Program-made: the position numbers and the translations under genes
Source of the DNA: Chloracidobacterium sp.
GTDB taxonomy: Bacteria; Acidobacteriota; Blastocatellia; Chloracidobacteriales; Chloracidobacteriaceae
Direction of reading: 5' to 3'
Length of the DNA stretch: 64,000 nucleotides
Assembly: GCA_025057975.1 (NCBI GenBank)
Contig: JANWUV010000015.1
Coordinates: 1 to 64,000 of the forward strand
The notes under the pieces: model-generated
Told to the model about the DNA's origin: nothing
Database searches by the model: none
What the model saw: the letters and a program-made list of their open reading frames with translations, nothing else
Part shown: positions 1-64,000 of the stretch, in pieces
Layout: each line of letters starts with the position of its first letter
Position numbering within the stretch: position 1 is the stretch's first letter

Positions 1-335
1 AGTGAGCCGCGGCGCAGCGCCACGCGCGTCAGCCCGCCCGGCAACACGAAGATGTCCTCGCCGTAGAGGATGTACGGACAGCGCAGGTTGTCCTCTGGAA
101 CATAGATTTGGCCGTGCTGACCGCGCACCAAGTCAGTCCCGGTGATGTGGCACCAGACGCCGCGCGGCGGTCGCAGCCCTCGGCAGGCTTCTAGGTAACT
201 CGGACTGTTGAGAATGAGGTTGGGCGGCGGTACGCCGTCCTTGAGGATGCGCTGCTCGCCGTACACGTCGGCGAGGAAGGCATTGAGCGCGCGGATGCGT
301 TGCCGAAACCAACCTCGACCCACGCCATTGGGCAT
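1..335 (-). pseudogene. Remnant of a circularly permuted ATP-grasp protein, truncated and internally deleted, running off the window
   Basis: Read leftward from an ATG at 335, the frame stays open to the window edge. The first about 90 residues match the N-terminal half of the circularly permuted ATP-grasp family (DUF404/407 type): RQRIRALNAFLADVYGEQ, an ILKDG stretch, GVWCHITGTDLVR and the EDNLR motif. Directly after EDNLR the frame jumps, still open, to the family's C-terminal signature (PYILYGEDIFVLPGGLTRVAL). The few hundred residues that normally separate these motifs, including the ATP-binding core, are missing. The usual N-terminal segment is also absent, because an in-frame TGA lies at 353-351. 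I read this as a decayed or internally deleted gene. An assembly join is the main alternative, and the part beyond base 1 is unseen. Confidence 0.7.
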
Positions 336-647
336 GGGTTTGTTTACCGTTCAAAAACAAAGCGAGGGGAAAACGGGCCTGAGTCCACCTTAGAGAGCTT
401 TGCCTGTTTGTGTCAGCCAACCATAGCCAACAGCCGGAAGAACATCCAGCCTGCCGCCTGTGACCGTGAATGAAGGGTCTCCCGCCGGTTGGGTTGCTTT
501 CCAGTCAGGCACGGCGCCGGCATGTGGCGGTGTCGGGCAATGACGGCAAGCACGGCGGATAAGGCCGCGCCGTCTGCGCCTTGCCGGTCAGGGATGACGT
601 TGCGCCGACCAACAAGACGGTAGGAGGACATTTGCCTAGAAAATGCG
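336..647. other. Intergenic stretch without a recognisable gene
   Basis: About 310 bases between the ATP-grasp remnant and the small membrane protein. Short open frames exist on both strands, but none has a ribosome site, a family motif or credible composition. It may contain decayed sequence from the missing N-terminal part of the neighbouring ATP-grasp remnant, although I found no motif to prove it. Confidence 0.4.
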
Positions 648-845
648 CTAAATCGAATAACCCGGCGAGCGACGTTTGATGTCGAGGATGATGGCGAAGA
701 TCATGCCCATAATCAAAATGAAGTGGCTAATCCCACCTAAAGCATTCGCAAAGGCTACGGTCAGCACCCAAAAGACGAGCAACGGTACGTAGGTCAACAG
801 GGCGTAGATAATCGCCATCCGCCAACTGATTTCTTTCCAGTTCAT
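648..845 (-). CDS. Small two-helix membrane protein of unknown function (65 aa)
   Basis: A frame of 65 residues. A longer frame starting at 1040 is possible, but its first half overlaps the end of the upstream PLP enzyme. The ATG at 845 is preceded by an AGAGG-type ribosome site about 7 bases away, so I chose it. After a short polar N-terminus (NWKEISWR) come two hydrophobic segments, about residues 11-36 and 40-55, separated by a short Gly/Ser turn, and then a basic tail (DIKRRSPGYSI) expected on the cytoplasmic side. It lies 127 bases downstream of the PLP enzyme on the same strand. I do not recognise the family and can assign no function. Confidence 0.6.
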   Translation of the reverse strand: MNWKEISWRMAIIYALLTYVPLLVFWVLTVAFANALGGISHFILIMGMIFAIILDIKRRSPGYSI

Positions 846-972
846 GGCGAACCTCTGGCCGGCCGAAACCTGGCCGGCATCTTCAGTTGAGGTCGATTCC
901 GGGAACGCGACGCCAATGTAGCCCCAGCCCTTCGAAACGACTGTTTTTTGCAGCACAATGCTGACCAAAGCT

Positions 973-2120
973 TCACCAACCGCGTATGATTGGCCACCGG
1001 TCAACCACCCGACCGCCGGCGACCACCCAATAGTGGTCATGCTGCGCAGCAGTCAGGCAGGAGTGGTTTGGCACAATCTGCAACCGCGCGCCGACCGCTA
1101 GTTGGTCGAGTAGTGTGCGGTCCGCCACCGGAATTCGGCCATGTTCTTGTGAAACGGTGGCCACCCGCAGACCCAGCGGACGGCCTTCCAGATCGCCGAC
1201 CAAGCCATAGCCGTTGTCGGGAAAGAAATCCTCTGCACCGATGTCCTTTGACAAAGCAATCGCGCCGGCGTCCACCACAACCTTGTCTGCACCGCGATGG
1301 ACAACGGCGGTCAGCACAGTCAGCGCGCAGTCGTCCAACGCGCAGACGCCGCATTGAGCTTGGAAAGCGTCAAAAAACACGTAGTTGCCCGGCCGCACTT
1401 CAAAGTTGGGGGGCAGCGGAGCGTCTAGCGCCATGACGGTCGGCGTCGAGCCGATACTGATGCAAGGAACATCAAAACCGCGTCGCTCCAGCTCGGCGGC
1501 GGCTTCCTGCAGGCGGTCGCGCTCAAGCTTCGCAATCGTTCGTCGTTCCGCCGCTGACCGTGCGGCGTAGGCCTGCCCGGCATGCGTCAGTACACCGGCC
1601 AACGTTAGCCGCTTCGCCGACGCGACGGCGCGCGCCACATCCGCGATGCGCATCGCGGCGTCAAACGGTAGTCCCGTCCGACCATCGCCGCAGTCAATCT
1701 CGATCAACACATCCAGCGCAACACCCGCCTCCGCAGCCGCCACCGACAGACGCGGTGGAAGGTCGGGATTATCGGTGATGACGGTCAGCCGCCGGACGCG
1801 CCGCGCCAGTTCGCATACCCGCGCGAATTTACCCGGCTCCAACGGTACAGCGTAGAGCAAATCCATGAAGCCGGCCTCGGCAAAAGCGAAGCCTTCCGCT
1901 AAGGTCGAAATCGTCACGCCGCCAAACCAACCTGCCACCTGCCGTCGGGCAATCGGTACACACTTGTGCGTTTTGATGTGCGGACGCAACCGCGCCCCCA
2001 AGCCAGCGACATGGGCGCTCATGCGCGCAATATTGCGCGTCAGGCGCTCAAGGTCGAGGATGAGCGCCGGCGTCGGAACGGCAAGCAAATCCGGCGGAAG
2101 GTCAGGCAAGTTGGCGACCG

Positions 2121-2124
<4 letters not shown>
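973..2124 (-). CDS. Fold-type III PLP enzyme of the D-threonine aldolase / D-serine dehydratase family
   Basis: The 383-residue protein has the alanine-racemase-like barrel of the metal-dependent D-threonine aldolase and D-serine dehydratase group. The PLP lysine is probably Lys51 in [10 protein letters not shown]-terminal PNHSC motif supplies His354 and Cys356, the usual metal ligands, and a TTF-like beta domain surrounds it. Family members cleave D-3-hydroxy amino acids such as D-threonine to glycine plus aldehyde, or dehydrate D-serine. The sequence alone does not tell which reaction is used. The start overlaps the end of aspS by 4 bases (ATGA type), so the two are probably translationally coupled. 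Cytoplasmic. Confidence 0.85.
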
Positions 2125-3926
<1,802 letters not shown>

Positions 3927-3929
3927 GAG

Positions 3930-6629
<2,700 letters not shown>

Positions 6630-6681
6630 GCGTTATGCCGAGGCAGAAGCTATCACCAGGTCCGCGCCAGAAAAAGCCGCC

Positions 6682-7236
6682 TCATACAAAGAGCTTGGCG
6701 CGCCGATTCCCCGGTTCGCGCCGAAGCGCCGCCTCAAGCGCCTCGGCGACGACATCGCGATGGTACTCATGAACCAAAAACACCTCACGTTCTTGGTGAT
6801 CTTGGGACAACCGGACGCTGAGCGGCTCGCCATCGCTGTCGAGGCGGATGTCACAGACGCGCACATTCTCTACTTCAGCAAGCGTTGCGCCCGTTGCTTG
6901 GCGGAACAACTCGCGGGGATCGTCGCCAGTCATCCGACCAGCCGCAGCGTCGGCTGATAGGGCCTCTGTGCTGGTGCCGCCCGCCGCTGGCTTCATCGGC
7001 GGTAGGACAACCTGTGGGTGCCGCCGGCGCCGCCGCCGGCGCCGCCGCCAAGACGCTTGTGAGAGTCCGAGGACAAAGCCGCCGATGCCGCCGACCAACC
7101 AGAGCAGCGGTGCATTGTTCTCGCCGATATAGCTTTGTAGGGGATAACCGGCGACAACCGCGCCGCCGACGCCCAACGCCGCCCCTCCCACACAGAAAGC
7201 CAGAGCCTTGCCAAGTGTTCTAAGACGCATGACCAC
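6682..7236 (-). CDS. Hypothetical membrane protein with an Arg-rich linker
   Basis: 184 residues. Two hydrophobic helices lie near the N-terminus (about 10-30 and 42-60). A run of nine consecutive arginines follows (about 64-72), then a Pro/Ala/Thr-rich linker and a soluble C-terminal domain of about 85 residues containing DDPRELFRQATGATLAEVENV. The arginine block should hold the tail in the cytoplasm. Its DNA is a GCC/CGC triplet repeat that could vary in length by slippage. The start lies 3 bases after the HemG-like gene, so the pair is probably one transcript. I do not recognise the family. Confidence 0.65.
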   Translation of the reverse strand: MVMRLRTLGKALAFCVGGAALGVGGAVVAGYPLQSYIGENNAPLLWLVGGIGGFVLGLSQASWRRRRRRRRRHPQVVLPPMKPAAGGTSTEALSADAAAGRMTGDDPRELFRQATGATLAEVENVRVCDIRLDSDGEPLSVRLSQDHQEREVFLVHEYHRDVVAEALEAALRREPGNRRAKLFV

Positions 7237-7239
7237 GAC

Positions 7240-8432
7240 TCACTTCATCGAAGTCAGTCGGGTAAACTCCCGCACGGCGCGTACGGCGCAATCTTCAATG
7301 GAGACGCCCTCAAAATAGTTTCCGATCAGGAAAAGCGGCGTCCCGGCGAGCGTGGCGTCCAAGCTCTCAATCAGCGCCGCGTGGCCGACTCTGGGGGACG
7401 GGAGAACATTCGTCCGAAAAACCGCTTCAACGATGTCCGTCCGCGCGACGCCAAGCGCATCGGCGATGCGTCGCAGCTTGCCTTCCGCGTCAAGTTTGCC
7501 CGGCTTAAAGTGAAATGCAAAACCACGCCATGTCGGATCCGGTAGTACATCGCGTGACACTGCTGAATAGAACAAATCATCCCGCGCAATCAAGCCGGCG
7601 ACCGGCGGCACCTTGACGGCCGCGCGCGGCACAAGAACGCCGACCGTCTCGATGGTTTCAACGCGAATCCGTGACAGTTTTTCCGACACCGACGGAAAGG
7701 CGTGACGCAGAAGTTGCGCGGCGACGTTCGCCGGCGTCGCCAGCACCAGCAGCCGCGCCTGATAGGTCTCCCCGGCGGCCGTCGTCACCTCAAATCCTGC
7801 CTCGGCGCGTTCGACGCCGACGACTTCGCGGCTGGTCGCCAGCGTCACCCCCGGCTGGGCAAGAGCGGTCGTAATGATGCTTTGTAAGCCGTTCGGCAGG
7901 GTGTAGGTGCGCCGTACGTCGGTGCGGCGGGGCCGTTTTTTGAACAGCATGTCGGCTGGCAAATCATCCGCCGTTTGGCACATCACGGCATTGAACGCGG
8001 GCGACAGCACATCGCTGTAGTTTTTCGCACCCAGCAGCCGGCTGTAGTACTCGGCAACGCTCAAACCGGTTTTCTTTGTGCGCAACCCCAACGGCAACCG
8101 CCATATCGCTTCTAAAAAGTGAAGCTGCGACACAACAGGCTTGACCTGATTCGCCACCAAAAACTTGAAGCCAACCTTGGCGCGCGGCCGCAATTCCTTG
8201 AGCAGTCCGCACTCCTCGATGACCGACAGCAGCGTGCCGTAGCTGTTATAACAGGTGTGCGCGCCCAGTTCCGTCCAGAAACCGCCGCCTTTGGCGAAGC
8301 GGTGTGACCGTAACGCGCCGCCGGGTTCGGTGTCTTTTTCCAAAACGGTGACGGCCAGGCCGACGCGCGCACAGCGGTGGGCGAACGTCGCGCCGGCGAC
8401 GCCGCCTCCAATGACAAGCACCGACGCGCTGT

Positions 8433-8436
<4 letters not shown>
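7240..8436 (-). CDS. hemG: Probable protoporphyrinogen oxidase (FAD amine-oxidase fold, HemG/HemY type)
   Basis: The 398-residue flavoprotein has an N-terminal Rossmann FAD site (VIGGGVAGATFAHRCA, ending in LEKD), an amine-oxidase-like body and a C-terminal FAD-contact motif (LFLIGNYFEGVSIEDC) typical of oxygen-dependent protoporphyrinogen IX oxidases. The reaction would be the six-electron oxidation of protoporphyrinogen IX to protoporphyrin IX, the last common step before heme and (bacterio)chlorophyll, relevant in a phototroph. It is shorter than most HemG proteins (about 450-470 residues), so another substrate, such as a carotenoid precursor, cannot be excluded. It overlaps the end of clpA by 4 bases. 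Confidence 0.72.
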
Positions 8437-10700
<2,264 letters not shown>

Positions 10701-10835
10701 GGCAAACGACCGCTGAGCTGGAAAAGTGCGAGTCGCGTTCAGGCCAAACGGCCCGAACGCCGGACTGAGAGCATAAAACGCCACTTGGGACGGTAAAAAG
10801 TCATCCGCGCTTGCGCCGTCAAGCGGGTGGTTCGC

Positions 10836-11153
10836 TTACTCGGCCGGCTCAATTGTACACAGAAGCGGAAACTCGTTGGCGCGCGCAAGCTGGATGGTCT
10901 GCATCATTTTGGTTTCGGCGATTTCATACGGGTAGACGCCTGCGACGCCGACGCCCCGGCGATGCACGTTGAGCATGATGCGCGTCGCCTCGCTTTCCGA
11001 GTGGTGGAAAATGTGTTGGAGGACGTACACCACAAACGGCATCGTCGTGTAGTCGTCGTTGTGGAGCAAAACGCGATACATCGGCGGCTCTTTCGTTGTC
11101 GTTCGTTCTTCGACAAGCAGCTCTTCGTCGCGATCCGGCACAGGGTTCGGCAT
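10836..11153 (-). CDS. clpS: Clp protease adaptor ClpS
   Basis: A small adaptor (105 residues from the ATG at 11153; a TTG at 11159 adds two) that binds the ClpA N-domain and delivers N-degron substrates. The diagnostic core is present: YRVLLHNDDYTTMPFVVYVL, then FHHSESEATRIMLNVHRRG and a late ETKMMQTIQLAR helix. The Asn-Asp-Asp block and the Met in TTM line the N-degron pocket in known ClpS structures. It lies about 135 bases upstream of clpA on the same strand and directly follows the small Cys-rich peptide gene. Confidence 0.95.
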   Translation of the reverse strand: MPNPVPDRDEELLVEERTTTKEPPMYRVLLHNDDYTTMPFVVYVLQHIFHHSESEATRIMLNVHRRGVGVAGVYPYEIAETKMMQTIQLARANEFPLLCTIEPAE

Positions 11154-11159
11154 AAGCAA

Positions 11160-11354
11160 TCATCCCAACTGGATTGACTCGATGTTCGCTTTGGATGGCT
11201 TAAACGGCGGGGCGGTGTTCGACCCCGGTCGTGCACAACCGCATGCGCCGCAGCTACTGGAGGAAGACAGGATTCGGCATGCAGCGCGCCACCAGCGGTA
11301 CAACAGAAATCCAGTCGCCAAGCTGACAGCGCTCATGGTGATCCAATACTGCAT
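11160..11354 (-). CDS. 64-aa single-helix peptide with a CGACGC cysteine cluster
   Basis: The ATG at 11354 has a strong AAAGGAG ribosome site at the right distance, the main reason to accept this short gene. One hydrophobic helix (about residues 3-21) is followed by Arg-rich residues, a serine run and a dense SCGACGCARP cysteine cluster, then a polar tail. The build (N-terminal helix plus Cys motif) recalls FeoB-associated Cys-rich membrane peptides, but there is no feo gene nearby, so that is only a resemblance. Its stop lies about 6 bases before the clpS start, suggesting joint translation with clpS-clpA. Confidence 0.6.
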   Translation of the reverse strand: MQYWITMSAVSLATGFLLYRWWRAACRILSSSSSCGACGCARPGSNTAPPFKPSKANIESIQLG

Positions 11355-11723
11355 TGCACGCTCCTTTCTCGGCGGTCGCTTTGCTTTGCATTCTAGCGCA
11401 ATACTAGCGCAACCAGAGGCATTCGTTGCAACGACGTCTACCTTTTTCGGTCACCTAAACTTTCGGTTTGCTTGCCACTTTTCACGGCGCGCGTAGAGCT
11501 GCCCCCAGCTCGCTAAAGTGCGCAGGCAAACCGACAGACGGCTTGCGCCTTTTCTACCTTCACCTTTGCGTTTGTTTCCTCTCCTGTACGCCCCCCATGC
11601 GGCGACGCGCGGACGTGATGCGGTGGCGGGCTGTGTTTGCTAACGTACCGACGTGCGTCACGTTCAACCCAAGCGAAACCAGGGCGCGTCAATGTTGGAG
11701 GTTTCGCTTCGCCCGTGGTGGTC
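11355..11723. other. Divergent intergenic region upstream of the clpS and ABC1-kinase genes
   Basis: About 370 bases that must hold the promoters for the leftward clp series and for the rightward ABC1 kinase. Part of it is less GC-rich than its surroundings (around 11400-11470). No convincing -35/-10 pair, hairpin or RNA gene could be identified. Open frames here lack ribosome sites and family motifs. Confidence 0.4.
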
Positions 11724-13262
11724 ATGTCTGCTCTGACGTTGGATGTTCCGGTTCTGTCGCGCGCGCTTTCGCTCGGCGACAATCTACGTCACTTGCGCCG
11801 CTTCATTGTCGTTTCCGCGGCGCTCCTCCCCTTTCTGGTGAGTTTCCTGCGCGACCGGCGGCGCTGGATCAAGTGGGGCGCGCCGCGCGTCCTGACAGAT
11901 GAGCAACATGCCCGCCGGGCGAAGAAGTTGGTGGACACGTTTGCTCGGCTGGGACCGTCTTATATCAAGCTGTCACAAATTCTGGCAGTGCGCGAAGACC
12001 TTGTCCCGAAGGTTTACGCGCGCGAATTCGCCCGGCTTCTCGACCAAACCCCGGCGGCGGGGATGGACTATGTCCGTGAAGTCATTCGCCGCCGGACGGG
12101 CAAATCCCCGGATGAGCTGTTCAGTGACTTCGACCCTAACGCCATCGCTTCAGCTTCCATCGGGCAGGTTCACCGGGCGCGGTACAAGGGCGTGGATGTC
12201 GTCGTCAAGATTCGGCGGCCGAATGTAGTCGAAACCATCATGCTTGACAACGCCATTCTTGGGACACTGCTGGAGTGGCTGCGTCCGTTTTTTGGCGAAC
12301 ACTATCTGTATCGCGGCTTCGAGGTGTTGTTCGCCGAGTACAAGCGGATTGTCGTCGGCGAGTTGGATTTTCGTATTGAAGCGCAAAACGCCGAACGGCT
12401 GCGCGCCCAGCAGCCGCGCCATCCACGGCTGGTCATCCCGGAAATCGCCCACGAACTAACACACGAAGATTTGCTGGTGATGGAATTTTGCGAGGGCGTC
12501 CGCATTGACGCCGTGGAGACCATCCGCAGCTACGGGCTGGATTTGGGCGAACTAGTCGAAGCCCTGCTTGAAATCGTGTTTTCACAGCTTTTGGTTCACG
12601 GCTTCTTTCACGCCGACCCGCATCCGGGCAACATCCTGATCAATCGGCGCGGGGACATCATTCTGCTTGACTACGGCATGGTGGATGAACTCGATCCGGT
12701 GACGCGCGACCGCTTTCTGGGGTTGATTCTGGCGGCAAACGCCAATCAGTACGACGAGGTCGTCGCCAAGCTGTACGAGTTGGGCATGGTTGATCCCGAC
12801 ACGCCGGCGGAGCAACTGACGTACGTCACGGAGACCATCATGAACTTGCGGCACCTGGCGCGGACGCATCAGCGGCAGGTGCAAATGGCGGTCGAGCAGC
12901 TTTTTGAGAAGACGCGCATTTTGCACCATCTGCGAATGCCCCGGCAGATGGTGTATTTGCTTCGCATGGCGACGCTAATTGAGGGTGTGGCGATTCGTTT
13001 CGACAACAACTTCGACAGCATTCGGGACGCCGTACCCATTGCCAAGCGTGTTGGTTTTAGGCTCATTGCCCGCATTGTCCCGGCGGCGACCGCCCTGCGT
13101 TATGCGGCTGAAGTGTTCGCCGAGCGTTTTGACGCCTATCTCAGCCGCGTCATGCAGCGCAAAAAAGTTTCCTACGCCAAGGACTTCGTTCGTCGCATGT
13201 GGCAGGGCGGAACCGCTACACCAGCTTCGGGACAAACGCCGCGTCTGACGTTGCCTTCCTAA
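11724..13262 (+). CDS. ABC1/UbiB (AarF) family atypical kinase
   Basis: 512 residues from the ATG at 11724; an upstream start at 11637 is possible, but conserved sequence begins later. UbiB-family hallmarks are the KxGQ-like segment (FARLGPSYIKLSQILAVRED), the Ala-rich nucleotide loop (ASASIGQVHRA), the invariant lysine in VVVKIRRP, the catalytic HADPHPGNILI block and the metal-binding DYG (LLDYGMVDEL). UbiB proteins support quinone and isoprenoid-lipid metabolism through an ATPase or unorthodox kinase activity at the membrane. No quinone genes are adjacent, so the partner pathway is unknown. A hydrophobic N-terminal stretch (about 31-44) may anchor it. Confidence 0.92.
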   Translation: MSALTLDVPVLSRALSLGDNLRHLRRFIVVSAALLPFLVSFLRDRRRWIKWGAPRVLTDEQHARRAKKLVDTFARLGPSYIKLSQILAVREDLVPKVYAREFARLLDQTPAAGMDYVREVIRRRTGKSPDELFSDFDPNAIASASIGQVHRARYKGVDVVVKIRRPNVVETIMLDNAILGTLLEWLRPFFGEHYLYRGFEVLFAEYKRIVVGELDFRIEAQNAERLRAQQPRHPRLVIPEIAHELTHEDLLVMEFCEGVRIDAVETIRSYGLDLGELVEALLEIVFSQLLVHGFFHADPHPGNILINRRGDIILLDYGMVDELDPVTRDRFLGLILAANANQYDEVVAKLYELGMVDPDTPAEQLTYVTETIMNLRHLARTHQRQVQMAVEQLFEKTRILHHLRMPRQMVYLLRMATLIEGVAIRFDNNFDSIRDAVPIAKRVGFRLIARIVPAATALRYAAEVFAERFDAYLSRVMQRKKVSYAKDFVRRMWQGGTATPASGQTPRLTLPS

Positions 13263-13568
13263 AAAAGGCGCCGCCCTCGCCGTACAAATCGTCGTCGAAT
13301 ATGGCAACGCGCCTCCGTGAAAGGGCGTCAACGCTTGTCGTCCGCCGGCGATGTTTGAACGCCCCCGGCGGATGCTTAGCCCACTTGTTGGCAAACGCAC
13401 ATTTGTCGGCTACGCTTTTCAAACTTTTTAGTGCTTTTTATCCCAATGTTTCGCTCGTTGCGGCGAAACGCCTGCGATTACAGCTTGTTTTCCGGTTCCG
13501 AGGTGAACGCACACGGCCGCCGGACAGCGCCGGTCGTGTCGCCTCGGCAAACGATGGAGATTCGGCCA
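13263..13568. other. Intergenic region before the TIG/FG-GAP protein
   Basis: About 305 bases. The frame of the downstream gene is open back to 13431, but that extension is Arg-rich and has no signal-peptide character, so I treat it as untranslated. No clear promoter, terminator or RNA gene was recognised. Confidence 0.35.
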
Positions 13569-16500
13569 ATGCACAAGGTTTTTAGTCAACCGGTGATGGT
13601 GTGGTTGCTCTGTGGGCTGTCTTTCTTGGCATGTACTGCGCCGCCGTTGGCGTCCGCCGCCGTTCGTGTGGCGGCCGAGCGACAAAAGACTATGCCGCTG
13701 CGCCCGGCGGGAGATGGCGCGCGGCGCGACAACGAACCTAACGCTGTTGGTCATTGGGGGCGGGGCGCTGCATCCGCCTATGCAGCACTTGGACAGTTCA
13801 CCGGCGAAATGATTCTTGGCGACAGCGTCGGCTTGACGCCGCCGGCTGCTGCGCTGCAGTCCTCCCTGACCATCACCGGATTCAGCCCGACTTCCGGGCC
13901 GGTTGGAACCGTGGTGAACATCAGCGGCACGGGCTTCGTGCCTCCAACACCCGTCGCGCTCCATACGGGGCGAAGCGAAGGCGACGTAGAGGTTTGCTTC
14001 AACGACGTACCGGCTCAGGTCTTTCAAGTTGTGAGCAATACGGAAATCATCGCCACGGTGCCCCCCGGCGCCACGACCGGGCCGATCAAGGTGCGAGTGG
14101 ACGACGATGAAGCCGTCAGCAGTACGAACTTTGTCGTCACGAACGCGCCGCCGCTGCCGGTCATCATCAACTTCATTCCGGGTGCAGGCCCGGTCGGCAC
14201 GACTGTCGAGATTTTTGGCTCGAACTTCATCAACGTAACGAATGTCCGATTCAACCGTGTTGAGGCGACGTTTAGCGTGCTCAACCAGACGCGAATCACG
14301 GCGACTGTCCCGGCCAGTGCGACCACCGGCCCGATCACCATCACGGCGCCGGGGGTGACGGTCAGTAGTCCGGCGCCATTCGTTGTGCTTGAGCCGCCAA
14401 CCATCACGAGCTTTGCGCCGACTTCGGGTGTGGTTGGGACGGCGGTGACGATTACGGGGACGAACTTTACGGGTGTGACGGCCGTGACTTTCAACGGGGT
14501 CAACGCGACGTTTACTCTCAACAGTCCAACGCAGGTGACGGCGATCGTCCCGACAGGTGCGACGACCGGCCCGATTGCCGTGACGACGCCGGGCGGGACG
14601 GCGACAAGTCAAGCGCCGTTCGTGGTCATTCCATCGCTGAGTATCACAAGTTTTACGCCGACTTCGGGTTCGGTCGGGACGGTAGTGACGATTACGGGGA
14701 CGAACTTTGCGAACGTGACGCGCGTCACCTTCAACGGCGTCAGTGCAACGTTCACCGTCAACAGCCCGACGCAGATCACGGCGACCGTTCCGACGGGTGC
14801 GACGACCGGCCCGATTGCCGTGACGACGCCGGACGGAACGACGGCGACGAGTCAGACGCCATTTGTGGTTGTCCAGCCGCCGACCATCACGAGCTTTGCG
14901 CCGACTTCAGGTGTGGTCGGGACGGCGGTGACGATTACGGGGACAAACTTTGAGGGGGCAACCGGCGTGACTTTCAACGGCCTTAGTGCTCGGTTCACGG
15001 TTCGCGGCGGCGACCAAGTGACGGCGACGGTTCCAGTCGGCGCAACCACCGGTCCAATCGCCGTGACGACACCGGGCGGGACAGCGACCAGCCGCACCAA
15101 CTTCACCGTCGTCCCGCGCGTACCGCCTCAGACGATAGGCGTTTTTCGTCCTGGTCAGTCGTTCCTACTCCGACAGGCTAACACGGCGGGACCACCCGAC
15201 ATCGCTGTTGGATTGGGCCAGCCGGGCGACCTGCCCGTGGTCGGCGACTGGGACGGCGACGGCCGAACCACCGTAGCGCTGTTCCGCAATGGCCAGTTCC
15301 TCATTCGGAATGAGAATGCCAGCGGCGCATCCGTGACGACGGTCGTGTTCGGGCAGACCGGCGACCTGCCGCTGGCCGGCGACTGGACCGGCAAGGGCTT
15401 CGACAGCATTGGCGTTTTTCGGCGCGGCGTGTTCCTGCTCCGCAACAGCAATACGGCCGGCAACCCGGACATCGTGGTGAACTATGGGCTGCCGACCGAC
15501 TTGCCTGTGGTCGGCGACTGGGACGGCGACGGCCGAACCACCATCGGCGCGTTCCGTCCTTCGACCGGCTTTTTCTTCCTGCGCGATGAGAATACATCGG
15601 GAAACGCCGACGTGAGCTTCTTCTACGGCTTGGCGGACGACCTGCCTGTGGTCGGCGACTGGGACGGCGACGGTGTGACGACCATCGGCGTTTTCCGGCG
15701 CGGGACGTTCTTCCTGCGCAATACGAACACGGCGGGCTTCGCCGACCTCGCCGTAGCCTTCGGTCAATCAGGCGACCTGCCGCTGGCCGGGCGCTGGAAG
15801 ACGCCGCCTGTTATCCCGCCCGGTGACTTTCAGACCGGCAACTCGACCATCGTCTGGCGCAATCGCGTCACCGGACAAAGCGCGATTTGGAAAATGAACG
15901 GCGTCAGCTTCGTAGAAAGCGTCTTCCTACCAACCGTTGACGACTGCTGGGTGATCGGCGGCGTCGCCGACTTCAACGGCGACGGCAATACGGACATTCT
16001 ATGGCGTAATCAGGACGTGACCGGCTTCGACGCCGTTTGGACGTTTTCCGGGACGACGCCGACGGCGTCGCTTCCGATTACGCCTGAACAAACCGATCTC
16101 AACTGGACGATTAGCTGCACCGGCGATGTCAACCGCGATGGGCAAACCGATATCATTCGCCGCAACACCGCAACCGGCGCAGCGGAGGTATGGCTGATGA
16201 ACGGCCGCGCCCGCAGCGCCGTCGTCCCGCTGGTCATTCCAGACCTCGCTCTATCGGAGCAGATTGTCGGCGGCGGCGACTTTGACCGGAACGGCCTGCT
16301 GGACCTGCTGGTTTACAATCCGGCTGCAGCTGGAGCGCGAATCGTCACGCTGATTGGCGCAACGGCGGTTGGAAGTCGTGCAATCCCAACCCCCGGCTCT
16401 GACTGGCAACCGGCGGCGGTCGGCGACTACAACCGAGACGGCCAGCCGGACATCGTGTGGCGCCATGAGACCAACGGGCAAAACGTCATCTGGCTGTTGC

Positions 16501-16577
16501 GTGACCTGACGCTGGTGCAGAGTGTGCCGTTGCCCTCTGTTCCCGATCGCCGATGGCGGATTGTCGGCCCGCGCTAA
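13569..16577 (+). CDS. Large secreted TIG/IPT and FG-GAP repeat protein
   Basis: The start at 13569 was chosen because it gives a good signal peptide (MHKVFSQPVMVWLLCGLSF, cleavage near ASA) and has a GGAGA ribosome site; the product has 1002 residues. After a linker come about five IPT/TIG immunoglobulin-like domains of roughly 80 residues, each starting with an ITSFxPTSGxVGTxVxITG-like consensus. Then come about four repeats with the DLPVVGDWDGDGRTT motif and a C-terminal block of FG-GAP-like repeats (ADFNGDGNTDILWRN). The DxDGDG loops should bind calcium and the tail should form a beta-propeller. A surface or extracellular binding role is likely; no catalytic domain is visible. Confidence 0.82.
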   Translation: MHKVFSQPVMVWLLCGLSFLACTAPPLASAAVRVAAERQKTMPLRPAGDGARRDNEPNAVGHWGRGAASAYAALGQFTGEMILGDSVGLTPPAAALQSSLTITGFSPTSGPVGTVVNISGTGFVPPTPVALHTGRSEGDVEVCFNDVPAQVFQVVSNTEIIATVPPGATTGPIKVRVDDDEAVSSTNFVVTNAPPLPVIINFIPGAGPVGTTVEIFGSNFINVTNVRFNRVEATFSVLNQTRITATVPASATTGPITITAPGVTVSSPAPFVVLEPPTITSFAPTSGVVGTAVTITGTNFTGVTAVTFNGVNATFTLNSPTQVTAIVPTGATTGPIAVTTPGGTATSQAPFVVIPSLSITSFTPTSGSVGTVVTITGTNFANVTRVTFNGVSATFTVNSPTQITATVPTGATTGPIAVTTPDGTTATSQTPFVVVQPPTITSFAPTSGVVGTAVTITGTNFEGATGVTFNGLSARFTVRGGDQVTATVPVGATTGPIAVTTPGGTATSRTNFTVVPRVPPQTIGVFRPGQSFLLRQANTAGPPDIAVGLGQPGDLPVVGDWDGDGRTTVALFRNGQFLIRNENASGASVTTVVFGQTGDLPLAGDWTGKGFDSIGVFRRGVFLLRNSNTAGNPDIVVNYGLPTDLPVVGDWDGDGRTTIGAFRPSTGFFFLRDENTSGNADVSFFYGLADDLPVVGDWDGDGVTTIGVFRRGTFFLRNTNTAGFADLAVAFGQSGDLPLAGRWKTPPVIPPGDFQTGNSTIVWRNRVTGQSAIWKMNGVSFVESVFLPTVDDCWVIGGVADFNGDGNTDILWRNQDVTGFDAVWTFSGTTPTASLPITPEQTDLNWTISCTGDVNRDGQTDIIRRNTATGAAEVWLMNGRARSAVVPLVIPDLALSEQIVGGGDFDRNGLLDLLVYNPAAAGARIVTLIGATAVGSRAIPTPGSDWQPAAVGDYNRDGQPDIVWRHETNGQNVIWLLRDLTLVQSVPLPSVPDRRWRIVGPR
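14400..15110 (+). repeat. Tandem, nearly identical DNA repeats encoding TIG domains
   Basis: Three successive units of about 240 bases begin near 14404, 14644 and 14887. They share long stretches such as ACGATTACGGGGACGAACTT and CGACGACCGGCCCGATTGCC with only scattered differences, while the two earlier TIG domains of the gene are more diverged. This is the footprint of recent internal duplication or homogenisation and makes the domain number prone to change. Confidence 0.75.
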
Positions 16578-16936
16578 TCCCCTGTTGTAGAGAACGCCAA
16601 GCGTCTGGCCGTTCACCTCGGCGGTGTTTTCTCAAAAAGTGCTACGACTCTTTGTGTGAAAGCCGGTTCCGCCTCGCACTTACTCCTGCTGGCTGACAAG
16701 CGTGCGAGAAACTTTCATTCTGCGCTGGCACGTTGTAGCCTGGCCTTATTCCTTGCCTTATTTGTTATTGCGTATCGTTGCCTTGCGCCGTCGCATGACG
16801 AAGCGGAGCGCCGCTTTTTCCGCAAGCTTGCCGGAACATTGTTCAGCTGGTTTTTCGGCTAGGGTTGACCGCGTACAAGCGGCGCGGCGTCGCTGTGGCG
16901 TGCGCTGGCCGCTGATTGTTACGCGAGGAGGAGTCC
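16578..16936. other. Intergenic region upstream of the CRISPR-Cas operon
   Basis: About 360 bases between the TIG/FG-GAP gene and cas6. It should carry the promoter of the cas operon, but no convincing -35/-10 pair stands out. There is no repeat-spacer structure here. Overlapping short frames at 16656-16968 lack ribosome sites and family features. Confidence 0.4.
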
Positions 16937-17968
16937 ATGGCCGGCCCAGCTTCACTGCCCAGCCTTGACATCGCACGCTATCGCTTCACGCTGCGTCCGC
17001 AACGTCCCACCATTTTGCCGGGCTACCCTGGCTCGATGCTGCGTGGGGCGTTTGGCTGGGCGCTTAAGCAGGCTGTCTGTGTTGTTGAACACGGCGAGTG
17101 TTCGCGCTGTATTCTGCGCGAGAGCTGTCATTACCCCTATTGGTTCGAAACCCCGTTTCCAGGGCATTTGCCACTGCGCAGCGGGAGCAAGGACGCGCCT
17201 GCACCGTTTCTGCTAGAGATTGCGCCGGCGGAGTACACGGCGCGGCCGACGCCGGAACACCCGCTTCAGTTTGGCATGACGCTGATTGGCGCGCGGGCGC
17301 AGGAGGCACTGAAATACGTCGTGCAAGCCGTCGCCGACTTGGGTAAGTCGGGACTGGGGCGTGACCGAACGCGCTTTCGCCTAACCGACGTACAGGCGGT
17401 GGACAGCGATGGCGCGCAGAACGGCCGGGCGACGGCGCGGCCGTTGTCCGCCGTCACGGCCGAACGGACGGCGACGCTGGCGACGGCGCGGCGCATCCGA
17501 GTGACGTTTGAAACGCCGACGCGCATCCGCGTGGCCGGCGACTTGCAGGCGGAAGTCAACTTTGCGCTGCTGGCGCGCAACCTGCTGCGGCGCGTCACGT
17601 TGCTGGCGGAAGTCCACGGCGCAGGGCGCGCCGACCTTGACGCCAAAGCCTTCCTCGCCGCCGCCGAGACCGTCCGTACCGAACAAAGCCTGCTCCGGTG
17701 GCTGGATTGGGAACGCTGGTCAAATCGTCAACGCGAAAACCTCAAGATGGGCGGTTTTTTGGGCGAAATCGTCTTCAGTGGGGATGCCTTGCCCGGATTT
17801 GCGCCATGGCTGGCGGCGGGCGAAGTGCTGCACGTCGGAACCGGAACGACTCTAGGCCTAGGCCGGATGCGCGTCGAGCCGCTGCTTGATGGAACGCAGG
17901 AAACAAGCGCCGCGCGGCGAACGAGCGGCCATGAAATCCTCCAACCCAAAGTAGGCGGAGAGCTATGA
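16937..17968 (+). CDS. cas6: Cas6-family CRISPR precursor RNA endoribonuclease
   Basis: RAMP-fold protein of 343 residues. The ATG at 16937 follows a strong GAGGAGGAG ribosome site, preferred over an upstream start at 16916. Cas6 features are an N-terminal RAMP domain with the PGYPGSMLRGAFGWAL segment, a small Cys group (about 50-70) like that of Cas6 proteins of this branch, and the C-terminal glycine-rich loop VGTGTTLGLGRMRVE. Cas6 cuts the CRISPR transcript within each repeat to give guide RNAs for the Cmr complex encoded next. It overlaps cmr2 by 4 bases, so it heads the operon. No array is in the window, so its substrate is transcribed elsewhere. Confidence 0.88.
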   Translation: MAGPASLPSLDIARYRFTLRPQRPTILPGYPGSMLRGAFGWALKQAVCVVEHGECSRCILRESCHYPYWFETPFPGHLPLRSGSKDAPAPFLLEIAPAEYTARPTPEHPLQFGMTLIGARAQEALKYVVQAVADLGKSGLGRDRTRFRLTDVQAVDSDGAQNGRATARPLSAVTAERTATLATARRIRVTFETPTRIRVAGDLQAEVNFALLARNLLRRVTLLAEVHGAGRADLDAKAFLAAAETVRTEQSLLRWLDWERWSNRQRENLKMGGFLGEIVFSGDALPGFAPWLAAGEVLHVGTGTTLGLGRMRVEPLLDGTQETSAARRTSGHEILQPKVGGEL

Positions 17969-19791
17969 CTGAAGCGGTCGTGATCATGGCGATTGGGCCG
18001 GTGCAGGGGTTCATTGCAGCGGCGCGGCGCAGTCGGGATTTGTGGTACGGCTCGTGGCTACTGAGCGAGTTGTCGAAAGCGGCGGCGCAGGCCGTGGCGG
18101 CGCGGGTCGGCGTCGGGGCGCTGATTTTTCCTGCGACTGATAACGAAAAAGATTTGCAGCCGGATTCATCGCTGAATGTGGCAAACAAGGTGGTGGCGCT
18201 GGTGCCGGCGGCGCAGGCGGCCGAGATCGCCGAAGCGGCTCGTGCGGCCGTGGCGACGCGCGTCAAGCAGCTTGCTGAAGAAGCCTTCGGGCACGTCAAG
18301 GGTCGCTTTGACCGCGACATTGCGCTCAAGCAGGTTGCCGATCTGCCGGAAGTCGTCTGGGCGACGGCCGAAGTGGCGGCGGACGGCTACGCGGCGGCGC
18401 GCGATCGCGCCGAGCGGGCGTTGGCGGCGCGTAAGTCGCTGCGGGATTTCGCGCCGGTCGGCGAATGGGGAAGCGTGCGGCCGAAGTCGTCGCTCGACGG
18501 GCTGCGCGAATCGGTGTTGCCGGAGCCGAAAGGTGAAGACGCCGCGAAACGGTACGAAAAGTATGGCGTCCGTGGAGGAGAACAGCTCTGCGGCGTGGGG
18601 CTGATGAAACGCCACGGGCAGCGCGGGCGCGGCGACCAGGCCGACCGTGTATGCAGCACGTCGCATGTGGCGGCGCTGCCCACGCTTGAGCAAATACCGG
18701 ATAACGAAGACGCGCGTCGGGCGGCGAGCGAGTTCTTCCGCGTGTTGCGTGAAGAGTTGGGATTGCCTGCGGAGGTCTTCGGCAAAACGCCATTCCCCCA
18801 TCCGGTCTTCGGCGACAGGGACGGCCGGTTGCTGTTTGAGAGCCGTTACGGAGAGTTCTTTGAAGACGAGCCGGATCGCGCCGAGCGCCGCCGAAAACAG
18901 GAAACGGCCGTCCGGGCGTTGAAGCGGTTTCTACGCGAGGCGGGCGTCAAAGCGCCGTATCCGTACTATGGGCTGTTGCTGGCGGACGGCGACCGAATGG
19001 GCGCGGCAATTGACGACTGCAAGACGCCGGAAGCGCACCGGAAACTCTCACGGGCGCTCGCCGACTTCGCCGGGAATACGCGGCGCATTGTTGAGGACGA
19101 CCATCGCGGCTCGCTCATTTACGCCGGAGGCGACGACGTGCTGGCCTACGTCCCGCTGCATACGGCGCTCGCATGCGCCAAGGCGCTCGCCGACGCTTTT
19201 CGCCAAAAGCTTGGCGGATTTCAAACCGCCGACGGCCAAGCGCCGACGCTGTCGGTCGGGCTGGCCGTGTCGCACCATCTCGACCCGCTGGAGGACGCCA
19301 TCCTGCGCGCGCGACGCGCGGAAGGCCGCGCCAAACAAACGCGCAATGCGCTCGCCATTGCCTTCGACAAACGCGGCGGCGTGGAAACGGTCGTCGGCGG
19401 CGAGTGGGGTAAGTTTGACGCACGGTTTGACCAACTGATTGCGCTCTATGCCGCAGGCGCGCTGGCGCATGGCGCGGCGTATGAGTTGCGGCGGCTGGCG
19501 CGTCAGCTTGACGAAAGAAACGCCGACGCCGAGTTTCGCACGGCGATTCGTCTGGAGGCGCTGCGCATACTGCAACGCAAGCGCGACCGGCGGGGAGCGC
19601 CCGTCAGCGTGGAGACGCTCCAAACGCTCGCGGCGGCTCTTGAGCAACAAAGCGTCGGCGCGCTGGCCGACGAACTGGTACTGGCGCGGGAGTTTGCGCG
19701 CCTGCGTAAACCTTCGCCGACGCCGGTCGCGTCCCCTTCCGCCGACGAACCGACCAGCGAGCAGGTGACGATGCGAGGAACCGAGCTATGA
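17965..19791 (+). CDS. cmr2: Cas10 (Cmr2), type III-B, lacking the HD nuclease domain
   Basis: 608 residues, the large subunit of the Cmr effector. It opens directly with the first palm domain (IGPVQGFIAAARRSRDLWYG, within the first 30 residues). The usual N-terminal HD nuclease domain, about 200 residues in the family, is missing, and no separate HD gene precedes it. The second palm keeps a DGDRMG motif (341-346) and the cyclase motif GGDD (388-391, in IYAGGDDVLAYVP). When target RNA is bound, such proteins make cyclic oligoadenylates from ATP. A helical C-terminal domain follows. Predicted: intact second-messenger synthesis, no HD-dependent DNA cleavage. It overlaps cas6 and cmr3 by 4 bases each. 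Confidence 0.92.
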   Translation: MTEAVVIMAIGPVQGFIAAARRSRDLWYGSWLLSELSKAAAQAVAARVGVGALIFPATDNEKDLQPDSSLNVANKVVALVPAAQAAEIAEAARAAVATRVKQLAEEAFGHVKGRFDRDIALKQVADLPEVVWATAEVAADGYAAARDRAERALAARKSLRDFAPVGEWGSVRPKSSLDGLRESVLPEPKGEDAAKRYEKYGVRGGEQLCGVGLMKRHGQRGRGDQADRVCSTSHVAALPTLEQIPDNEDARRAASEFFRVLREELGLPAEVFGKTPFPHPVFGDRDGRLLFESRYGEFFEDEPDRAERRRKQETAVRALKRFLREAGVKAPYPYYGLLLADGDRMGAAIDDCKTPEAHRKLSRALADFAGNTRRIVEDDHRGSLIYAGGDDVLAYVPLHTALACAKALADAFRQKLGGFQTADGQAPTLSVGLAVSHHLDPLEDAILRARRAEGRAKQTRNALAIAFDKRGGVETVVGGEWGKFDARFDQLIALYAAGALAHGAAYELRRLARQLDERNADAEFRTAIRLEALRILQRKRDRRGAPVSVETLQTLAAALEQQSVGALADELVLAREFARLRKPSPTPVASPSADEPTSEQVTMRGTEL

Positions 19792-20993
19792 CGGTGTGGA
19801 CGATTGAACCCCGCGACCCCATCATTTTTCGTGACGGACGGCCATTCGGCGCATGGGGCGGCGCGCGGGCGGCGTCGCTGCCCTTTCCGTTCCCCTCGAC
19901 CATTGCCGGGGGCGTCCGAACCCGCGCCTTCCTCAACGCCAAGGGACACTTTGACCCGGCGGCGCAGGGGCGTTCGCTGGACGACGTGCGGGCGCTGGCT
20001 GTTCGCGGGCCGTTTCTGGTCGAACTCGATGAGGCCGACCACATCCGCGAATGGCTTTTCCCCGCGCCGCTGGACGCCGTGGCGTGGGCGACCGTCCGGC
20101 AAGACCGGTTCGACATCAAGCGCCTGACGCCGCTTCAGTTGCCCCCCGGCGTCACGGTCAATCAGCCCGCCGACGCGCCACATCCGGTTGGGTTGGCCAC
20201 GCCGGTCAAGGGCAAACCGTCCGGCGACGCACCGCGCTACTGGCGCTGGGCGGCGCTTGAACGCTGGCTGACACAGGCGGGTGATTGGTCGGCGGTTGCG
20301 GCGGACGAGGTAGGCCACCACGGCCCCGTTCCCGAACAGCGAACTCACGTCGGCCTCGACCCAACGACGCTGACCGCCGACGAAGGCAGGCTGTTCCAAA
20401 CGCGCGGCCTCATTTTTACCGGCCGAACAGGCGACGGCGAACGGCGGCGGCTGGCGCTGGCCGTCCATGTGGCGGGCGGGGAAGGCATCCGTCCGGGGCC
20501 GGCGCCGCTGGGCGGCGAGCGGCGACTCGTCCACTGGCGAGCCGACAAGCAGGCGTTGCCGGCTTGTCCGAAGGCCGTGTCGGAAGCCGTCGTCAACGCG
20601 GGCGCGTGTCGGCTGGTGTTGGCGACGCCGGGCTACTTTGCCGCCGGGTGGCGGCCGGCAACCGAGACGCTCGCGGCCGGGGTGACGGGGCTGACTGTGA
20701 CGCTTGTCGGCGCGGCCGTCGGGCGGGCAGTCGTTGTTTCCGGCTGGGATTTTGAGCGCAACCAAGCCAAGCCGACCCGCCGGCTGGCACCCGCCGGAAG
20801 CGTGTATTTCCTACGCCTTGAGGGCTCTCCGGAAGCCCGCCGGGCGTGGCTCGACAAGATTTGGCTTCAACCCATCAGCGACGATGAACAAGCGCGCCGG
20901 GACGGTTTCGGCTGCGCGCTCGTCGGCGCGTGGGACGGCCAACCAACCCTGATGCAGGAGGAGCAGCCCGATGCGACGCACGCCAAGCTTTGA
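19788..20993 (+). CDS. cmr3: Type III-B RAMP protein Cmr3
   Basis: 401 residues. The N-terminus (TIEPRDPIIFRDGRPFGA) and the following FPFPSTIAGGVRTRAFL segment are typical of Cmr3 (Cas5-like RAMP), which caps the 5' handle end of the guide RNA next to Cas10. The C-terminal RAMP part ends with a glycine-containing VSGWDFERN/APAGSVYFLRL block. Overlaps of 4 bases with cmr2 and 23 bases with cmr1 indicate one transcript and coupled translation. Confidence 0.9.
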   Translation: MTVWTIEPRDPIIFRDGRPFGAWGGARAASLPFPFPSTIAGGVRTRAFLNAKGHFDPAAQGRSLDDVRALAVRGPFLVELDEADHIREWLFPAPLDAVAWATVRQDRFDIKRLTPLQLPPGVTVNQPADAPHPVGLATPVKGKPSGDAPRYWRWAALERWLTQAGDWSAVAADEVGHHGPVPEQRTHVGLDPTTLTADEGRLFQTRGLIFTGRTGDGERRRLALAVHVAGGEGIRPGPAPLGGERRLVHWRADKQALPACPKAVSEAVVNAGACRLVLATPGYFAAGWRPATETLAAGVTGLTVTLVGAAVGRAVVVSGWDFERNQAKPTRRLAPAGSVYFLRLEGSPEARRAWLDKIWLQPISDDEQARRDGFGCALVGAWDGQPTLMQEEQPDATHAKL

Positions 20994-22266
20994 ACCGCCG
21001 GCCATAACGAAGAACGACGCCAAGGTGTACGTTGAAACGCGCCGGTACAAACTCATCACGCCGTTGTTCGGCGGGGGCGTCGAGCCGCAGACGGCCGATC
21101 CTCTTACCGTCATCCGCGCCTCGGAAATCCGCGGCCACTTGCGTTTCTGGTGGCGCGCGACGCGCGGCGGGCAATACTCATCATTGGAGCGACTACAGGA
21201 GGCTGAAGCCAAGGCGCAAGGCGACAAGAAAAAAACCACGGCTTACGATTTGCTGCGTGACGCCGAGGGCGCGCTGTGGGGCGATACGGCAAGGCCGTCG
21301 CCGATTTCGATTGAAGTGAACGTCGTCCAGCCGGGACAACCGGAAGTCGCTTTTACCGTGAAGGGCAGCAAGCCCGAACCGTCGGCCAATGTCGCCGACT
21401 ATGCCGCTTTTCCTTTGCTCCCAACCGACGACGACCGGAAAAAGGCCGGCTGGCAATCCAAGCCGGTGCGGGTGGGCGTAGAGTTTACCGTCACATTCCG
21501 CATCGCGCGCGACGCCTACGAGCGACACAATGCCGATCTGGAAGCGGCCCTGTGGGCGTGGGAGACTTTCGGCGGCGTCGGTGGGCGGACACGCCGGGGC
21601 TTCGGCGCGCTTCAGCGCGTGGATGGCGGCGCAAAGCTGCGCGACAGGGACGGTATTGAGAAGTTCATCAGGGAAGGTTTTGCCAAGCACGTCGTTCCCG
21701 AACCGCCCGTCGCGGGTGTGCCGCATTTGACGCCGGAGCATCGGCTTTGGCGGCTGACTAAGAACGCTGCCGACAAACCCATCGAGGCTTGGAAAAGTCT
21801 TATCAAGAAGCTGAAAGACTTTCGGCAATACCGACTGGGCAAGGATGGCAAGCAAAGCGAGTACGGCAAATCCGTCTGGCCTGAGCCGGATGTGATTCGC
21901 AACGCCGTGAAGGGAAAGCGGGACGGTCAGGACCCGTCACCCTTCCCGCGCGCCGTCTTTGGGCTGCCCATTATTTTTCACTTTCCACAGGACAGAACGC
22001 CCGACGCCACGTTGGTCGGCACGGAACAAGATCGGTTGGCCAGCCCGTTGATTTTGCGCCCCATCGCCCTTGAGAAGGGAGCGGTTGGGCTGGCGCTTGT
22101 GTTGAGCACGCCGCGCCGGTTGCCTGATGGCTTACGGTTGGAGAGCGACAAAGGCGGCTACAGCGGGCCGGTCAGCGATCGTGGACTCACCAAAGCGGAA
22201 GCCCAGCAAGTAACACCTTTGAAAGGCAAGACTGACGTGTTGGAGGCTTTTCTTGATTGGGTTTGA
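20971..22266 (+). CDS. cmr1: Type III-B RAMP protein Cmr1
   Basis: 431 residues with the Cmr1 signature near the N-terminus: YKLITPLFGGGVEPQTADP followed by the VIRASEIRGHLRFWWRATRGG arginine-rich motif. The ALWAWETFGGVGGRTRRGFGAL glycine-rich loop closes the first RAMP fold, and a second RAMP-like half follows. Cmr1 sits at the 3' end of the guide RNA and helps capture target RNA. A gap of 436 bases with an inserted repeat separates it from cmr4, in contrast to the overlapping genes elsewhere in this operon. Confidence 0.92.
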   Translation: MRRTPSFEPPAITKNDAKVYVETRRYKLITPLFGGGVEPQTADPLTVIRASEIRGHLRFWWRATRGGQYSSLERLQEAEAKAQGDKKKTTAYDLLRDAEGALWGDTARPSPISIEVNVVQPGQPEVAFTVKGSKPEPSANVADYAAFPLLPTDDDRKKAGWQSKPVRVGVEFTVTFRIARDAYERHNADLEAALWAWETFGGVGGRTRRGFGALQRVDGGAKLRDRDGIEKFIREGFAKHVVPEPPVAGVPHLTPEHRLWRLTKNAADKPIEAWKSLIKKLKDFRQYRLGKDGKQSEYGKSVWPEPDVIRNAVKGKRDGQDPSPFPRAVFGLPIIFHFPQDRTPDATLVGTEQDRLASPLILRPIALEKGAVGLALVLSTPRRLPDGLRLESDKGGYSGPVSDRGLTKAEAQQVTPLKGKTDVLEAFLDWV

Positions 22267-22404
22267 GTGTCACCGACAGTCATCTCTAGATGAAGCGCGG
22301 CATAGAGTTTAGCCCTGATGAAACTCATATTTGAATGGGACGCCGGGAGGGCTAGGATAGTTTCCGAGTAAGTGTAGCGATACCTCGGTCGAATCGCGTC
22401 AACG

Positions 22405-22566
22405 GTTTGGAGTGCGGCGGCTTGACGCCGCTTTGTTACGGCGCGGCTTGACGCGCCGACGACTTCCAAACTTGTCTTGCGGGAAGGAACTGCCACGCCT
22501 TACGGCGTGGCGCGTGGCGTCGAGCCGCCACGTCGGAGAGCGGCGTCAAGCCGCCGCACTCCAAAC
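22405..22566. repeat. 162-bp MITE-like element with perfect 28-bp terminal inverted repeats, between cmr1 and cmr4
   Basis: The ends at 22405-22432 and 22539-22566 are exact reverse complements over 28 bases (starting GTTTGGAGTGCGGCGGCTTG), and imperfect pairing continues outside them (12 of 14). The interior holds smaller GC-rich palindromes (CACGCC...GGCGTG). No transposase is encoded. A related copy starts at 25812. The element occupies the centre of the 436-base gap between cmr1 (ends 22266) and cmr4 (starts 22703); the flanks hold no gene I recognise. A non-autonomous transposable element, or a REP-like folded element, explains it best. It may act as an RNA hairpin that affects cmr4-6 expression. 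Confidence 0.8.
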
Positions 22567-22702
22567 GCTTGACGCCGCTCCACAACAGCGTATCGCTTCA
22601 TCAAAACAAGACATTTGGATGTCCTCATCAATGACATAGACGGCGTTGCGCGCAGCGAGACGCCGCCACCCTTCAAATCACACCACCACTTCGGAGGCAA
22701 TC

Positions 22703-23596
22703 ATGAGTTTCACCCGATTACTGTTGATGCACGCGCTGTCGCCGCTCCACGCCGGGACGGGGCAGGGCGTCGGCGTCATTGACCTACCGATTGCCCGCGA
22801 CAAAGCGACGGGTTTGCCTTACGTGCCCGGCTCGTCGGTCAAGGGCGTCTTGCGCGACGCCTGCCAAGCCAATGACGAGTGCAAGGAGCACACGTCGAAA
22901 ATCTTCGGCCCCGAAACCGACAACGCGAGCGACCATGCCGGGACGCTTCATCTCGCCGACCAGCGGCTGTTGCTGCTGCCGGTACGGAGCTTCGCCGGAA
23001 CCTTTGCGTGGACGACTTCACCGTACGTCCTGGCGCGTTTCGCCCGCGACGCGGCAGCGGCCGGGTTGACGACGCCGAGTCTGATAACAAACTTGAAATC
23101 AAACGGCCAAACGGCGCTGACGGCCACGGAAACCGTCCTGAAGGCGCAGGGTGAAACCATCGTCCTTGAAGACCTTGACCTCAACGGGCAGCCCGACCCG
23201 CGTGCAAGGGAATGGGCGGACTGGTTGAGTCAACGCCTGTTTCCCGACGCCGCAGCGTGGCGAGGCTGGTTGCGCGAGCGGCTGTGCGTCGTCAGCGACG
23301 ACGTGTTCAACTTTCTGGCCGAGACGGCGACGGAAACGACGGCGCGCATCCGGTTGGACGACGACGCCAAAACCGTTGCGGAAGGGGCGCTGTGGTACGA
23401 GGAGGCGCTGCCGGCGGAAAGCGTCCTGTACGGGTTGGCTGTCGCCGCGCCGGTGAAAAAGGCCGAACTGGAAGCCAACCTCATTTTTACCGTCTTGGGC
23501 AAGCTGACCGGCAACCCGCGCCAGTTTGGGGGTAAGGCGTCGGTCGGGCGCGGGTTGTGTCGGATGCAGCTTTGCGGGGTAGGGGAGGGCAAGTAG
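22703..23596 (+). CDS. cmr4: Type III-B backbone RAMP nuclease Cmr4
   Basis: 297 residues from the ATG at 22703, which follows a GGAGG ribosome site; an upstream start at 22646 would run through Arg-rich junk. Cmr4 (Cas7-like) forms the helical backbone on the guide RNA and cuts bound target RNA every six bases. The N-terminal block ALSPLHAGTGQGVGVIDLPI, with the family's catalytic Asp region (IDLPIARD), and the PGSSVKGVLRD motif are present. The C-terminal KASVGRGLCRM glycine loop completes the RAMP fold. It ends 2 bases before cmr5. Confidence 0.93.
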   Translation: MSFTRLLLMHALSPLHAGTGQGVGVIDLPIARDKATGLPYVPGSSVKGVLRDACQANDECKEHTSKIFGPETDNASDHAGTLHLADQRLLLLPVRSFAGTFAWTTSPYVLARFARDAAAAGLTTPSLITNLKSNGQTALTATETVLKAQGETIVLEDLDLNGQPDPRAREWADWLSQRLFPDAAAWRGWLRERLCVVSDDVFNFLAETATETTARIRLDDDAKTVAEGALWYEEALPAESVLYGLAVAAPVKKAELEANLIFTVLGKLTGNPRQFGGKASVGRGLCRMQLCGVGEGK

Positions 23597-23598
23597 CC

Positions 23599-23997
23599 AT
23601 GCAGACTCGTGATCAACGCTACGCGCGGCATGCGTACGAGCGCATCACCGCGCTCAGGGAGGCCAAGCTCGATCATAAGCGGTACGGCGTGTTGGCGCTC
23701 AAGCTGCCGGCGCTCATTCGGACGGCCGGGCTGGCGCAGGCGACGGCCTTTGTCGAGGCGCGCGGCAAGGCGGAAGGTAAACAACTACTCAAGGATTTGG
23801 CGGAAACGCTCGGCTTTCGTGAGTGGAACGCCTTTGGGCGTGAGATTCGGGAGTCAAACGTAATGACCTACCTTAGCCTGACGCGCCGGACGCTGGCCGC
23901 GCTGGTTTGGTACAAGCGGTTTGCCCAGTCGGTTCTGAATGTGAGCGGAACGGAGGGTTTCGACGATGAGCGGGAAGATGCTGGAGAGTCGGCGTAA
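23599..23997 (+). CDS. cmr5: Type III-B small subunit Cmr5
   Basis: 132 residues, mainly alpha-helical, matching the small subunit (Cas11-like) of Cmr complexes: an N-terminal RDQRYARHAYERI helix, the KRYGVLALKLPALIRTAGLAQA core and a C-terminal LSLTRRTLAALVWYKRFA segment. Cmr5 subunits stack along the Cmr4 filament and contact the target strand. The start at 23599 fits operon spacing; the frame extends upstream only through cmr4 sequence. It overlaps cmr6 by 32 bases. Confidence 0.9.
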   Translation: MQTRDQRYARHAYERITALREAKLDHKRYGVLALKLPALIRTAGLAQATAFVEARGKAEGKQLLKDLAETLGFREWNAFGREIRESNVMTYLSLTRRTLAALVWYKRFAQSVLNVSGTEGFDDEREDAGESA

Positions 23998-25036
23998 GGC
24001 GCTGCGCAATCTGGTCGCCGCCGGATGTACGCATTCGGGTCTGTGGTTTGACCGATTTCTGTCCGCCCAAAGAGCCGAAGAGGGCGGCGGTACTGGCGCG
24101 GCGACGGAGGCGGGCGACCAGCCGCGTACGGCGCTGGTCAAAGAAGTCGCCGCAATGAAGTCGCCGGCGCTTTATGCGGAATTTTTCACGCGATGGCGGG
24201 CGCAACTGGAAGCGTTTGGGGCGCAGATACGCGAGGCGGAAGTCACGGGGCGGCTCATTGTCGGTCTGGGCGCGGAGAGCGCGACGGAGACAAGCATTCA
24301 TCTGCACCGGACGTACGGCGTGCCGGTCATTCCCGGCAGCGCGCTCAAGGGGTTGGCGTCGGCTTATGCGCATCAACGGTTGGCGTCCGACGAGTGGAGG
24401 AAGTTGACGCAGGCACAGGCGCAGGGCGCAGCGCACCGCGTCATGTTCGGCTCGATGACGGACAAAGCGCCGGCGATGGGCTATGTGACGTTCTTTGACG
24501 CGCTCTGGATGCCGGACAGCGCCCGTGGTCCGCTGGCGGCGGATGTCATGTCGGTGCACCACGCGGCGTACTATCGCGGCGAGCATGCGCCGCCGGCGGA
24601 TTGGGACTCGCCGACGGTCGTGCCGTTTTTGACGGCGACAGGGAAGTTTCTCATCGCGTTGGCCGGCCCGGAAAAGTGGGTGGACGCCGCGTTTGAGTTG
24701 TTGGACGGCGCGTTGGCGGAGATGGGCGTTGGGGCGAAGACGACGGCCGGCTACGGGCGGATGACGCTGGGGAAAAAGCCCGAACCGCCGCCCGACCCAT
24801 CGCTGGAAGCGGCTGAGAAGATCATCGAGGCTGTGAACAGCCTACGACCTAACGAAGTCGCTAGTCAACTGCAGAAGAAATCCGAAGGCTGGTCAGCATT
24901 GCCGGACGGTTCGCCGGGGAAGTTGAAGGCGGCGCAGGTAATTGTTGAGAAGGCGCGAAGTTGGAAAGGCGCTAAAAAGCAGCCGTGGTTTCAGGAGATT
25001 TTGGCCTACTGTGACCGTTACGGGAAATCATCGTAA
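23966..25036 (+). CDS. cmr6: Type III-B RAMP protein Cmr6 with a C-terminal extension
   Basis: 356 residues, start supported by a GGAGGG ribosome site inside cmr5. The Cmr6 core includes GLGAESATETSIHLHRTYGV, PVIPGSALKGLASAYAH and the final MGVGAKTTAGYGRM loop at about 250-265. Cmr6 caps the 3' end of the Cmr4 filament. After the glycine loop, where many Cmr6 proteins end, about 90 more residues follow: a Pro-rich linker (KKPEPPPDPS) and a helical, Lys-rich tail. The extension may contact RNA or another subunit, but its role is not known. Confidence 0.9.
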   Translation: MSGKMLESRRKALRNLVAAGCTHSGLWFDRFLSAQRAEEGGGTGAATEAGDQPRTALVKEVAAMKSPALYAEFFTRWRAQLEAFGAQIREAEVTGRLIVGLGAESATETSIHLHRTYGVPVIPGSALKGLASAYAHQRLASDEWRKLTQAQAQGAAHRVMFGSMTDKAPAMGYVTFFDALWMPDSARGPLAADVMSVHHAAYYRGEHAPPADWDSPTVVPFLTATGKFLIALAGPEKWVDAAFELLDGALAEMGVGAKTTAGYGRMTLGKKPEPPPDPSLEAAEKIIEAVNSLRPNEVASQLQKKSEGWSALPDGSPGKLKAAQVIVEKARSWKGAKKQPWFQEILAYCDRYGKSS

Positions 25037-25118
25037 TGGCGCGACGGTGTAGTACGGTTTGTCAAGCTTGGGCGGCTACCATTTCCGATTAACCAGTTGA
25101 AGCCTACGGAGGTTGAAT

Positions 25119-25808
25119 ATGGTGCGACGCCGGTTCAAGAAAGGCTTATGTGTGGCGCTCCTGAGCGGGGCGATATGCTTTTGGCCGGCTTGCGCGCCGT
25201 GGAAACGAACTGAAACGCATACCGTCACACCGGATGAGCGCGTCAAGTCGCTGCTCGCCATGATTGACGGCATGGCGTTGCATATCGAAGAAGGTAAAGC
25301 GGGAAAGCCCTACGAAAACTATATGGGGTTGCCGCTGGAACTGCGCCGCGAGGTCTATGTGCGATTGACGCCGGAAACCAAAGCGGCCATTTGGAAAGGA
25401 CACTTCCGATACTGCCTCGCGTCGCTGCCGCTCACGCCGCAACAGCAGGCCTGCGTTAGTAAAGCCGATGAACTGATGTCGGCGGAGTTGTACAAGCCGT
25501 TCGCCGACATTCGAGGCTTTACGGCTCCCATCGAAGGCTTTCGCCAAGCGTTTGAACCAACGCTGTTCGCCTTTGTGTTTTACGGCGAGGAACCGTCCGT
25601 TGGTGGGCAACAGCGCGGGCTTTTCTCAATGCGCCCCGACCCAAGGTTGCAGTCGGCGGCCGGTTGTAACTGCCGCACCTACGTCGGGCGGGCTGCGAAC
25701 TGCGGTGGGATGTCAACGAGTTGTGGAGACAGTGATAAGTGCAGTCCTTATAACAGTTGCGGCCCCGGCGGTACGCAGACCTGCGACGGGCTGTGCTCAA
25801 TCAACTAG
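25119..25808 (+). CDS. Fulvocin C-like bacteriocin precursor (exported, Cys-rich C-terminus)
   Basis: 229 residues from the ATG at 25119, behind a GGAGG ribosome site. A basic, hydrophobic N-terminus (MVRRRFKKGLCVALLSGAIC) is an export signal, possibly lipoprotein-like at the following PAC. A helical middle domain (about 30-165) has the LPLELRREVYVRLTPETKA segment seen in proteins annotated as fulvocin C-related. The last 50 residues contain eight cysteines beginning with CxC. Mature fulvocin C of Myxococcus fulvus, as I remember it, is a 45-residue peptide with eight cysteines that also begins near a CxC. So this may be a precursor whose Cys-rich tail is released as an antibacterial peptide. 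No immunity or export gene is adjacent. Confidence 0.62.
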   Translation: MVRRRFKKGLCVALLSGAICFWPACAPWKRTETHTVTPDERVKSLLAMIDGMALHIEEGKAGKPYENYMGLPLELRREVYVRLTPETKAAIWKGHFRYCLASLPLTPQQQACVSKADELMSAELYKPFADIRGFTAPIEGFRQAFEPTLFAFVFYGEEPSVGGQQRGLFSMRPDPRLQSAAGCNCRTYVGRAANCGGMSTSCGDSDKCSPYNSCGPGGTQTCDGLCSIN

Positions 25809-25811
25809 GAC

Positions 25812-25944
25812 GGTTTGGAGTGCGGCGGCTTGACGCCGCTTTGTCACGGCGCGGCTTGACGCGCCGGATAGCTTCCCAAGCTTTTCTCGTCATGAAGCTG
25901 GATAAAAGAAACTGCCACGCCGGAAAGCGGCGTCTGGGAAGCAC
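25812..25944. repeat. Second, diverged copy of the MITE-like repeat
   Basis: Bases 25812-25866 match 22404-22458 with one mismatch in 55, in the same orientation. Downstream the two share only shorter pieces (AACTGCCACGCC followed by a GGCG-type arm), and the right-hand inverted repeat is replaced by AAGCGGCGTCTGGGAAGC. The inner pair AGCTTCCCA/TGGGAAGC suggests that this copy still folds into a hairpin of its own. It lies immediately after the fulvocin-like gene and before the DUF2283 gene. Confidence 0.75.
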
Positions 25945-26157
25945 TCAGGCGGCCATGGTCTCAAAGGCAATCTGAAGGCGGTTCGGCTTGACCTTGGAAA
26001 AGTTGAGCTTTTCAAAGCCAATCACGTGGCCGTTTTTGTCCTTCATCAACACAACCTCTTGGCCTGTCTCTTCCACCACATACTCCTCGGCGGAGTCGCC
26101 AAACCAGACCGTCAGCGTATTGCCTACTTCGTCATAAAAGATTTTTACTTGAGCCAT
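25945..26157 (-). CDS. DUF2283 family protein
   Basis: 70 residues from the ATG at 26157, where family similarity begins (MAQVKIFYDEVGNTLTVWF). A GGAAGG ribosome site lies shortly upstream; the longer frame from 26202 adds an unconserved Arg-rich segment. The fold is a small beta-rich domain, with the family pattern of a Tyr-Asp start, a GDSAEEYVVEETGQEVVLM middle and the DKNGHVIGFEKLNFSK strand. Members often occur next to toxin-antitoxin and mobile genes, but no activity is known to me. Here it is between a MITE-like repeat and an Uma2 gene. Confidence 0.8.
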   Translation of the reverse strand: MAQVKIFYDEVGNTLTVWFGDSAEEYVVEETGQEVVLMKDKNGHVIGFEKLNFSKVKPNRLQIAFETMAA

Positions 26158-26276
26158 ATCAAACGCCTTCCTTCTACAACGGTAGTACCTCCGTACCAAC
26201 AACGGTAATACAGCGGTAGTACGGCAGGTGCAGGTTCGTTACGCTTTCAGCCTCTGACAAGTAGGACTGCGCACAT

Positions 26277-26870
26277 TCACTCCCAGATGCCGGCGAGATC
26301 CAACGTAAAGCCGGGCAGTTCGGGGTCGGCGGCGAGGCGTGTGAGGTTTTTTCGAACACTGACGCGGCGGTTTGGACGATAGACGAAGACCGTTCGCGTG
26401 TACGGGTCAATCAACCAGCCCAGCCGCGCACCGTTGGCGAGGTATTCGCGCATTTTGGCGTGGAGTTCGTCGAGCGTATCGCTTGGGGAACGCAGTTCGA
26501 CGACGAAATCGGGACACAGAGGCGGGAAGCCGTCGAGGTCGGCCGGGGACAGCGTCGCCAGCCGCTCGTGGGGTACCCAAGCGGCGTCTGGGGATCGGAT
26601 AGCGCCGTTGGGGAGTTTGAAGCCGGTCGAGGAATCCACGGCGACGCCGCGCCCATTGCTTTGCGCCCACTGCGCCAGTTGCATCGTGAGGTTGGCGTTG
26701 CGTTTACCTGAGTTCCATCCGGTCGGCGGCATGACAATGAGTTTTCCGGTGGCATCGCGCTCAATGCGTAGGTCGGGATGAAGCCGCGTGAAGGCCGTAA
26801 ACTGCACGTCGTCAAAGCCGGCGGCGGATTTGGGAAGGCGGTGGGTCACCGGAGCGGACATGGCGTTCAC
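26277..26870 (-). CDS. Uma2 family putative PD-(D/E)XK endonuclease, intact copy
   Basis: 197 residues of the Uma2 (DUF820) family, a restriction-endonuclease-like fold common in cyanobacteria and acidobacteria. The conserved core is IRSPDAAWVPHERL, then PDFVVELRSPSDTLDELHAKM and the YLANGARLGWLIDP motif. Asp and Glu in these blocks form the presumed active site. The biological role of the family is not established; nuclease activity is predicted from the fold. It has a close paralogue at 38789-39374, nearly identical over the C-terminal two thirds but different in the segment around residues 52-72. Confidence 0.88.
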   Translation of the reverse strand: MNAMSAPVTHRLPKSAAGFDDVQFTAFTRLHPDLRIERDATGKLIVMPPTGWNSGKRNANLTMQLAQWAQSNGRGVAVDSSTGFKLPNGAIRSPDAAWVPHERLATLSPADLDGFPPLCPDFVVELRSPSDTLDELHAKMREYLANGARLGWLIDPYTRTVFVYRPNRRVSVRKNLTRLAADPELPGFTLDLAGIWE

Positions 26871-27008
26871 CGGATTGGCGGTTGAGCAGCGCTTGCGTCG
26901 GACTGACTCAGGTTGGTGGCGGACGCTTTTCCGTACAAAAGTTGCTCCGACGCGGCGGAGGCGGTCAAACGGAGGGAATCCAAACGCGCTCCGACGCGCC
27001 GGTTTGCG

Positions 27009-27581
27009 CTACGACTTGGCGCGGCGGGCGAACTCGCCGGTCGTCGTATCCACAACGATCCGCTCCCCGGCCTCAATGTACAGCGGCACTTTGATGCTCG
27101 CCCCTGTTGAAATCTTGGCTAGCTTTGTCACCTTGCCGGCTGCCGTATCGCCCCGCGTGCCCGGCTCGGTCTCGACAACCTCAAACTCTAAAAACTGTGG
27201 TAACTCGACGCTTATCAGATTGCCCTCGTAAAACAGCGCCTTAAGTTGGGCGTTTTCAGTCAGGTAGGGCTTCACGCTCTCCATCGCCGATGCGGGCAGG
27301 GCGTACTGCTCATAGCTTTCTTGGTCGAGAAAGTAATACTCACCGCCGGACTCGTACAAAAACTGCACTTCGCGCTGGTCAACGTCCGGCTCATCGAACT
27401 TGTCGCCGGACTTGAAAGTTTTTTCCAGCACGGCGTTCGTCAGAACGTGCCGTACGCGCGTCCGAACCAGCGTCGCCGCGCCGCGCGCCGAGGGCGTCTG
27501 CACCGTCCAGTCAAGGACGACATACGGCTCGCCGTCCACCAAAATGTAAGCGCCGCGCTTGAAGTCGGAAGTCGAAAGCAT
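27009..27581 (-). CDS. efp: Elongation factor P
   Basis: 190 residues from the ATG at 27581, preceded by AAGGAG; the frame extends to 27638 without conserved sequence. EF-P relieves ribosome stalling at proline runs. Its three beta-barrel domains are recognisable: KOW-like N-terminal domain (VDGEPYVVLDWTV), the middle LYESGGEYYFLDQESYEQY block and the C-terminal ISVELPQFLEFEVVETEPG plus GERIVVDTTTGEFARR. The loop tip that is modified in most bacteria reads TPSARGAATLVR, with Arg33 where E. coli has its modified lysine. This loop is two residues longer than in E. coli or Pseudomonas EF-P. Confidence 0.95.
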   Translation of the reverse strand: MLSTSDFKRGAYILVDGEPYVVLDWTVQTPSARGAATLVRTRVRHVLTNAVLEKTFKSGDKFDEPDVDQREVQFLYESGGEYYFLDQESYEQYALPASAMESVKPYLTENAQLKALFYEGNLISVELPQFLEFEVVETEPGTRGDTAAGKVTKLAKISTGASIKVPLYIEAGERIVVDTTTGEFARRAKS

Positions 27582-27601
27582 TGGAGGTTGCACTCCTTGG
27601 A

Positions 27602-28447
27602 TTATTCGGAAGCGTCGTAGTCGAGCGAGCGGGCCCACGCTTCATACTTAGCCAGCTCGGCCAGTTGGCTTTCAAGTTTGCTGCGAATGAGGTCCACGGC
27701 GCGGTTGCCCATCGCCAAGCGCAGCGGCGGGTCGGACATGCCAACCAGTTCAATCATTGCACGCGCCGCCTTGACCGGATCGCCGGCCTGCTTGCCGTCA
27801 GCTTGCGCGAAATACCGACGCATCACGCCAGCCGTCGCTTCGTAGTCTGGGATGACCGGCGCAACGGCCAACGACCGTCCGGCGAAGTCCGTCCGAAACG
27901 GCCCCGGCTCGATGATGACGACCTTGACGCCGAGCGGCGCGACTTCCTTCGCAAGGGCTTCGGAAACGGCTTCGAGCGCGAATTTGCTCGCGCAGTAGAG
28001 ACCCAACCCCGGATTGGCGATGACGCCGGCAATGGAAGATAGATTGAGAATCCAGCCCCGGCGTCGCGCGCGCATGTGCGGCAGAAACGCCCGCATCACG
28101 GCTAGCGCACCAAAGAAGTTGACCTCCATCTGGCGGCGGATTTGCTCGTCAGTGACTTCTTCAATCGCGCCGGCCGTGCCGTAACCGGCGTTGTTGACGA
28201 CGACATCCACGTGACCAAGCCGTTCGATGACCTGTTCGACTAGCGGCGCGATGGTGTGTGGTTCGGTCAGGTCAAGGCGAAAGGCATGCGCGCGGCCGGG
28301 CGCAAGGGCCTCAAACGCCGCCAAATCTTCCGGGCGGCGCGCTGTGCCCGCGACGATGCGACCTTGTTGAAGAAGTAGTTTGGAAAGCTCCAATCCAAAG
28401 CCCGTTGAAACGCCGGTGATAAACCATGTCTGTGGTGAATCGCTCAT
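27602..28447 (-). CDS. Short-chain dehydrogenase/reductase
   Basis: 281 residues, classical SDR fold. The cofactor motif TGVSTGFG lies at the N-terminus, followed by a DLT acid loop, the NNAGYG motif (about 86-91), the catalytic serine in LSSIAG and the YCASK motif with the catalytic Tyr and Lys near residue 150-155. The Arg-Arg pair after the second strand (TARRPED) suggests NADP(H). Substrate unknown; such proteins are often annotated as oxidoreductase or ketoreductase. It lies 20 bases upstream of efp on the same strand and may share its transcript. Confidence 0.9.
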   Translation of the reverse strand: MSDSPQTWFITGVSTGFGLELSKLLLQQGRIVAGTARRPEDLAAFEALAPGRAHAFRLDLTEPHTIAPLVEQVIERLGHVDVVVNNAGYGTAGAIEEVTDEQIRRQMEVNFFGALAVMRAFLPHMRARRRGWILNLSSIAGVIANPGLGLYCASKFALEAVSEALAKEVAPLGVKVVIIEPGPFRTDFAGRSLAVAPVIPDYEATAGVMRRYFAQADGKQAGDPVKAARAMIELVGMSDPPLRLAMGNRAVDLIRSKLESQLAELAKYEAWARSLDYDASE

Positions 28448-28506
28448 GTCTTGTCACTCCTGCCGTTCCCCGCTATGGAAAACGCCGGGCGAGTATATGC
28501 GGCTCG

Positions 28507-28968
28507 CTATCGCTTTTGGCAACCAAACTGCACGAGCGCCGCAAGGCTCAAGACACCATGCAGCGTCCAGGCTAGTGTTCGCAGCCAGTTGGTGGACACC
28601 AGGCGCTCCAGCGTCGCGCCGTCAAACCCCTGCGCCGCCAGCCGGTCGTGGCAGGGAATCGAGACCAACGCCGTGACGCCGAACGCTGTGAGGACGCACG
28701 CCAACCCGCCCCACAGCACCCAGCGCGAAACACCGACTGGCGGCTGAAAAACCAGCCAGACGGCGGCGACGCCTTCCACCAGCATCGGCGGCGCTACGAC
28801 CGGGAAAATCGCCGCGACGTGCCGGTGGTGGTAGTCGGCGAAACTCTCTGCGCCGACGTAGCGCAGCAGCGGGTAGTGAACGCGCTGCACCAGCCAGATG
28901 ACGCCGGTCATGTAGAGTGCAGTCGCCGCGTTGAGACTCAGCGCCCACCACGCTGGACTACCGACCAT
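28507..28968 (-). CDS. Four-helix integral membrane protein of unknown function
   Basis: 153 residues from the ATG at 28968 (GGAG about 10 bases upstream); an alternative start at 28998 adds ten basic residues. Four hydrophobic segments are seen, near 8-28, 52-74, 83-104 and 128-147. A conserved-looking loop between helices 1 and 2 carries QRVHYPLL and YHHRHVAAIFPVV, a cluster of histidines that might bind a metal or cofactor at the membrane surface. I do not recognise a characterised family. It is 59 bases upstream of the SDR gene on the same strand. Confidence 0.65.
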   Translation of the reverse strand: MVGSPAWWALSLNAATALYMTGVIWLVQRVHYPLLRYVGAESFADYHHRHVAAIFPVVAPPMLVEGVAAVWLVFQPPVGVSRWVLWGGLACVLTAFGVTALVSIPCHDRLAAQGFDGATLERLVSTNWLRTLAWTLHGVLSLAALVQFGCQKR

Positions 28969-29094
28969 GCGCCGCTTCTCCAGCCGTACGGATGCCACAG
29001 CGAACGACAGGCCGCATTGGGCGTTGTAATGTGTTAGTTTCGTTACGTACTCGATCTTCCAACCTTTTCACTCCTTTCCCACACGGAGGCGCTT

Positions 29095-30108
29095 ATGGCA
29101 GTCAAAGTCGGCATTAACGGGTTTGGCCGCATCGGTCGCAATGTGCTTCGGACGGCGCTCGGCCACAGCGAGATTGAGTTCGTCGCTGTCAACGACCTGA
29201 CGGATTCCAAAACTCTTGCACATTTGCTCAAGTACGACTCCATCCTCGGTAATCTTACCAACCACACGGTCGCCGCGCCCGACGAGGACACGATCACGGT
29301 GGATGGACATCCGATTCGTGTGTTTAAGGTGCGCAACCCTGCCGAAATTGACTGGGCTGCAACAGGGGCGCAAATCATCATCGAATCCACCGGGTTGTTT
29401 ACCAACAAGGACAAGGCTGTTGGGCATTTGCGCGGCACGGTCAAGAAGGTCATCATTTCCGCGCCGGCCAAGAACGAAGACCTGACCATCGTGCTGGGCG
29501 TCAATGAGTCCGCCTACGACCCGGCGCAGCATCACGTGGTCTCAAACGCCTCCTGTACGACCAACTGTCTTGCGCCGGTGGCGAAAGTGATTCACGAGGC
29601 GTTTGGTATCGAGAGAGCCATCATGACGACCGTACACAGCTACACAAACGACCAGCGGATTCTCGATTTACCGCATGAAGACCTGCGGCGGGCGCGGGCG
29701 GCGGCGCTTTCGATGATTCCGACCAAAACGGGCGCGGCGCAGGCGGTGGAACTCGTTATGCCGGAACTCAAGGGCAAGTTTGACGGTATCGCCGTGCGTG
29801 TGCCGACGCCGAACGTCTCGCTCGTGGATGTGACGTTCCAAGTGGCGAAAGCGACCGACAAGGCCGGCGTCAACGCGGCGTTGCGCGAGGCGGCGGACGG
29901 GGCGCTCAAGGGCATTCTGGGCTATTCAGAAGAGCCGCTGGTTTCGATTGATTATCGCGGGGACGACCGGTCATCCATCGTGGACGGCTCGTTTACGCGC
30001 GTCATCGGCGGGCATCTAGTCAAGGTGCTCTCGTGGTACGACAACGAGTGGGGGTATAGCTGCCGCGTGCGCGACCTCATCAAGTTCATGGCTGAGAAGG
30101 GCATCTAA
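29095..30108 (+). CDS. gap: Glyceraldehyde-3-phosphate dehydrogenase, type I
   Basis: 337 residues. It converts glyceraldehyde-3-phosphate, phosphate and NAD+ to 1,3-bisphosphoglycerate in glycolysis. Visible: NAD-binding NGFGRIGRN at 8-16, Asp34 after the second strand (VNDLTD), which favours NAD over NADP, the active-site cysteine Cys154 in [12 protein letters not shown], its partner His in [11 protein letters not shown] and the C-terminal [13 protein letters not shown] block. An ACGGAGG-like ribosome site precedes the ATG. It is followed by a good intrinsic terminator and is probably monocistronic. No carbon-fixation genes are adjacent. Confidence 0.97.
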
Positions 30109-30134
30109 ATATGGGGGGAAGAGTGAAACATAGC

Positions 30135-30190
30135 GGAGAATGAGATAAGAATGGGCAGTGTTTTCACGGCTTATCATTCTCCACTTTTTT
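30135..30190 (+). terminator. Intrinsic terminator after gap
   Basis: Arms GGAGAATGAGATAAG (30135-30149) and CTTATCATTCTCC (30170-30182) pair with a two-base bulge and are followed by a run of T from 30185 to 30190. It lies 27 bases after the gap stop codon. Confidence 0.75.
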
Positions 30191-30514
30191 CATCATTCTT
30201 CATTCTTTCCAGTATGCCTTACTTCAACGCCGCGGGCCGTGTCGGCCGGACATTCACTACAGGCTGCCGCCGGTGGAGCGCCTGCTGGAAGGGCGGTGAC
30301 TGATTGACCAGCAGGCGTACTTTTCCCTCACACGCCGCGTCAGGTGGGGAAAATGACTTTACCGGGAAGTGTTGCCGCAGGGGATGTCGGCGGGATAGAG
30401 GACGCGCTGCCAGCGCTGCAATCAGTGTGGCTGGACGCGCAAGGGCGGCTGTTGCCGGAGCGGTTGCTGGAGCGGTAGGTGTGGTCTCGGCGGTGCCTTT
30501 TCACGTGTTAGGTT
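30191..30514. other. Intergenic sequence between the gap and small-peptide terminators
   Basis: About 320 bases. A 41-codon frame at 30353-30478 (plus strand, ending RLLPERLLER) and an upstream in-phase-like fragment ending in LLEGR resemble each other slightly. Neither has a convincing ribosome site or known motif. I treat the stretch as non-coding. Confidence 0.35.
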
Positions 30515-30556
30515 GCCAAAAACAAATGCGCCCGCCGAAGGTTTCCGACGGGCGCA
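30515..30556 (-). terminator. Intrinsic terminator after the 35-aa peptide gene
   Basis: Read leftward, TGCGCCCG (30556-30549) pairs with CGGGCGCA (30534-30527), with extra pairing inside the loop, followed by TTTGTTTTT. It is 28 bases past the stop of the small peptide gene and gives independent support that this gene is real and monocistronic. Confidence 0.8.
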
Positions 30557-30584
30557 GGAAGCAGTTTTTGTTGATAGGCTCGGC

Positions 30585-30692
30585 CTAGTTGGCGGCGATG
30601 TCTTTGGTGTTGGCGACAACGAACTGAATGATGCCCCACAGCGCCGCATAGCCGCCTAGGACAAACAGGCAGGCAATCAAAATCGCGGTCAT
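30585..30692 (-). CDS. 35-aa single-helix membrane peptide, divergent from bchU
   Basis: A tiny gene with unusually good support. The ATG at 30692 follows AAGGAGGA at ideal spacing, and the frame ends 28 bases before a strong intrinsic terminator. The peptide has a short N-terminus (MTA), one long hydrophobic helix (about 4-27, with a GGYAALWG middle) and a polar tail (NTKDIAAN). It lies 157 bases from bchU on the opposite strand. Single-helix low-mass subunits are typical of photosynthetic complexes, and small transmembrane subunits were described in the Chloracidobacterium reaction centre. Whether this is one of them I cannot tell. Alternatives are a cytochrome-oxidase accessory peptide or another small membrane protein. 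Confidence 0.72.
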   Translation of the reverse strand: MTAILIACLFVLGGYAALWGIIQFVVANTKDIAAN

Positions 30693-30719
30693 AGCGTTGA
30701 TCCTCCTTGAGGAAGGCGT

Positions 30720-30768
30720 CCGAGTGGGGAACTCACTCGTTGACACCACTCTACAAAACCAACATAGC
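30720..30768 (+). promoter_or_regulatory. Candidate bchU promoter with an adjacent inverted repeat
   Basis: TTGACA at 30740-30745 is a full -35 match; 17 bases later CATAGC (30763-30768) is a weak -10. Directly upstream CGAGTG (30721-30726) and CACTCG (30734-30739) form an inverted repeat, a possible operator shared with the divergent small-peptide gene. It is 80 to 130 bases before the bchU start. Moderate evidence only. Confidence 0.35.
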
Positions 30769-30849
30769 GCGTCTGCGTCCGTTTTTGTACGTTGGATGGG
30801 GCGTCGCCCGACAGACTGCATTTTTCATCCAGCAAAGGAGTTTTTGTTT

Positions 30850-31920
30850 ATGTCAAATCCGCTTCCAGCGAGGGCTGAACCTGGGACGGCTGCTCTCGAC
30901 GACGCGCTGTACGAGCAGTACCTGCGGGCGTGCGATATGACCTACCGTGGAACAGTGGACTTGTTCGTTCTCAAGGCCGCATATGAACTTGGTTTGTTTA
31001 CCCTGTTGGCTGATGCGCCGCAGTCGGTGGAGGCGCTGGCCGCCGCCACCGGCGGCCGGCTGAATCGGTTGGTCAAGTTTACCGACATGCTCGTTGAAAT
31101 GGATTTGCTCGCCAAGGATGCCGAAGGACGGCTGGCGCTGACGCCCTTCGCACGCCAGTTTTTCCTCCCACCTCATTCGGGCAATCAAAACCTGACGATG
31201 GAGCCGTTTGTCCGCTACGCCGTCACGATTATGGAGCGGTATCACATTCACTTAGCCAAGGTCATCCGGGGCGAAATGGATTTTACGGCGCTGACGCCGT
31301 GGCCGCCCAAGACCCGCGAAGACAGCGCTTTTTATGAGGAAATCCACCGAAGCAACAACTACTTTGTGCGCGCTTTGTTGGTCGAGGAAGCCGATTTGGA
31401 GGGGGTTACGCATCTGGTGGATGTGGGCGGCGGCAACGGTGATATCGCCATCGCGCTGGCGAAGCGGTTTCCGAACATCGAGCGGATTACGCTCATCAAC
31501 TTGCCCTCGGCGCTTGACATCGTACGCGACAACGTCGCCGCCCATGGCCTCGCCGACCGCATCATCCCGGTGGCGCTCGACATGTACCGTGACCCATACC
31601 CGGCTTGCGACGCCGTTCTTTTTGCACGGATTCTCTATCCGTTCAATGCGCAGGTGTGCGGACTGCTACTGGGGAGGGCTGCTGCGGCGCTGCCGCCGGG
31701 TGGACGGGTTCTAATCGCCGATATGCTCCTGCGCGACGAGCGAGGGCTGGCGAACTACGATTATCTGGCGCATTTTCTGACCAGCGTTGGTGTGGACCCT
31801 GCCATGATGACCTTCAAGCGGCAGGACGAGTACTTTGATGTCTTTCAACAGCTTGGCTTCACCGACGCCCACAAGGTCGAGCGGCACGGCCACGTCCTAT
31901 ACCAAGCGCGCAAACGATGA
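30850..31920 (+). CDS. bchU: Bacteriochlorophyllide d C-20 methyltransferase BchU
   Basis: 356 residues from the ATG at 30850, behind AAAGGAG. It is an SAM-dependent methyltransferase of the O-methyltransferase fold, with an N-terminal dimerisation/winged-helix domain and a Rossmann SAM site (VDVGGGNGDIAIALAKRF). It agrees well with Chlorobium BchU as I remember it: the YPPVTRED-like WPPKTRED stretch, the FYEEIHRSN motif, LINLPSALDIV and a DAVLFARILYPFN segment. BchU methylates the C-20 position, turning the d-type into the c-type bacteriochlorophyll of chlorosomes. No other pigment gene lies next to it. The neighbour is the divergent 35-residue membrane peptide. Confidence 0.92.
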   Translation: MSNPLPARAEPGTAALDDALYEQYLRACDMTYRGTVDLFVLKAAYELGLFTLLADAPQSVEALAAATGGRLNRLVKFTDMLVEMDLLAKDAEGRLALTPFARQFFLPPHSGNQNLTMEPFVRYAVTIMERYHIHLAKVIRGEMDFTALTPWPPKTREDSAFYEEIHRSNNYFVRALLVEEADLEGVTHLVDVGGGNGDIAIALAKRFPNIERITLINLPSALDIVRDNVAAHGLADRIIPVALDMYRDPYPACDAVLFARILYPFNAQVCGLLLGRAAAALPPGGRVLIADMLLRDERGLANYDYLAHFLTSVGVDPAMMTFKRQDEYFDVFQQLGFTDAHKVERHGHVLYQARKR

Positions 31921-32103
31921 TTGGCGTTGGCGCGCAGCTTGATCGCTGGGTTGGGTCGAGAGCACCGTTGATTCGGAGAACAGCCCGTTTTAGGGAAGCA
32001 TTCGGCGGCATGGTTCGGCGTCGTCAGGTCTTGCCGTCGCCATAGTACCGGGTTAGGCTGAAAAGCGTACGTTTGGTAACTTTCGTCGTTTTGGGCGGCC
32101 GTC

Positions 32104-33351
32104 GTGCACGTCAGCCAATTTCTCTCGTTGGCCCGGCAACGCAGCGCTGAACTCCGTAAGGCGCTGGCGGCGCTGCCTTCGCAGTTTGTCCGGCATGAAG
32201 CGCGGACAAAAGAGCTACAGCAGCTTCGTGAAAAAAGCCTCGATGAGCTAACGCAGGTCAATCTCCCGTCTCTGGACCAGGCGACGCTTGCGACGGTTGA
32301 ACGCTACACTGGCTACGGTCGCTTTCGTGACCTCGACTTAGACGCCTACCTAAGGCGTGAACGCGACCGTCTGGCGCAACGTGCGGCGCAAATTCAAGCT
32401 GATCCGCGCTTCCTTCGCCGGCAGGAGCTGTTAGACCCAACAGCCGGCGAGTTGATCCTCAAGGCCAAGCAGGCGCGTGACGAACTGGCCATCATCGAGA
32501 GCGGTCTCCAACGCTACGAACAGGAGCCGGATTTCCTCAGCCTGTACCAGCGCGGCTACCGGACACCAGCTTACCGTCAGAGCGTGTTTACGCTCCAGTA
32601 CTACAAAGATTGGAAACGCGGCGATGAAATTACGGAGAAGTTTGGCTGTAAAGCGTTCTCCGAGGTTCGCGCCGCCTATGAAAACTTGTTGCGCGGGCGC
32701 GCCGCGTGCCGAAAGACTGTAGAAACGATTGAGGGTGAAATCCAAGACGTGCGGCGGCTGATCACCGAACTCAATGAGGCACAGCGCCGACTTGGGGACC
32801 TGCCGAAGTTCGTGCTGGAGGATTTCCGTCGCATGCTGCGCGAACATTTGGCGTTCGCCGACCGGGAGCAGCTGTTTCGGTGGGCGGGCGGCGACCGTGT
32901 GCGCGAATCGCTCATCAAGCGGCTTGACGGCGTGGAAAAGCAGTTGGTGTACACCAAAGCCATGGCCGAGCGGCGCATTGAAGAAGAACGCCGTTACTTG
33001 GCAGAGGAACTCGCCAAGTTGGATCGCAAGATCGCCAAATTTTCGCGTCCGAAGTACGCCGGGACGTACTTGGACCCTTATCAAGCTCAGGCGTGGTTGC
33101 GCGACCCGCGCGAGCGGTTGGTGGCGCGGCGTGAGCGGTTTTGGCGCGACTATGACCGCATAGCCTATTATGACCGGTATGACCGCTATGACTTCACCGC
33201 CGACTTGCTCTGGTGGGATGTTATGACCGACGGGCGGCTAGACGGCGATTTCATCCCCGAAGTTTATGAGTACCGGCAGACGCATCCGGGCTATGTGTAT
33301 CAGCGCCCAGAGCCGCCTTACCAGTATGAGTATCGGGTGGATGTGTCATGA
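32104..33351 (+). CDS. Long coiled-coil protein of unknown function
   Basis: 415 residues from a GTG start. It is mainly charged helix: long coiled-coil-like segments rich in Glu, Arg, Lys and Leu (about 10-50, 80-130, 190-235 and 270-320). The C-terminal 90 residues are rich in Tyr and Asp (YYDRYDRYDF, YQYEYRVDVS). No signal peptide or membrane helix. The final ATGA overlaps the start of the glycosyltransferase gene by 4 bases, so the two are probably made together. A structural or scaffold role in the following gene set is inference; I do not recognise the family. Confidence 0.72.
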   Translation: MHVSQFLSLARQRSAELRKALAALPSQFVRHEARTKELQQLREKSLDELTQVNLPSLDQATLATVERYTGYGRFRDLDLDAYLRRERDRLAQRAAQIQADPRFLRRQELLDPTAGELILKAKQARDELAIIESGLQRYEQEPDFLSLYQRGYRTPAYRQSVFTLQYYKDWKRGDEITEKFGCKAFSEVRAAYENLLRGRAACRKTVETIEGEIQDVRRLITELNEAQRRLGDLPKFVLEDFRRMLREHLAFADREQLFRWAGGDRVRESLIKRLDGVEKQLVYTKAMAERRIEEERRYLAEELAKLDRKIAKFSRPKYAGTYLDPYQAQAWLRDPRERLVARRERFWRDYDRIAYYDRYDRYDFTADLLWWDVMTDGRLDGDFIPEVYEYRQTHPGYVYQRPEPPYQYEYRVDVS

Positions 33352-35147
33352 CGCGGGGGCTGACCATCGTTGCATACGCCGTCAATGGCGCGGGCATCGG
33401 CCACCTGACGCGCGTTCTGGCCGTACTGCGTTGGATGCGGCGGCTGGCGTTGTGCGCCGGCCGGCGGCTGGACGCCTACGTGTTGACGACTTCCGAGGCC
33501 GGGCAACTGGCGCTGCGCGAGGGGTTTGCGACATTCAAGCTGCCGAGCAAGACGGTTGTCCGCGCGGCTGGGCTGCCGAAAGAGGACTATCTCCGTGTCG
33601 CCCGGCAGTGGGTGTGGCACAGCCTGGGCCTGCTCAACCCCGATCTGCTGCTGGTGGACACCTTTCCGGGCGGGACGTTCGGCGAGCTTGGCCCGGCGCT
33701 CGACCTACCGGCGCGCAAGGTGTTTGTGTCGCGGGCGGTCAAGGCTGGGTTTGACGCGGCGGGTTTCGCGGCGTGGCTGCCGTATTATGACCGCATTGTG
33801 ACGGTGGTAGAGCCGGGGGCGGCCCGACAAGCGACTGATAACGAAAGTTATTTTGCCGCTCCTCCGTCCGTCGCTTCGTCTAGTGGGGCGGAGCGAGATG
33901 AGGTAGCCGATTTCGGCAGTGACGCCTGCGGCATTGAACCAGATGCAGGGCTTGCCGGTTGGCAGGCGACAAACGGCGGCGCATTGTCGTCGGTGGCGGT
34001 CGCGCGGACGCGGTATGTGTCACCCATTCTGCTGCGTGAGCCGGAGGCCTGCCACGACCGGACAACGGCGCGGCGGCGGCTGGGTGTTCCCGACGACGCC
34101 TTTGCCCTGTGGCTGAGCGCAGGCGGCGGCGGCGACCCTGCCGCCGAACAGACCCTGATGGCACTCATTGACGCTTTTGAAGCAATGCCGGATGTGCATC
34201 TGGTTGTTGGCGCAGGGCCGCTCTACACCGGCGCGCCACGACGTGGGCCGCGCCTGACGTGGCTGACCGAGCCGCTGGCTGTCGAGGATTTCGCCGGTCT
34301 GGACGCCGCTGTGTCGGCCGCTGGTTTCAATACAACGTACGAGTTGCTAGCGATGGGTGTCCCGACGGCGTTGTTTGCGCAGGAGAAAATCGCCGACGAC
34401 CAGGCCGCCCGCGCAGCGCGCGCAGCGGCGGCCGGCGCGGCGCTGTGGTTGCCGGCTGGTGCAGATGGGCGACCGGACGCGGCGGCCTTGCGCGAAACGT
34501 TTGCCTGCCTGCGCGACGAAGCAACGCGGGTAAAGTTGGCGGCGCAAGCGCGGGCGTTTGTCCCGTTGGGGGGAGCGCGGCAGGCCGCCTGGTACGGGCT
34601 GCAACTGCTGCTCAAACATAAAGAACTACATGCGGCGGTAGCGCGCGCAACGCCGCGCCTGTGCCAATGGCTGGAACGGCAGAAGCTGGACGCCGAACAG
34701 TGCGCACGCTTGTGGGCGCTAACCGCCGCCATCACCGACGGCGACGACTTAGCTGAGCTTTTGGAGCAGCTGCCGGAAAGTTTCGGGCTGGAGGATTTCC
34801 TAAAGTTTGCCAGTCGGCTGCCGACACTGGCTGACGCTGCTGACCTTGAAGCTGCCTTTGCCTTGTGGGTAAGGCTGGCGGAGGCGTTGCGACCCTTTGG
34901 CGATGCACGGGGGCGCGTCGCATTTCTACAGCATCTGCCGTGGTCGCGGCGGGCGTCGCCGGATGATCAAGTGCGCGTCATCATCCGCTTCTTGGCGGCT
35001 GCAAGCGCGGCGGGCGAAAGCCTTTACCGGGCGTTAAGCGTGCTGGAACGCCATACGGCGGGGGCGGAAAGCGATCCCTGGCGCTGGCTGACGGCGGTTG
35101 AAGCCGCCGCGCGGGAGGTGAGCGATGGTTTACGAGCAGGCGCGTAA
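33348..35147 (+). CDS. GT-B (MurG/GT28-like) glycosyltransferase-like protein with a helical C-terminal domain
   Basis: 599 residues. The N-terminal domain has the glycine-rich acceptor loop NGAGIGHLTRVLAVLRWM. The C-terminal donor domain carries WLSAGGGGDPAAEQTL and the late AAVSAAGFNTTYELLAMGVPTALFAQEK segment, which is the sugar-nucleotide binding pattern of MurG and related UDP-sugar transferases. A variable acidic insert (about 165-215) separates the halves. About 190 further helical residues (410-599) are not part of a normal GT-B enzyme. It overlaps the coiled-coil gene by 4 bases and the first radical SAM gene by 23 bases. Donor and acceptor are unknown; it could instead be a binding protein built on this fold. 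Confidence 0.72.
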   Translation: MTRGLTIVAYAVNGAGIGHLTRVLAVLRWMRRLALCAGRRLDAYVLTTSEAGQLALREGFATFKLPSKTVVRAAGLPKEDYLRVARQWVWHSLGLLNPDLLLVDTFPGGTFGELGPALDLPARKVFVSRAVKAGFDAAGFAAWLPYYDRIVTVVEPGAARQATDNESYFAAPPSVASSSGAERDEVADFGSDACGIEPDAGLAGWQATNGGALSSVAVARTRYVSPILLREPEACHDRTTARRRLGVPDDAFALWLSAGGGGDPAAEQTLMALIDAFEAMPDVHLVVGAGPLYTGAPRRGPRLTWLTEPLAVEDFAGLDAAVSAAGFNTTYELLAMGVPTALFAQEKIADDQAARAARAAAAGAALWLPAGADGRPDAAALRETFACLRDEATRVKLAAQARAFVPLGGARQAAWYGLQLLLKHKELHAAVARATPRLCQWLERQKLDAEQCARLWALTAAITDGDDLAELLEQLPESFGLEDFLKFASRLPTLADAADLEAAFALWVRLAEALRPFGDARGRVAFLQHLPWSRRASPDDQVRVIIRFLAAASAAGESLYRALSVLERHTAGAESDPWRWLTAVEAAAREVSDGLRAGA

Positions 35148-36243
35148 GCGACGGTGGAAGGGGATTGCCGAAGGGCGAACGCTTGTCGGCCCGCAAACCG
35201 TCCACATTGACTTGGCTAACGGCTGCAACACCAACTGTACGACGTGCTGGGATCACTCGCCGCTGTTGACGACGCCGCGTTCAGCCGTTTGGAAGCGAAA
35301 GCTGTTTGATTTTGAGCGGTTTGTCGCGCTGGCGCAGGATTTGGCTGGGATGCAGTCAGTAGAGGCAGTGATTTTGTCGGGCATGGGCGATCCGTTCGTT
35401 AATCCGGCGATTTACGACATTATCGCCGAGTGTAAGCGGCATGGCTGGCATGTGACAGTGTTAACCAACGCACTGTTGGCTGACGCCGACCGCATTGCTG
35501 CGCTGGGTGTGGACGCCATGCTGGTATCGGTCAACGGCGTCACGCCGGCGTCCTACACGGCCTTTCATCCCAATCTGCGGGCGGAGGATTTTGAGCGGCT
35601 GAAGACGCTGCTGGCGCGGTGGCAGGTGCTGGGCGTGCCGGTCAAGCACGTCCAAGTCATCAACCGTGACACCGCGCCGGAGTTGGTTGAAATGGTTGAG
35701 TTTGCCGCGCGTTATGGCGCGCGTCATGTGACCTTCAAGTTGGCGAGTTTGGGCGGCGGGACAGAAGCCTGCGCCGTGACGGAAGCGCAGCGGGCGCAAT
35801 TGCAGAAATGGCTTGTGCCGGAGGCAAGGGCGGCGGCGGCGCGGCTGGGTGTGGCGACAAATCTTGATGTGTTTGCACGGCAGCTCGCGGCCGGCGGCCT
35901 AGCGACGACACCAATTGAGGAAGTTGGTTGTTTTATGGGTTGGCACTACGCGCGTGTTACGGTCGAGGGTGCGTTGCTGTATTGCTGCGCAACGACGCTT
36001 CAGGTCGGACATCTGGACTGGGGGCCGTTTTCGACCCAGTGGTTTGGAGCGTCGTGGGAAGCGCTACGGGCGCAGTTGATGGCTGGGACATACGCGCCTG
36101 CTTGTCAGCAGTGTGGGAAGTTCAATCAGAACGTCAAGCTGGCGGCGAAGGTCAGGGCGAAGCTCGGAGAAGCAGCGTATCTGGCGCTGACTGGGCGACG
36201 AGCATCTGATAACGAAGCAAAGAGAGAGCACCGACGGCTGTGA
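35125..36243 (+). CDS. Radical SAM protein with SPASM-like C-terminal cysteines (first of three)
   Basis: 372 residues. The radical SAM cluster motif is CxxxCxxC at Cys34, Cys38 and Cys41 (NGCNTNCTTCW). A LSGMGDPF segment takes the place of the usual GGEP motif. The C-terminal third has Cys in EVGCFMGWHYARV, a Cys pair in LLYCCATT and CQQC near 330, like the auxiliary iron-sulfur ligands of SPASM proteins. Such enzymes modify peptides or other macromolecules through a 5'-deoxyadenosyl radical. It overlaps the glycosyltransferase gene by 23 bases, which suggests a common substrate. No precursor peptide is fused or directly adjacent. Confidence 0.82.
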   Translation: MVYEQARKRRWKGIAEGRTLVGPQTVHIDLANGCNTNCTTCWDHSPLLTTPRSAVWKRKLFDFERFVALAQDLAGMQSVEAVILSGMGDPFVNPAIYDIIAECKRHGWHVTVLTNALLADADRIAALGVDAMLVSVNGVTPASYTAFHPNLRAEDFERLKTLLARWQVLGVPVKHVQVINRDTAPELVEMVEFAARYGARHVTFKLASLGGGTEACAVTEAQRAQLQKWLVPEARAAAARLGVATNLDVFARQLAAGGLATTPIEEVGCFMGWHYARVTVEGALLYCCATTLQVGHLDWGPFSTQWFGASWEALRAQLMAGTYAPACQQCGKFNQNVKLAAKVRAKLGEAAYLALTGRRASDNEAKREHRRL

Positions 36244-36503
36244 CGGGCGCGGATTTGGACGAAAGGCAGCGCCGCAACGCTGGCTTAGGGCCGGCAGCAG
36301 CGGTAGCCTCCAAGCTTGGTTGGCGGGCGACAGCCCGTAGGCTGGTTGGCGTACCGCAGGTCTGGAATACTGAACAGGCGCGCTCCACCCACTCTAAAAG
36401 CCTCGCGTAGCGGGTGACGCAATCCCGTCGGATAGAGTTGGAGACCTTCGTCCTTTTTCGAGGAGTTCGCCAAAGCAGTCGCTATTGTTTGGAGGAACTA
36501 GCC

Positions 36504-37376
36504 ATGCCGCCCCGACCGACGATTGAATGGCAAACCAACGGCGTCTGCAACTATGACTGTTCATACTGCATTCAGTCGCGCCAATACCGGCAGGGTCACC
36601 CGTCAGACGCCGATGTGGATCGTTTTCTGAGTTTTTTCGCTGCGCTGCCAGGTGTTTGGGAAATCAAGATGTCGGGCGGCGAGCCGTTCGCGTTTCGTGG
36701 TTTTATGACGCGCGTCATTCCGGGTCTGGCAAAGCTACAACATCGCGTGTCAGTGTTGACGAATTTTTCTGCGCCTTTGCCTGTCCTGCGCCGGTTTGTA
36801 GATTTGGTCGGCGACAAGCTGGAGGTGTTCTCGGCGAGTTTGCATTTGGAGTACGTCAAGGTGGGCGCGTTTGTCGCCAAAGCGCAAACCTTCCGGTCTT
36901 GGCTGCGACCGGAAACGGCGTTTGTCGTCAACAACGTCCTCGTGCCGGGAACGGTTGCCGAACTGGCGGCCGTCAGAGCGCAAGTCGAGGCCGCCGGGCT
37001 AAAGTACTTTCCGCAGGTCATGAAGACCAAGCGCGGCGTCTATGCTTACGACGCGGCGGAGGCGGTGCTTGTGAAGGCGCTGACCGGCGAGCGGCCGACA
37101 GCGCGCGAAGCAAACATCGCGCCGTCATACAGGGGGCGGCGCTGTTGGGCCGGCGCGGCCTACTTTGTCGTTGACCAGTTTGGTGACGCTTTTCGCTGTC
37201 GAACAGCTAAGCGGTACGGGGAGGGGTACTTGGGGAACGTTCTTGACGGGACGTTTCGCTTGGCGGACAGACCGGAAGTGTGTCGTTATGACATTTGCCC
37301 CTGCACCGTGCCGGCTAATCGGGGCATGATTGAAGGTCTTGATGAGCGTCATGAGGCAAAGCCGCCAAATGCTTGA
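36504..37376 (+). CDS. Radical SAM protein with auxiliary-cluster cysteines (second of three)
   Basis: 290 residues from the ATG at 36504, which has GGAGG 8 bases upstream. Cys15, Cys19 and Cys22 form CxxxCxxC (GVCNYDCSYCIQ); the SAM-binding motif is KMSGGEPF. The C-terminal part carries four to five more cysteines: RRCWAGA, FRC and the CRYDICPC group, which should hold a second iron-sulfur cluster. It is clearly a paralogue of the next gene: both share WEIK/WEVK-SGGEPF, TNFSA, VFSASLH, a CWAGA block, YLGN-LDGTF and a CTVP-RGM ending. The shared parts suggest that they act on the same or similar substrate. Confidence 0.85.
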   Translation: MPPRPTIEWQTNGVCNYDCSYCIQSRQYRQGHPSDADVDRFLSFFAALPGVWEIKMSGGEPFAFRGFMTRVIPGLAKLQHRVSVLTNFSAPLPVLRRFVDLVGDKLEVFSASLHLEYVKVGAFVAKAQTFRSWLRPETAFVVNNVLVPGTVAELAAVRAQVEAAGLKYFPQVMKTKRGVYAYDAAEAVLVKALTGERPTAREANIAPSYRGRRCWAGAAYFVVDQFGDAFRCRTAKRYGEGYLGNVLDGTFRLADRPEVCRYDICPCTVPANRGMIEGLDERHEAKPPNA

Positions 37377-38253
37377 GTCATCATCTGGAGAAGCGTCGGT
37401 AAGGTGGGAAGCGCCGCCGCGGCCGGCGGAAGGCGTCGTGATGTGGAACATCAACACGACGTGCAACTACCGGTGTTCCTACTGCACACAGCGGTTTCTG
37501 GACGACCGGACGCGCTGGGCGCGTGACACGCCGCGTTTTTTGGAGGGCTTTCGGCGGTTACCTGGACGGTGGGAAGTCAAAATTTCGGGCGGCGAGCCAT
37601 TTCTGCACCCGACGCTGTTGGAGGTTGTCGCGGCGTTGGCCGCGATGGGGCACTGGGTGAGTGTGGTGACGAACTTCTCAGCCTCAATAGAAAAGCTCGA
37701 TCAGTTTCTAGCGGCGGCGGGTGGGGCGCTGCGCGTGTTTTCAGCGAGCCTGCACCGTGAGTACGTGACGACGGAGGCGGAACTGACGGCGTTTATTGAG
37801 AAGGGGCGGCGGGTGACTGCGCAGTTGCCGCTGGGGGCGACGTTTAACGTGACCTGCGTAGCAACGCGGCGCAATTTGCCGGAGCTTCCGGCGTTGGCGC
37901 GACGGTTTGCGGCAGCAGGGATTCGTTTCAAAGTCCAGCCGGAAAAGCAGAACCGGGACGTGATTGATTACACGGAGGAAGAGCACGCCCAACTTTTGGC
38001 GCTTGGCGGACACAATGATTTGGGTGTGATTGCGCCGTCGTTTAAAGGGCGGCCGTGCTGGGCGGGCGCATACGCCTTTACGCTCGATGATCGCGGAGCG
38101 GCATGGCGGTGTTATCCGGCGCGGCGCTACCGGCGCGAGTATCTGGGAAACTTTCTGGACGGGACGTTTGCGCTCTATGACGCGGCGCGCCTGTGTCAAT
38201 ACGCTTACTGCAACTGCACCGTCCCGATTGAGCGGGGCATGCCAGCGCGGTAG
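37342..38253 (+). CDS. Radical SAM protein, paralogue of the preceding one (third of three)
   Basis: 303 residues from the ATG at 37342 (AAGG upstream); in-frame ATGs at 37354, 37372 and 37441 are alternatives. An N-terminal PPRP shared with the preceding protein favours one of the first three. Cys41, Cys45 and Cys48 form TTCNYRCSYCTQ; the SAM motif is KISGGEPF. The auxiliary cysteines follow the same pattern as in its neighbour (RPCWAGA, WRC, CQYAYCNC). It overlaps the second radical SAM gene by about 35 bases. Two tandem paralogues plus a third, more distant member are consistent with successive steps of one modification pathway. Confidence 0.85.
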   Translation: MSVMRQSRQMLESSSGEASVRWEAPPRPAEGVVMWNINTTCNYRCSYCTQRFLDDRTRWARDTPRFLEGFRRLPGRWEVKISGGEPFLHPTLLEVVAALAAMGHWVSVVTNFSASIEKLDQFLAAAGGALRVFSASLHREYVTTEAELTAFIEKGRRVTAQLPLGATFNVTCVATRRNLPELPALARRFAAAGIRFKVQPEKQNRDVIDYTEEEHAQLLALGGHNDLGVIAPSFKGRPCWAGAYAFTLDDRGAAWRCYPARRYRREYLGNFLDGTFALYDAARLCQYAYCNCTVPIERGMPAR

Positions 38254-38315
38254 GTCGGCTTTACGTTTGCCTGATTCTCGTCGGCGTCTAATTTTGGAAG
38301 GGGACCTTGGAATTT

Positions 38316-38777
38316 ATGAAGTTCAAGACGTTTCTGGCGTTGGTTATTGCTGGAGGCGTAGTGGCGTCGGCGCTGGTCGTCGGCTCCTGCGTATGGCTGC
38401 TTTCGACGGCCCGCTCACGCCGCCCGGCGGCGTCACAGCCGTCTCTCCCGTCGTCGCCGCAAGCGTCCCCCATCCCGGCTGACGAAAACGTCCTGCGTCC
38501 GGTGGATCGCGACCTGTTGGAAGCCTTGCGCCGTCCGGCGACGACTGACCGCATCAAGGATGCCTTTCCCAACCGGCCGTACAAGATCAGCCTCTATTGT
38601 GACACGCCTGGACAAGGATGGAATCGGGCGAAGATTGACCTCAACCGCAACAGCAAGTGGGATGAGAAGATCACCATCATCAACGGCGAGCCGGTCAAGC
38701 GGTTGGTGGCGTCGCGCGACGATGAAAACTACGACGTGGAATATCGCTGGCGCGGCGGGCGGTGGGTTTCCAAATAG
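38316..38777 (+). CDS. Membrane-anchored or lipoprotein-like protein of unknown function
   Basis: 153 residues from the ATG at 38316. The N-terminus is a signal-anchor (FLALVIAGGVVASALVVGSC), and VGSC could serve as a lipobox. A Pro/Ser/Ala linker of about 30 residues follows, then a compact C-terminal domain (about 65-153) with DLLEALRRPATTDRIKDAF, a FNRPYKISLYCD-like strand and the calcium-loop-like KIDLNRNSKWDEK. The domain looks periplasmic. It follows the third radical SAM gene by about 60 bases on the same strand and may belong to that set. Its function is not known to me. Confidence 0.68.
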   Translation: MKFKTFLALVIAGGVVASALVVGSCVWLLSTARSRRPAASQPSLPSSPQASPIPADENVLRPVDRDLLEALRRPATTDRIKDAFPNRPYKISLYCDTPGQGWNRAKIDLNRNSKWDEKITIINGEPVKRLVASRDDENYDVEYRWRGGRWVSK

Positions 38778-38788
38778 GCGTGCAGGGG

Positions 38789-39374
38789 TCAGTCCCAGAT
38801 GTTGGCTAGATCGAGTATAAAGCCGGGCAGTTCGGGGTCGGCGGCGAGGCGTGTGAGGTTTTTTTCGAACACTGACGCGGCGGTTTGGACGATAGACGAA
38901 GACCGTTCGCGTGTACGGGTCAATCAACCAGCCCAGCCGCGCGCCGTTGGCGAGGTATTCGCGCATTTTGGCGTGGAGTTCGTCGAGTGTATCGCTTGGG
39001 GGACGCAGTTCGACGACGAAATCGGGACACAGGGGCGGGAAGCCGTCGAGGTCGGCCGGGGACAGCGTCGCCAGCCGCTCGTGGGGTACCCAAGCGGCGT
39101 CTGGGGATCGGATAGCGCCATTGGGGAGTTTGAAGCCGGTCGAGGAATCCACGGCGACGCCTCTTCCATCCTGTTGAGACCAGTTGCCAAGTTGGCGTGA
39201 CAATTCTTGATTGCGGCGTCCTGTGTTCCAGCCGGTCGGGGGCATAACAATGAGTTTTCCGGTGGCATCGCGCTCGATGCGCAGGTCGGGATGAAGCCGT
39301 GTGAAGGCTGCAAACTGGGCGTCGTCAAAGCCGGCGGTGGGTTTAGGGAGGCGGTGGGGCGTTGGGGCGGACAT
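38789..39374 (-). pseudogene. Second Uma2 copy, frameshifted near its C-terminus
   Basis: From the ATG at 39374 the protein follows the intact Uma2 copy (26277-26870) through NRRVSVRK. A T-run in the shared GTGAGGTTT context has seven T here and six in the other copy. The frame therefore shifts and runs on antisense to the 38316-38777 gene, down to 38433. In the original frame the next bases still encode ELPGFILDLANIWD and a stop at 38791-38789, matching the end of the intact copy. So the ancestral gene is 38789-39374 and the break is one homopolymer base: a recent mutation, slippage, or a sequencing error. The catalytic core lies before the shift. Confidence 0.8.
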
Positions 39375-39713
39375 ATAGGCCTACTAGGTTGGCGGTTGAG
39401 CGGTGGTCACCCTTTCGCAATCATCTCGATCCAGACTTGACTGTTAAGTCCGCGTGCGTGGGGTCTTTTGAGTCATAGAGTGGTCGTATGCCACCAGGAG
39501 TCAGGTGCCGTCAGCCGGCGTTCCTCCGCCAGCCAGCGCTAGCGCATTGTCCGGTGCGGGCGGAAGTGGGGAACAGTCGTCGGGGGGATGTTTTGAGTCT
39601 GATAATAGTCGTTAAGTTTACCGGCAAGCTTGCCAACTGAAGGCAGCTACGGCATTGCCTGATAAGATGGAAACCGTGAGTTGGTACTTTTAAACGGCTC
39701 GGAGGTAACACGA
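39375..39713. other. Intergenic region between Uma2 copy 2 and the 72-aa protein
   Basis: About 340 bases. The first 30 contain a GGTTGGCGGTTGAGC stretch also found upstream of the other Uma2 copy (near 26874), so the duplicated segment extends past the gene start. The right end supplies the GGAGG ribosome site of the next gene. No RNA gene or other coding frame is supported. Confidence 0.4.
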
Positions 39714-39932
39714 ATGACAAAACTGAAGATTACGGCAAACGCCGTCGTGGTCAAAGACAACGCGAGTGAAATGGTCATCGGCTCCGAAGGTGGACTGACA
39801 TTCATCTGCGCCGGACAAGCAGGCCATGCCCTTTGTGGTTTCTTTCAGCTCAATAACGCTTCGATAACCGCTTTCTCGATGGACCCAAACGCCGGAAATG
39901 GCGGGGAGCTGGTTGTGGTCACAAACCCCTAG
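39714..39932 (+). CDS. 72-aa protein of unknown function
   Basis: The ATG at 39714 has GGAGG about 10 bases upstream (CGGAGGTAACACGA). The product has 72 residues with a beta-rich pattern: MTKLKITANAVVVKDN, a Gly-Ser turn, GGLTFICAGQAGHALCGFF and a glycine-rich end (NAGNGGELVVVTNP). Two cysteines are about 10 residues apart. No signal peptide and no known domain. It lies 30 bases upstream of the YjbQ gene on the same strand. It is the nearest small open frame to the radical SAM set and was considered as a possible modified-peptide precursor, but nothing in the sequence proves that. Confidence 0.55.
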   Translation: MTKLKITANAVVVKDNASEMVIGSEGGLTFICAGQAGHALCGFFQLNNASITAFSMDPNAGNGGELVVVTNP

Positions 39933-39962
39933 CGTGTTTCTTGTTACGTTTGAGCATCGCCT

Positions 39963-40385
39963 ATGAAGTCGCTGACTGAGTATCTGACCTTCAACATTCC
40001 GTCTCGGATGGGTTTTGTGAACATTACGCCCCAGGTTGAGGCCATTGTCCGCCGGAGTGGGGTCAAGGAAGGGCTGGTGTTGTGCAACAGCATGCACATT
40101 ACGTCGAGTGTTTTCATCAACGACGACGAACACGGACTGCACCACGATTTCAGCGTCTGGTTGGAAAAGCTTGCCCCCTTCAACCCTGACCCCAACCATT
40201 ACCACCACAATCGCACCGGCGAGGACAATGCTGACGCCCACCTCAAGCGCCAGATCATGGGGCGCGAAGTCGTGGTGGCGATTACAAATGGGCGGCTTGA
40301 CTTTGGCCCGTGGGAGCAAATCTTCTACGGCGAGTTTGATGGCCGCCGGCCCAAACGGGTGCTTGTCAAGGTGATTGGCGAGTAA
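39963..40385 (+). CDS. YjbQ (UPF0047) family protein
   Basis: 140 residues with the family pattern: [22 protein letters not shown], the [16 protein letters not shown] block, [13 protein letters not shown], and the [35 protein letters not shown] ending (quoted in part: [22 protein letters not shown]). Histidines in MHIT and in NHYHHN line the presumed active site. Some members can replace thiamin-phosphate synthase when overproduced, but the natural role is unsettled. The 3' end overlaps the convergent cobB gene by 20 bases. Confidence 0.9.
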
Positions 40386-41787
40386 CAGTTTGCACGCGGT
40401 CGCGCCATAGCCGGCAGTGGGCGACGAAGCTGGCTGCGAGTCCTTGATCCTGCCCGAAGTGAATGTGAATGTAGCTCGCGTGCAAATTGTCCTGTGCGAA
40501 GCCTTCCGCGCGCGGCGTCTCCGCCGCCTGACGCGGCAGGACTTCGTACGCCGGCCGGTCGGCGGGGCGACCCTCCCATTGCGAGTAATGGAACTCATGC
40601 CCGCGGAGGCGCTGCCCCGCCCGTCCCAGCAGACCGTCGCGCGCAAGCGCAACTTCGCGGTAGCCCATGGTGAGGCACGTTGCCATCTGGCACACGCCGG
40701 GGAGCAGCCCCGCCATCGGCCATGCGCGGCCGTCCACATCAACGGCTTCGGCGAGGTACATCAGCCCTCCACACTCGGCGTAGATCGGCATCCCCTGCCG
40801 ATGTGCGGCCTGCACGGCGGCGCGCATCGGCGCATTGGCGCTCAGGTATTGAGCGTAGAGTTCGGGGTAGCCGCCGCCGAAGTACAGGCCGGAAACATCG
40901 TCCGGCAACATCACGTCGCGCAGAGGGCTGAAAAAGACCGTCTCCGCGCCGTGCCGACGTAAGGCGTCTAGGTTGTCCTCGTAGTAAAAGCAGAAAGCTT
41001 CATCGCGGGCGATGCCAATTCGAACCGGCGGCCATTCTATGGAAGCGGACGACGCGCCAACGTCGGACGCATCCGGCGTGAGCGGCGGAGCGGACTCCGC
41101 CAGTCTCAGTAGAGCTTCCAAATCAAGATAACGCGCCATGGCTTCGCGCGCCGCCGCGAGAAACTTCTCGACCGCCTGCGGCCGCTCGGCGACCGTCAGT
41201 AGTCCCAAGTGGCGCTCGGGGATTGTGAGATCAGGCAGACGCGGGAGACAGCCCAGCACCGGCACGCCGTACCGCTCAATAGCCTCGCGCAGCCAAGCGG
41301 CGTGACGCTCGCCGCCGACGCGGTTACAGATGACGCCCGCGATACTGACCTTTGGCATAAACGTGTGAAAGCCGTGGACGACGGCGGCGGCGCTGACCGA
41401 CATACAAGCGCAGTCCACGACGAGGATGACCGGCGCTTCCAGCAGTTGGGCTATTTGCGCCGTACTGCCGTCGAGCGGTTCGGCGTCTGCTCCATCGAAA
41501 AAGCCCATGACGCCTTCAATGACGCTGAGTTGCGCATCGGCGGCGGCCTGTGAGAAGGCGCGCCGGACAGCTTCAGGCGGGAGCATCCAGGCGTCAAGGT
41601 TGCGCGACGGGCGGCCCGTCGCGGCGGTGTGGTACATGGGGTCAATGTAGTCGGGTCCGACCTTGAAGCCTTGTACGCGCAGGCGTTGCGCAAAGGCCGC
41701 CATCAAGCCAGTCGCCACCGTACTTTTTCCGCTGCCGCTGGACGGCGCGGCGATGATGAGTCGCGGCGCGTGAAACAAGGCTTTCAA
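40366..41787 (-). CDS. cobB: Cobyrinate a,c-diamide synthase (CobB/CbiA)
   Basis: 473 residues. It amidates the a and c side chains of cobyrinic acid with glutamine and ATP in corrinoid synthesis. The N-terminal synthetase domain has the P-loop [15 protein letters not shown] and the [12 protein letters not shown] motif. The C-terminal class I glutamine amidotransferase domain has the nucleophile Cys in [12 protein letters not shown] and a His in the GHEFHYS block. In the aerobic route the product is the substrate of CobN; the same enzyme also acts on hydrogenobyrinate. The gene is read leftward and is the last of a series that includes the DUF1874 gene and cobO. Confidence 0.93.
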
Positions 41788-41799
41788 AAATGTGCTTCC

Positions 41800-41883
41800 C
41801 TAACGACCGCCAGTCCTAGCTGCGCGCGCTTGAATCGCGTGGTGAAGCTCGTCTGGTAAATTACGAATGGTCATCGTTGGCAT
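41800..41883 (-). pseudogene. Truncated FitA/VapB-like ribbon-helix-helix antitoxin fragment
   Basis: A 27-codon frame with a good AGGAGA ribosome site. It reads MPTMTIRNLPDELHHAIQAR and then AARTGGR before a TAG. This matches the N-terminal strand and first helix of Arc/FitA-type ribbon-helix-helix antitoxins (TIRNLPDELHHALKxRAA). Full-length members continue for about 50 more residues with a toxin-binding tail, which is absent. No PIN toxin gene is adjacent. I interpret it as the remnant of a toxin-antitoxin pair lying between cobB and the DUF1874 gene. Confidence 0.65.
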
Positions 41884-41909
41884 TTTCCGTCTCCTGTGAA
41901 GAGCAACAA

Positions 41910-42254
41910 CTATTCAAGCCGGGTCAGCAAGCCAAGTTCGTAGCCGATAGCCTCAAGTTCAGTCTCCGACAAAATCGCCCCTTCGGGCGGACGGTCTTTC
42001 AGGCGGAAGACGATCGCCTGCTCGCCGACCTGTTGCGTGATGGCGATGCGGTTGACCGGTACCTCGACGCCGAGCAAGCGTGTCAGCAACTTCGCCGTCG
42101 CCGCATGGCCAATCGCCGACCGCAACTGGACCCCATTTGATTGGCTGTACGTCACCAGTCGTCGGGCGTCCTCAATTGTGAGCGGTTCGTAGCGGTAAAG
42201 TCCATAGGCGGTCAGGATGCTAGCGTTGATGAGCAAAATACAGGGCGGCTCCAT
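41910..42254 (-). CDS. DUF1874 (Crn2/AcrIII-1-like) putative cyclic tetra-adenylate ring nuclease
   Basis: 114 residues from the ATG at 42254; the frame extends to 42305 but family similarity starts at CILLINASIL. DUF1874 (STIV B116-like) proteins include viral AcrIII-1 and bacterial Crn2, which cut cyclic tetra-adenylate and switch off type III CRISPR signalling. The three functionally important positions are present: His50 in the SAIGHAAT motif, and Arg88 and Glu91 in KDRPPEG. The remaining family pattern (EVPVNRIAITQQVG, the ILSETELEAIGYELG helix) is also there. It sits between cobB and cobO on the same strand, 17 kb from the Cmr operon. No ribosome site is obvious. A former phage or plasmid origin is possible. 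Confidence 0.85.
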   Translation of the reverse strand: MEPPCILLINASILTAYGLYRYEPLTIEDARRLVTYSQSNGVQLRSAIGHAATAKLLTRLLGVEVPVNRIAITQQVGEQAIVFRLKDRPPEGAILSETELEAIGYELGLLTRLE

Positions 42255-42326
42255 AACGGCGTAACTTATAGGCCGGGTTTCGCCATCAACACAACGCCTG
42301 TCCACGGAGGCAGACGCGGCAAACGC

Positions 42327-42968
42327 TTAAAAGTCAACGCCCGGCTGCGCTTTGACGCCGGCGCGAAAGGGATGCTTGACCAGCTTCATTTCAGTCACGA
42401 GGTCAGCCATCTCAATGAGTTCCGGGCGGGCGCTGCGCCCGGTGACAACTACATGCAGTTCTGGGCGCTTTTGGCGCAAGGCCGTCAAGACGACCTCAAG
42501 CGGCAAGGTATCGTCCCGCAGGACGATGTTCAGTTCATCTAGAACCACTAGCGCGTAGCTGGGATCGGCCATTAGTTCACAGGCCTTAGCCCACGCGCGT
42601 TCGGCGGCGGCGCGGTCGCGCGCGCGGTCCTGGGTTTCCCACGTAAAACCTTCGCCAAGCGCAAAAAAATCCACTCGACCGGCGAGTTCGCGGGCAAAGG
42701 CAGCTTCCCCGCTGGTCCGTGCACCCTTCGTGAACTGGACGACGGCGACGCGCATACCATGACCCAGGGCCCGAAAAACCATCCCTAGCGCTGCGGTTGT
42801 TTTGCCCTTCCCGGTCCCGGTGTGAACGATAATGAGACCTTTTTCTTGTGTCGCCCGCGCAAGGCGGGCGTCTTGGATGGCTTTTTTCCGAGCCATCCGC
42901 TCGCGATGACGGGCGTCGGCATCAATTTGGCTTGTCTTGGAAGGCGTGGCGGTTGGCTCATTGGTCAT
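42327..42968 (-). CDS. cobO: Cob(I)yrinic acid a,c-diamide adenosyltransferase (CobO/BtuR/CobA type)
   Basis: 213 residues. It transfers the adenosyl group of ATP to reduced corrinoids, giving the coenzyme form, in synthesis and in salvage. The P-loop is IVHTGTGKGKTTAALGM, followed by VVQFTKGA. Later conserved segments are EGFTWETQD, the VVLDELNIVLRDDTLPLEVV block and the C-terminal VTGRSARPELIEMADLVTEM. The N-terminus overlaps the end of the AbiEii-like gene by 11 bases. The gene order (toxin-like gene, cobO, DUF1874, antitoxin fragment, cobB) suggests that mobile genes were inserted into or around a corrinoid operon. Confidence 0.93.
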   Translation of the reverse strand: MTNEPTATPSKTSQIDADARHRERMARKKAIQDARLARATQEKGLIIVHTGTGKGKTTAALGMVFRALGHGMRVAVVQFTKGARTSGEAAFARELAGRVDFFALGEGFTWETQDRARDRAAAERAWAKACELMADPSYALVVLDELNIVLRDDTLPLEVVLTALRQKRPELHVVVTGRSARPELIEMADLVTEMKLVKHPFRAGVKAQPGVDF

Positions 42969-43644
42969 ACGGCTGCTCGTCGGGTGATAGGCGGGTTGAC
43001 TTCCTGGGGATCAACGGCAAATGGGCAACCCGCGCTGCTGCAGCGATGAGCTTTTGTCTCACGGTCGCCGGAAGCGTAGCCAAGTCACCCCCCTCAAAGT
43101 AGGCCAGCGCCTTGAGGCTCTCCATCGGTTGGAAAGCGTCGCCCCAAAGAGCGCGCGCCGCCGCCAACCCTACCGCTAGGTCAACACCGGCGTCGAGCAG
43201 GGCGGCCACATCCAAGTAGTCCTTGGATGAAATACGCTGGAGCATTACTTTGAGCTTGCTCGCCATGAGATCTTCCAAAGATGCGACCCATGCTACGCCG
43301 TCGGCTGTTAGGCTTGGCTCGCCGACGCGCCCGAAGCCTATCCCGCCAAAAAACGAGACCTTCACCGTATCGCAGCGAGCAGTGTCCGGTGACGCCAACA
43401 CTGTGAGCGTTTCTGGGCGATCTTGAATAACGAGGCTGCGCTTCAACCATGGCAAGGCGGCGCGGAGACGTTTTCGGTCAAGCGGCTGGTCGGTGAAGAA
43501 ATCGAAGTCAACCGAGACGCGGTGGCCTAGCCACAGGGTGATTGCGGTGCCACCGTACAGGACGTAGCGCAGACCGGCGCAGGGCGCAAGTTGCGGCCAG
43601 AGCGCCAGTTGGGCCGGCAGCAGCTGGTCAAGGCGCGGCGTCAT
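42958..43644 (-). CDS. AbiEii/AbiGii-type nucleotidyltransferase (putative toxin)
   Basis: 228 residues of the nucleotidyltransferase superfamily. The motif GGTAITLWLGHRVSVDFDFF carries the GG, the Arg-x-Ser-x-Asp and the second Asp expected at the metal site of AbiEii toxins (type IV toxin-antitoxin and phage defence). The segment LEDLMASKLKVMLQRISSKDYLDVAALL is also typical. AbiEii enzymes add nucleotides to tRNA or similar targets and stop growth. The start overlaps the upstream 94-residue gene by 4 bases, as in a two-gene module. The upstream partner is not a classic AbiEi antitoxin, so toxin-antitoxin function is inferred. Confidence 0.82.
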   Translation of the reverse strand: MTPRLDQLLPAQLALWPQLAPCAGLRYVLYGGTAITLWLGHRVSVDFDFFTDQPLDRKRLRAALPWLKRSLVIQDRPETLTVLASPDTARCDTVKVSFFGGIGFGRVGEPSLTADGVAWVASLEDLMASKLKVMLQRISSKDYLDVAALLDAGVDLAVGLAAARALWGDAFQPMESLKALAYFEGGDLATLPATVRQKLIAAAARVAHLPLIPRKSTRLSPDEQPYDQ

Positions 43645-43925
43645 GGAAACCTCTGTGGCAGCGGCGGCACGGTCCCATCAGTCGCCAGCCCCAATCGGTA
43701 GTGCCAGTAATGCCACGAACGCGGCTCGAAGTCGCCGGCTTCAGCCGTACGTAGCACGTCTGCTAGATAATCTTCGCCAACAAGCGCTAGGAGCCGCTGA
43801 ACATCGTCGAAATCACCCAGGTTCATTACCTGTATGGCCAACCGCCGCAAGTCATCGTGCGCTTCCTCCGGCGATTTCCACCATACGTAGCGTTGAGCAA
43901 GATCAGCTAAGGCGTTGTCCTGCAT
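43641..43925 (-). CDS. Small partner of the AbiEii-like protein (putative antitoxin)
   Basis: 94 residues, mainly helical. Recognisable segments are RYVWWKSPEEAHDDLRRLAIQVMNLG, the DDVQRLLALVGEDYLADVLRTA helices and a C-terminal SWHYWHYRLGL. Small proteins with the WW-PEEA start and the RSWxYWH ending are, in my recollection, often encoded directly before AbiEii-like nucleotidyltransferases. The 4-base overlap with the next gene is typical of two-gene modules. It would be the antitoxin or a subunit by position; no DNA-binding motif is evident. Confidence 0.65.
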   Translation of the reverse strand: MQDNALADLAQRYVWWKSPEEAHDDLRRLAIQVMNLGDFDDVQRLLALVGEDYLADVLRTAEAGDFEPRSWHYWHYRLGLATDGTVPPLPQRFP

Positions 43926-44287
43926 GGCGAGAATGGTGGCTTTCGTCCCACTCCCTAGACGTTGTGGTAGCCTGATTGTTGATAACAGGCTGGCGTCTGG
44001 CGCACATCGCGTTGGAAGCCTGTGGTGCTGTGGCTGGCGGGAAGACGCAGCCTAGGGGACTTTCCGACTATACCCGTTCGCCATTCTTACAGGCCGGCCT
44101 GCGCCAGCGCAAAGGCAAAGCGCTCACAGGGCGGCGCGTCCGGCGCGTTGAGCGTTGCTTAGCCGGCGTAGAGAGCAGCGGACGCTTTACGAGAAAATGA
44201 ATCGGTTCGTACTTTTTTGAAAGGCGGGCTTGCAAAGCGCCGCACCTAACTCTTTGTCCGACATGAGTTTAGCCTAACTGTTCTATT
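43926..44287. other. Divergent intergenic region upstream of the TonB-dependent receptor
   Basis: About 360 bases up to the sigma-54 promoter. A 74-codon frame at 43976-44200 has no ribosome site or motif and reads as chance. The stretch between about 44200 and 44280 is the logical place for an activator binding site of the sigma-54 promoter, but I see no clear palindrome there. A search for a B12 riboswitch box found nothing convincing. Confidence 0.35.
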
Positions 44288-44302
44288 TGGCACATAGTTT
44301 GC
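44288..44302 (+). promoter_or_regulatory. Sigma-54 promoter of the TonB-dependent receptor gene
   Basis: TGGCAC (44288-44293), five bases, then TTGC (44299-44302) match the -24/-12 consensus of RpoN promoters exactly, including the spacing. The site is 63 bases upstream of the receptor start codon and has the right orientation. Transcription would need an enhancer-binding activator encoded elsewhere. Confidence 0.75.
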
Positions 44303-44365
44303 CCAGCAGAAGCTCCTGAACATTTGATCCGACAGACCTTCTGAAGATAGGAGTTCTCAAAGGCT

Positions 44366-47300
44366 ATGTGCAGACCTCGATTAATGCTCAGCCGCTGGCG
44401 GTCAGCGCTGATTGCGGCGCTGTTCGCCCTTGCTGGGCTGTTGACTGCGCCGGGGCAAGCGCAAGTCACCAACGGCAACATTCGCGGCATCGTTCAGGAC
44501 GCCACCGGCGCCGTGATCGCCGGCGCTAAAGTCACGCTTACCGACAAGCAAACCAATAAAGTCGCCACCCAGCAGTCCAGCGACAATGGCGAGTTCTTGT
44601 TCGTCAACTTGCCGCCGGGTCTCTATGAAGTCAAGATTGAAGCCACAAATTTCTCGGCCCTGCGCTTTACGGATGTGCGGGTTGAGCTCAATCGGACGAC
44701 CGACCTACTGGCGAGGTTGGAGGCCGGGGGGACAACGGATGTGGTTGAGATTACGGCCACCAACGTTGGGCTTGTTCAAACCAGTTCCAACGACTTGGCT
44801 CGCTCGTACGAGGCGCGGCAGGTTGTCGAACTGGGCCAGACCACATCCGCAGGCGGCATCTACAACTTGGCGCTGCTCTCGGCGGGCGTTTCAAGCGGCG
44901 GCGGTTTAGGCGTCGGCACGGGCGGTTCGGTCGGCGGCCAACGGCCGCGCAACAATAACTTCACTGTGGACGGCATTGACAACAACGATAAGTCAGTGAC
45001 AGGACCGCAAATCTACATTTCACCGGAAGCCGTCGCCGAGTTCACCCTCCTCACTAACCAGTTTGGGGCGGAGTTCAGCCGCTCCAACGGGGGACAGTTC
45101 ATTACCGTCACCAAGTCGGGGACAAACGCCTTCCACGGGACGGCTTATTTCTTTCTTCAGAACCGTAACCTCAACGCGCTTGGTGTACGGGAAAAAGAAC
45201 AGGGCATCACGCGCGACACGCAGCCGCGCTTTGACTATTCGCGTTACGGCACTAACGTTGGCGGCCCGATTGTCAAAGACCGGCTGTTTTTCTTCACTCA
45301 GTATGAAGGTCAGCAGACCGGTTCATCGGCGACCGCCGGCGGCATTATCGCGCCGACCCAGGCCGGCTACAGCATCCTCAGCAGCATTCCTGGTCTGTCG
45401 GCGACCAATCTCAATATCCTGCGGACGTATCTGCCCGCTGCGCCGACAGCCGATCCATCATTGTCTGGAAGGCTGGTTGTCGCCGGCCGCAATATCCCGG
45501 TCGGGTTTGTGCCTATTCAGCGGCCATCCTTCAGCAACCAGCGCAACTTCGTGCTCAATCTTGACTTTATGCAAAGCGAGCGCATGACGCACCGGACGCG
45601 CTTCATCTTTGACCGCATCCGTGGCATTGACACCGGTGCAGGACTACCGGCCTTTTTCACCTCCATCCCAACAGACGGCCGACTCTTTTCCTACACGAAC
45701 GTCTTTGCCATTCGGCCAAACCTGACCAATGAGTTCCGCTTCTCCTTCCGGCGGTCGCGCAACGACGTGCCGGTGCCGGATATCCCCTATCCGGGGCTAG
45801 ACAGCTTCCCCAACATCGAACTCAATGATTTGGGCGTCAACATTGGGCCGAATCCGGTCGCCCCGCAGTTCGGTATAGAGAACAACTACCAACTCATTGA
45901 AAACATCACATGGACGGTCGGAAACCACACGCTGAAGTTCGGGATTGACACCCGCCGCTTGATCGCTCCGCAGTCGTTTGTCCAGCGGCAGCGCGGCGAC
46001 TACTTCTACTTGGCGACGGAGTCGTTTTTGCGCGATCTCAGTCCTGAATTCGGCGAACGCACTGTCGGCGTGTCGCCCTACTATGGCAACCAGTGGCTGT
46101 TCTTCGGCTTTGCGCAAGATAGCTGGCGCATTCGGCCGGAGCTGACCTTCAACTACGGCTTCCGGTATTCCTATCAGCAAGTGCCTTTTACGGCGCGGTT
46201 GCAGCGGCTCAACAGCGCCGCGTCTGTGCCGGGGTTGATTTCGTTTGACGCACCGGAGGAACAAACCACCAACTTTGCGCCAGTCATTGGTCTGGCTTAC
46301 GCGCCGAACTTTTCATCGGGACTGCTGAACCAAATTTTCGGCAATCCCGGCGAAAGTTCCATCCGCGCTGGTTTTTCCATGGGCTATGACATCATCTTTG
46401 ATAACCTCTACATCTTGTCGTTGCCCCCGCAGTTCAACCAGACGCGGAACGTTGAAGTGCCCGGTGTGCCGGGCTTTCTAGCTGGCGGCGGGCTGCCGCC
46501 GACGCCCGCGCCCGTCACGGGAACGCCGGCGCAGTTGCGCGCTATTACGTCGTCGTGGATTCCCGACCAGAAAGTGCCCTACGCCATTACGTGGACGCTA
46601 GGCGTTCAGCGCCAGGTCTTCAAGGATTGGGCTGTGGAGGCGCGCTATGTTGGAACACGCGGCGTCCACCTGCTGACGCAGAACCGCATCAACCGGCAAC
46701 CGCGCGTCACGCCGCAGAACTCACTGCCGACATTTCTCACGCCCCCAACGCCTGCCCAGCTTGCCGGGCTGCCGACACTGGCACAGATCATCGCGGCGCG
46801 GTCGAATTTCGTCCCAGCGTTCGCAGCGGCCGGCTTCAACGCGGGCAATCTCGTCGCGTTTCTCTCCAACGGCAACTCGACTTACCACGGCTTGCAGTTG
46901 CAGGTGCAGAAGCGGCTGACTCGGAACTACACGGTCAACCTCGCCTACACTTTCAGCAAGCTGATTGACGACACAACGGCGGAGCTGTTCAGCACGGTCT
47001 TGGCCTCACGGCGCGTCCAAGACTTCCAGAACCTGCGCCCCGAGCGGTCGCTCTCCTTGCTGGACAGCACCCATCGCCTCACCATCGCCGGGACCTATGA
47101 CTTGCCGTTCTTCCTCAACAGCGCGAACCCGTGGCTGCGGTCGTTGCTGGGCGGGTTCAGCCTTTCGGGAACCTACAGCTACGAAACCGGTAAGCCGTTT
47201 ACAGCGCGCAGCGGTGTGGATTCCAACCTTAACGGCGACAACGCCGGCGACCGGACAATCCTCAACCCCAACGGCCAACGTGGAACGGGCAGCGGCGTTC

Positions 47301-47707
47301 GTGCCGTCAACGCACTAGGCAACACTGTGCCGATCGGCAATCCGGCGACAGTAGCCTATGTGGCGCTCAATCCAAACGCGCAGTACATCGTCGCTGGCCC
47401 CGGCGCTTTGGCTACGGCTGGACGCAATACCCTGCGGGTGCCGGCCATCAACAACTTTGACATCTTCATCCGCAAGAACTTCCGCATCACGGAGGGCATC
47501 CGGGCGCAGTTCCGGGCGGACTTTTTCAACGCCTTCAACCACCCGCAGTTTGTGCCGGGTTCGGTCAACGGCGTCAACCCGGTGAACACCACGGGAACGT
47601 CTATTAACCGCTTCACCATCGCCTCGGACAGCTTCTTCAACCGTCCACGAGCGACGTTCGGGAGCAACCCGCGCGTCATCCAGCTTGCAGTGCGGATTGA
47701 CTTCTAA
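44366..47707 (+). CDS. Oar-like TonB-dependent outer-membrane receptor
   Basis: 1113 residues. A signal peptide (about 1-33, with LIAALFALAGLL and cleavage near GQAQ) precedes a carboxypeptidase-like regulatory domain (GNIRGIVQDATGAVIAGAKV, about 36-115). A plug domain follows, including RPRNNNFTVDGIDNND, and then a large C-terminal beta-barrel with the final aromatic residue (RIDF). This is the layout of the Oar/TonB receptors that are numerous in acidobacteria, usually for polysaccharide or peptide uptake. The ATG at 44384 is an alternative start. Because corrinoid genes lie on both sides, corrinoid uptake is possible, but the build is not that of BtuB. It sits behind a sigma-54 promoter. 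Confidence 0.88.
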   Translation: MCRPRLMLSRWRSALIAALFALAGLLTAPGQAQVTNGNIRGIVQDATGAVIAGAKVTLTDKQTNKVATQQSSDNGEFLFVNLPPGLYEVKIEATNFSALRFTDVRVELNRTTDLLARLEAGGTTDVVEITATNVGLVQTSSNDLARSYEARQVVELGQTTSAGGIYNLALLSAGVSSGGGLGVGTGGSVGGQRPRNNNFTVDGIDNNDKSVTGPQIYISPEAVAEFTLLTNQFGAEFSRSNGGQFITVTKSGTNAFHGTAYFFLQNRNLNALGVREKEQGITRDTQPRFDYSRYGTNVGGPIVKDRLFFFTQYEGQQTGSSATAGGIIAPTQAGYSILSSIPGLSATNLNILRTYLPAAPTADPSLSGRLVVAGRNIPVGFVPIQRPSFSNQRNFVLNLDFMQSERMTHRTRFIFDRIRGIDTGAGLPAFFTSIPTDGRLFSYTNVFAIRPNLTNEFRFSFRRSRNDVPVPDIPYPGLDSFPNIELNDLGVNIGPNPVAPQFGIENNYQLIENITWTVGNHTLKFGIDTRRLIAPQSFVQRQRGDYFYLATESFLRDLSPEFGERTVGVSPYYGNQWLFFGFAQDSWRIRPELTFNYGFRYSYQQVPFTARLQRLNSAASVPGLISFDAPEEQTTNFAPVIGLAYAPNFSSGLLNQIFGNPGESSIRAGFSMGYDIIFDNLYILSLPPQFNQTRNVEVPGVPGFLAGGGLPPTPAPVTGTPAQLRAITSSWIPDQKVPYAITWTLGVQRQVFKDWAVEARYVGTRGVHLLTQNRINRQPRVTPQNSLPTFLTPPTPAQLAGLPTLAQIIAARSNFVPAFAAAGFNAGNLVAFLSNGNSTYHGLQLQVQKRLTRNYTVNLAYTFSKLIDDTTAELFSTVLASRRVQDFQNLRPERSLSLLDSTHRLTIAGTYDLPFFLNSANPWLRSLLGGFSLSGTYSYETGKPFTARSGVDSNLNGDNAGDRTILNPNGQRGTGSGVRAVNALGNTVPIGNPATVAYVALNPNAQYIVAGPGALATAGRNTLRVPAINNFDIFIRKNFRITEGIRAQFRADFFNAFNHPQFVPGSVNGVNPVNTTGTSINRFTIASDSFFNRPRATFGSNPRVIQLAVRIDF

Positions 47708-47724
47708 GGCTTTTTGAGCGTTCG

Positions 47725-47754
47725 GCGGTTGGACGGGTAAGCCTGTCCAACCGC
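47725..47754 (+). terminator. Hairpin after the receptor gene
   Basis: GCGGTTGGAC (47725-47734) and GTCCAACCGC (47745-47754) pair perfectly over 10 bases with a 10-base loop. There is no T-run, so it may be a weak terminator or an mRNA-stabilising hairpin between the receptor and the small barrel protein. Confidence 0.5.
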
Positions 47755-47820
47755 TCGACCGTCGATGTTTCGGCGTCTCGTCCGGGGACGCCGCGACTTC
47801 TTACTGTCTACTTTTAAGGA

Positions 47821-48411
47821 ATGATGCCTATGCTGAAACGAATGCTGAAACGAATGTGGTTGACGGCTATAGCGGCCGTTGGACTGGTCTGGTTCAGTGC
47901 TCCAGCCTACGCCCAAGATGTTCCGCAGGGCGAATTGTTCGCCGGGTTCACCTACGCGCGGCTGAACGACCTCACACCCCGCAGCCCCAGTCAGGACGCT
48001 TTCGGCTTCAACTTGCAGGGTGTGTACAACGTGAACCGCGTGCTAGGTATCGTTGGCGACTTTGGCGCACACTATGACAATGCAACGAACCTCTATACGT
48101 TTATGGCTGGACCGCGCGTCAATTTGCGGAGCGACCGCCTGACGCCCTTCGCCCACGTCCTCCTTGGCGGCGCGCGCGCTAGTCGTGTGCCGGTCAGCGG
48201 CTCGCGACCGCTCCGGTTTGACGGCGACGGCGGCTTTGCCATGGCCGTAGGCGGCGGCCTCGACGTAAAGGTTTCCGATATCGTTTCGCTGCGTCCGATT
48301 CAGGGTGAGTATATGTTCACCAAAATCGGCGGCTCCGGCAGTGTGCTGCGCGACACGCAAAGTCACCTGCGCCTGAGCTTCGGCGTCAACTTTACCTTCG
48401 GCAAAAAGTGA
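47821..48411 (+). CDS. Small outer-membrane beta-barrel protein
   Basis: 196 residues. A signal peptide (WLTAIAAVGLVWFSAPAYAQ, cleavage after AYA) is followed by an alternating beta-strand pattern: LFAGFTYARLN, the FGFNLQGVYNV and GDFGAHYD strands, a FAHVLLGGARAS strand and a C-terminal HLRLSFGVNFTFGKK. This is the OmpA/OmpW-like eight-stranded barrel architecture. Function unknown; such proteins often work as porins or surface proteins. It lies 113 bases after the receptor gene, with a hairpin between them. A strong hairpin also follows it. Confidence 0.8.
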   Translation: MMPMLKRMLKRMWLTAIAAVGLVWFSAPAYAQDVPQGELFAGFTYARLNDLTPRSPSQDAFGFNLQGVYNVNRVLGIVGDFGAHYDNATNLYTFMAGPRVNLRSDRLTPFAHVLLGGARASRVPVSGSRPLRFDGDGGFAMAVGGGLDVKVSDIVSLRPIQGEYMFTKIGGSGSVLRDTQSHLRLSFGVNFTFGKK

Positions 48412-48435
48412 CGAACCCTTGCCGAAACCAGTGGG

Positions 48436-48469
48436 CTGAAGGGCGGAAAAACCCTGTCCCGCCCTTCAG
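48436..48469. terminator. Hairpin between the convergent barrel and BtuF-like genes
   Basis: CTGAAGGGCGG (48436-48446) and CCGCCCTTCAG (48459-48469) form a perfect 11-bp stem with a 12-base loop. It lies between two convergent genes and can act on both strands, although neither side has a long T-run. Confidence 0.6.
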
Positions 48470-48593
48470 TACCTGCGCTTGCGGCGGAACGCCACCGTCA
48501 CGCCAAATGGCACCTCGAACTCGCCCTTCCATGAAGGACAACTGATTGAAATAGCGCTACGCCGAAAAAGGCCTCGGCAGGTGCCGCTAACCA

Positions 48594-49508
48594 TCAGGGC
48601 AGCGCGTTGACCGCTTGCACGATCTCCAGAACAGCGTCGGCCGTATGGTGTGACACTGTCCGCAGCGCCCGCGACGGCAGGGCAATGACGCGCTTCCGCC
48701 GGACGGCGCTCAGCGCCGCTAGTTGCGTATCATTCAACAACCGTTCCCGAAAGCCAGCGTCGGACGCAAAGCCGGTCGCTACAAAAATCACATCCGGGTC
48801 AAGCTTCAGGAGCGCCTCGGCGGAAAGCGTCGCGTTGCCCGTCAGGCCGGCGTCCGCCGCTGCGTTACGCAGCCCCGCTGCCGTCAACTTGACGTCACCC
48901 ATGGTGTCCCGCCCGGCGACCACTAGTGGCGGCGCGACATAGAGCGCCCGCAGGCCCACCCGGTCGGAACGCAGCGCCGCACGCGCCTGCGCCAGTTTGG
49001 CCCGCATGTTAGCGATGACCGCCTCGGCGCGCGCTTCCTCGCCGACCGCCCGCCCAATCCGCCGAATGTTGCCCTCAATGTCGGCCAGAGAGCGGAAGTC
49101 CTCGACGACAAGCGTCGGCGTCCCGGTCTGCTCGACCGCCCGCCGCAACTCCGCCTTCGTGTAACGCGCGAGCAGAACCAAATCCGCCCGCAGCGCCAGA
49201 ATCCGCTCCGGGTCGCGCTCCACAAATACGCTGATGCGCCGGGCAAGCTCCGCGACATAACTCGCCTCCGGGTCGGGAGCGTACTTCGACAACGCGACAA
49301 TCCGCTCCGGCTCAACCAGCGCGCACAGGATTTCATCCGTCCCAATCGAAAGCGACGCCACGCGCTGCGGTTTTGTTACGCGCGTTTGCTCCACCGCCTT
49401 TTCCCCAGTCGGTCGCGGAGCGCCGACCTGACAACCCTCCGTTGTCCAGACAACAACGGCGAGCGCGCCGGCCGCCGCCACACAGGGTGTTCTCATCCGC
49501 TCTCTCAT
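48594..49508 (-). CDS. BtuF-like periplasmic corrinoid or metal-chelate binding protein
   Basis: 304 residues. An N-terminal signal peptide (about 1-27) ends near TTEGC, a possible lipoprotein cysteine. The rest is the two-lobed fold with a helical backbone used by ABC importers for cobalamin, heme or siderophores: RVASLSIGTDEILCALVEPERIVAL, the DLVLLARYTKAELRR lobe and PDVIFVATGF. In BtuF it delivers cobalamin to BtuCD; these permease genes are not in the window. The start overlaps cobN by 4 bases. That coupling points to a corrinoid, or to cobalt, as the ligand. Confidence 0.8.
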   Translation of the reverse strand: MRERMRTPCVAAAGALAVVVWTTEGCQVGAPRPTGEKAVEQTRVTKPQRVASLSIGTDEILCALVEPERIVALSKYAPDPEASYVAELARRISVFVERDPERILALRADLVLLARYTKAELRRAVEQTGTPTLVVEDFRSLADIEGNIRRIGRAVGEEARAEAVIANMRAKLAQARAALRSDRVGLRALYVAPPLVVAGRDTMGDVKLTAAGLRNAAADAGLTGNATLSAEALLKLDPDVIFVATGFASDAGFRERLLNDTQLAALSAVRRKRVIALPSRALRTVSHHTADAVLEIVQAVNALP

Positions 49509-52500
49509 CCGGCGCTTCCCTCCCCCCGACGGTGCGCCAAGTTCTCTTCGGCCGCTGCCCGAATTGCCTCAAGCCGCGCCGTCATGGCCTCCGGTGGTTG
49601 CGCCCACAGCCCCCGACGCACAGCCTCAAGCAAGCGCGCCGCGATGTCGCGTTGCGCCCACGGATTGCTGCGCTGCAGGAACGCAGCCGTCGTCTCGTCA
49701 AACAAGTACGCCTCGGCGACGCGCTCGTACATCCAGTCCTCAACCAGCCCGGTCAGCGCACTGTAGCCAAACAGGTAATCTACCGTCGCCGCCATTTCGA
49801 GCGCCCCCTTGTAGCCGTGTTCCTGCATGGCTTGTAGCCACTTCGGGTTGGTAACGCGCGCCCGTACGACACGGCGCAACTCGTCTTGAAGCGTGCGGAC
49901 ACGCGGGCGCGTCGGATCAGCTGAATCGCCAAACAGCGTCACCGGCGCTGCGCCCCGGAGACTGCGCACCGCCGCCGCCATCCCACCGTGAAACTGCATG
50001 TAATCGTCGCTGTCGAGAATGTCATGCTCGCGGTTATCCTGATTCTGAACGGCGACCTCGCAGGCCGCCAACTGCGCGGCGAATACGTCTTCGGCGGGCG
50101 CGCCGTACGCCCCGTTGGCGTAGGCGTAGCCGCTCCAGCGCAGGTAAATCGCTGCCAGGTCCTCGCGCGATTCCCATGCGCCTTCCGTAATGGCCGAAAG
50201 AATGCCGACGCCGTACACGCCCGGCTGGTTGGAAAAGAGCCGAAAACGCGCGCGCCGGCGGGCCTCGTCCGGCGACTCGCCGGCCGCCAGTCGGCGGGCT
50301 TCATCGGCGCGGACGCGCTTGCGTACGGCGTTCCACTCATCGGGTTCGTCAGCGTCCGCCGCCAAGTTGACAGCTTCATCCAGCAACGCCAGCACATTTG
50401 GAAAAGCGTCGCGGAAAAAGCCGGAGACGCGCATCACCACGTCCACGCGAGGACGCCGGAGGGTTTCAACCGGCAAGAGCTTGAGTCCCGCCAAGCGCCG
50501 GTTCCCCACCTGCCAAACTGGCTCGACGCCCAACAGCCACAACGCCTGCGCTACGTCGTCGCCCTGCGTCCGCATGTTGGATGTCCCCCACAGCGTCAGT
50601 CCGACGACTTCCGGGAAGCGCCCCTGTTGGCGAACATAGGTCGTCAGCAGGGCGTCGCCCAATCGCCGTCCGACCTGCCAGGCGAAAGGCGACGGAACGG
50701 CGCGGATGTCCACGGCGTAGAAGTTGCGTCCCGTCGGCAGAATGTCCGGCGTCCCGCGCGTCGGCGCGCCGGAAGGTCCCGGCGGCACGGCGCGTCCGTC
50801 GAGGCCGGCCAGAAGGTTCGTGATCTCGTCCGGGGTTTGCCGGAGACGCGGGACAATATCCTCCGCCAGATACGTCAGCACACACCGCATCGCCGACGCC
50901 GCTTCAGGCGGCGACGGTAGGGCGACGGCCGCCGGGTCGAAGTTGCGCTCGACAAGTTCCTGAACCAGGCGTCGCACAGCGGCGTCAAGCGCGCGGCGCA
51001 GCCTCCCAACGCTCGTCATAGGCGCGTCATCAAAACCCGCCAGCCACGGCGGCGTCGCCTCCGGCGGCCATGGCGCGTCACTGGGACGGTCAAAGATGTC
51101 CTCCGGCAGCCCCAAATCGCGCGCCAACGCCGCCGGCAGTCCCAGTCGGGGCGGCGTCGTCTGCCGCGCCAGCGCGCAGAGCATGTCCGTCAGCCGATCG
51201 CCGGCCGGCGCTTCGCCGAAGACATGCAAACCGTGACGAATCTGTATCTCGCCAAGGTCGCAGAGGTAGCCGTCCAGCTTCTTCAGAAACGCGCCGATTT
51301 CATCCTCATCGGGACGGATTTCATAGCCGAGATCGCGGTGGAGATGGGCGGCGACCACCGCCTCCCAAATAGCGTCAATGATGAGCGGACGTTTTTCCGG
51401 GTCGAGTTGGTCGGCGCGGGCCAACTCGGTCAAGAGCGCCTGCAACGGGGCTAACTCGCCTTCACGGTCAACTTCCGCCTGCGTCATCGGCGGCGGCAGA
51501 TGGCTGACGATGCAAGCATGCCACCGCCGCTTCGCCTGCAATCCCTCGCCCGGATCGCCGACCAGAAACGGGTAAAACACCGGCGTATCCGTCAGAACAA
51601 GCTGCGGATAACAACCGCCGGACAACCCCAGCGCCTTGCCCGGCAGCCACTCCGCCGTGCCGTGCTTGCCGCAGTGGATGACGGCGTCCGCGCCAAACAC
51701 GTCGCGCAGCCAGTGATAGACGGCCAAGTAGTGATGCGGCGGGACGAGTTCTCCGCTGTGGTAAAGCGCCTGCGTGTTGTCGCCATAGCCGCGCGGCGGC
51801 TGGATCATCACCAACACGTTCCCGTAGCGCCGCGCAGCAATGTAGCCCACCTCCCCCGCCGTCATGACCGTACCGGGCGGCTCACCCCACGTCGCCCGCA
51901 ATTGTGCTTGGTTGTCGGGCGGCAGCGCGGCGAACCACGCGCGGTAATCATCCGCCCGGTATTGCGCAAAAGCGTGTGCAGCCTGTTCTTCGGACAACGC
52001 CGGCGCTTCGTAGCCGCCCTGCGCCAGTAACTCGCCCATCAGAGCGTCGCCAGTCGGCGGCAGGTCGCCGACCGTATAGCCCGCGTCGCGTAACGCGCGC
52101 AGGATGTTCAGCACCGACGCCGGCGTATCGAGACCGACAGCGCTCCCGACGCGCCCGTTGCGGTTGGCGAAGTTAGTCAGCACAATCGCCAATCGCTTCT
52201 CGGCGTTCGGCCGGTCGCGCAGCCTTGCCCACCGGACAGCCAGCCGCGCCACGGCGTCAGCCTGTTCGGGAAGCGCCGCCAGACGCGCGCCGGCCGCGTC
52301 CGACTCGCGCGCGCCAACGACCGTCGTGATGATGCGCCCGTCAAATTCCGCCATGACGACCTTCATCGCGGCGTCAAGCGGCGTCAGTCCCTGGGCGCTC
52401 GCGCGCCAGTCGGCGACGGTTTCGCCGCTGGTGATCGCCTGAATGACCGGGATGCCTAGCGCGTGCAGCGCCTCGGCCGCGCCGCCTGTGGCGTACGTCA

Positions 52501-53437
52501 GCCGCTCCGTACGTGCGAGGTCGGCGACGGCGTAGCTCAGCAGGCTGACAATGACGTGAACGCGCGGGCGGCCGTTGTCGCTGAAGTAGCGCGCGAAGAT
52601 GTCCGGCAAGCCGTCGGCGCGTTCTTTCTCATCGCGCAGGCTGTAGCAAAACACCGGCAGGACGTTGCCGCCCGCCGCCTCGACGGCCGAAATGAGCGCG
52701 TCCACAACGGCTAAATCGCCGCTTTGCCAGTAAGCGCGATAAAACGCCACCCCGACGGCCGGACGGTCGGAACGCCAGTAAGCACGCTGGAAGTCGGCGA
52801 CCGGCATCCGCGCCGTCGCGTCTCGGTCGGTCGCTTGCGGGTGGTACAGCCCCGTCAAGGGTGCTTCCTGCGGCGGCGCAAAGCCAAACGTTGTTCCCAA
52901 CAGGCGGTCGGCCGTGTAGCACAACGCCTGCGCGTAGTTTTCGACACCGCCCGCGGTACAGTACGCCAACAATCGCTCAACCACATCCACACCGACGGTT
53001 GAGCGCGCAAGCAACGCCGCATCGGAACGGCTGTCGCCCGGAAGCGCGACAACGCGGCAGCCGGTTTCACGGTGCAATTGGTCAAGCCGGTCAAAACCTT
53101 CCGCAAAGTAGGCGACGCCGCCCAAAATCCGGGCAATGACGATCTTGGCTGTCGGCGCAATGTCGGCAAGAAACCGGTCAAGGTCGGCCGTCCGCTGGAG
53201 CGCCCGCAGTGTTTGTGTCTGTACGACCGGGAAATTTTGCGGCAACCGCTTTCGGGCTTCGGCGACCAGACGCAGTTCCGTGTCGGACGCCGAGATGAAC
53301 ACGATGTCCGGTTTGGCGGCGTAAAGCTTGGTTGTATGGTCGTCCCGGCAGCCTGTCGCAACAGCAGGTTCGCAGGTGAAGGCGAGTTTGTTGTTGAGTG
53401 GCGCGTCGTTGTCGGTTGATGGATGGTAAAAGCCCAT
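49505..53437 (-). CDS. cobN: Cobaltochelatase large subunit CobN
   Basis: 1310 residues of the CobN/BchH family. The family blocks are IARILGGVAYFAEGFDRLDQL, a LPGDSRSDAAL segment, KHGTAEWLPGKALGLSGGCY, the DPGEGLQAKRR motif and the C-terminal VDYLFGYSALTGLVEDWMYE. The features fit CobN (cobalt insertion into hydrogenobyrinate a,c-diamide) better than the magnesium-chelatase BchH: the N-terminal region and overlap with a btuF-like gene point that way. CobN needs an AAA+ motor (CobST or BchID-like), which is not in the window. The start at 53437 has only a weak ribosome site. A 20-bp motif repeated upstream of the pirin gene lies 48 bases before it. Confidence 0.92.
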   Translation of the reverse strand: MGFYHPSTDNDAPLNNKLAFTCEPAVATGCRDDHTTKLYAAKPDIVFISASDTELRLVAEARKRLPQNFPVVQTQTLRALQRTADLDRFLADIAPTAKIVIARILGGVAYFAEGFDRLDQLHRETGCRVVALPGDSRSDAALLARSTVGVDVVERLLAYCTAGGVENYAQALCYTADRLLGTTFGFAPPQEAPLTGLYHPQATDRDATARMPVADFQRAYWRSDRPAVGVAFYRAYWQSGDLAVVDALISAVEAAGGNVLPVFCYSLRDEKERADGLPDIFARYFSDNGRPRVHVIVSLLSYAVADLARTERLTYATGGAAEALHALGIPVIQAITSGETVADWRASAQGLTPLDAAMKVVMAEFDGRIITTVVGARESDAAGARLAALPEQADAVARLAVRWARLRDRPNAEKRLAIVLTNFANRNGRVGSAVGLDTPASVLNILRALRDAGYTVGDLPPTGDALMGELLAQGGYEAPALSEEQAAHAFAQYRADDYRAWFAALPPDNQAQLRATWGEPPGTVMTAGEVGYIAARRYGNVLVMIQPPRGYGDNTQALYHSGELVPPHHYLAVYHWLRDVFGADAVIHCGKHGTAEWLPGKALGLSGGCYPQLVLTDTPVFYPFLVGDPGEGLQAKRRWHACIVSHLPPPMTQAEVDREGELAPLQALLTELARADQLDPEKRPLIIDAIWEAVVAAHLHRDLGYEIRPDEDEIGAFLKKLDGYLCDLGEIQIRHGLHVFGEAPAGDRLTDMLCALARQTTPPRLGLPAALARDLGLPEDIFDRPSDAPWPPEATPPWLAGFDDAPMTSVGRLRRALDAAVRRLVQELVERNFDPAAVALPSPPEAASAMRCVLTYLAEDIVPRLRQTPDEITNLLAGLDGRAVPPGPSGAPTRGTPDILPTGRNFYAVDIRAVPSPFAWQVGRRLGDALLTTYVRQQGRFPEVVGLTLWGTSNMRTQGDDVAQALWLLGVEPVWQVGNRRLAGLKLLPVETLRRPRVDVVMRVSGFFRDAFPNVLALLDEAVNLAADADEPDEWNAVRKRVRADEARRLAAGESPDEARRRARFRLFSNQPGVYGVGILSAITEGAWESREDLAAIYLRWSGYAYANGAYGAPAEDVFAAQLAACEVAVQNQDNREHDILDSDDYMQFHGGMAAAVRSLRGAAPVTLFGDSADPTRPRVRTLQDELRRVVRARVTNPKWLQAMQEHGYKGALEMAATVDYLFGYSALTGLVEDWMYERVAEAYLFDETTAAFLQRSNPWAQRDIAARLLEAVRRGLWAQPPEAMTARLEAIRAAAEENLAHRRGEGSAG

Positions 53438-53484
53438 GGTGTTTCCGAGTTTTCTTGGGAATCAAAGGCTTGTGTCACTCTAGA

Positions 53485-53504
53485 AACGTTATCAGACGAA
53501 TGTC
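53485..53504. promoter_or_regulatory. First copy of a 20-bp motif, between cobN and marR
   Basis: AACGTTATCAGACGAATGTC. An identical 20-base copy lies at 54021-54040. It is in the divergent region that separates cobN (start 53437) and the MarR gene (start 53603), so a regulator bound here could affect both. MarR proteins usually control their own gene, which makes this a candidate operator. Confidence 0.6.
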
Positions 53505-53602
53505 TTCCTCGTACCTTGCCCAAAGCACGTCCCAGCTTGCTTGCAGCTTACGCCCCCCCCCTCACAACAAAAAACTGCGCGCCGCACCAAGGCTTTCAAC
53601 GG

Positions 53603-54022
53603 ATGGCCGCGAACGCGAGCAAGTCTTCCTTACCATCCTTAAAAAGCGCCGACGCGCTCACGACGGCTTTCGCGGACTTTCTGAAAGCATGCGACCTGAC
53701 GCCCGTGCAGTACAACGTGCTGCGCATCCTGCGCGGGGCGGGCGACGACGGCGCAACCTGTCACGACATCGCCGCTCGTCTTATCACCCGCGATCCCGAC
53801 GTAACGCGCCTGCTTGACCGGCTTGAGCACAAAGGACTCGTCCGCCGCCGCCGTGACGACCATGACCGCCGGGTGGTCAAGGCGACACTCACGGCGGAAG
53901 GTCTGGCGCTCGTCAACCAACTTGACCAGCCCGTACGCGACTGGCACGCCGACCACTTTGGTCACTTCTCCCCCGCTGAGCGGCGGACGCTGCTGGCATT
54001 ACTAGCACGGGTAACATCTTAA
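53603..54022 (+). CDS. MarR family transcriptional regulator
   Basis: 139 residues from the ATG at 53603; the open frame goes back to 53423 but without conserved sequence. It has the winged-helix core: LTPVQYNVLRILRGAG, the TCHDIAARLITRDPDVTRLLDRLEHKGLV recognition helix region (quoted in part: RDPDVTRLLDRLEHKGL) and the wing with RRRDDHDRRVVKATLT. It should bind DNA as a dimer and respond to a small ligand or oxidant. It lies between cobN and the pirin gene, and identical 20-bp motifs occur before and after it. The pirin gene is the most likely target. Confidence 0.88.
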   Translation: MAANASKSSLPSLKSADALTTAFADFLKACDLTPVQYNVLRILRGAGDDGATCHDIAARLITRDPDVTRLLDRLEHKGLVRRRRDDHDRRVVKATLTAEGLALVNQLDQPVRDWHADHFGHFSPAERRTLLALLARVTS

Positions 54023-54040
54023 CGTTATCAGACGAATGTC
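54021..54040. promoter_or_regulatory. Second copy of the 20-bp motif, upstream of the pirin gene
   Basis: AACGTTATCAGACGAATGTC, identical to 53485-53504, starts at the last bases of the marR gene. It is about 90 bases before the pirin gene start. Together with the direct repeat at 54075-54104 it forms a probable control region. Confidence 0.6.
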
Positions 54041-54074
54041 GCTCCAAATCGTCACCGCGCTCATTTTCCGAACC

Positions 54075-54104
54075 AAATGTCGTTTGAACAAATATCGTCT
54101 AAAC
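54075..54104. promoter_or_regulatory. Tandem 15-bp direct repeat upstream of the pirin gene
   Basis: AAATGTCGTTTGAAC (54075-54089) is followed immediately by AAATATCGTCTAAAC (54090-54104), matching at 12 of 15 positions. The core AATGTCG is shared with the end of the 20-bp motif and following base at 54021. A tandem operator or overlapping half-sites for the MarR protein are plausible. The ribosome site AAAGGAGG follows directly. Confidence 0.45.
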
Positions 54105-54127
54105 CTAAAAGGAGGACATGAGAAACG

Positions 54128-54826
54128 ATGCTGACCATACGCAAAAGCAATGATCGCGGCCACGCCGACTACGGCTGGCTCAACACCCATCACACCTTTT
54201 CCTTCGCCGACTACTATGACCCAAACTGGATGGGCTTTCGGACGCTGCGCGTTCTCAATGAAGACCGTGTCGCGCCCGGGGCCGGCTTCGGCATGCACGG
54301 CCACCGCGATATGGAAATTGTGACCTACGTGCTGGACGGCGCGCTCCGCCACACCGACTCCATGGGCAACACGTCCGTTCTCCGGCGCGGCGACCTACAA
54401 CGTATGACCGCCGGCACGGGCGTCCGGCATAGCGAAATGAACGCCTCCGCAACCGAGCCGGTGCATTTTGTGCAAATTTGGATTCTGCCGGAACGCACCG
54501 GACTGCCGCCAAGTTACCAAGAACTGTCTCTGCAGTACGACTCGTCGCACGGCGCATTCCGTCGTGTCGTATCACCTGACGCCCGGCCGGGCGAACTCAA
54601 GATTCACCAAGACGCCCACATCTGGCTGGCGACACTCGCCGCCGGACAAAGCGCCGCGCATCAGCTTGCGCCGGGACGCAGCGCGTGGGTACAGATGCTG
54701 CGCGGCGCGGCGACGGTCAACAGCGTGACGCTCACCGCCGGGGACGGCCTCGCCGTACAGAACAAACGCCGGCTGACCTTTGACGCATCCATGGAAAGCG
54801 AAATCATGCTGCTTGACCTAGCCTGA
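54128..54826 (+). CDS. Pirin family protein (quercetin 2,3-dioxygenase-like)
   Basis: 232 residues, double cupin. The N-terminal start RKSNDRGHADYGWLNTHHTFSF is a pirin hallmark. The metal-binding His/Glu set is in GFGMHGHRDMEIVTYVLDG (two His, one Glu), with a further His in RHSEMNA. The second cupin (about 140-232) includes the SAAHQLAPGRSAWVQMLRG stretch. Bacterial pirins bind iron, and some oxidise quercetin or modulate partner proteins; the natural substrate here is unknown. It follows the MarR gene by 105 bases with candidate operators between. Confidence 0.93.
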   Translation: MLTIRKSNDRGHADYGWLNTHHTFSFADYYDPNWMGFRTLRVLNEDRVAPGAGFGMHGHRDMEIVTYVLDGALRHTDSMGNTSVLRRGDLQRMTAGTGVRHSEMNASATEPVHFVQIWILPERTGLPPSYQELSLQYDSSHGAFRRVVSPDARPGELKIHQDAHIWLATLAAGQSAAHQLAPGRSAWVQMLRGAATVNSVTLTAGDGLAVQNKRRLTFDASMESEIMLLDLA

Positions 54827-54930
54827 CGGCTTTTCCAAAAACGGGCGCCGCGCTGCACGGCGGAATCCTCCCCGCATGCATGGCGACGCCCGCACAGGTT
54901 ACCACCGCCCCACATGATAAGGATCAACCC

Positions 54931-55674
54931 ATGCTTTTGCGCACTTTGCTGATGTTCTTTATGACACTCGCCGTCGGCGCGGCGGCTTCCGCTCAGAATC
55001 CCCGTCCCGCCGACCCCGACTGGTATGACTATGAACAAGTCGGCCGTGAGCCGACGATTAACGGCCGCCCGGCGCGGGATAAAATCCGTGATTATGAACA
55101 ACGCGCCGGGGCGATCTTTTCCGACCGGCCGGTGACGCGCCGTGGGACTCGCCCGACGGACACGCCGCGTCGCGGCCCACTTCGTCGGACGACGGCGTAC
55201 CGCCCGGTCGCCGCCATGCTGGCGCCGGATATTCTGGCGCAGTCGGCCGACGGCGACCCGGACGAAGTTCGCCGGTTCTACGAAAACGCTTTGCGTGAAT
55301 ACCGGCGCGGGATGGTTGAGCAAGGATGGCCTGTCGAGGATGTCGCCGCCGCCATGACACTCTACCTCAACAACCACTACACCATCGTGTTTGGAACGCC
55401 GATGCCGCCGGGCGTTCCCTATGCGTTTTATGAACTCTTCTCCGATATTTTGCTCAACGACGCGGACTTCCTCGCCTCCGACGATCGAGAGCGGCAAACG
55501 TTGGCCGAGTCCCTGGCTATCTTGGCGACGGCCATCAACTCGCAGTATGAGTTCGCCGATGGGCTGGAACGCGAACGCATTCGCCGCCAAGCGCGCGCCA
55601 ACTTAGAGTCATTTACGGGCCAAACGGCTGAGGAATTTCGCGAGCTGGTCGATGCCATCCGCAACCGGTTGTGA
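54931..55674 (+). CDS. Secreted protein of unknown function (DUF6683-like)
   Basis: 247 residues from the ATG at 54931 (AAGGA upstream). A signal peptide (about 1-21, cleavage after ASA) is followed by a Pro/Arg-rich linker with tyrosines (DPDWYDYEQ) and a helical domain from about 90. That domain has YRPVAAMLAPDILAQSADGD, the EYRRGMVEQGWPVEDVAAAM helix, NNHYTIVFGTPMPPG and a C-terminal FTGQTAEEFRELVDAI. The layout is like that of a family I know only as DUF6683. It should be periplasmic or exported; no catalytic motif is visible. Confidence 0.68.
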   Translation: MLLRTLLMFFMTLAVGAAASAQNPRPADPDWYDYEQVGREPTINGRPARDKIRDYEQRAGAIFSDRPVTRRGTRPTDTPRRGPLRRTTAYRPVAAMLAPDILAQSADGDPDEVRRFYENALREYRRGMVEQGWPVEDVAAAMTLYLNNHYTIVFGTPMPPGVPYAFYELFSDILLNDADFLASDDRERQTLAESLAILATAINSQYEFADGLERERIRRQARANLESFTGQTAEEFRELVDAIRNRL

Positions 55675-55752
55675 GTTTTTTTTGACACTGTGGCGGCACA
55701 CCGCAGCTTAAACTTGCTTACACTACGGACTTACCTTACGGAGCCGACACGT

Positions 55753-56430
55753 ATGACTTACAGGCTGACGACGCCGGCGCTGGCTTTGGCGCTCGGCTTG
55801 ACCTTGGCGACGACGGCGATTGCGCAGAAGAAGCCAGCTAGCAAGAAAACCGCTCACGGCAAAACCACTGCGCAGACGCCGGCCACTGGGGAAACCCAGC
55901 TGTACTGGATTCGAGAACAGGGCAAGTACGGCTACATTGACCACACAGGCAAGGTCGTCATCCCACCGCAGTACGAAAACACCTTCGGCTTTAGTGAAGG
56001 GTTGGCCGGCGTCCGCCTCAACGGCAAACACGGCTACATTGACCGCACCGGTCAACTCGTCATTCCAGCCATCTTTGATGACACGTATGTTTTCAAGGAA
56101 GGTTTGGCCTGGGTCAAGCAGAATGGCAAATACGGCTACATTGACCCCACGGGCAAGGTCGTCATCCCGCTGCAGTTTGACGACGCCATGAGCTTCTCTG
56201 AAGGGCTGGCGGCCGTAAAGGTGGGCAAGCTGTACGGCTACATTGACCGAACGGGCAAGTTGGTGATTCCGGCGCAGTTTTCCCATGTCCACCGTTTCAT
56301 CGGCGGCGTCGCTCAGGTTGTTATAGACGGACGGTACGCCTACATTGACCGGACAGGCCGCGTCATCTGGCTCCAGAAAGATGGCTTCAGGGAACAGCCC
56401 GGAAGCGACGAGCATCGGCATCAACACTGA
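55753..56430 (+). CDS. Secreted WG-repeat protein
   Basis: 225 residues from the ATG at 55753. A signal peptide (TPALALALGLTLATTAIAQ) and a Lys/Thr-rich linker precede four to five WG repeats of about 34 residues. Each reads roughly KYGYIDxTGKVVIPPQFDxxxxFSEGLAxVK; glycine and tyrosine take the place of the usual Trp-Gly in most copies. WG repeats form beta-rich binding surfaces, and the repeat protein should lie outside the inner membrane. Its ligand is unknown. The gene end overlaps only the extended, non-preferred frame of the next gene. Confidence 0.82.
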   Translation: MTYRLTTPALALALGLTLATTAIAQKKPASKKTAHGKTTAQTPATGETQLYWIREQGKYGYIDHTGKVVIPPQYENTFGFSEGLAGVRLNGKHGYIDRTGQLVIPAIFDDTYVFKEGLAWVKQNGKYGYIDPTGKVVIPLQFDDAMSFSEGLAAVKVGKLYGYIDRTGKLVIPAQFSHVHRFIGGVAQVVIDGRYAYIDRTGRVIWLQKDGFREQPGSDEHRHQH

Positions 56431-56605
56431 CGGCCGCACCGGACGCCAGTCGAGCCGCCCTGCAGGGGCGCATGCCGGTATGGCGCGGTCTTTGCTCCGT
56501 TGTGGGTGTTACGCAGCGACACCGCCTATGCTGCCGCAACGCGACCCGCGACAGCTTCTGCAGGCCGCCGACGAGTTCGAAAAACAACGTATTGGGGTAC
56601 ACGCT

Positions 56606-57676
56606 ATGCAACTCGGAGCGCTAGGGACGGCGACGCGGGCGGTCACGCCGCGAGCCTATTTGCTGGAACGGCTTCGCGCCCGCCCGTTTGTTCCCGACCC
56701 GCGTCTAACCAATCCTCACCTCCAAACCATCCTTGGTTCCATCCTGCCGCGCCGAACGCCGCTCGTGGATCAAACCGGTCAGCCGCGAACCTTCCAGACT
56801 CGACCGGATACGGCTGTGACGGGTGTTTGCCATTGGCAGACCGGGTACACACCGGCCGACCGGCCAACGCTGCTGCTGCTGCACGGTATGGAAGGCTCGG
56901 TGGAATCGAGCTACATGCGCGGTATAGCGGAGAAAGCCCTGCGGGCCGGTTACCACGTCATCCGCCTCAACACCCGCACCTGCGGCGGGACGGAGCATCT
57001 GTCGCCGCATCTTTACAACGCCGGCCTGACAGAGGACGCACGTGCCGTCATTGCCGAGTTAGGTGAGCGCGACGGCGCAACGGATGTGTACGTTGTCGGC
57101 GTTTCCCTGTCCGGCAACGTCGTGCTGCGGCTAGCGAGCGAGTACGGCGCAAACGCCCCTCGGCATGTTCGCGGCGTCGCCGCTATTTCCCCTTCGGCCG
57201 ACTTGACGGCCAGTACCGCCGCCATTGAGCGGCGCAGCAACTGGCTTTACCACCGGCGCTTTGTGCAAAGCCTCAAAGCGCGCATGAAACGCAAAGCGGC
57301 GCTGTTCCCTGACCGCTACGACGCACGTCACTTGGCGCGGATTCGGACGATCCGTGAGTTCGATGAAACTTACACCGCCGTCGCCGCTGGTTATGAAAGC
57401 GCAGCGGATTACTACCATCGGGCCAGCGCCGTACGAACGGCGGCGGCGATTCGCCTGCCGACGCTCATCATCCATGCGCAGGACGACCCGTTCATTCCGG
57501 CTGCGCCGCTGCTCGAACCGCCCTTCGCCGACAACCCCAGCATCGCCGTCCTGTTGACCAAGCACGGCGGCCACGTCGGCTTTCTGGCGGCGCGGGGGAC
57601 AGACGCCGACCGGCGCTGGGCCGAACACCGGATTATGGATTTTGTCCGCGCGTTGGACGCCGTTCGGCGGCGGTGA
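56606..57676 (+). CDS. YheT-type alpha/beta hydrolase
   Basis: 356 residues from the ATG at 56606 (GGGGT ahead); in-frame ATGs at 56480 and 56528 are alternatives. Family features are FVPDPRLTNPHLQTILGS at the N-terminus, LLLLHGMEGSVESSYMRG, the nucleophile motif GVSLSGNVVLRL (Ser in the GxSxG-like turn) and a catalytic His in KHGGHVGFL. The Asp is in IIHAQDDPF. YheT/ABHD1-3-like enzymes act on acyl esters and are often membrane associated. The substrate is unknown. It ends 30 bases before the nucleotidyltransferase-like gene. Confidence 0.88.
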   Translation: MQLGALGTATRAVTPRAYLLERLRARPFVPDPRLTNPHLQTILGSILPRRTPLVDQTGQPRTFQTRPDTAVTGVCHWQTGYTPADRPTLLLLHGMEGSVESSYMRGIAEKALRAGYHVIRLNTRTCGGTEHLSPHLYNAGLTEDARAVIAELGERDGATDVYVVGVSLSGNVVLRLASEYGANAPRHVRGVAAISPSADLTASTAAIERRSNWLYHRRFVQSLKARMKRKAALFPDRYDARHLARIRTIREFDETYTAVAAGYESAADYYHRASAVRTAAAIRLPTLIIHAQDDPFIPAAPLLEPPFADNPSIAVLLTKHGGHVGFLAARGTDADRRWAEHRIMDFVRALDAVRRR

Positions 57677-57706
57677 AAGACGTTCGCTCGGTGAGGCCGC
57701 TTGCCC

Positions 57707-60335
<2,629 letters not shown>

Positions 60336-60413
60336 AAACAGACTTTGACGATTCTTGACAAGGGATTGACGACTTTGACGGACTTTCTCGCGGTCGGCGG
60401 CGTCTATAGGAAC

Positions 60414-60438
60414 AGCCGCCGCTCTAAACGCGGCGGCT
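60414..60438 (+). terminator. GC-rich hairpin between purA and the Spy-like gene
   Basis: AGCCGCCGC (60414-60422) and GCGGCGGCT (60430-60438) form a perfect 9-bp stem with a 7-base loop. There is no T-run. A smaller palindrome (AGAAGC CTA GCTTCT, about 60450-60464) follows and leads to the next ribosome site, so this may be a leader structure as much as a terminator. Confidence 0.5.
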
Positions 60439-60491
60439 GACTACACCCTAGAAGCCTAGCTTCTAAGCGCCCTCGAAAAGGAGTCTCACAT

Positions 60492-61001
60492 ATGTTGCAC
60501 CGTCTCAGTCTACGTCCCTTGGCCGTCGTCGTGACGCTGGCGCTCGCGTTGACGGCTGTCTTCGGCGGCGTTGCCTATGCCGCCGGACGCGATCCTGGCC
60601 CAGACCGCTTCATGGGCTTTTTCCTCAAACGCATGGCGGCCGAACTGAACCTGACCGAGGAACAGCAAACCCAGATTCGGCAGATCCTAGAAGCCGAACG
60701 CGCAACGGTCGCGCCGCTGAAGACACAGCTCAAGACAGGGTATGACCAGCTACACACGCTGGGAACGGATGGGATTTTCAACGAGGTTCAGGTTCGCGCT
60801 ATTGCACAGCAACAAGCGCAGGCGATAGCGGAACTGATTGTCTCAAGGGAGCGAACCAAAGCGCGTATTGCAGCGGTTTTGACGCCGGAGCAGCGGGAAC
60901 GCGCCAAGCAAATGTTGGAGCGTTTCCAGCAGCGACGGCACAACCACGGGTGGCGTCACGGCCGTGGTTTAGAACCCGTCCCTCCTCTGCCGCCAATGTA
61001 A
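60492..61001 (+). CDS. Periplasmic Spy/CpxP-like (LTXXQ) protein
   Basis: 169 residues. An N-terminal signal peptide (LAVVVTLALALTAVFGGVA, cleavage near AYA) is followed by a helical domain with two LTxxQ-type motifs: LNLTEEQQTQIRQIL (about 53-67) and VLTPEQRERAKQML (about 129-142). This is the pattern of Spy, CpxP and related metal-responsive proteins, which bind unfolded proteins or metals in the periplasm. The His-rich tail (RRHNHGWRHGRG) could bind metal ions. AAAAGGAG is a good ribosome site. Confidence 0.85.
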   Translation: MLHRLSLRPLAVVVTLALALTAVFGGVAYAAGRDPGPDRFMGFFLKRMAAELNLTEEQQTQIRQILEAERATVAPLKTQLKTGYDQLHTLGTDGIFNEVQVRAIAQQQAQAIAELIVSRERTKARIAAVLTPEQRERAKQMLERFQQRRHNHGWRHGRGLEPVPPLPPM

Positions 61002-61032
61002 GGCGACGGCTCTGAAGGTTGCAACGTGGCGC

Positions 61033-61064
61033 ACGGCGCGCAGGGCTTTTTCCCCACGCGCCGT
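61033..61064 (+). terminator. Terminator-like hairpin after the Spy-like gene
   Basis: ACGGCGCG (61033-61040) and CGCGCCGT (61057-61064) form an 8-bp stem followed by TTCTC. It lies between convergent genes (the Spy-like gene and the 61084-61419 gene). Confidence 0.5.
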
Positions 61065-61083
61065 TTCTCGGCTGTGGCGCCGC

Positions 61084-61419
61084 TCAGGCCGTCGCCGCTT
61101 GAGCGCCGCCTGTAGTCAAATTGTTGTCAGGGTGTTGATTAGCGGAAGAGACCCCAACTTTGCGCTTGGATCTGGTCGGCGCAAAAAACTGCTTTGCGCC
61201 GTTTCCTTCCGCCGTGGCCGGCGAGTCGTCGTGAATATCCACCGGCAACAACCCTTCCCGGTACAGCGCGTAGCCGCTGCGCGAACAGGCAATCACTGAC
61301 GGGATGCCACGCGAAGCAAACCACTGCTGCCATTTCTCAAGATCCCGGTACTGTGGCGAGTTACGACTCTTAACGTAAGTCGAGAAACGGTTCTCTTCAG
61401 TCAACTTGATACGCGCCAT
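61084..61419 (-). CDS. Hypothetical protein (111 aa)
   Basis: The ATG at 61419 has an AGGAGAG ribosome site about 7 bases upstream; the longer frame from 61452 is less likely. The N-terminal half (MARIKLTEENRFSTYVKSRN, RDLEKWQQWFASRGIP, then ACSRSGYALYREGLLP) looks like a compact alpha/beta domain. The C-terminal half is polar and low in complexity. No signal peptide or membrane segment. I do not recognise the family. An AT-rich palindrome lies 130 bases upstream. Confidence 0.6.
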   Translation of the reverse strand: MARIKLTEENRFSTYVKSRNSPQYRDLEKWQQWFASRGIPSVIACSRSGYALYREGLLPVDIHDDSPATAEGNGAKQFFAPTRSKRKVGVSSANQHPDNNLTTGGAQAATA

Positions 61420-61805
61420 GCTGCTCTCTCCTTGGTGGCTCTCGGAAATCACGGCGGCCGGCGTTGCACCGCGCCGCCCGCCTGTGCCGCCAACCGCCCA
61501 GCAAGCGTCGGCAGCAACGGGCTTTTCCTCACATTTGGGGACGCATCACAAAAACCTTACTTTATTGTAAGGTTTTACGGTGAAAAGTATAACCCTCGCG
61601 AACTGTTAGAAAAATTACGCTTTTCCCGGCACCGCCGATGAAACCGGCAATGAACCGGACAATCCCTGACACAGCGTGCGCAGGCATACAGTGTGCTTCC
61701 CCAGCCTGCGAATGATGTGGAGTCGCCCCCAGTGCAGCTTGGCAGTCTCAACCGCCGCTACGCACCTCGTATGCCAAGCGGCGGCGCAGGACACTGTACG
61801 CTACG
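61420..61805. other. Divergent intergenic region with an AT-rich palindrome
   Basis: About 385 bases between the 61084-61419 gene and the peroxiredoxin-like gene. At 61552-61577 AAAACCTTAC and GTAAGGTTTT form a perfect 10-bp inverted repeat with a 6-base TTTATT centre, in a local AT-rich patch (about 61545-61620) that stands out in this GC-rich DNA. An operator or a bidirectional terminator are both possible. No coding frame is supported. Confidence 0.5.
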
Positions 61806-62345
61806 ATGAAACAAATCCCGGAAAGCATTCTGAAGCAGCCGGTTGTCGGCCTCAATCTCACTGGTACAACCCTGGCTGAACAGTTGACGGGCAAGACGAA
61901 CCTGCTGGTTTTTTTGCGCCACTTTGGGTGCGTTTTTTGCCGCGAAATTGTCGCCGACCTGCGGGACATCGCCGCCGGCAACCCGCACTACCCGAACGTG
62001 GTGTTTTTCTTCCAAGGAACGGTTGAACAGGGACAGGCCTTTTTCGCCAGATACTGGAAGGAAGCCCGCGCCGTTAGTGATACGCCGCTGGTGTTCTACA
62101 AAGCGTTTGGCGTTGAGCGAGGCGGCTGGCGCGAATTGTTTGGACCTGATGTCTGGGTGTGCGGGCTGCGCGCCGTCGGCAAGGGGCACTTCATCGGCCT
62201 GCCGGTCGGCGATCCCTTTGTGATGCCCGGCGCATTTTTGGTCTCGTCGTCGGGCGATATCCTGTGGCGTCACGAATTCAAACACGCCGGCGACCACCCC
62301 GACTGGCGACGGATTGTTCCAGCGGCGGCTTTGGCGCACGCATGA
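61806..62345 (+). CDS. Peroxiredoxin-like (AhpC/TSA, thioredoxin-fold) protein
   Basis: 179 residues with a thioredoxin fold of the PRX-like2 kind. The redox motif is CVFC in LLVFLRHFGCVFCREIVADL (about residues 42-45). Later conserved segments are FYKAFGVERGG and a VMPGAFLVSSSGDILWRHE block holding the cis-proline region. Members act on peroxides or protein disulfides; the physiological substrate is not known. No clear ribosome site precedes the ATG. The end overlaps the next gene by 4 bases. Confidence 0.85.
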   Translation: MKQIPESILKQPVVGLNLTGTTLAEQLTGKTNLLVFLRHFGCVFCREIVADLRDIAAGNPHYPNVVFFFQGTVEQGQAFFARYWKEARAVSDTPLVFYKAFGVERGGWRELFGPDVWVCGLRAVGKGHFIGLPVGDPFVMPGAFLVSSSGDILWRHEFKHAGDHPDWRRIVPAAALAHA

Positions 62346-63100
62346 CGCGCCCGACCATCATCGCCGTACACGGCAATGGCGGCGGCGCGTTTCGCTTTGC
62401 GCGTCTTCAGCCGTTCTTTACGGACGATGCCCCGGTTGCTTTTACGGCGCTGACCTTGCCCGGTTTCGGCGGTACGCCGCGTGATCGGCGCTGCCGGACG
62501 CTTGCCGACTACGCCAACCATATCCAAGCGTTTGTGATGTCCGTCCCACCGCCGCGCGTCCTGCTTGGTCACGGCATTGGCGGTTCGATGGTGCTGGAAT
62601 ACCTCCAGCACGACGCGCCATCGGTAGCTGGCGTCATTCTCCACGCTCCAGTCGGCGCGCAGCTTGACACGCGGTGGTTTCCCCGCCTGATGCGTTCGAC
62701 TGTTGCACGTGAACTCGGCAAGCGACTGCTGGCGGCGCGCGTCCTGCGTCCAGTGTGGCGACGCACGTTTTTTTCAGACGCCGTACCACGGGACTTTCTC
62801 GATCAATTTTTCGCCGAATACGGGCGCTGCGAGGCCTTCGGGCAAATGTTCGATCTCATCACGGCGGATTGGTTTGCAGGGTTGCGGCCGGTCGCCGTCC
62901 CTTGCGTCTTGCTGTGGGGCGCGCGGGAGCGGGTGCTGCGGCTCGAACAGGCGGTGGATTTCCGCGCCAAGCTGCCGGCGGCCGTCATCGAAGTGGTCAG
63001 TGACTGGGATCACTTCCCGATGGTGGAACAACCCGAAGCCTACGCCCGAAAGATCACATCCCTTGCCTTACGGCTGACGGCGACGATCGGAGTTGCCTAG
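62342..63100 (+). CDS. Alpha/beta hydrolase
   Basis: 252 residues from the ATG at 62342, which overlaps the preceding stop (ATGA). Oxyanion region VHGNGGGAFRFARLQPF; the nucleophile position reads LLGHGIGGSMVLEYL, so glycine or isoleucine stands where GxSxG normally has serine (GHGIGGS). The late SDWDHFPMVEQPEAYA segment supplies the His. An Asp is less clear. The lack of the usual serine raises the question whether it is a hydrolase at all, or a non-catalytic or differently acting member. It may work with the peroxiredoxin-like protein. Confidence 0.82.
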   Translation: MTRPTIIAVHGNGGGAFRFARLQPFFTDDAPVAFTALTLPGFGGTPRDRRCRTLADYANHIQAFVMSVPPPRVLLGHGIGGSMVLEYLQHDAPSVAGVILHAPVGAQLDTRWFPRLMRSTVARELGKRLLAARVLRPVWRRTFFSDAVPRDFLDQFFAEYGRCEAFGQMFDLITADWFAGLRPVAVPCVLLWGARERVLRLEQAVDFRAKLPAAVIEVVSDWDHFPMVEQPEAYARKITSLALRLTATIGVA

Positions 63101-63110
63101 TTCCCTGCCC

Positions 63111-64000
63111 ATGATGTCAGCTTCCACCCACTCGGCCTTCACCCGCTACCTTGCGCCGTTGGGACGGTCGCTCGGCGTAGCGTCGGGCGTCGGGCCGAAA
63201 GCCGCCTACCTTGATCGCGCGGCGGCGGCCGGCTTACCCGTCCCGGCAGGCGTGATGGTCTTGGATGAACTCTTGGCGCTGAGTCTCAAAGAAGGCTGGG
63301 TGGAAAAAACCACCGATGGTTTTGTACTGCATGACGCAGCGGTGTTCAGCCGGGCGTTGAACCTGTCGCTTTCGGCGACGCGACTGGCGGTTCGCTCGGC
63401 TTTTGCGGTGGAGGATGGTACGGCGAAAAGCTTCGCCGGCCACTTTGCTTCCCTGCTGAACGTCGCGCCGGATGAGCTGCCCGACGCCCTCTGCAAAGTT
63501 TGGAATTCAAGTCTGCGCCACGGAGCGCCGCTCCGCCGTGATGTCTTGGTCATGGCGATGGTTGACGCGCGTTACGCGGGCGCGGCGATCACGGAAACTG
63601 CTCACGAAGACGACTTGGTGAACTTTACAGCCGGGCTTGCCGACCAACTTTTGGGTGGCGCGACGACCGGCGAAACTTTGGAGCTTGCCAAACTGCGCGC
63701 TTTTGAAGCGCCGACGCAAGCGGGGTTTACCGGCCGGTTGCAGGCGCTCCTGCGGGATGTGCGACGTGTTTTCGGAAACGCGGACTGGGATGTTGAGTTC
63801 GCCGACGATGGTCGGACGTGTTGGCTGCTTCAGGTACGGCCGTTGACGCGGCCAGTTGTGCGCAATGAATGGTTTACATACGCCAACCACCGCGAAATTT
63901 TGCCGCCGTTGCCGTCCCGCTTCATGACGAGCCTGATTGCTTCGTGTGCAGGCGACTTGTTTGCGTACTACCGTGACTTTGACGCGCGTTTGCCGTCCAA
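63111..64000 (+). CDS. PEP-synthase-like protein (PEP/pyruvate-binding domain), partial
   Basis: The frame opens at 63111 and runs off the window; 296 codons are visible. The PEP/pyruvate-binding ATP-grasp part has GVGPKAAYLDRAAAAGLPVP, then LAVRSAFAVEDGTAKSFAGHF and VWNSSLRHGAPLRRDVLVM, and the WLLQVRPLTRP motif that marks the end of this domain in PEP synthase and related enzymes. Between VPAGVMVLDE and LSATRLAVRSA the spacing is short compared with full PEP synthases. The missing 3' part should tell whether a phosphohistidine domain follows. Confidence 0.82.
   Translation, partial: MMSASTHSAFTRYLAPLGRSLGVASGVGPKAAYLDRAAAAGLPVPAGVMVLDELLALSLKEGWVEKTTDGFVLHDAAVFSRALNLSLSATRLAVRSAFAVEDGTAKSFAGHFASLLNVAPDELPDALCKVWNSSLRHGAPLRRDVLVMAMVDARYAGAAITETAHEDDLVNFTAGLADQLLGGATTGETLELAKLRAFEAPTQAGFTGRLQALLRDVRRVFGNADWDVEFADDGRTCWLLQVRPLTRPVVRNEWFTYANHREILPPLPSRFMTSLIASCAGDLFAYYRDFDARLPS

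Follow-up and report, generated by a model that had tools for sequence, protein, structure and literature searches.

A DUF1874 protein encoded within the cobalamin gene block of Chloracidobacterium as a probable Crn2-like ring nuclease acting in trans

To begin at the locus, the stretch analysed here (the window) comprised 64,000 nucleotides of a Chloracidobacterium sp. genome (GCA_025057975.1, contig JANWUV010000015.1), in which a gene on the reverse strand (41910..42254) encoded a 114-aa DUF1874 protein, a candidate Crn2-like ring nuclease. As an earlier note drawn from the letters alone had placed it, the gene was found outside the cas operon, between cobB (cobyrinic acid a,c-diamide synthase, 40366..41787, reverse strand; NCBIfam NF002204, E 4e-163) and cobO/cobA (cob(I)yrinic acid a,c-diamide adenosyltransferase, 42327..42968, reverse strand; NCBIfam NF004637 / TIGR00708). 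The window also harboured a type III-B operon on the forward strand (16916-25036), ordered as cas6 (16916..17968; PF10040 and PADLOC), cas10/cmr2 (17965..19791; TIGR02577, E 2.2e-63), cmr3 (19788..20993; PF09700), cmr1 (20971..22266; PADLOC Cmr1), cmr4 (22646..23596; PADLOC Cmr4), a cmr5 candidate (23557..23997) and cmr6 (23966..25036; PADLOC Cmr6). The cmr5 candidate was assigned by its place between cmr4 and cmr6 and by BLASTP relatives at the same place of the cmr operon in related genomes. The GGDD motif noted earlier in Cas10/Cmr2 was present at residues 388-391, and an HD motif was not found in this protein. The distance of 17 kb to Cas10 given in the earlier note had to be corrected, as the DUF1874 gene lay 22.1 kb from the end of cas10 (19791) and 16.9 kb from the end of cmr6. 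Directly downstream of cmr6, an ORF related to the bacteriocin fulvocin C (NF033852, 25113-25808) presented an N-terminal hydrophobic segment.

The DUF1874 protein matched the family PF08960 (STIV_B116-like/DUF1874) with an E-value of 2.1e-27 and 95.7 bits against a Pfam cut-off of 26, covering positions 2-101 of the 101 in the profile, and is thus a member of this family. It was the only copy in the whole assembly (3.52 Mb, 86 contigs), the genome being searched family by family. The residues H50, R88 and E91, claimed beforehand as the functional positions of Crn2/AcrIII-1 enzymes, were all present in what proved to be a real ORF, and the alignment showed them to be invariant within the genus and nearly invariant across 29 family members. 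We take H50 to be the general acid of the ring nuclease, and R88 and E91 to be further active-site residues. In particular, H50 aligned with H495 of Csx1-Crn2, the residue changed to Ala in the cA4-bound structure 8y7g. Sequence matches to solved structures involved AFV3-109 (7.7e-18), STIV B116 and Csx1-Crn2, together with a weak match to AcrIII-1. Moreover, an AlphaFold monomer model built from six orthologues (pLDDT 86, pTM 0.78) was compared with known structures by VIA-align, giving a Z of 17.0 for AFV3-109 (2j6b; 1.6 Å over 104), 15.0 for the cA4-bound Csx1-Crn2 (8y7g) and 14.3 for AcrIII-1 (6scf), while the first unrelated row had a Z of 2.7, so that the predicted fold is that of AcrIII-1/AFV3-109.

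PADLOC named the same protein Csx16 (PDLC01147, E 5.8e-29), a label that was not matched by any Csx16 family from Pfam, where PF08960 was the only hit, or from NCBIfam, where no family was assigned. Therefore, this PADLOC model seems to span DUF1874 proteins; it appears to cover DUF1874/Crn2 proteins and could mislead surveys. The PADLOC match standing alone, Csx16 was not adopted as the identity of the protein. Csx16 itself, which acts as a ring nuclease on cA4, resembles 2J6B distantly in fold (PMC12409355).

The DUF1874 gene was carried by five of the seven genomes of the genus, each from a different species, and in all five it appeared between cobO and cobB. The conserved order of the block was cobN (cobaltochelatase; in the window 49505..53437, reverse strand; PF02514), a periplasmic binding protein that is BtuF-like by context (48594..49508, reverse strand; PF01497), cobO, DUF1874, cobB and UPF0047. 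The insertions around DUF1874 differed by species, with a methyltransferase-like gene in G001 and G005, two genes in G006, and in the window's genome a remnant of 24 codons between DUF1874 and cobB (~41799..41873, reverse strand; MTIRNLPDELHHAIQARAARTGGR-stop), read directly from the sequence, which in our judgement may resemble an RHH antitoxin. This remnant and an AbiEii-type ORF beyond cobO (42958-43644) agree in part with the decayed toxin-antitoxin surroundings described earlier, while the immediate neighbours are cob genes. The region is flanked by two Uma2-family genes (PF05685) that closely resemble each other, at 26277-26870 and 38433-39374, the second of which runs on into an unrelated long reading frame.

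The five DUF1874 proteins of the genus formed a single clade (support 99/98). Between the window's genome and its close relative G003, the dN/dS of the gene was ~0.06, at a near-saturated dS, and was similar to or below that of cobO and cobB; in most comparisons among the five species, synonymous sites had reached or approached saturation. The gene is under purifying selection. Furthermore, three of the relatives are two-contig genomes, in each of which DUF1874 sits on the contig of ~1 Mb; in G001 and G005 the large contig carries the Cas10 loci, and DUF1874 does not share a contig with any Cas10. The presence of cobB matched that of DUF1874 exactly, both being absent from the drafts G002 and G004. 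As C. thermophilum is devoid of most B12 synthesis genes and needs external B12 (PMC4376005), the cob block probably serves salvage.

With regard to the partners available to a ring nuclease, the ORFs tested around the III-B operon of the window included none recognisable as a CARF gene. A second III-B locus was found on another contig (C2), with a Cas10 carrying GGDD and a CARF-HEPN protein, the latter being Csx1-like according to PADLOC and presenting Csm6-type HEPN domains according to Pfam, which could point to cA6 as its activator. On a further contig (C4), two CRISPR arrays (147 repeat intervals) were accompanied by cas1, by another CARF-HEPN protein, which has an RxxxxH motif, and by a CARF5/NE0113 protein standing on its own. 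Thus, the genome has at least two CARF-HEPN effectors and, with the CARF5 protein, three recognised CARF proteins, none of them in the window's operon, in line with the search for CARF effectors that the earlier note proposed. A weak 'Cas10' match on contig C3 was rejected, as it had no PADLOC match and looked like a generic cyclase-type domain. With two GGDD-bearing Cas10 proteins of predicted cyclase activity, CARF effectors and CRISPR arrays, the genome offers the setting expected for a host Crn2.

Within the genus, Cas10 was found in exactly the five carriers of DUF1874. Since cobB shows the same pattern, this co-occurrence was not counted as evidence, and the links of DUF1874 to Cas10 and to cobB are confounded and cannot be separated at this level. 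Across the class, DUF1874 was present in 12 of 162 Blastocatellia genomes, and Cas10 was detected in 11 of these 12. Outside the genus, six of the seven Blastocatellia genes (those of G093, which is Pyrinomonas, and of G343, G263, G407, G434 and G499) lay among type III CRISPR genes or next to them, several of them adjoining a CARF gene; in G434 the link was to a CRISPR array and to a gene called CARF-like on its sequence only, Cas10 being encoded on other contigs. The remaining one (G416) was away from CRISPR genes in an 86% complete genome in which Cas10 was not detected. In a phylum sample of 396 Acidobacteriota genomes, Cas10 exceeded the cut-off in all seven DUF1874 carriers vs. 83 of the 396 overall, with a hypergeometric P-value of 1.4e-5, uncorrected for kinship; collapsed to genera at a loose cut-off, the P-value was ~0.02. 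The cob linkage was examined within Acidobacteriota. A pattern scan of genome contigs gave at least five loci, a lower bound given the narrow patterns used.

Taken together, we consider it probable that the DUF1874 protein is a host Crn2 ring nuclease standing apart from CRISPR loci, which would cut cA4 in trans and has been inherited vertically within the cob block. On recognition of foreign RNA by either III-B complex, the GGDD cyclase of Cas10 would make cyclic oligoadenylate, which would activate the CARF-HEPN ribonucleases. A DUF1874 homodimer, expected from the family, would then enclose cA4 and cut it by means of H50 as general acid together with R88 and E91, and the removal of cA4 would turn the effectors off, so that the cell could recover. 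The protein would exert this action from the conserved cobalamin block, presumably in use with these Cmr systems. Of the two origins that had been left side by side beforehand, a host Crn2 or a captured anti-CRISPR, the first is favoured by synteny, the genus clade, selection, the type III-linked relatives and the CARF-HEPN effectors, and a long-inherited off-switch acting at a distance is most likely, rather than a recent viral anti-CRISPR. The proposal that the off-switch was recruited for the Cmr system of the window is favoured as regards the off-switch but is too specific as regards its partner, because there are two III-B loci and the CARF genes lie at the other locus and near the arrays.

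The site itself raises the alternative that the protein takes part, with the cob block, in corrinoid or nucleotide metabolism, or couples B12 state to cyclic oligoadenylate signalling, with CRISPR not being its main partner. DUF1874 always lies between cobO and cobB, even where genes have been inserted on either side, and tracks cobB as exactly as it tracks Cas10 in the genus. Furthermore, in G003 the only III-B locus detected (contig C59, 1-8445; L049) was decayed, with Cas10 spread over several frames and large internal deletions that take about 110 residues from Cmr4 and about 290 from the CARF-HEPN protein, while DUF1874 was intact elsewhere in the genome; the decay may be recent, a contig may be missing, or the protein may have another function. 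On the other hand, the nearest relatives in the class are mostly within or beside type III operons and next to CARF genes, all the catalytic residues of a cA4 ring nuclease are retained, a tight operon is at odds with the insertions that in some species part DUF1874 from cobO or cobB, and the search of 38-55 kb against Rfam gave no cobalamin riboswitch. A main role in cob metabolism is therefore judged unlikely. A functional tie between the ring nuclease and the B12 salvage block is possible, its support being synteny, and the more explicit version, in which co-expression with the corrinoid genes would link cyclic oligoadenylate or other cyclic-nucleotide signalling to vitamin-B12 status, is given little credence; the bacteria concerned are relatives of C. 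thermophilum, which depends on an outside supply of B12 (PMC4376005). Under the host Crn2 reading, the gene would have split from an ancestral CRISPR-linked copy, and its location among cob genes would carry no functional meaning.

Another origin of the gene would be an anti-CRISPR (AcrIII-1) that the chromosome captured from a virus or plasmid and that is now a remnant with no host role. DUF1874 relatives were present in forty phage or virus records, mostly of archaeal viruses and Fusobacterium phages, with identities up to 54% (50% for the closest phage relatives), and in five plasmids, one of which had the gene adjoining CRISPR genes; scans of viral contigs returned four relatives by an alignment-based search and none by a sequence-only search. 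The family is commoner in phages than in host CRISPR loci, and Crn2 is regarded as viral in origin and taken up by hosts (PMC12409355). The comparison with viral and bacterial homologues suggested in the earlier note recovered the well-supported genus clade, while the deep nodes of the tree mixed viral and cellular forms and were not resolved; the tree was accordingly left aside for the question of viral or cellular origin, and an ancient viral origin is possible. Against capture, the gene holds a single syntenic site in five species, most comparisons of which show saturated or nearly saturated synonymous sites, it evolves under purifying selection, every catalytic residue is kept, unlike what a remnant would be expected to show, and, generic radical SAM matches aside, none of ten neighbouring proteins gave a phage-specific family, nor was any tRNA gene found in the window. 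A recent viral capture is not supported, and a remnant of this kind seems improbable. The most parsimonious history is that a CRISPR-linked gene moved into the cob block, or was gained with it, in the common ancestor of these five, with the direction of the move relative to the CRISPR locus being one that we infer. Finally, a sponge for cyclic oligoadenylate, or a ring nuclease for cA3, cA6 or a CBASS signal instead of cA4, would fit the Csm6-type HEPN domains of one CARF-HEPN protein and the broader range shown by Crn4 (PMC12830947), and is very improbable given that Crn2/AcrIII-1 enzymes are described as cA4-specific (PMC12409355) and that the catalytic residues are kept.

Compared with the known systems, the candidate shares with Csx1-Crn2 the Pfam family, the predicted fold and the alignment of H50 to H495, and differs from it in not being fused to an effector. 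It also resembles host Crn2 in being encoded by a host gene, in a genome that has both type III CRISPR and CARF-HEPN effectors, whereas its gene lies outside the CRISPR operons, fixed in the cobalamin block at 22 kb from the nearest Cas10, and in two relatives (G001 and G005) on a contig free of any Cas10. Because of this cobO-cobB site in five species and the distance to Cas10, the candidate would work like Crn2 while falling outside the strict, locus-associated definition of Crn2. With AcrIII-1 (SIRV1 gp29; AFV3-109 and STIV B116) it shares family, fold and catalytic residues, but viral forms are encoded by a virus or mobile element, while this gene is chromosomal, vertically inherited, in a genus clade of its own and has no recognisable phage neighbours.

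The DUF1874 family and its chemistry are already known, its members mostly as viral anti-CRISPRs; new are the conserved placement away from CRISPR genes and the set of Blastocatellia copies. Crn2 had been found in only seven loci, in a survey range of 6 kbp around type III loci (PMC12409355), and thus cases such as the DUF1874 gene of the cob block would be missed. A host copy kept for long at a non-CRISPR site, together with the six type III-linked copies of the class, suggests that host ring nucleases acting in trans are undercounted. The gene is also a natural case in which to ask if several type III systems share a single off-switch, and for what reason DUF1874 persists in a species whose only detected III-B locus has decayed. 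Among the type III loci of the class, the DUF1874 copy of G263 (L041:8016-8255) has lost its catalytic His motif through an internal deletion and carries Ala instead of the Glu, and reads as a degenerate ring nuclease. The Pyrinomonas locus (L039:8744-16662) presented two very large genes (1008 and 1634 aa) after CARF and DUF1874, and a contig filed under Candidatus Parcubacteria (RFKD01000004.1, L056) had type III genes nearly identical to those of Pyrinomonas, being probably a misbinned contig.
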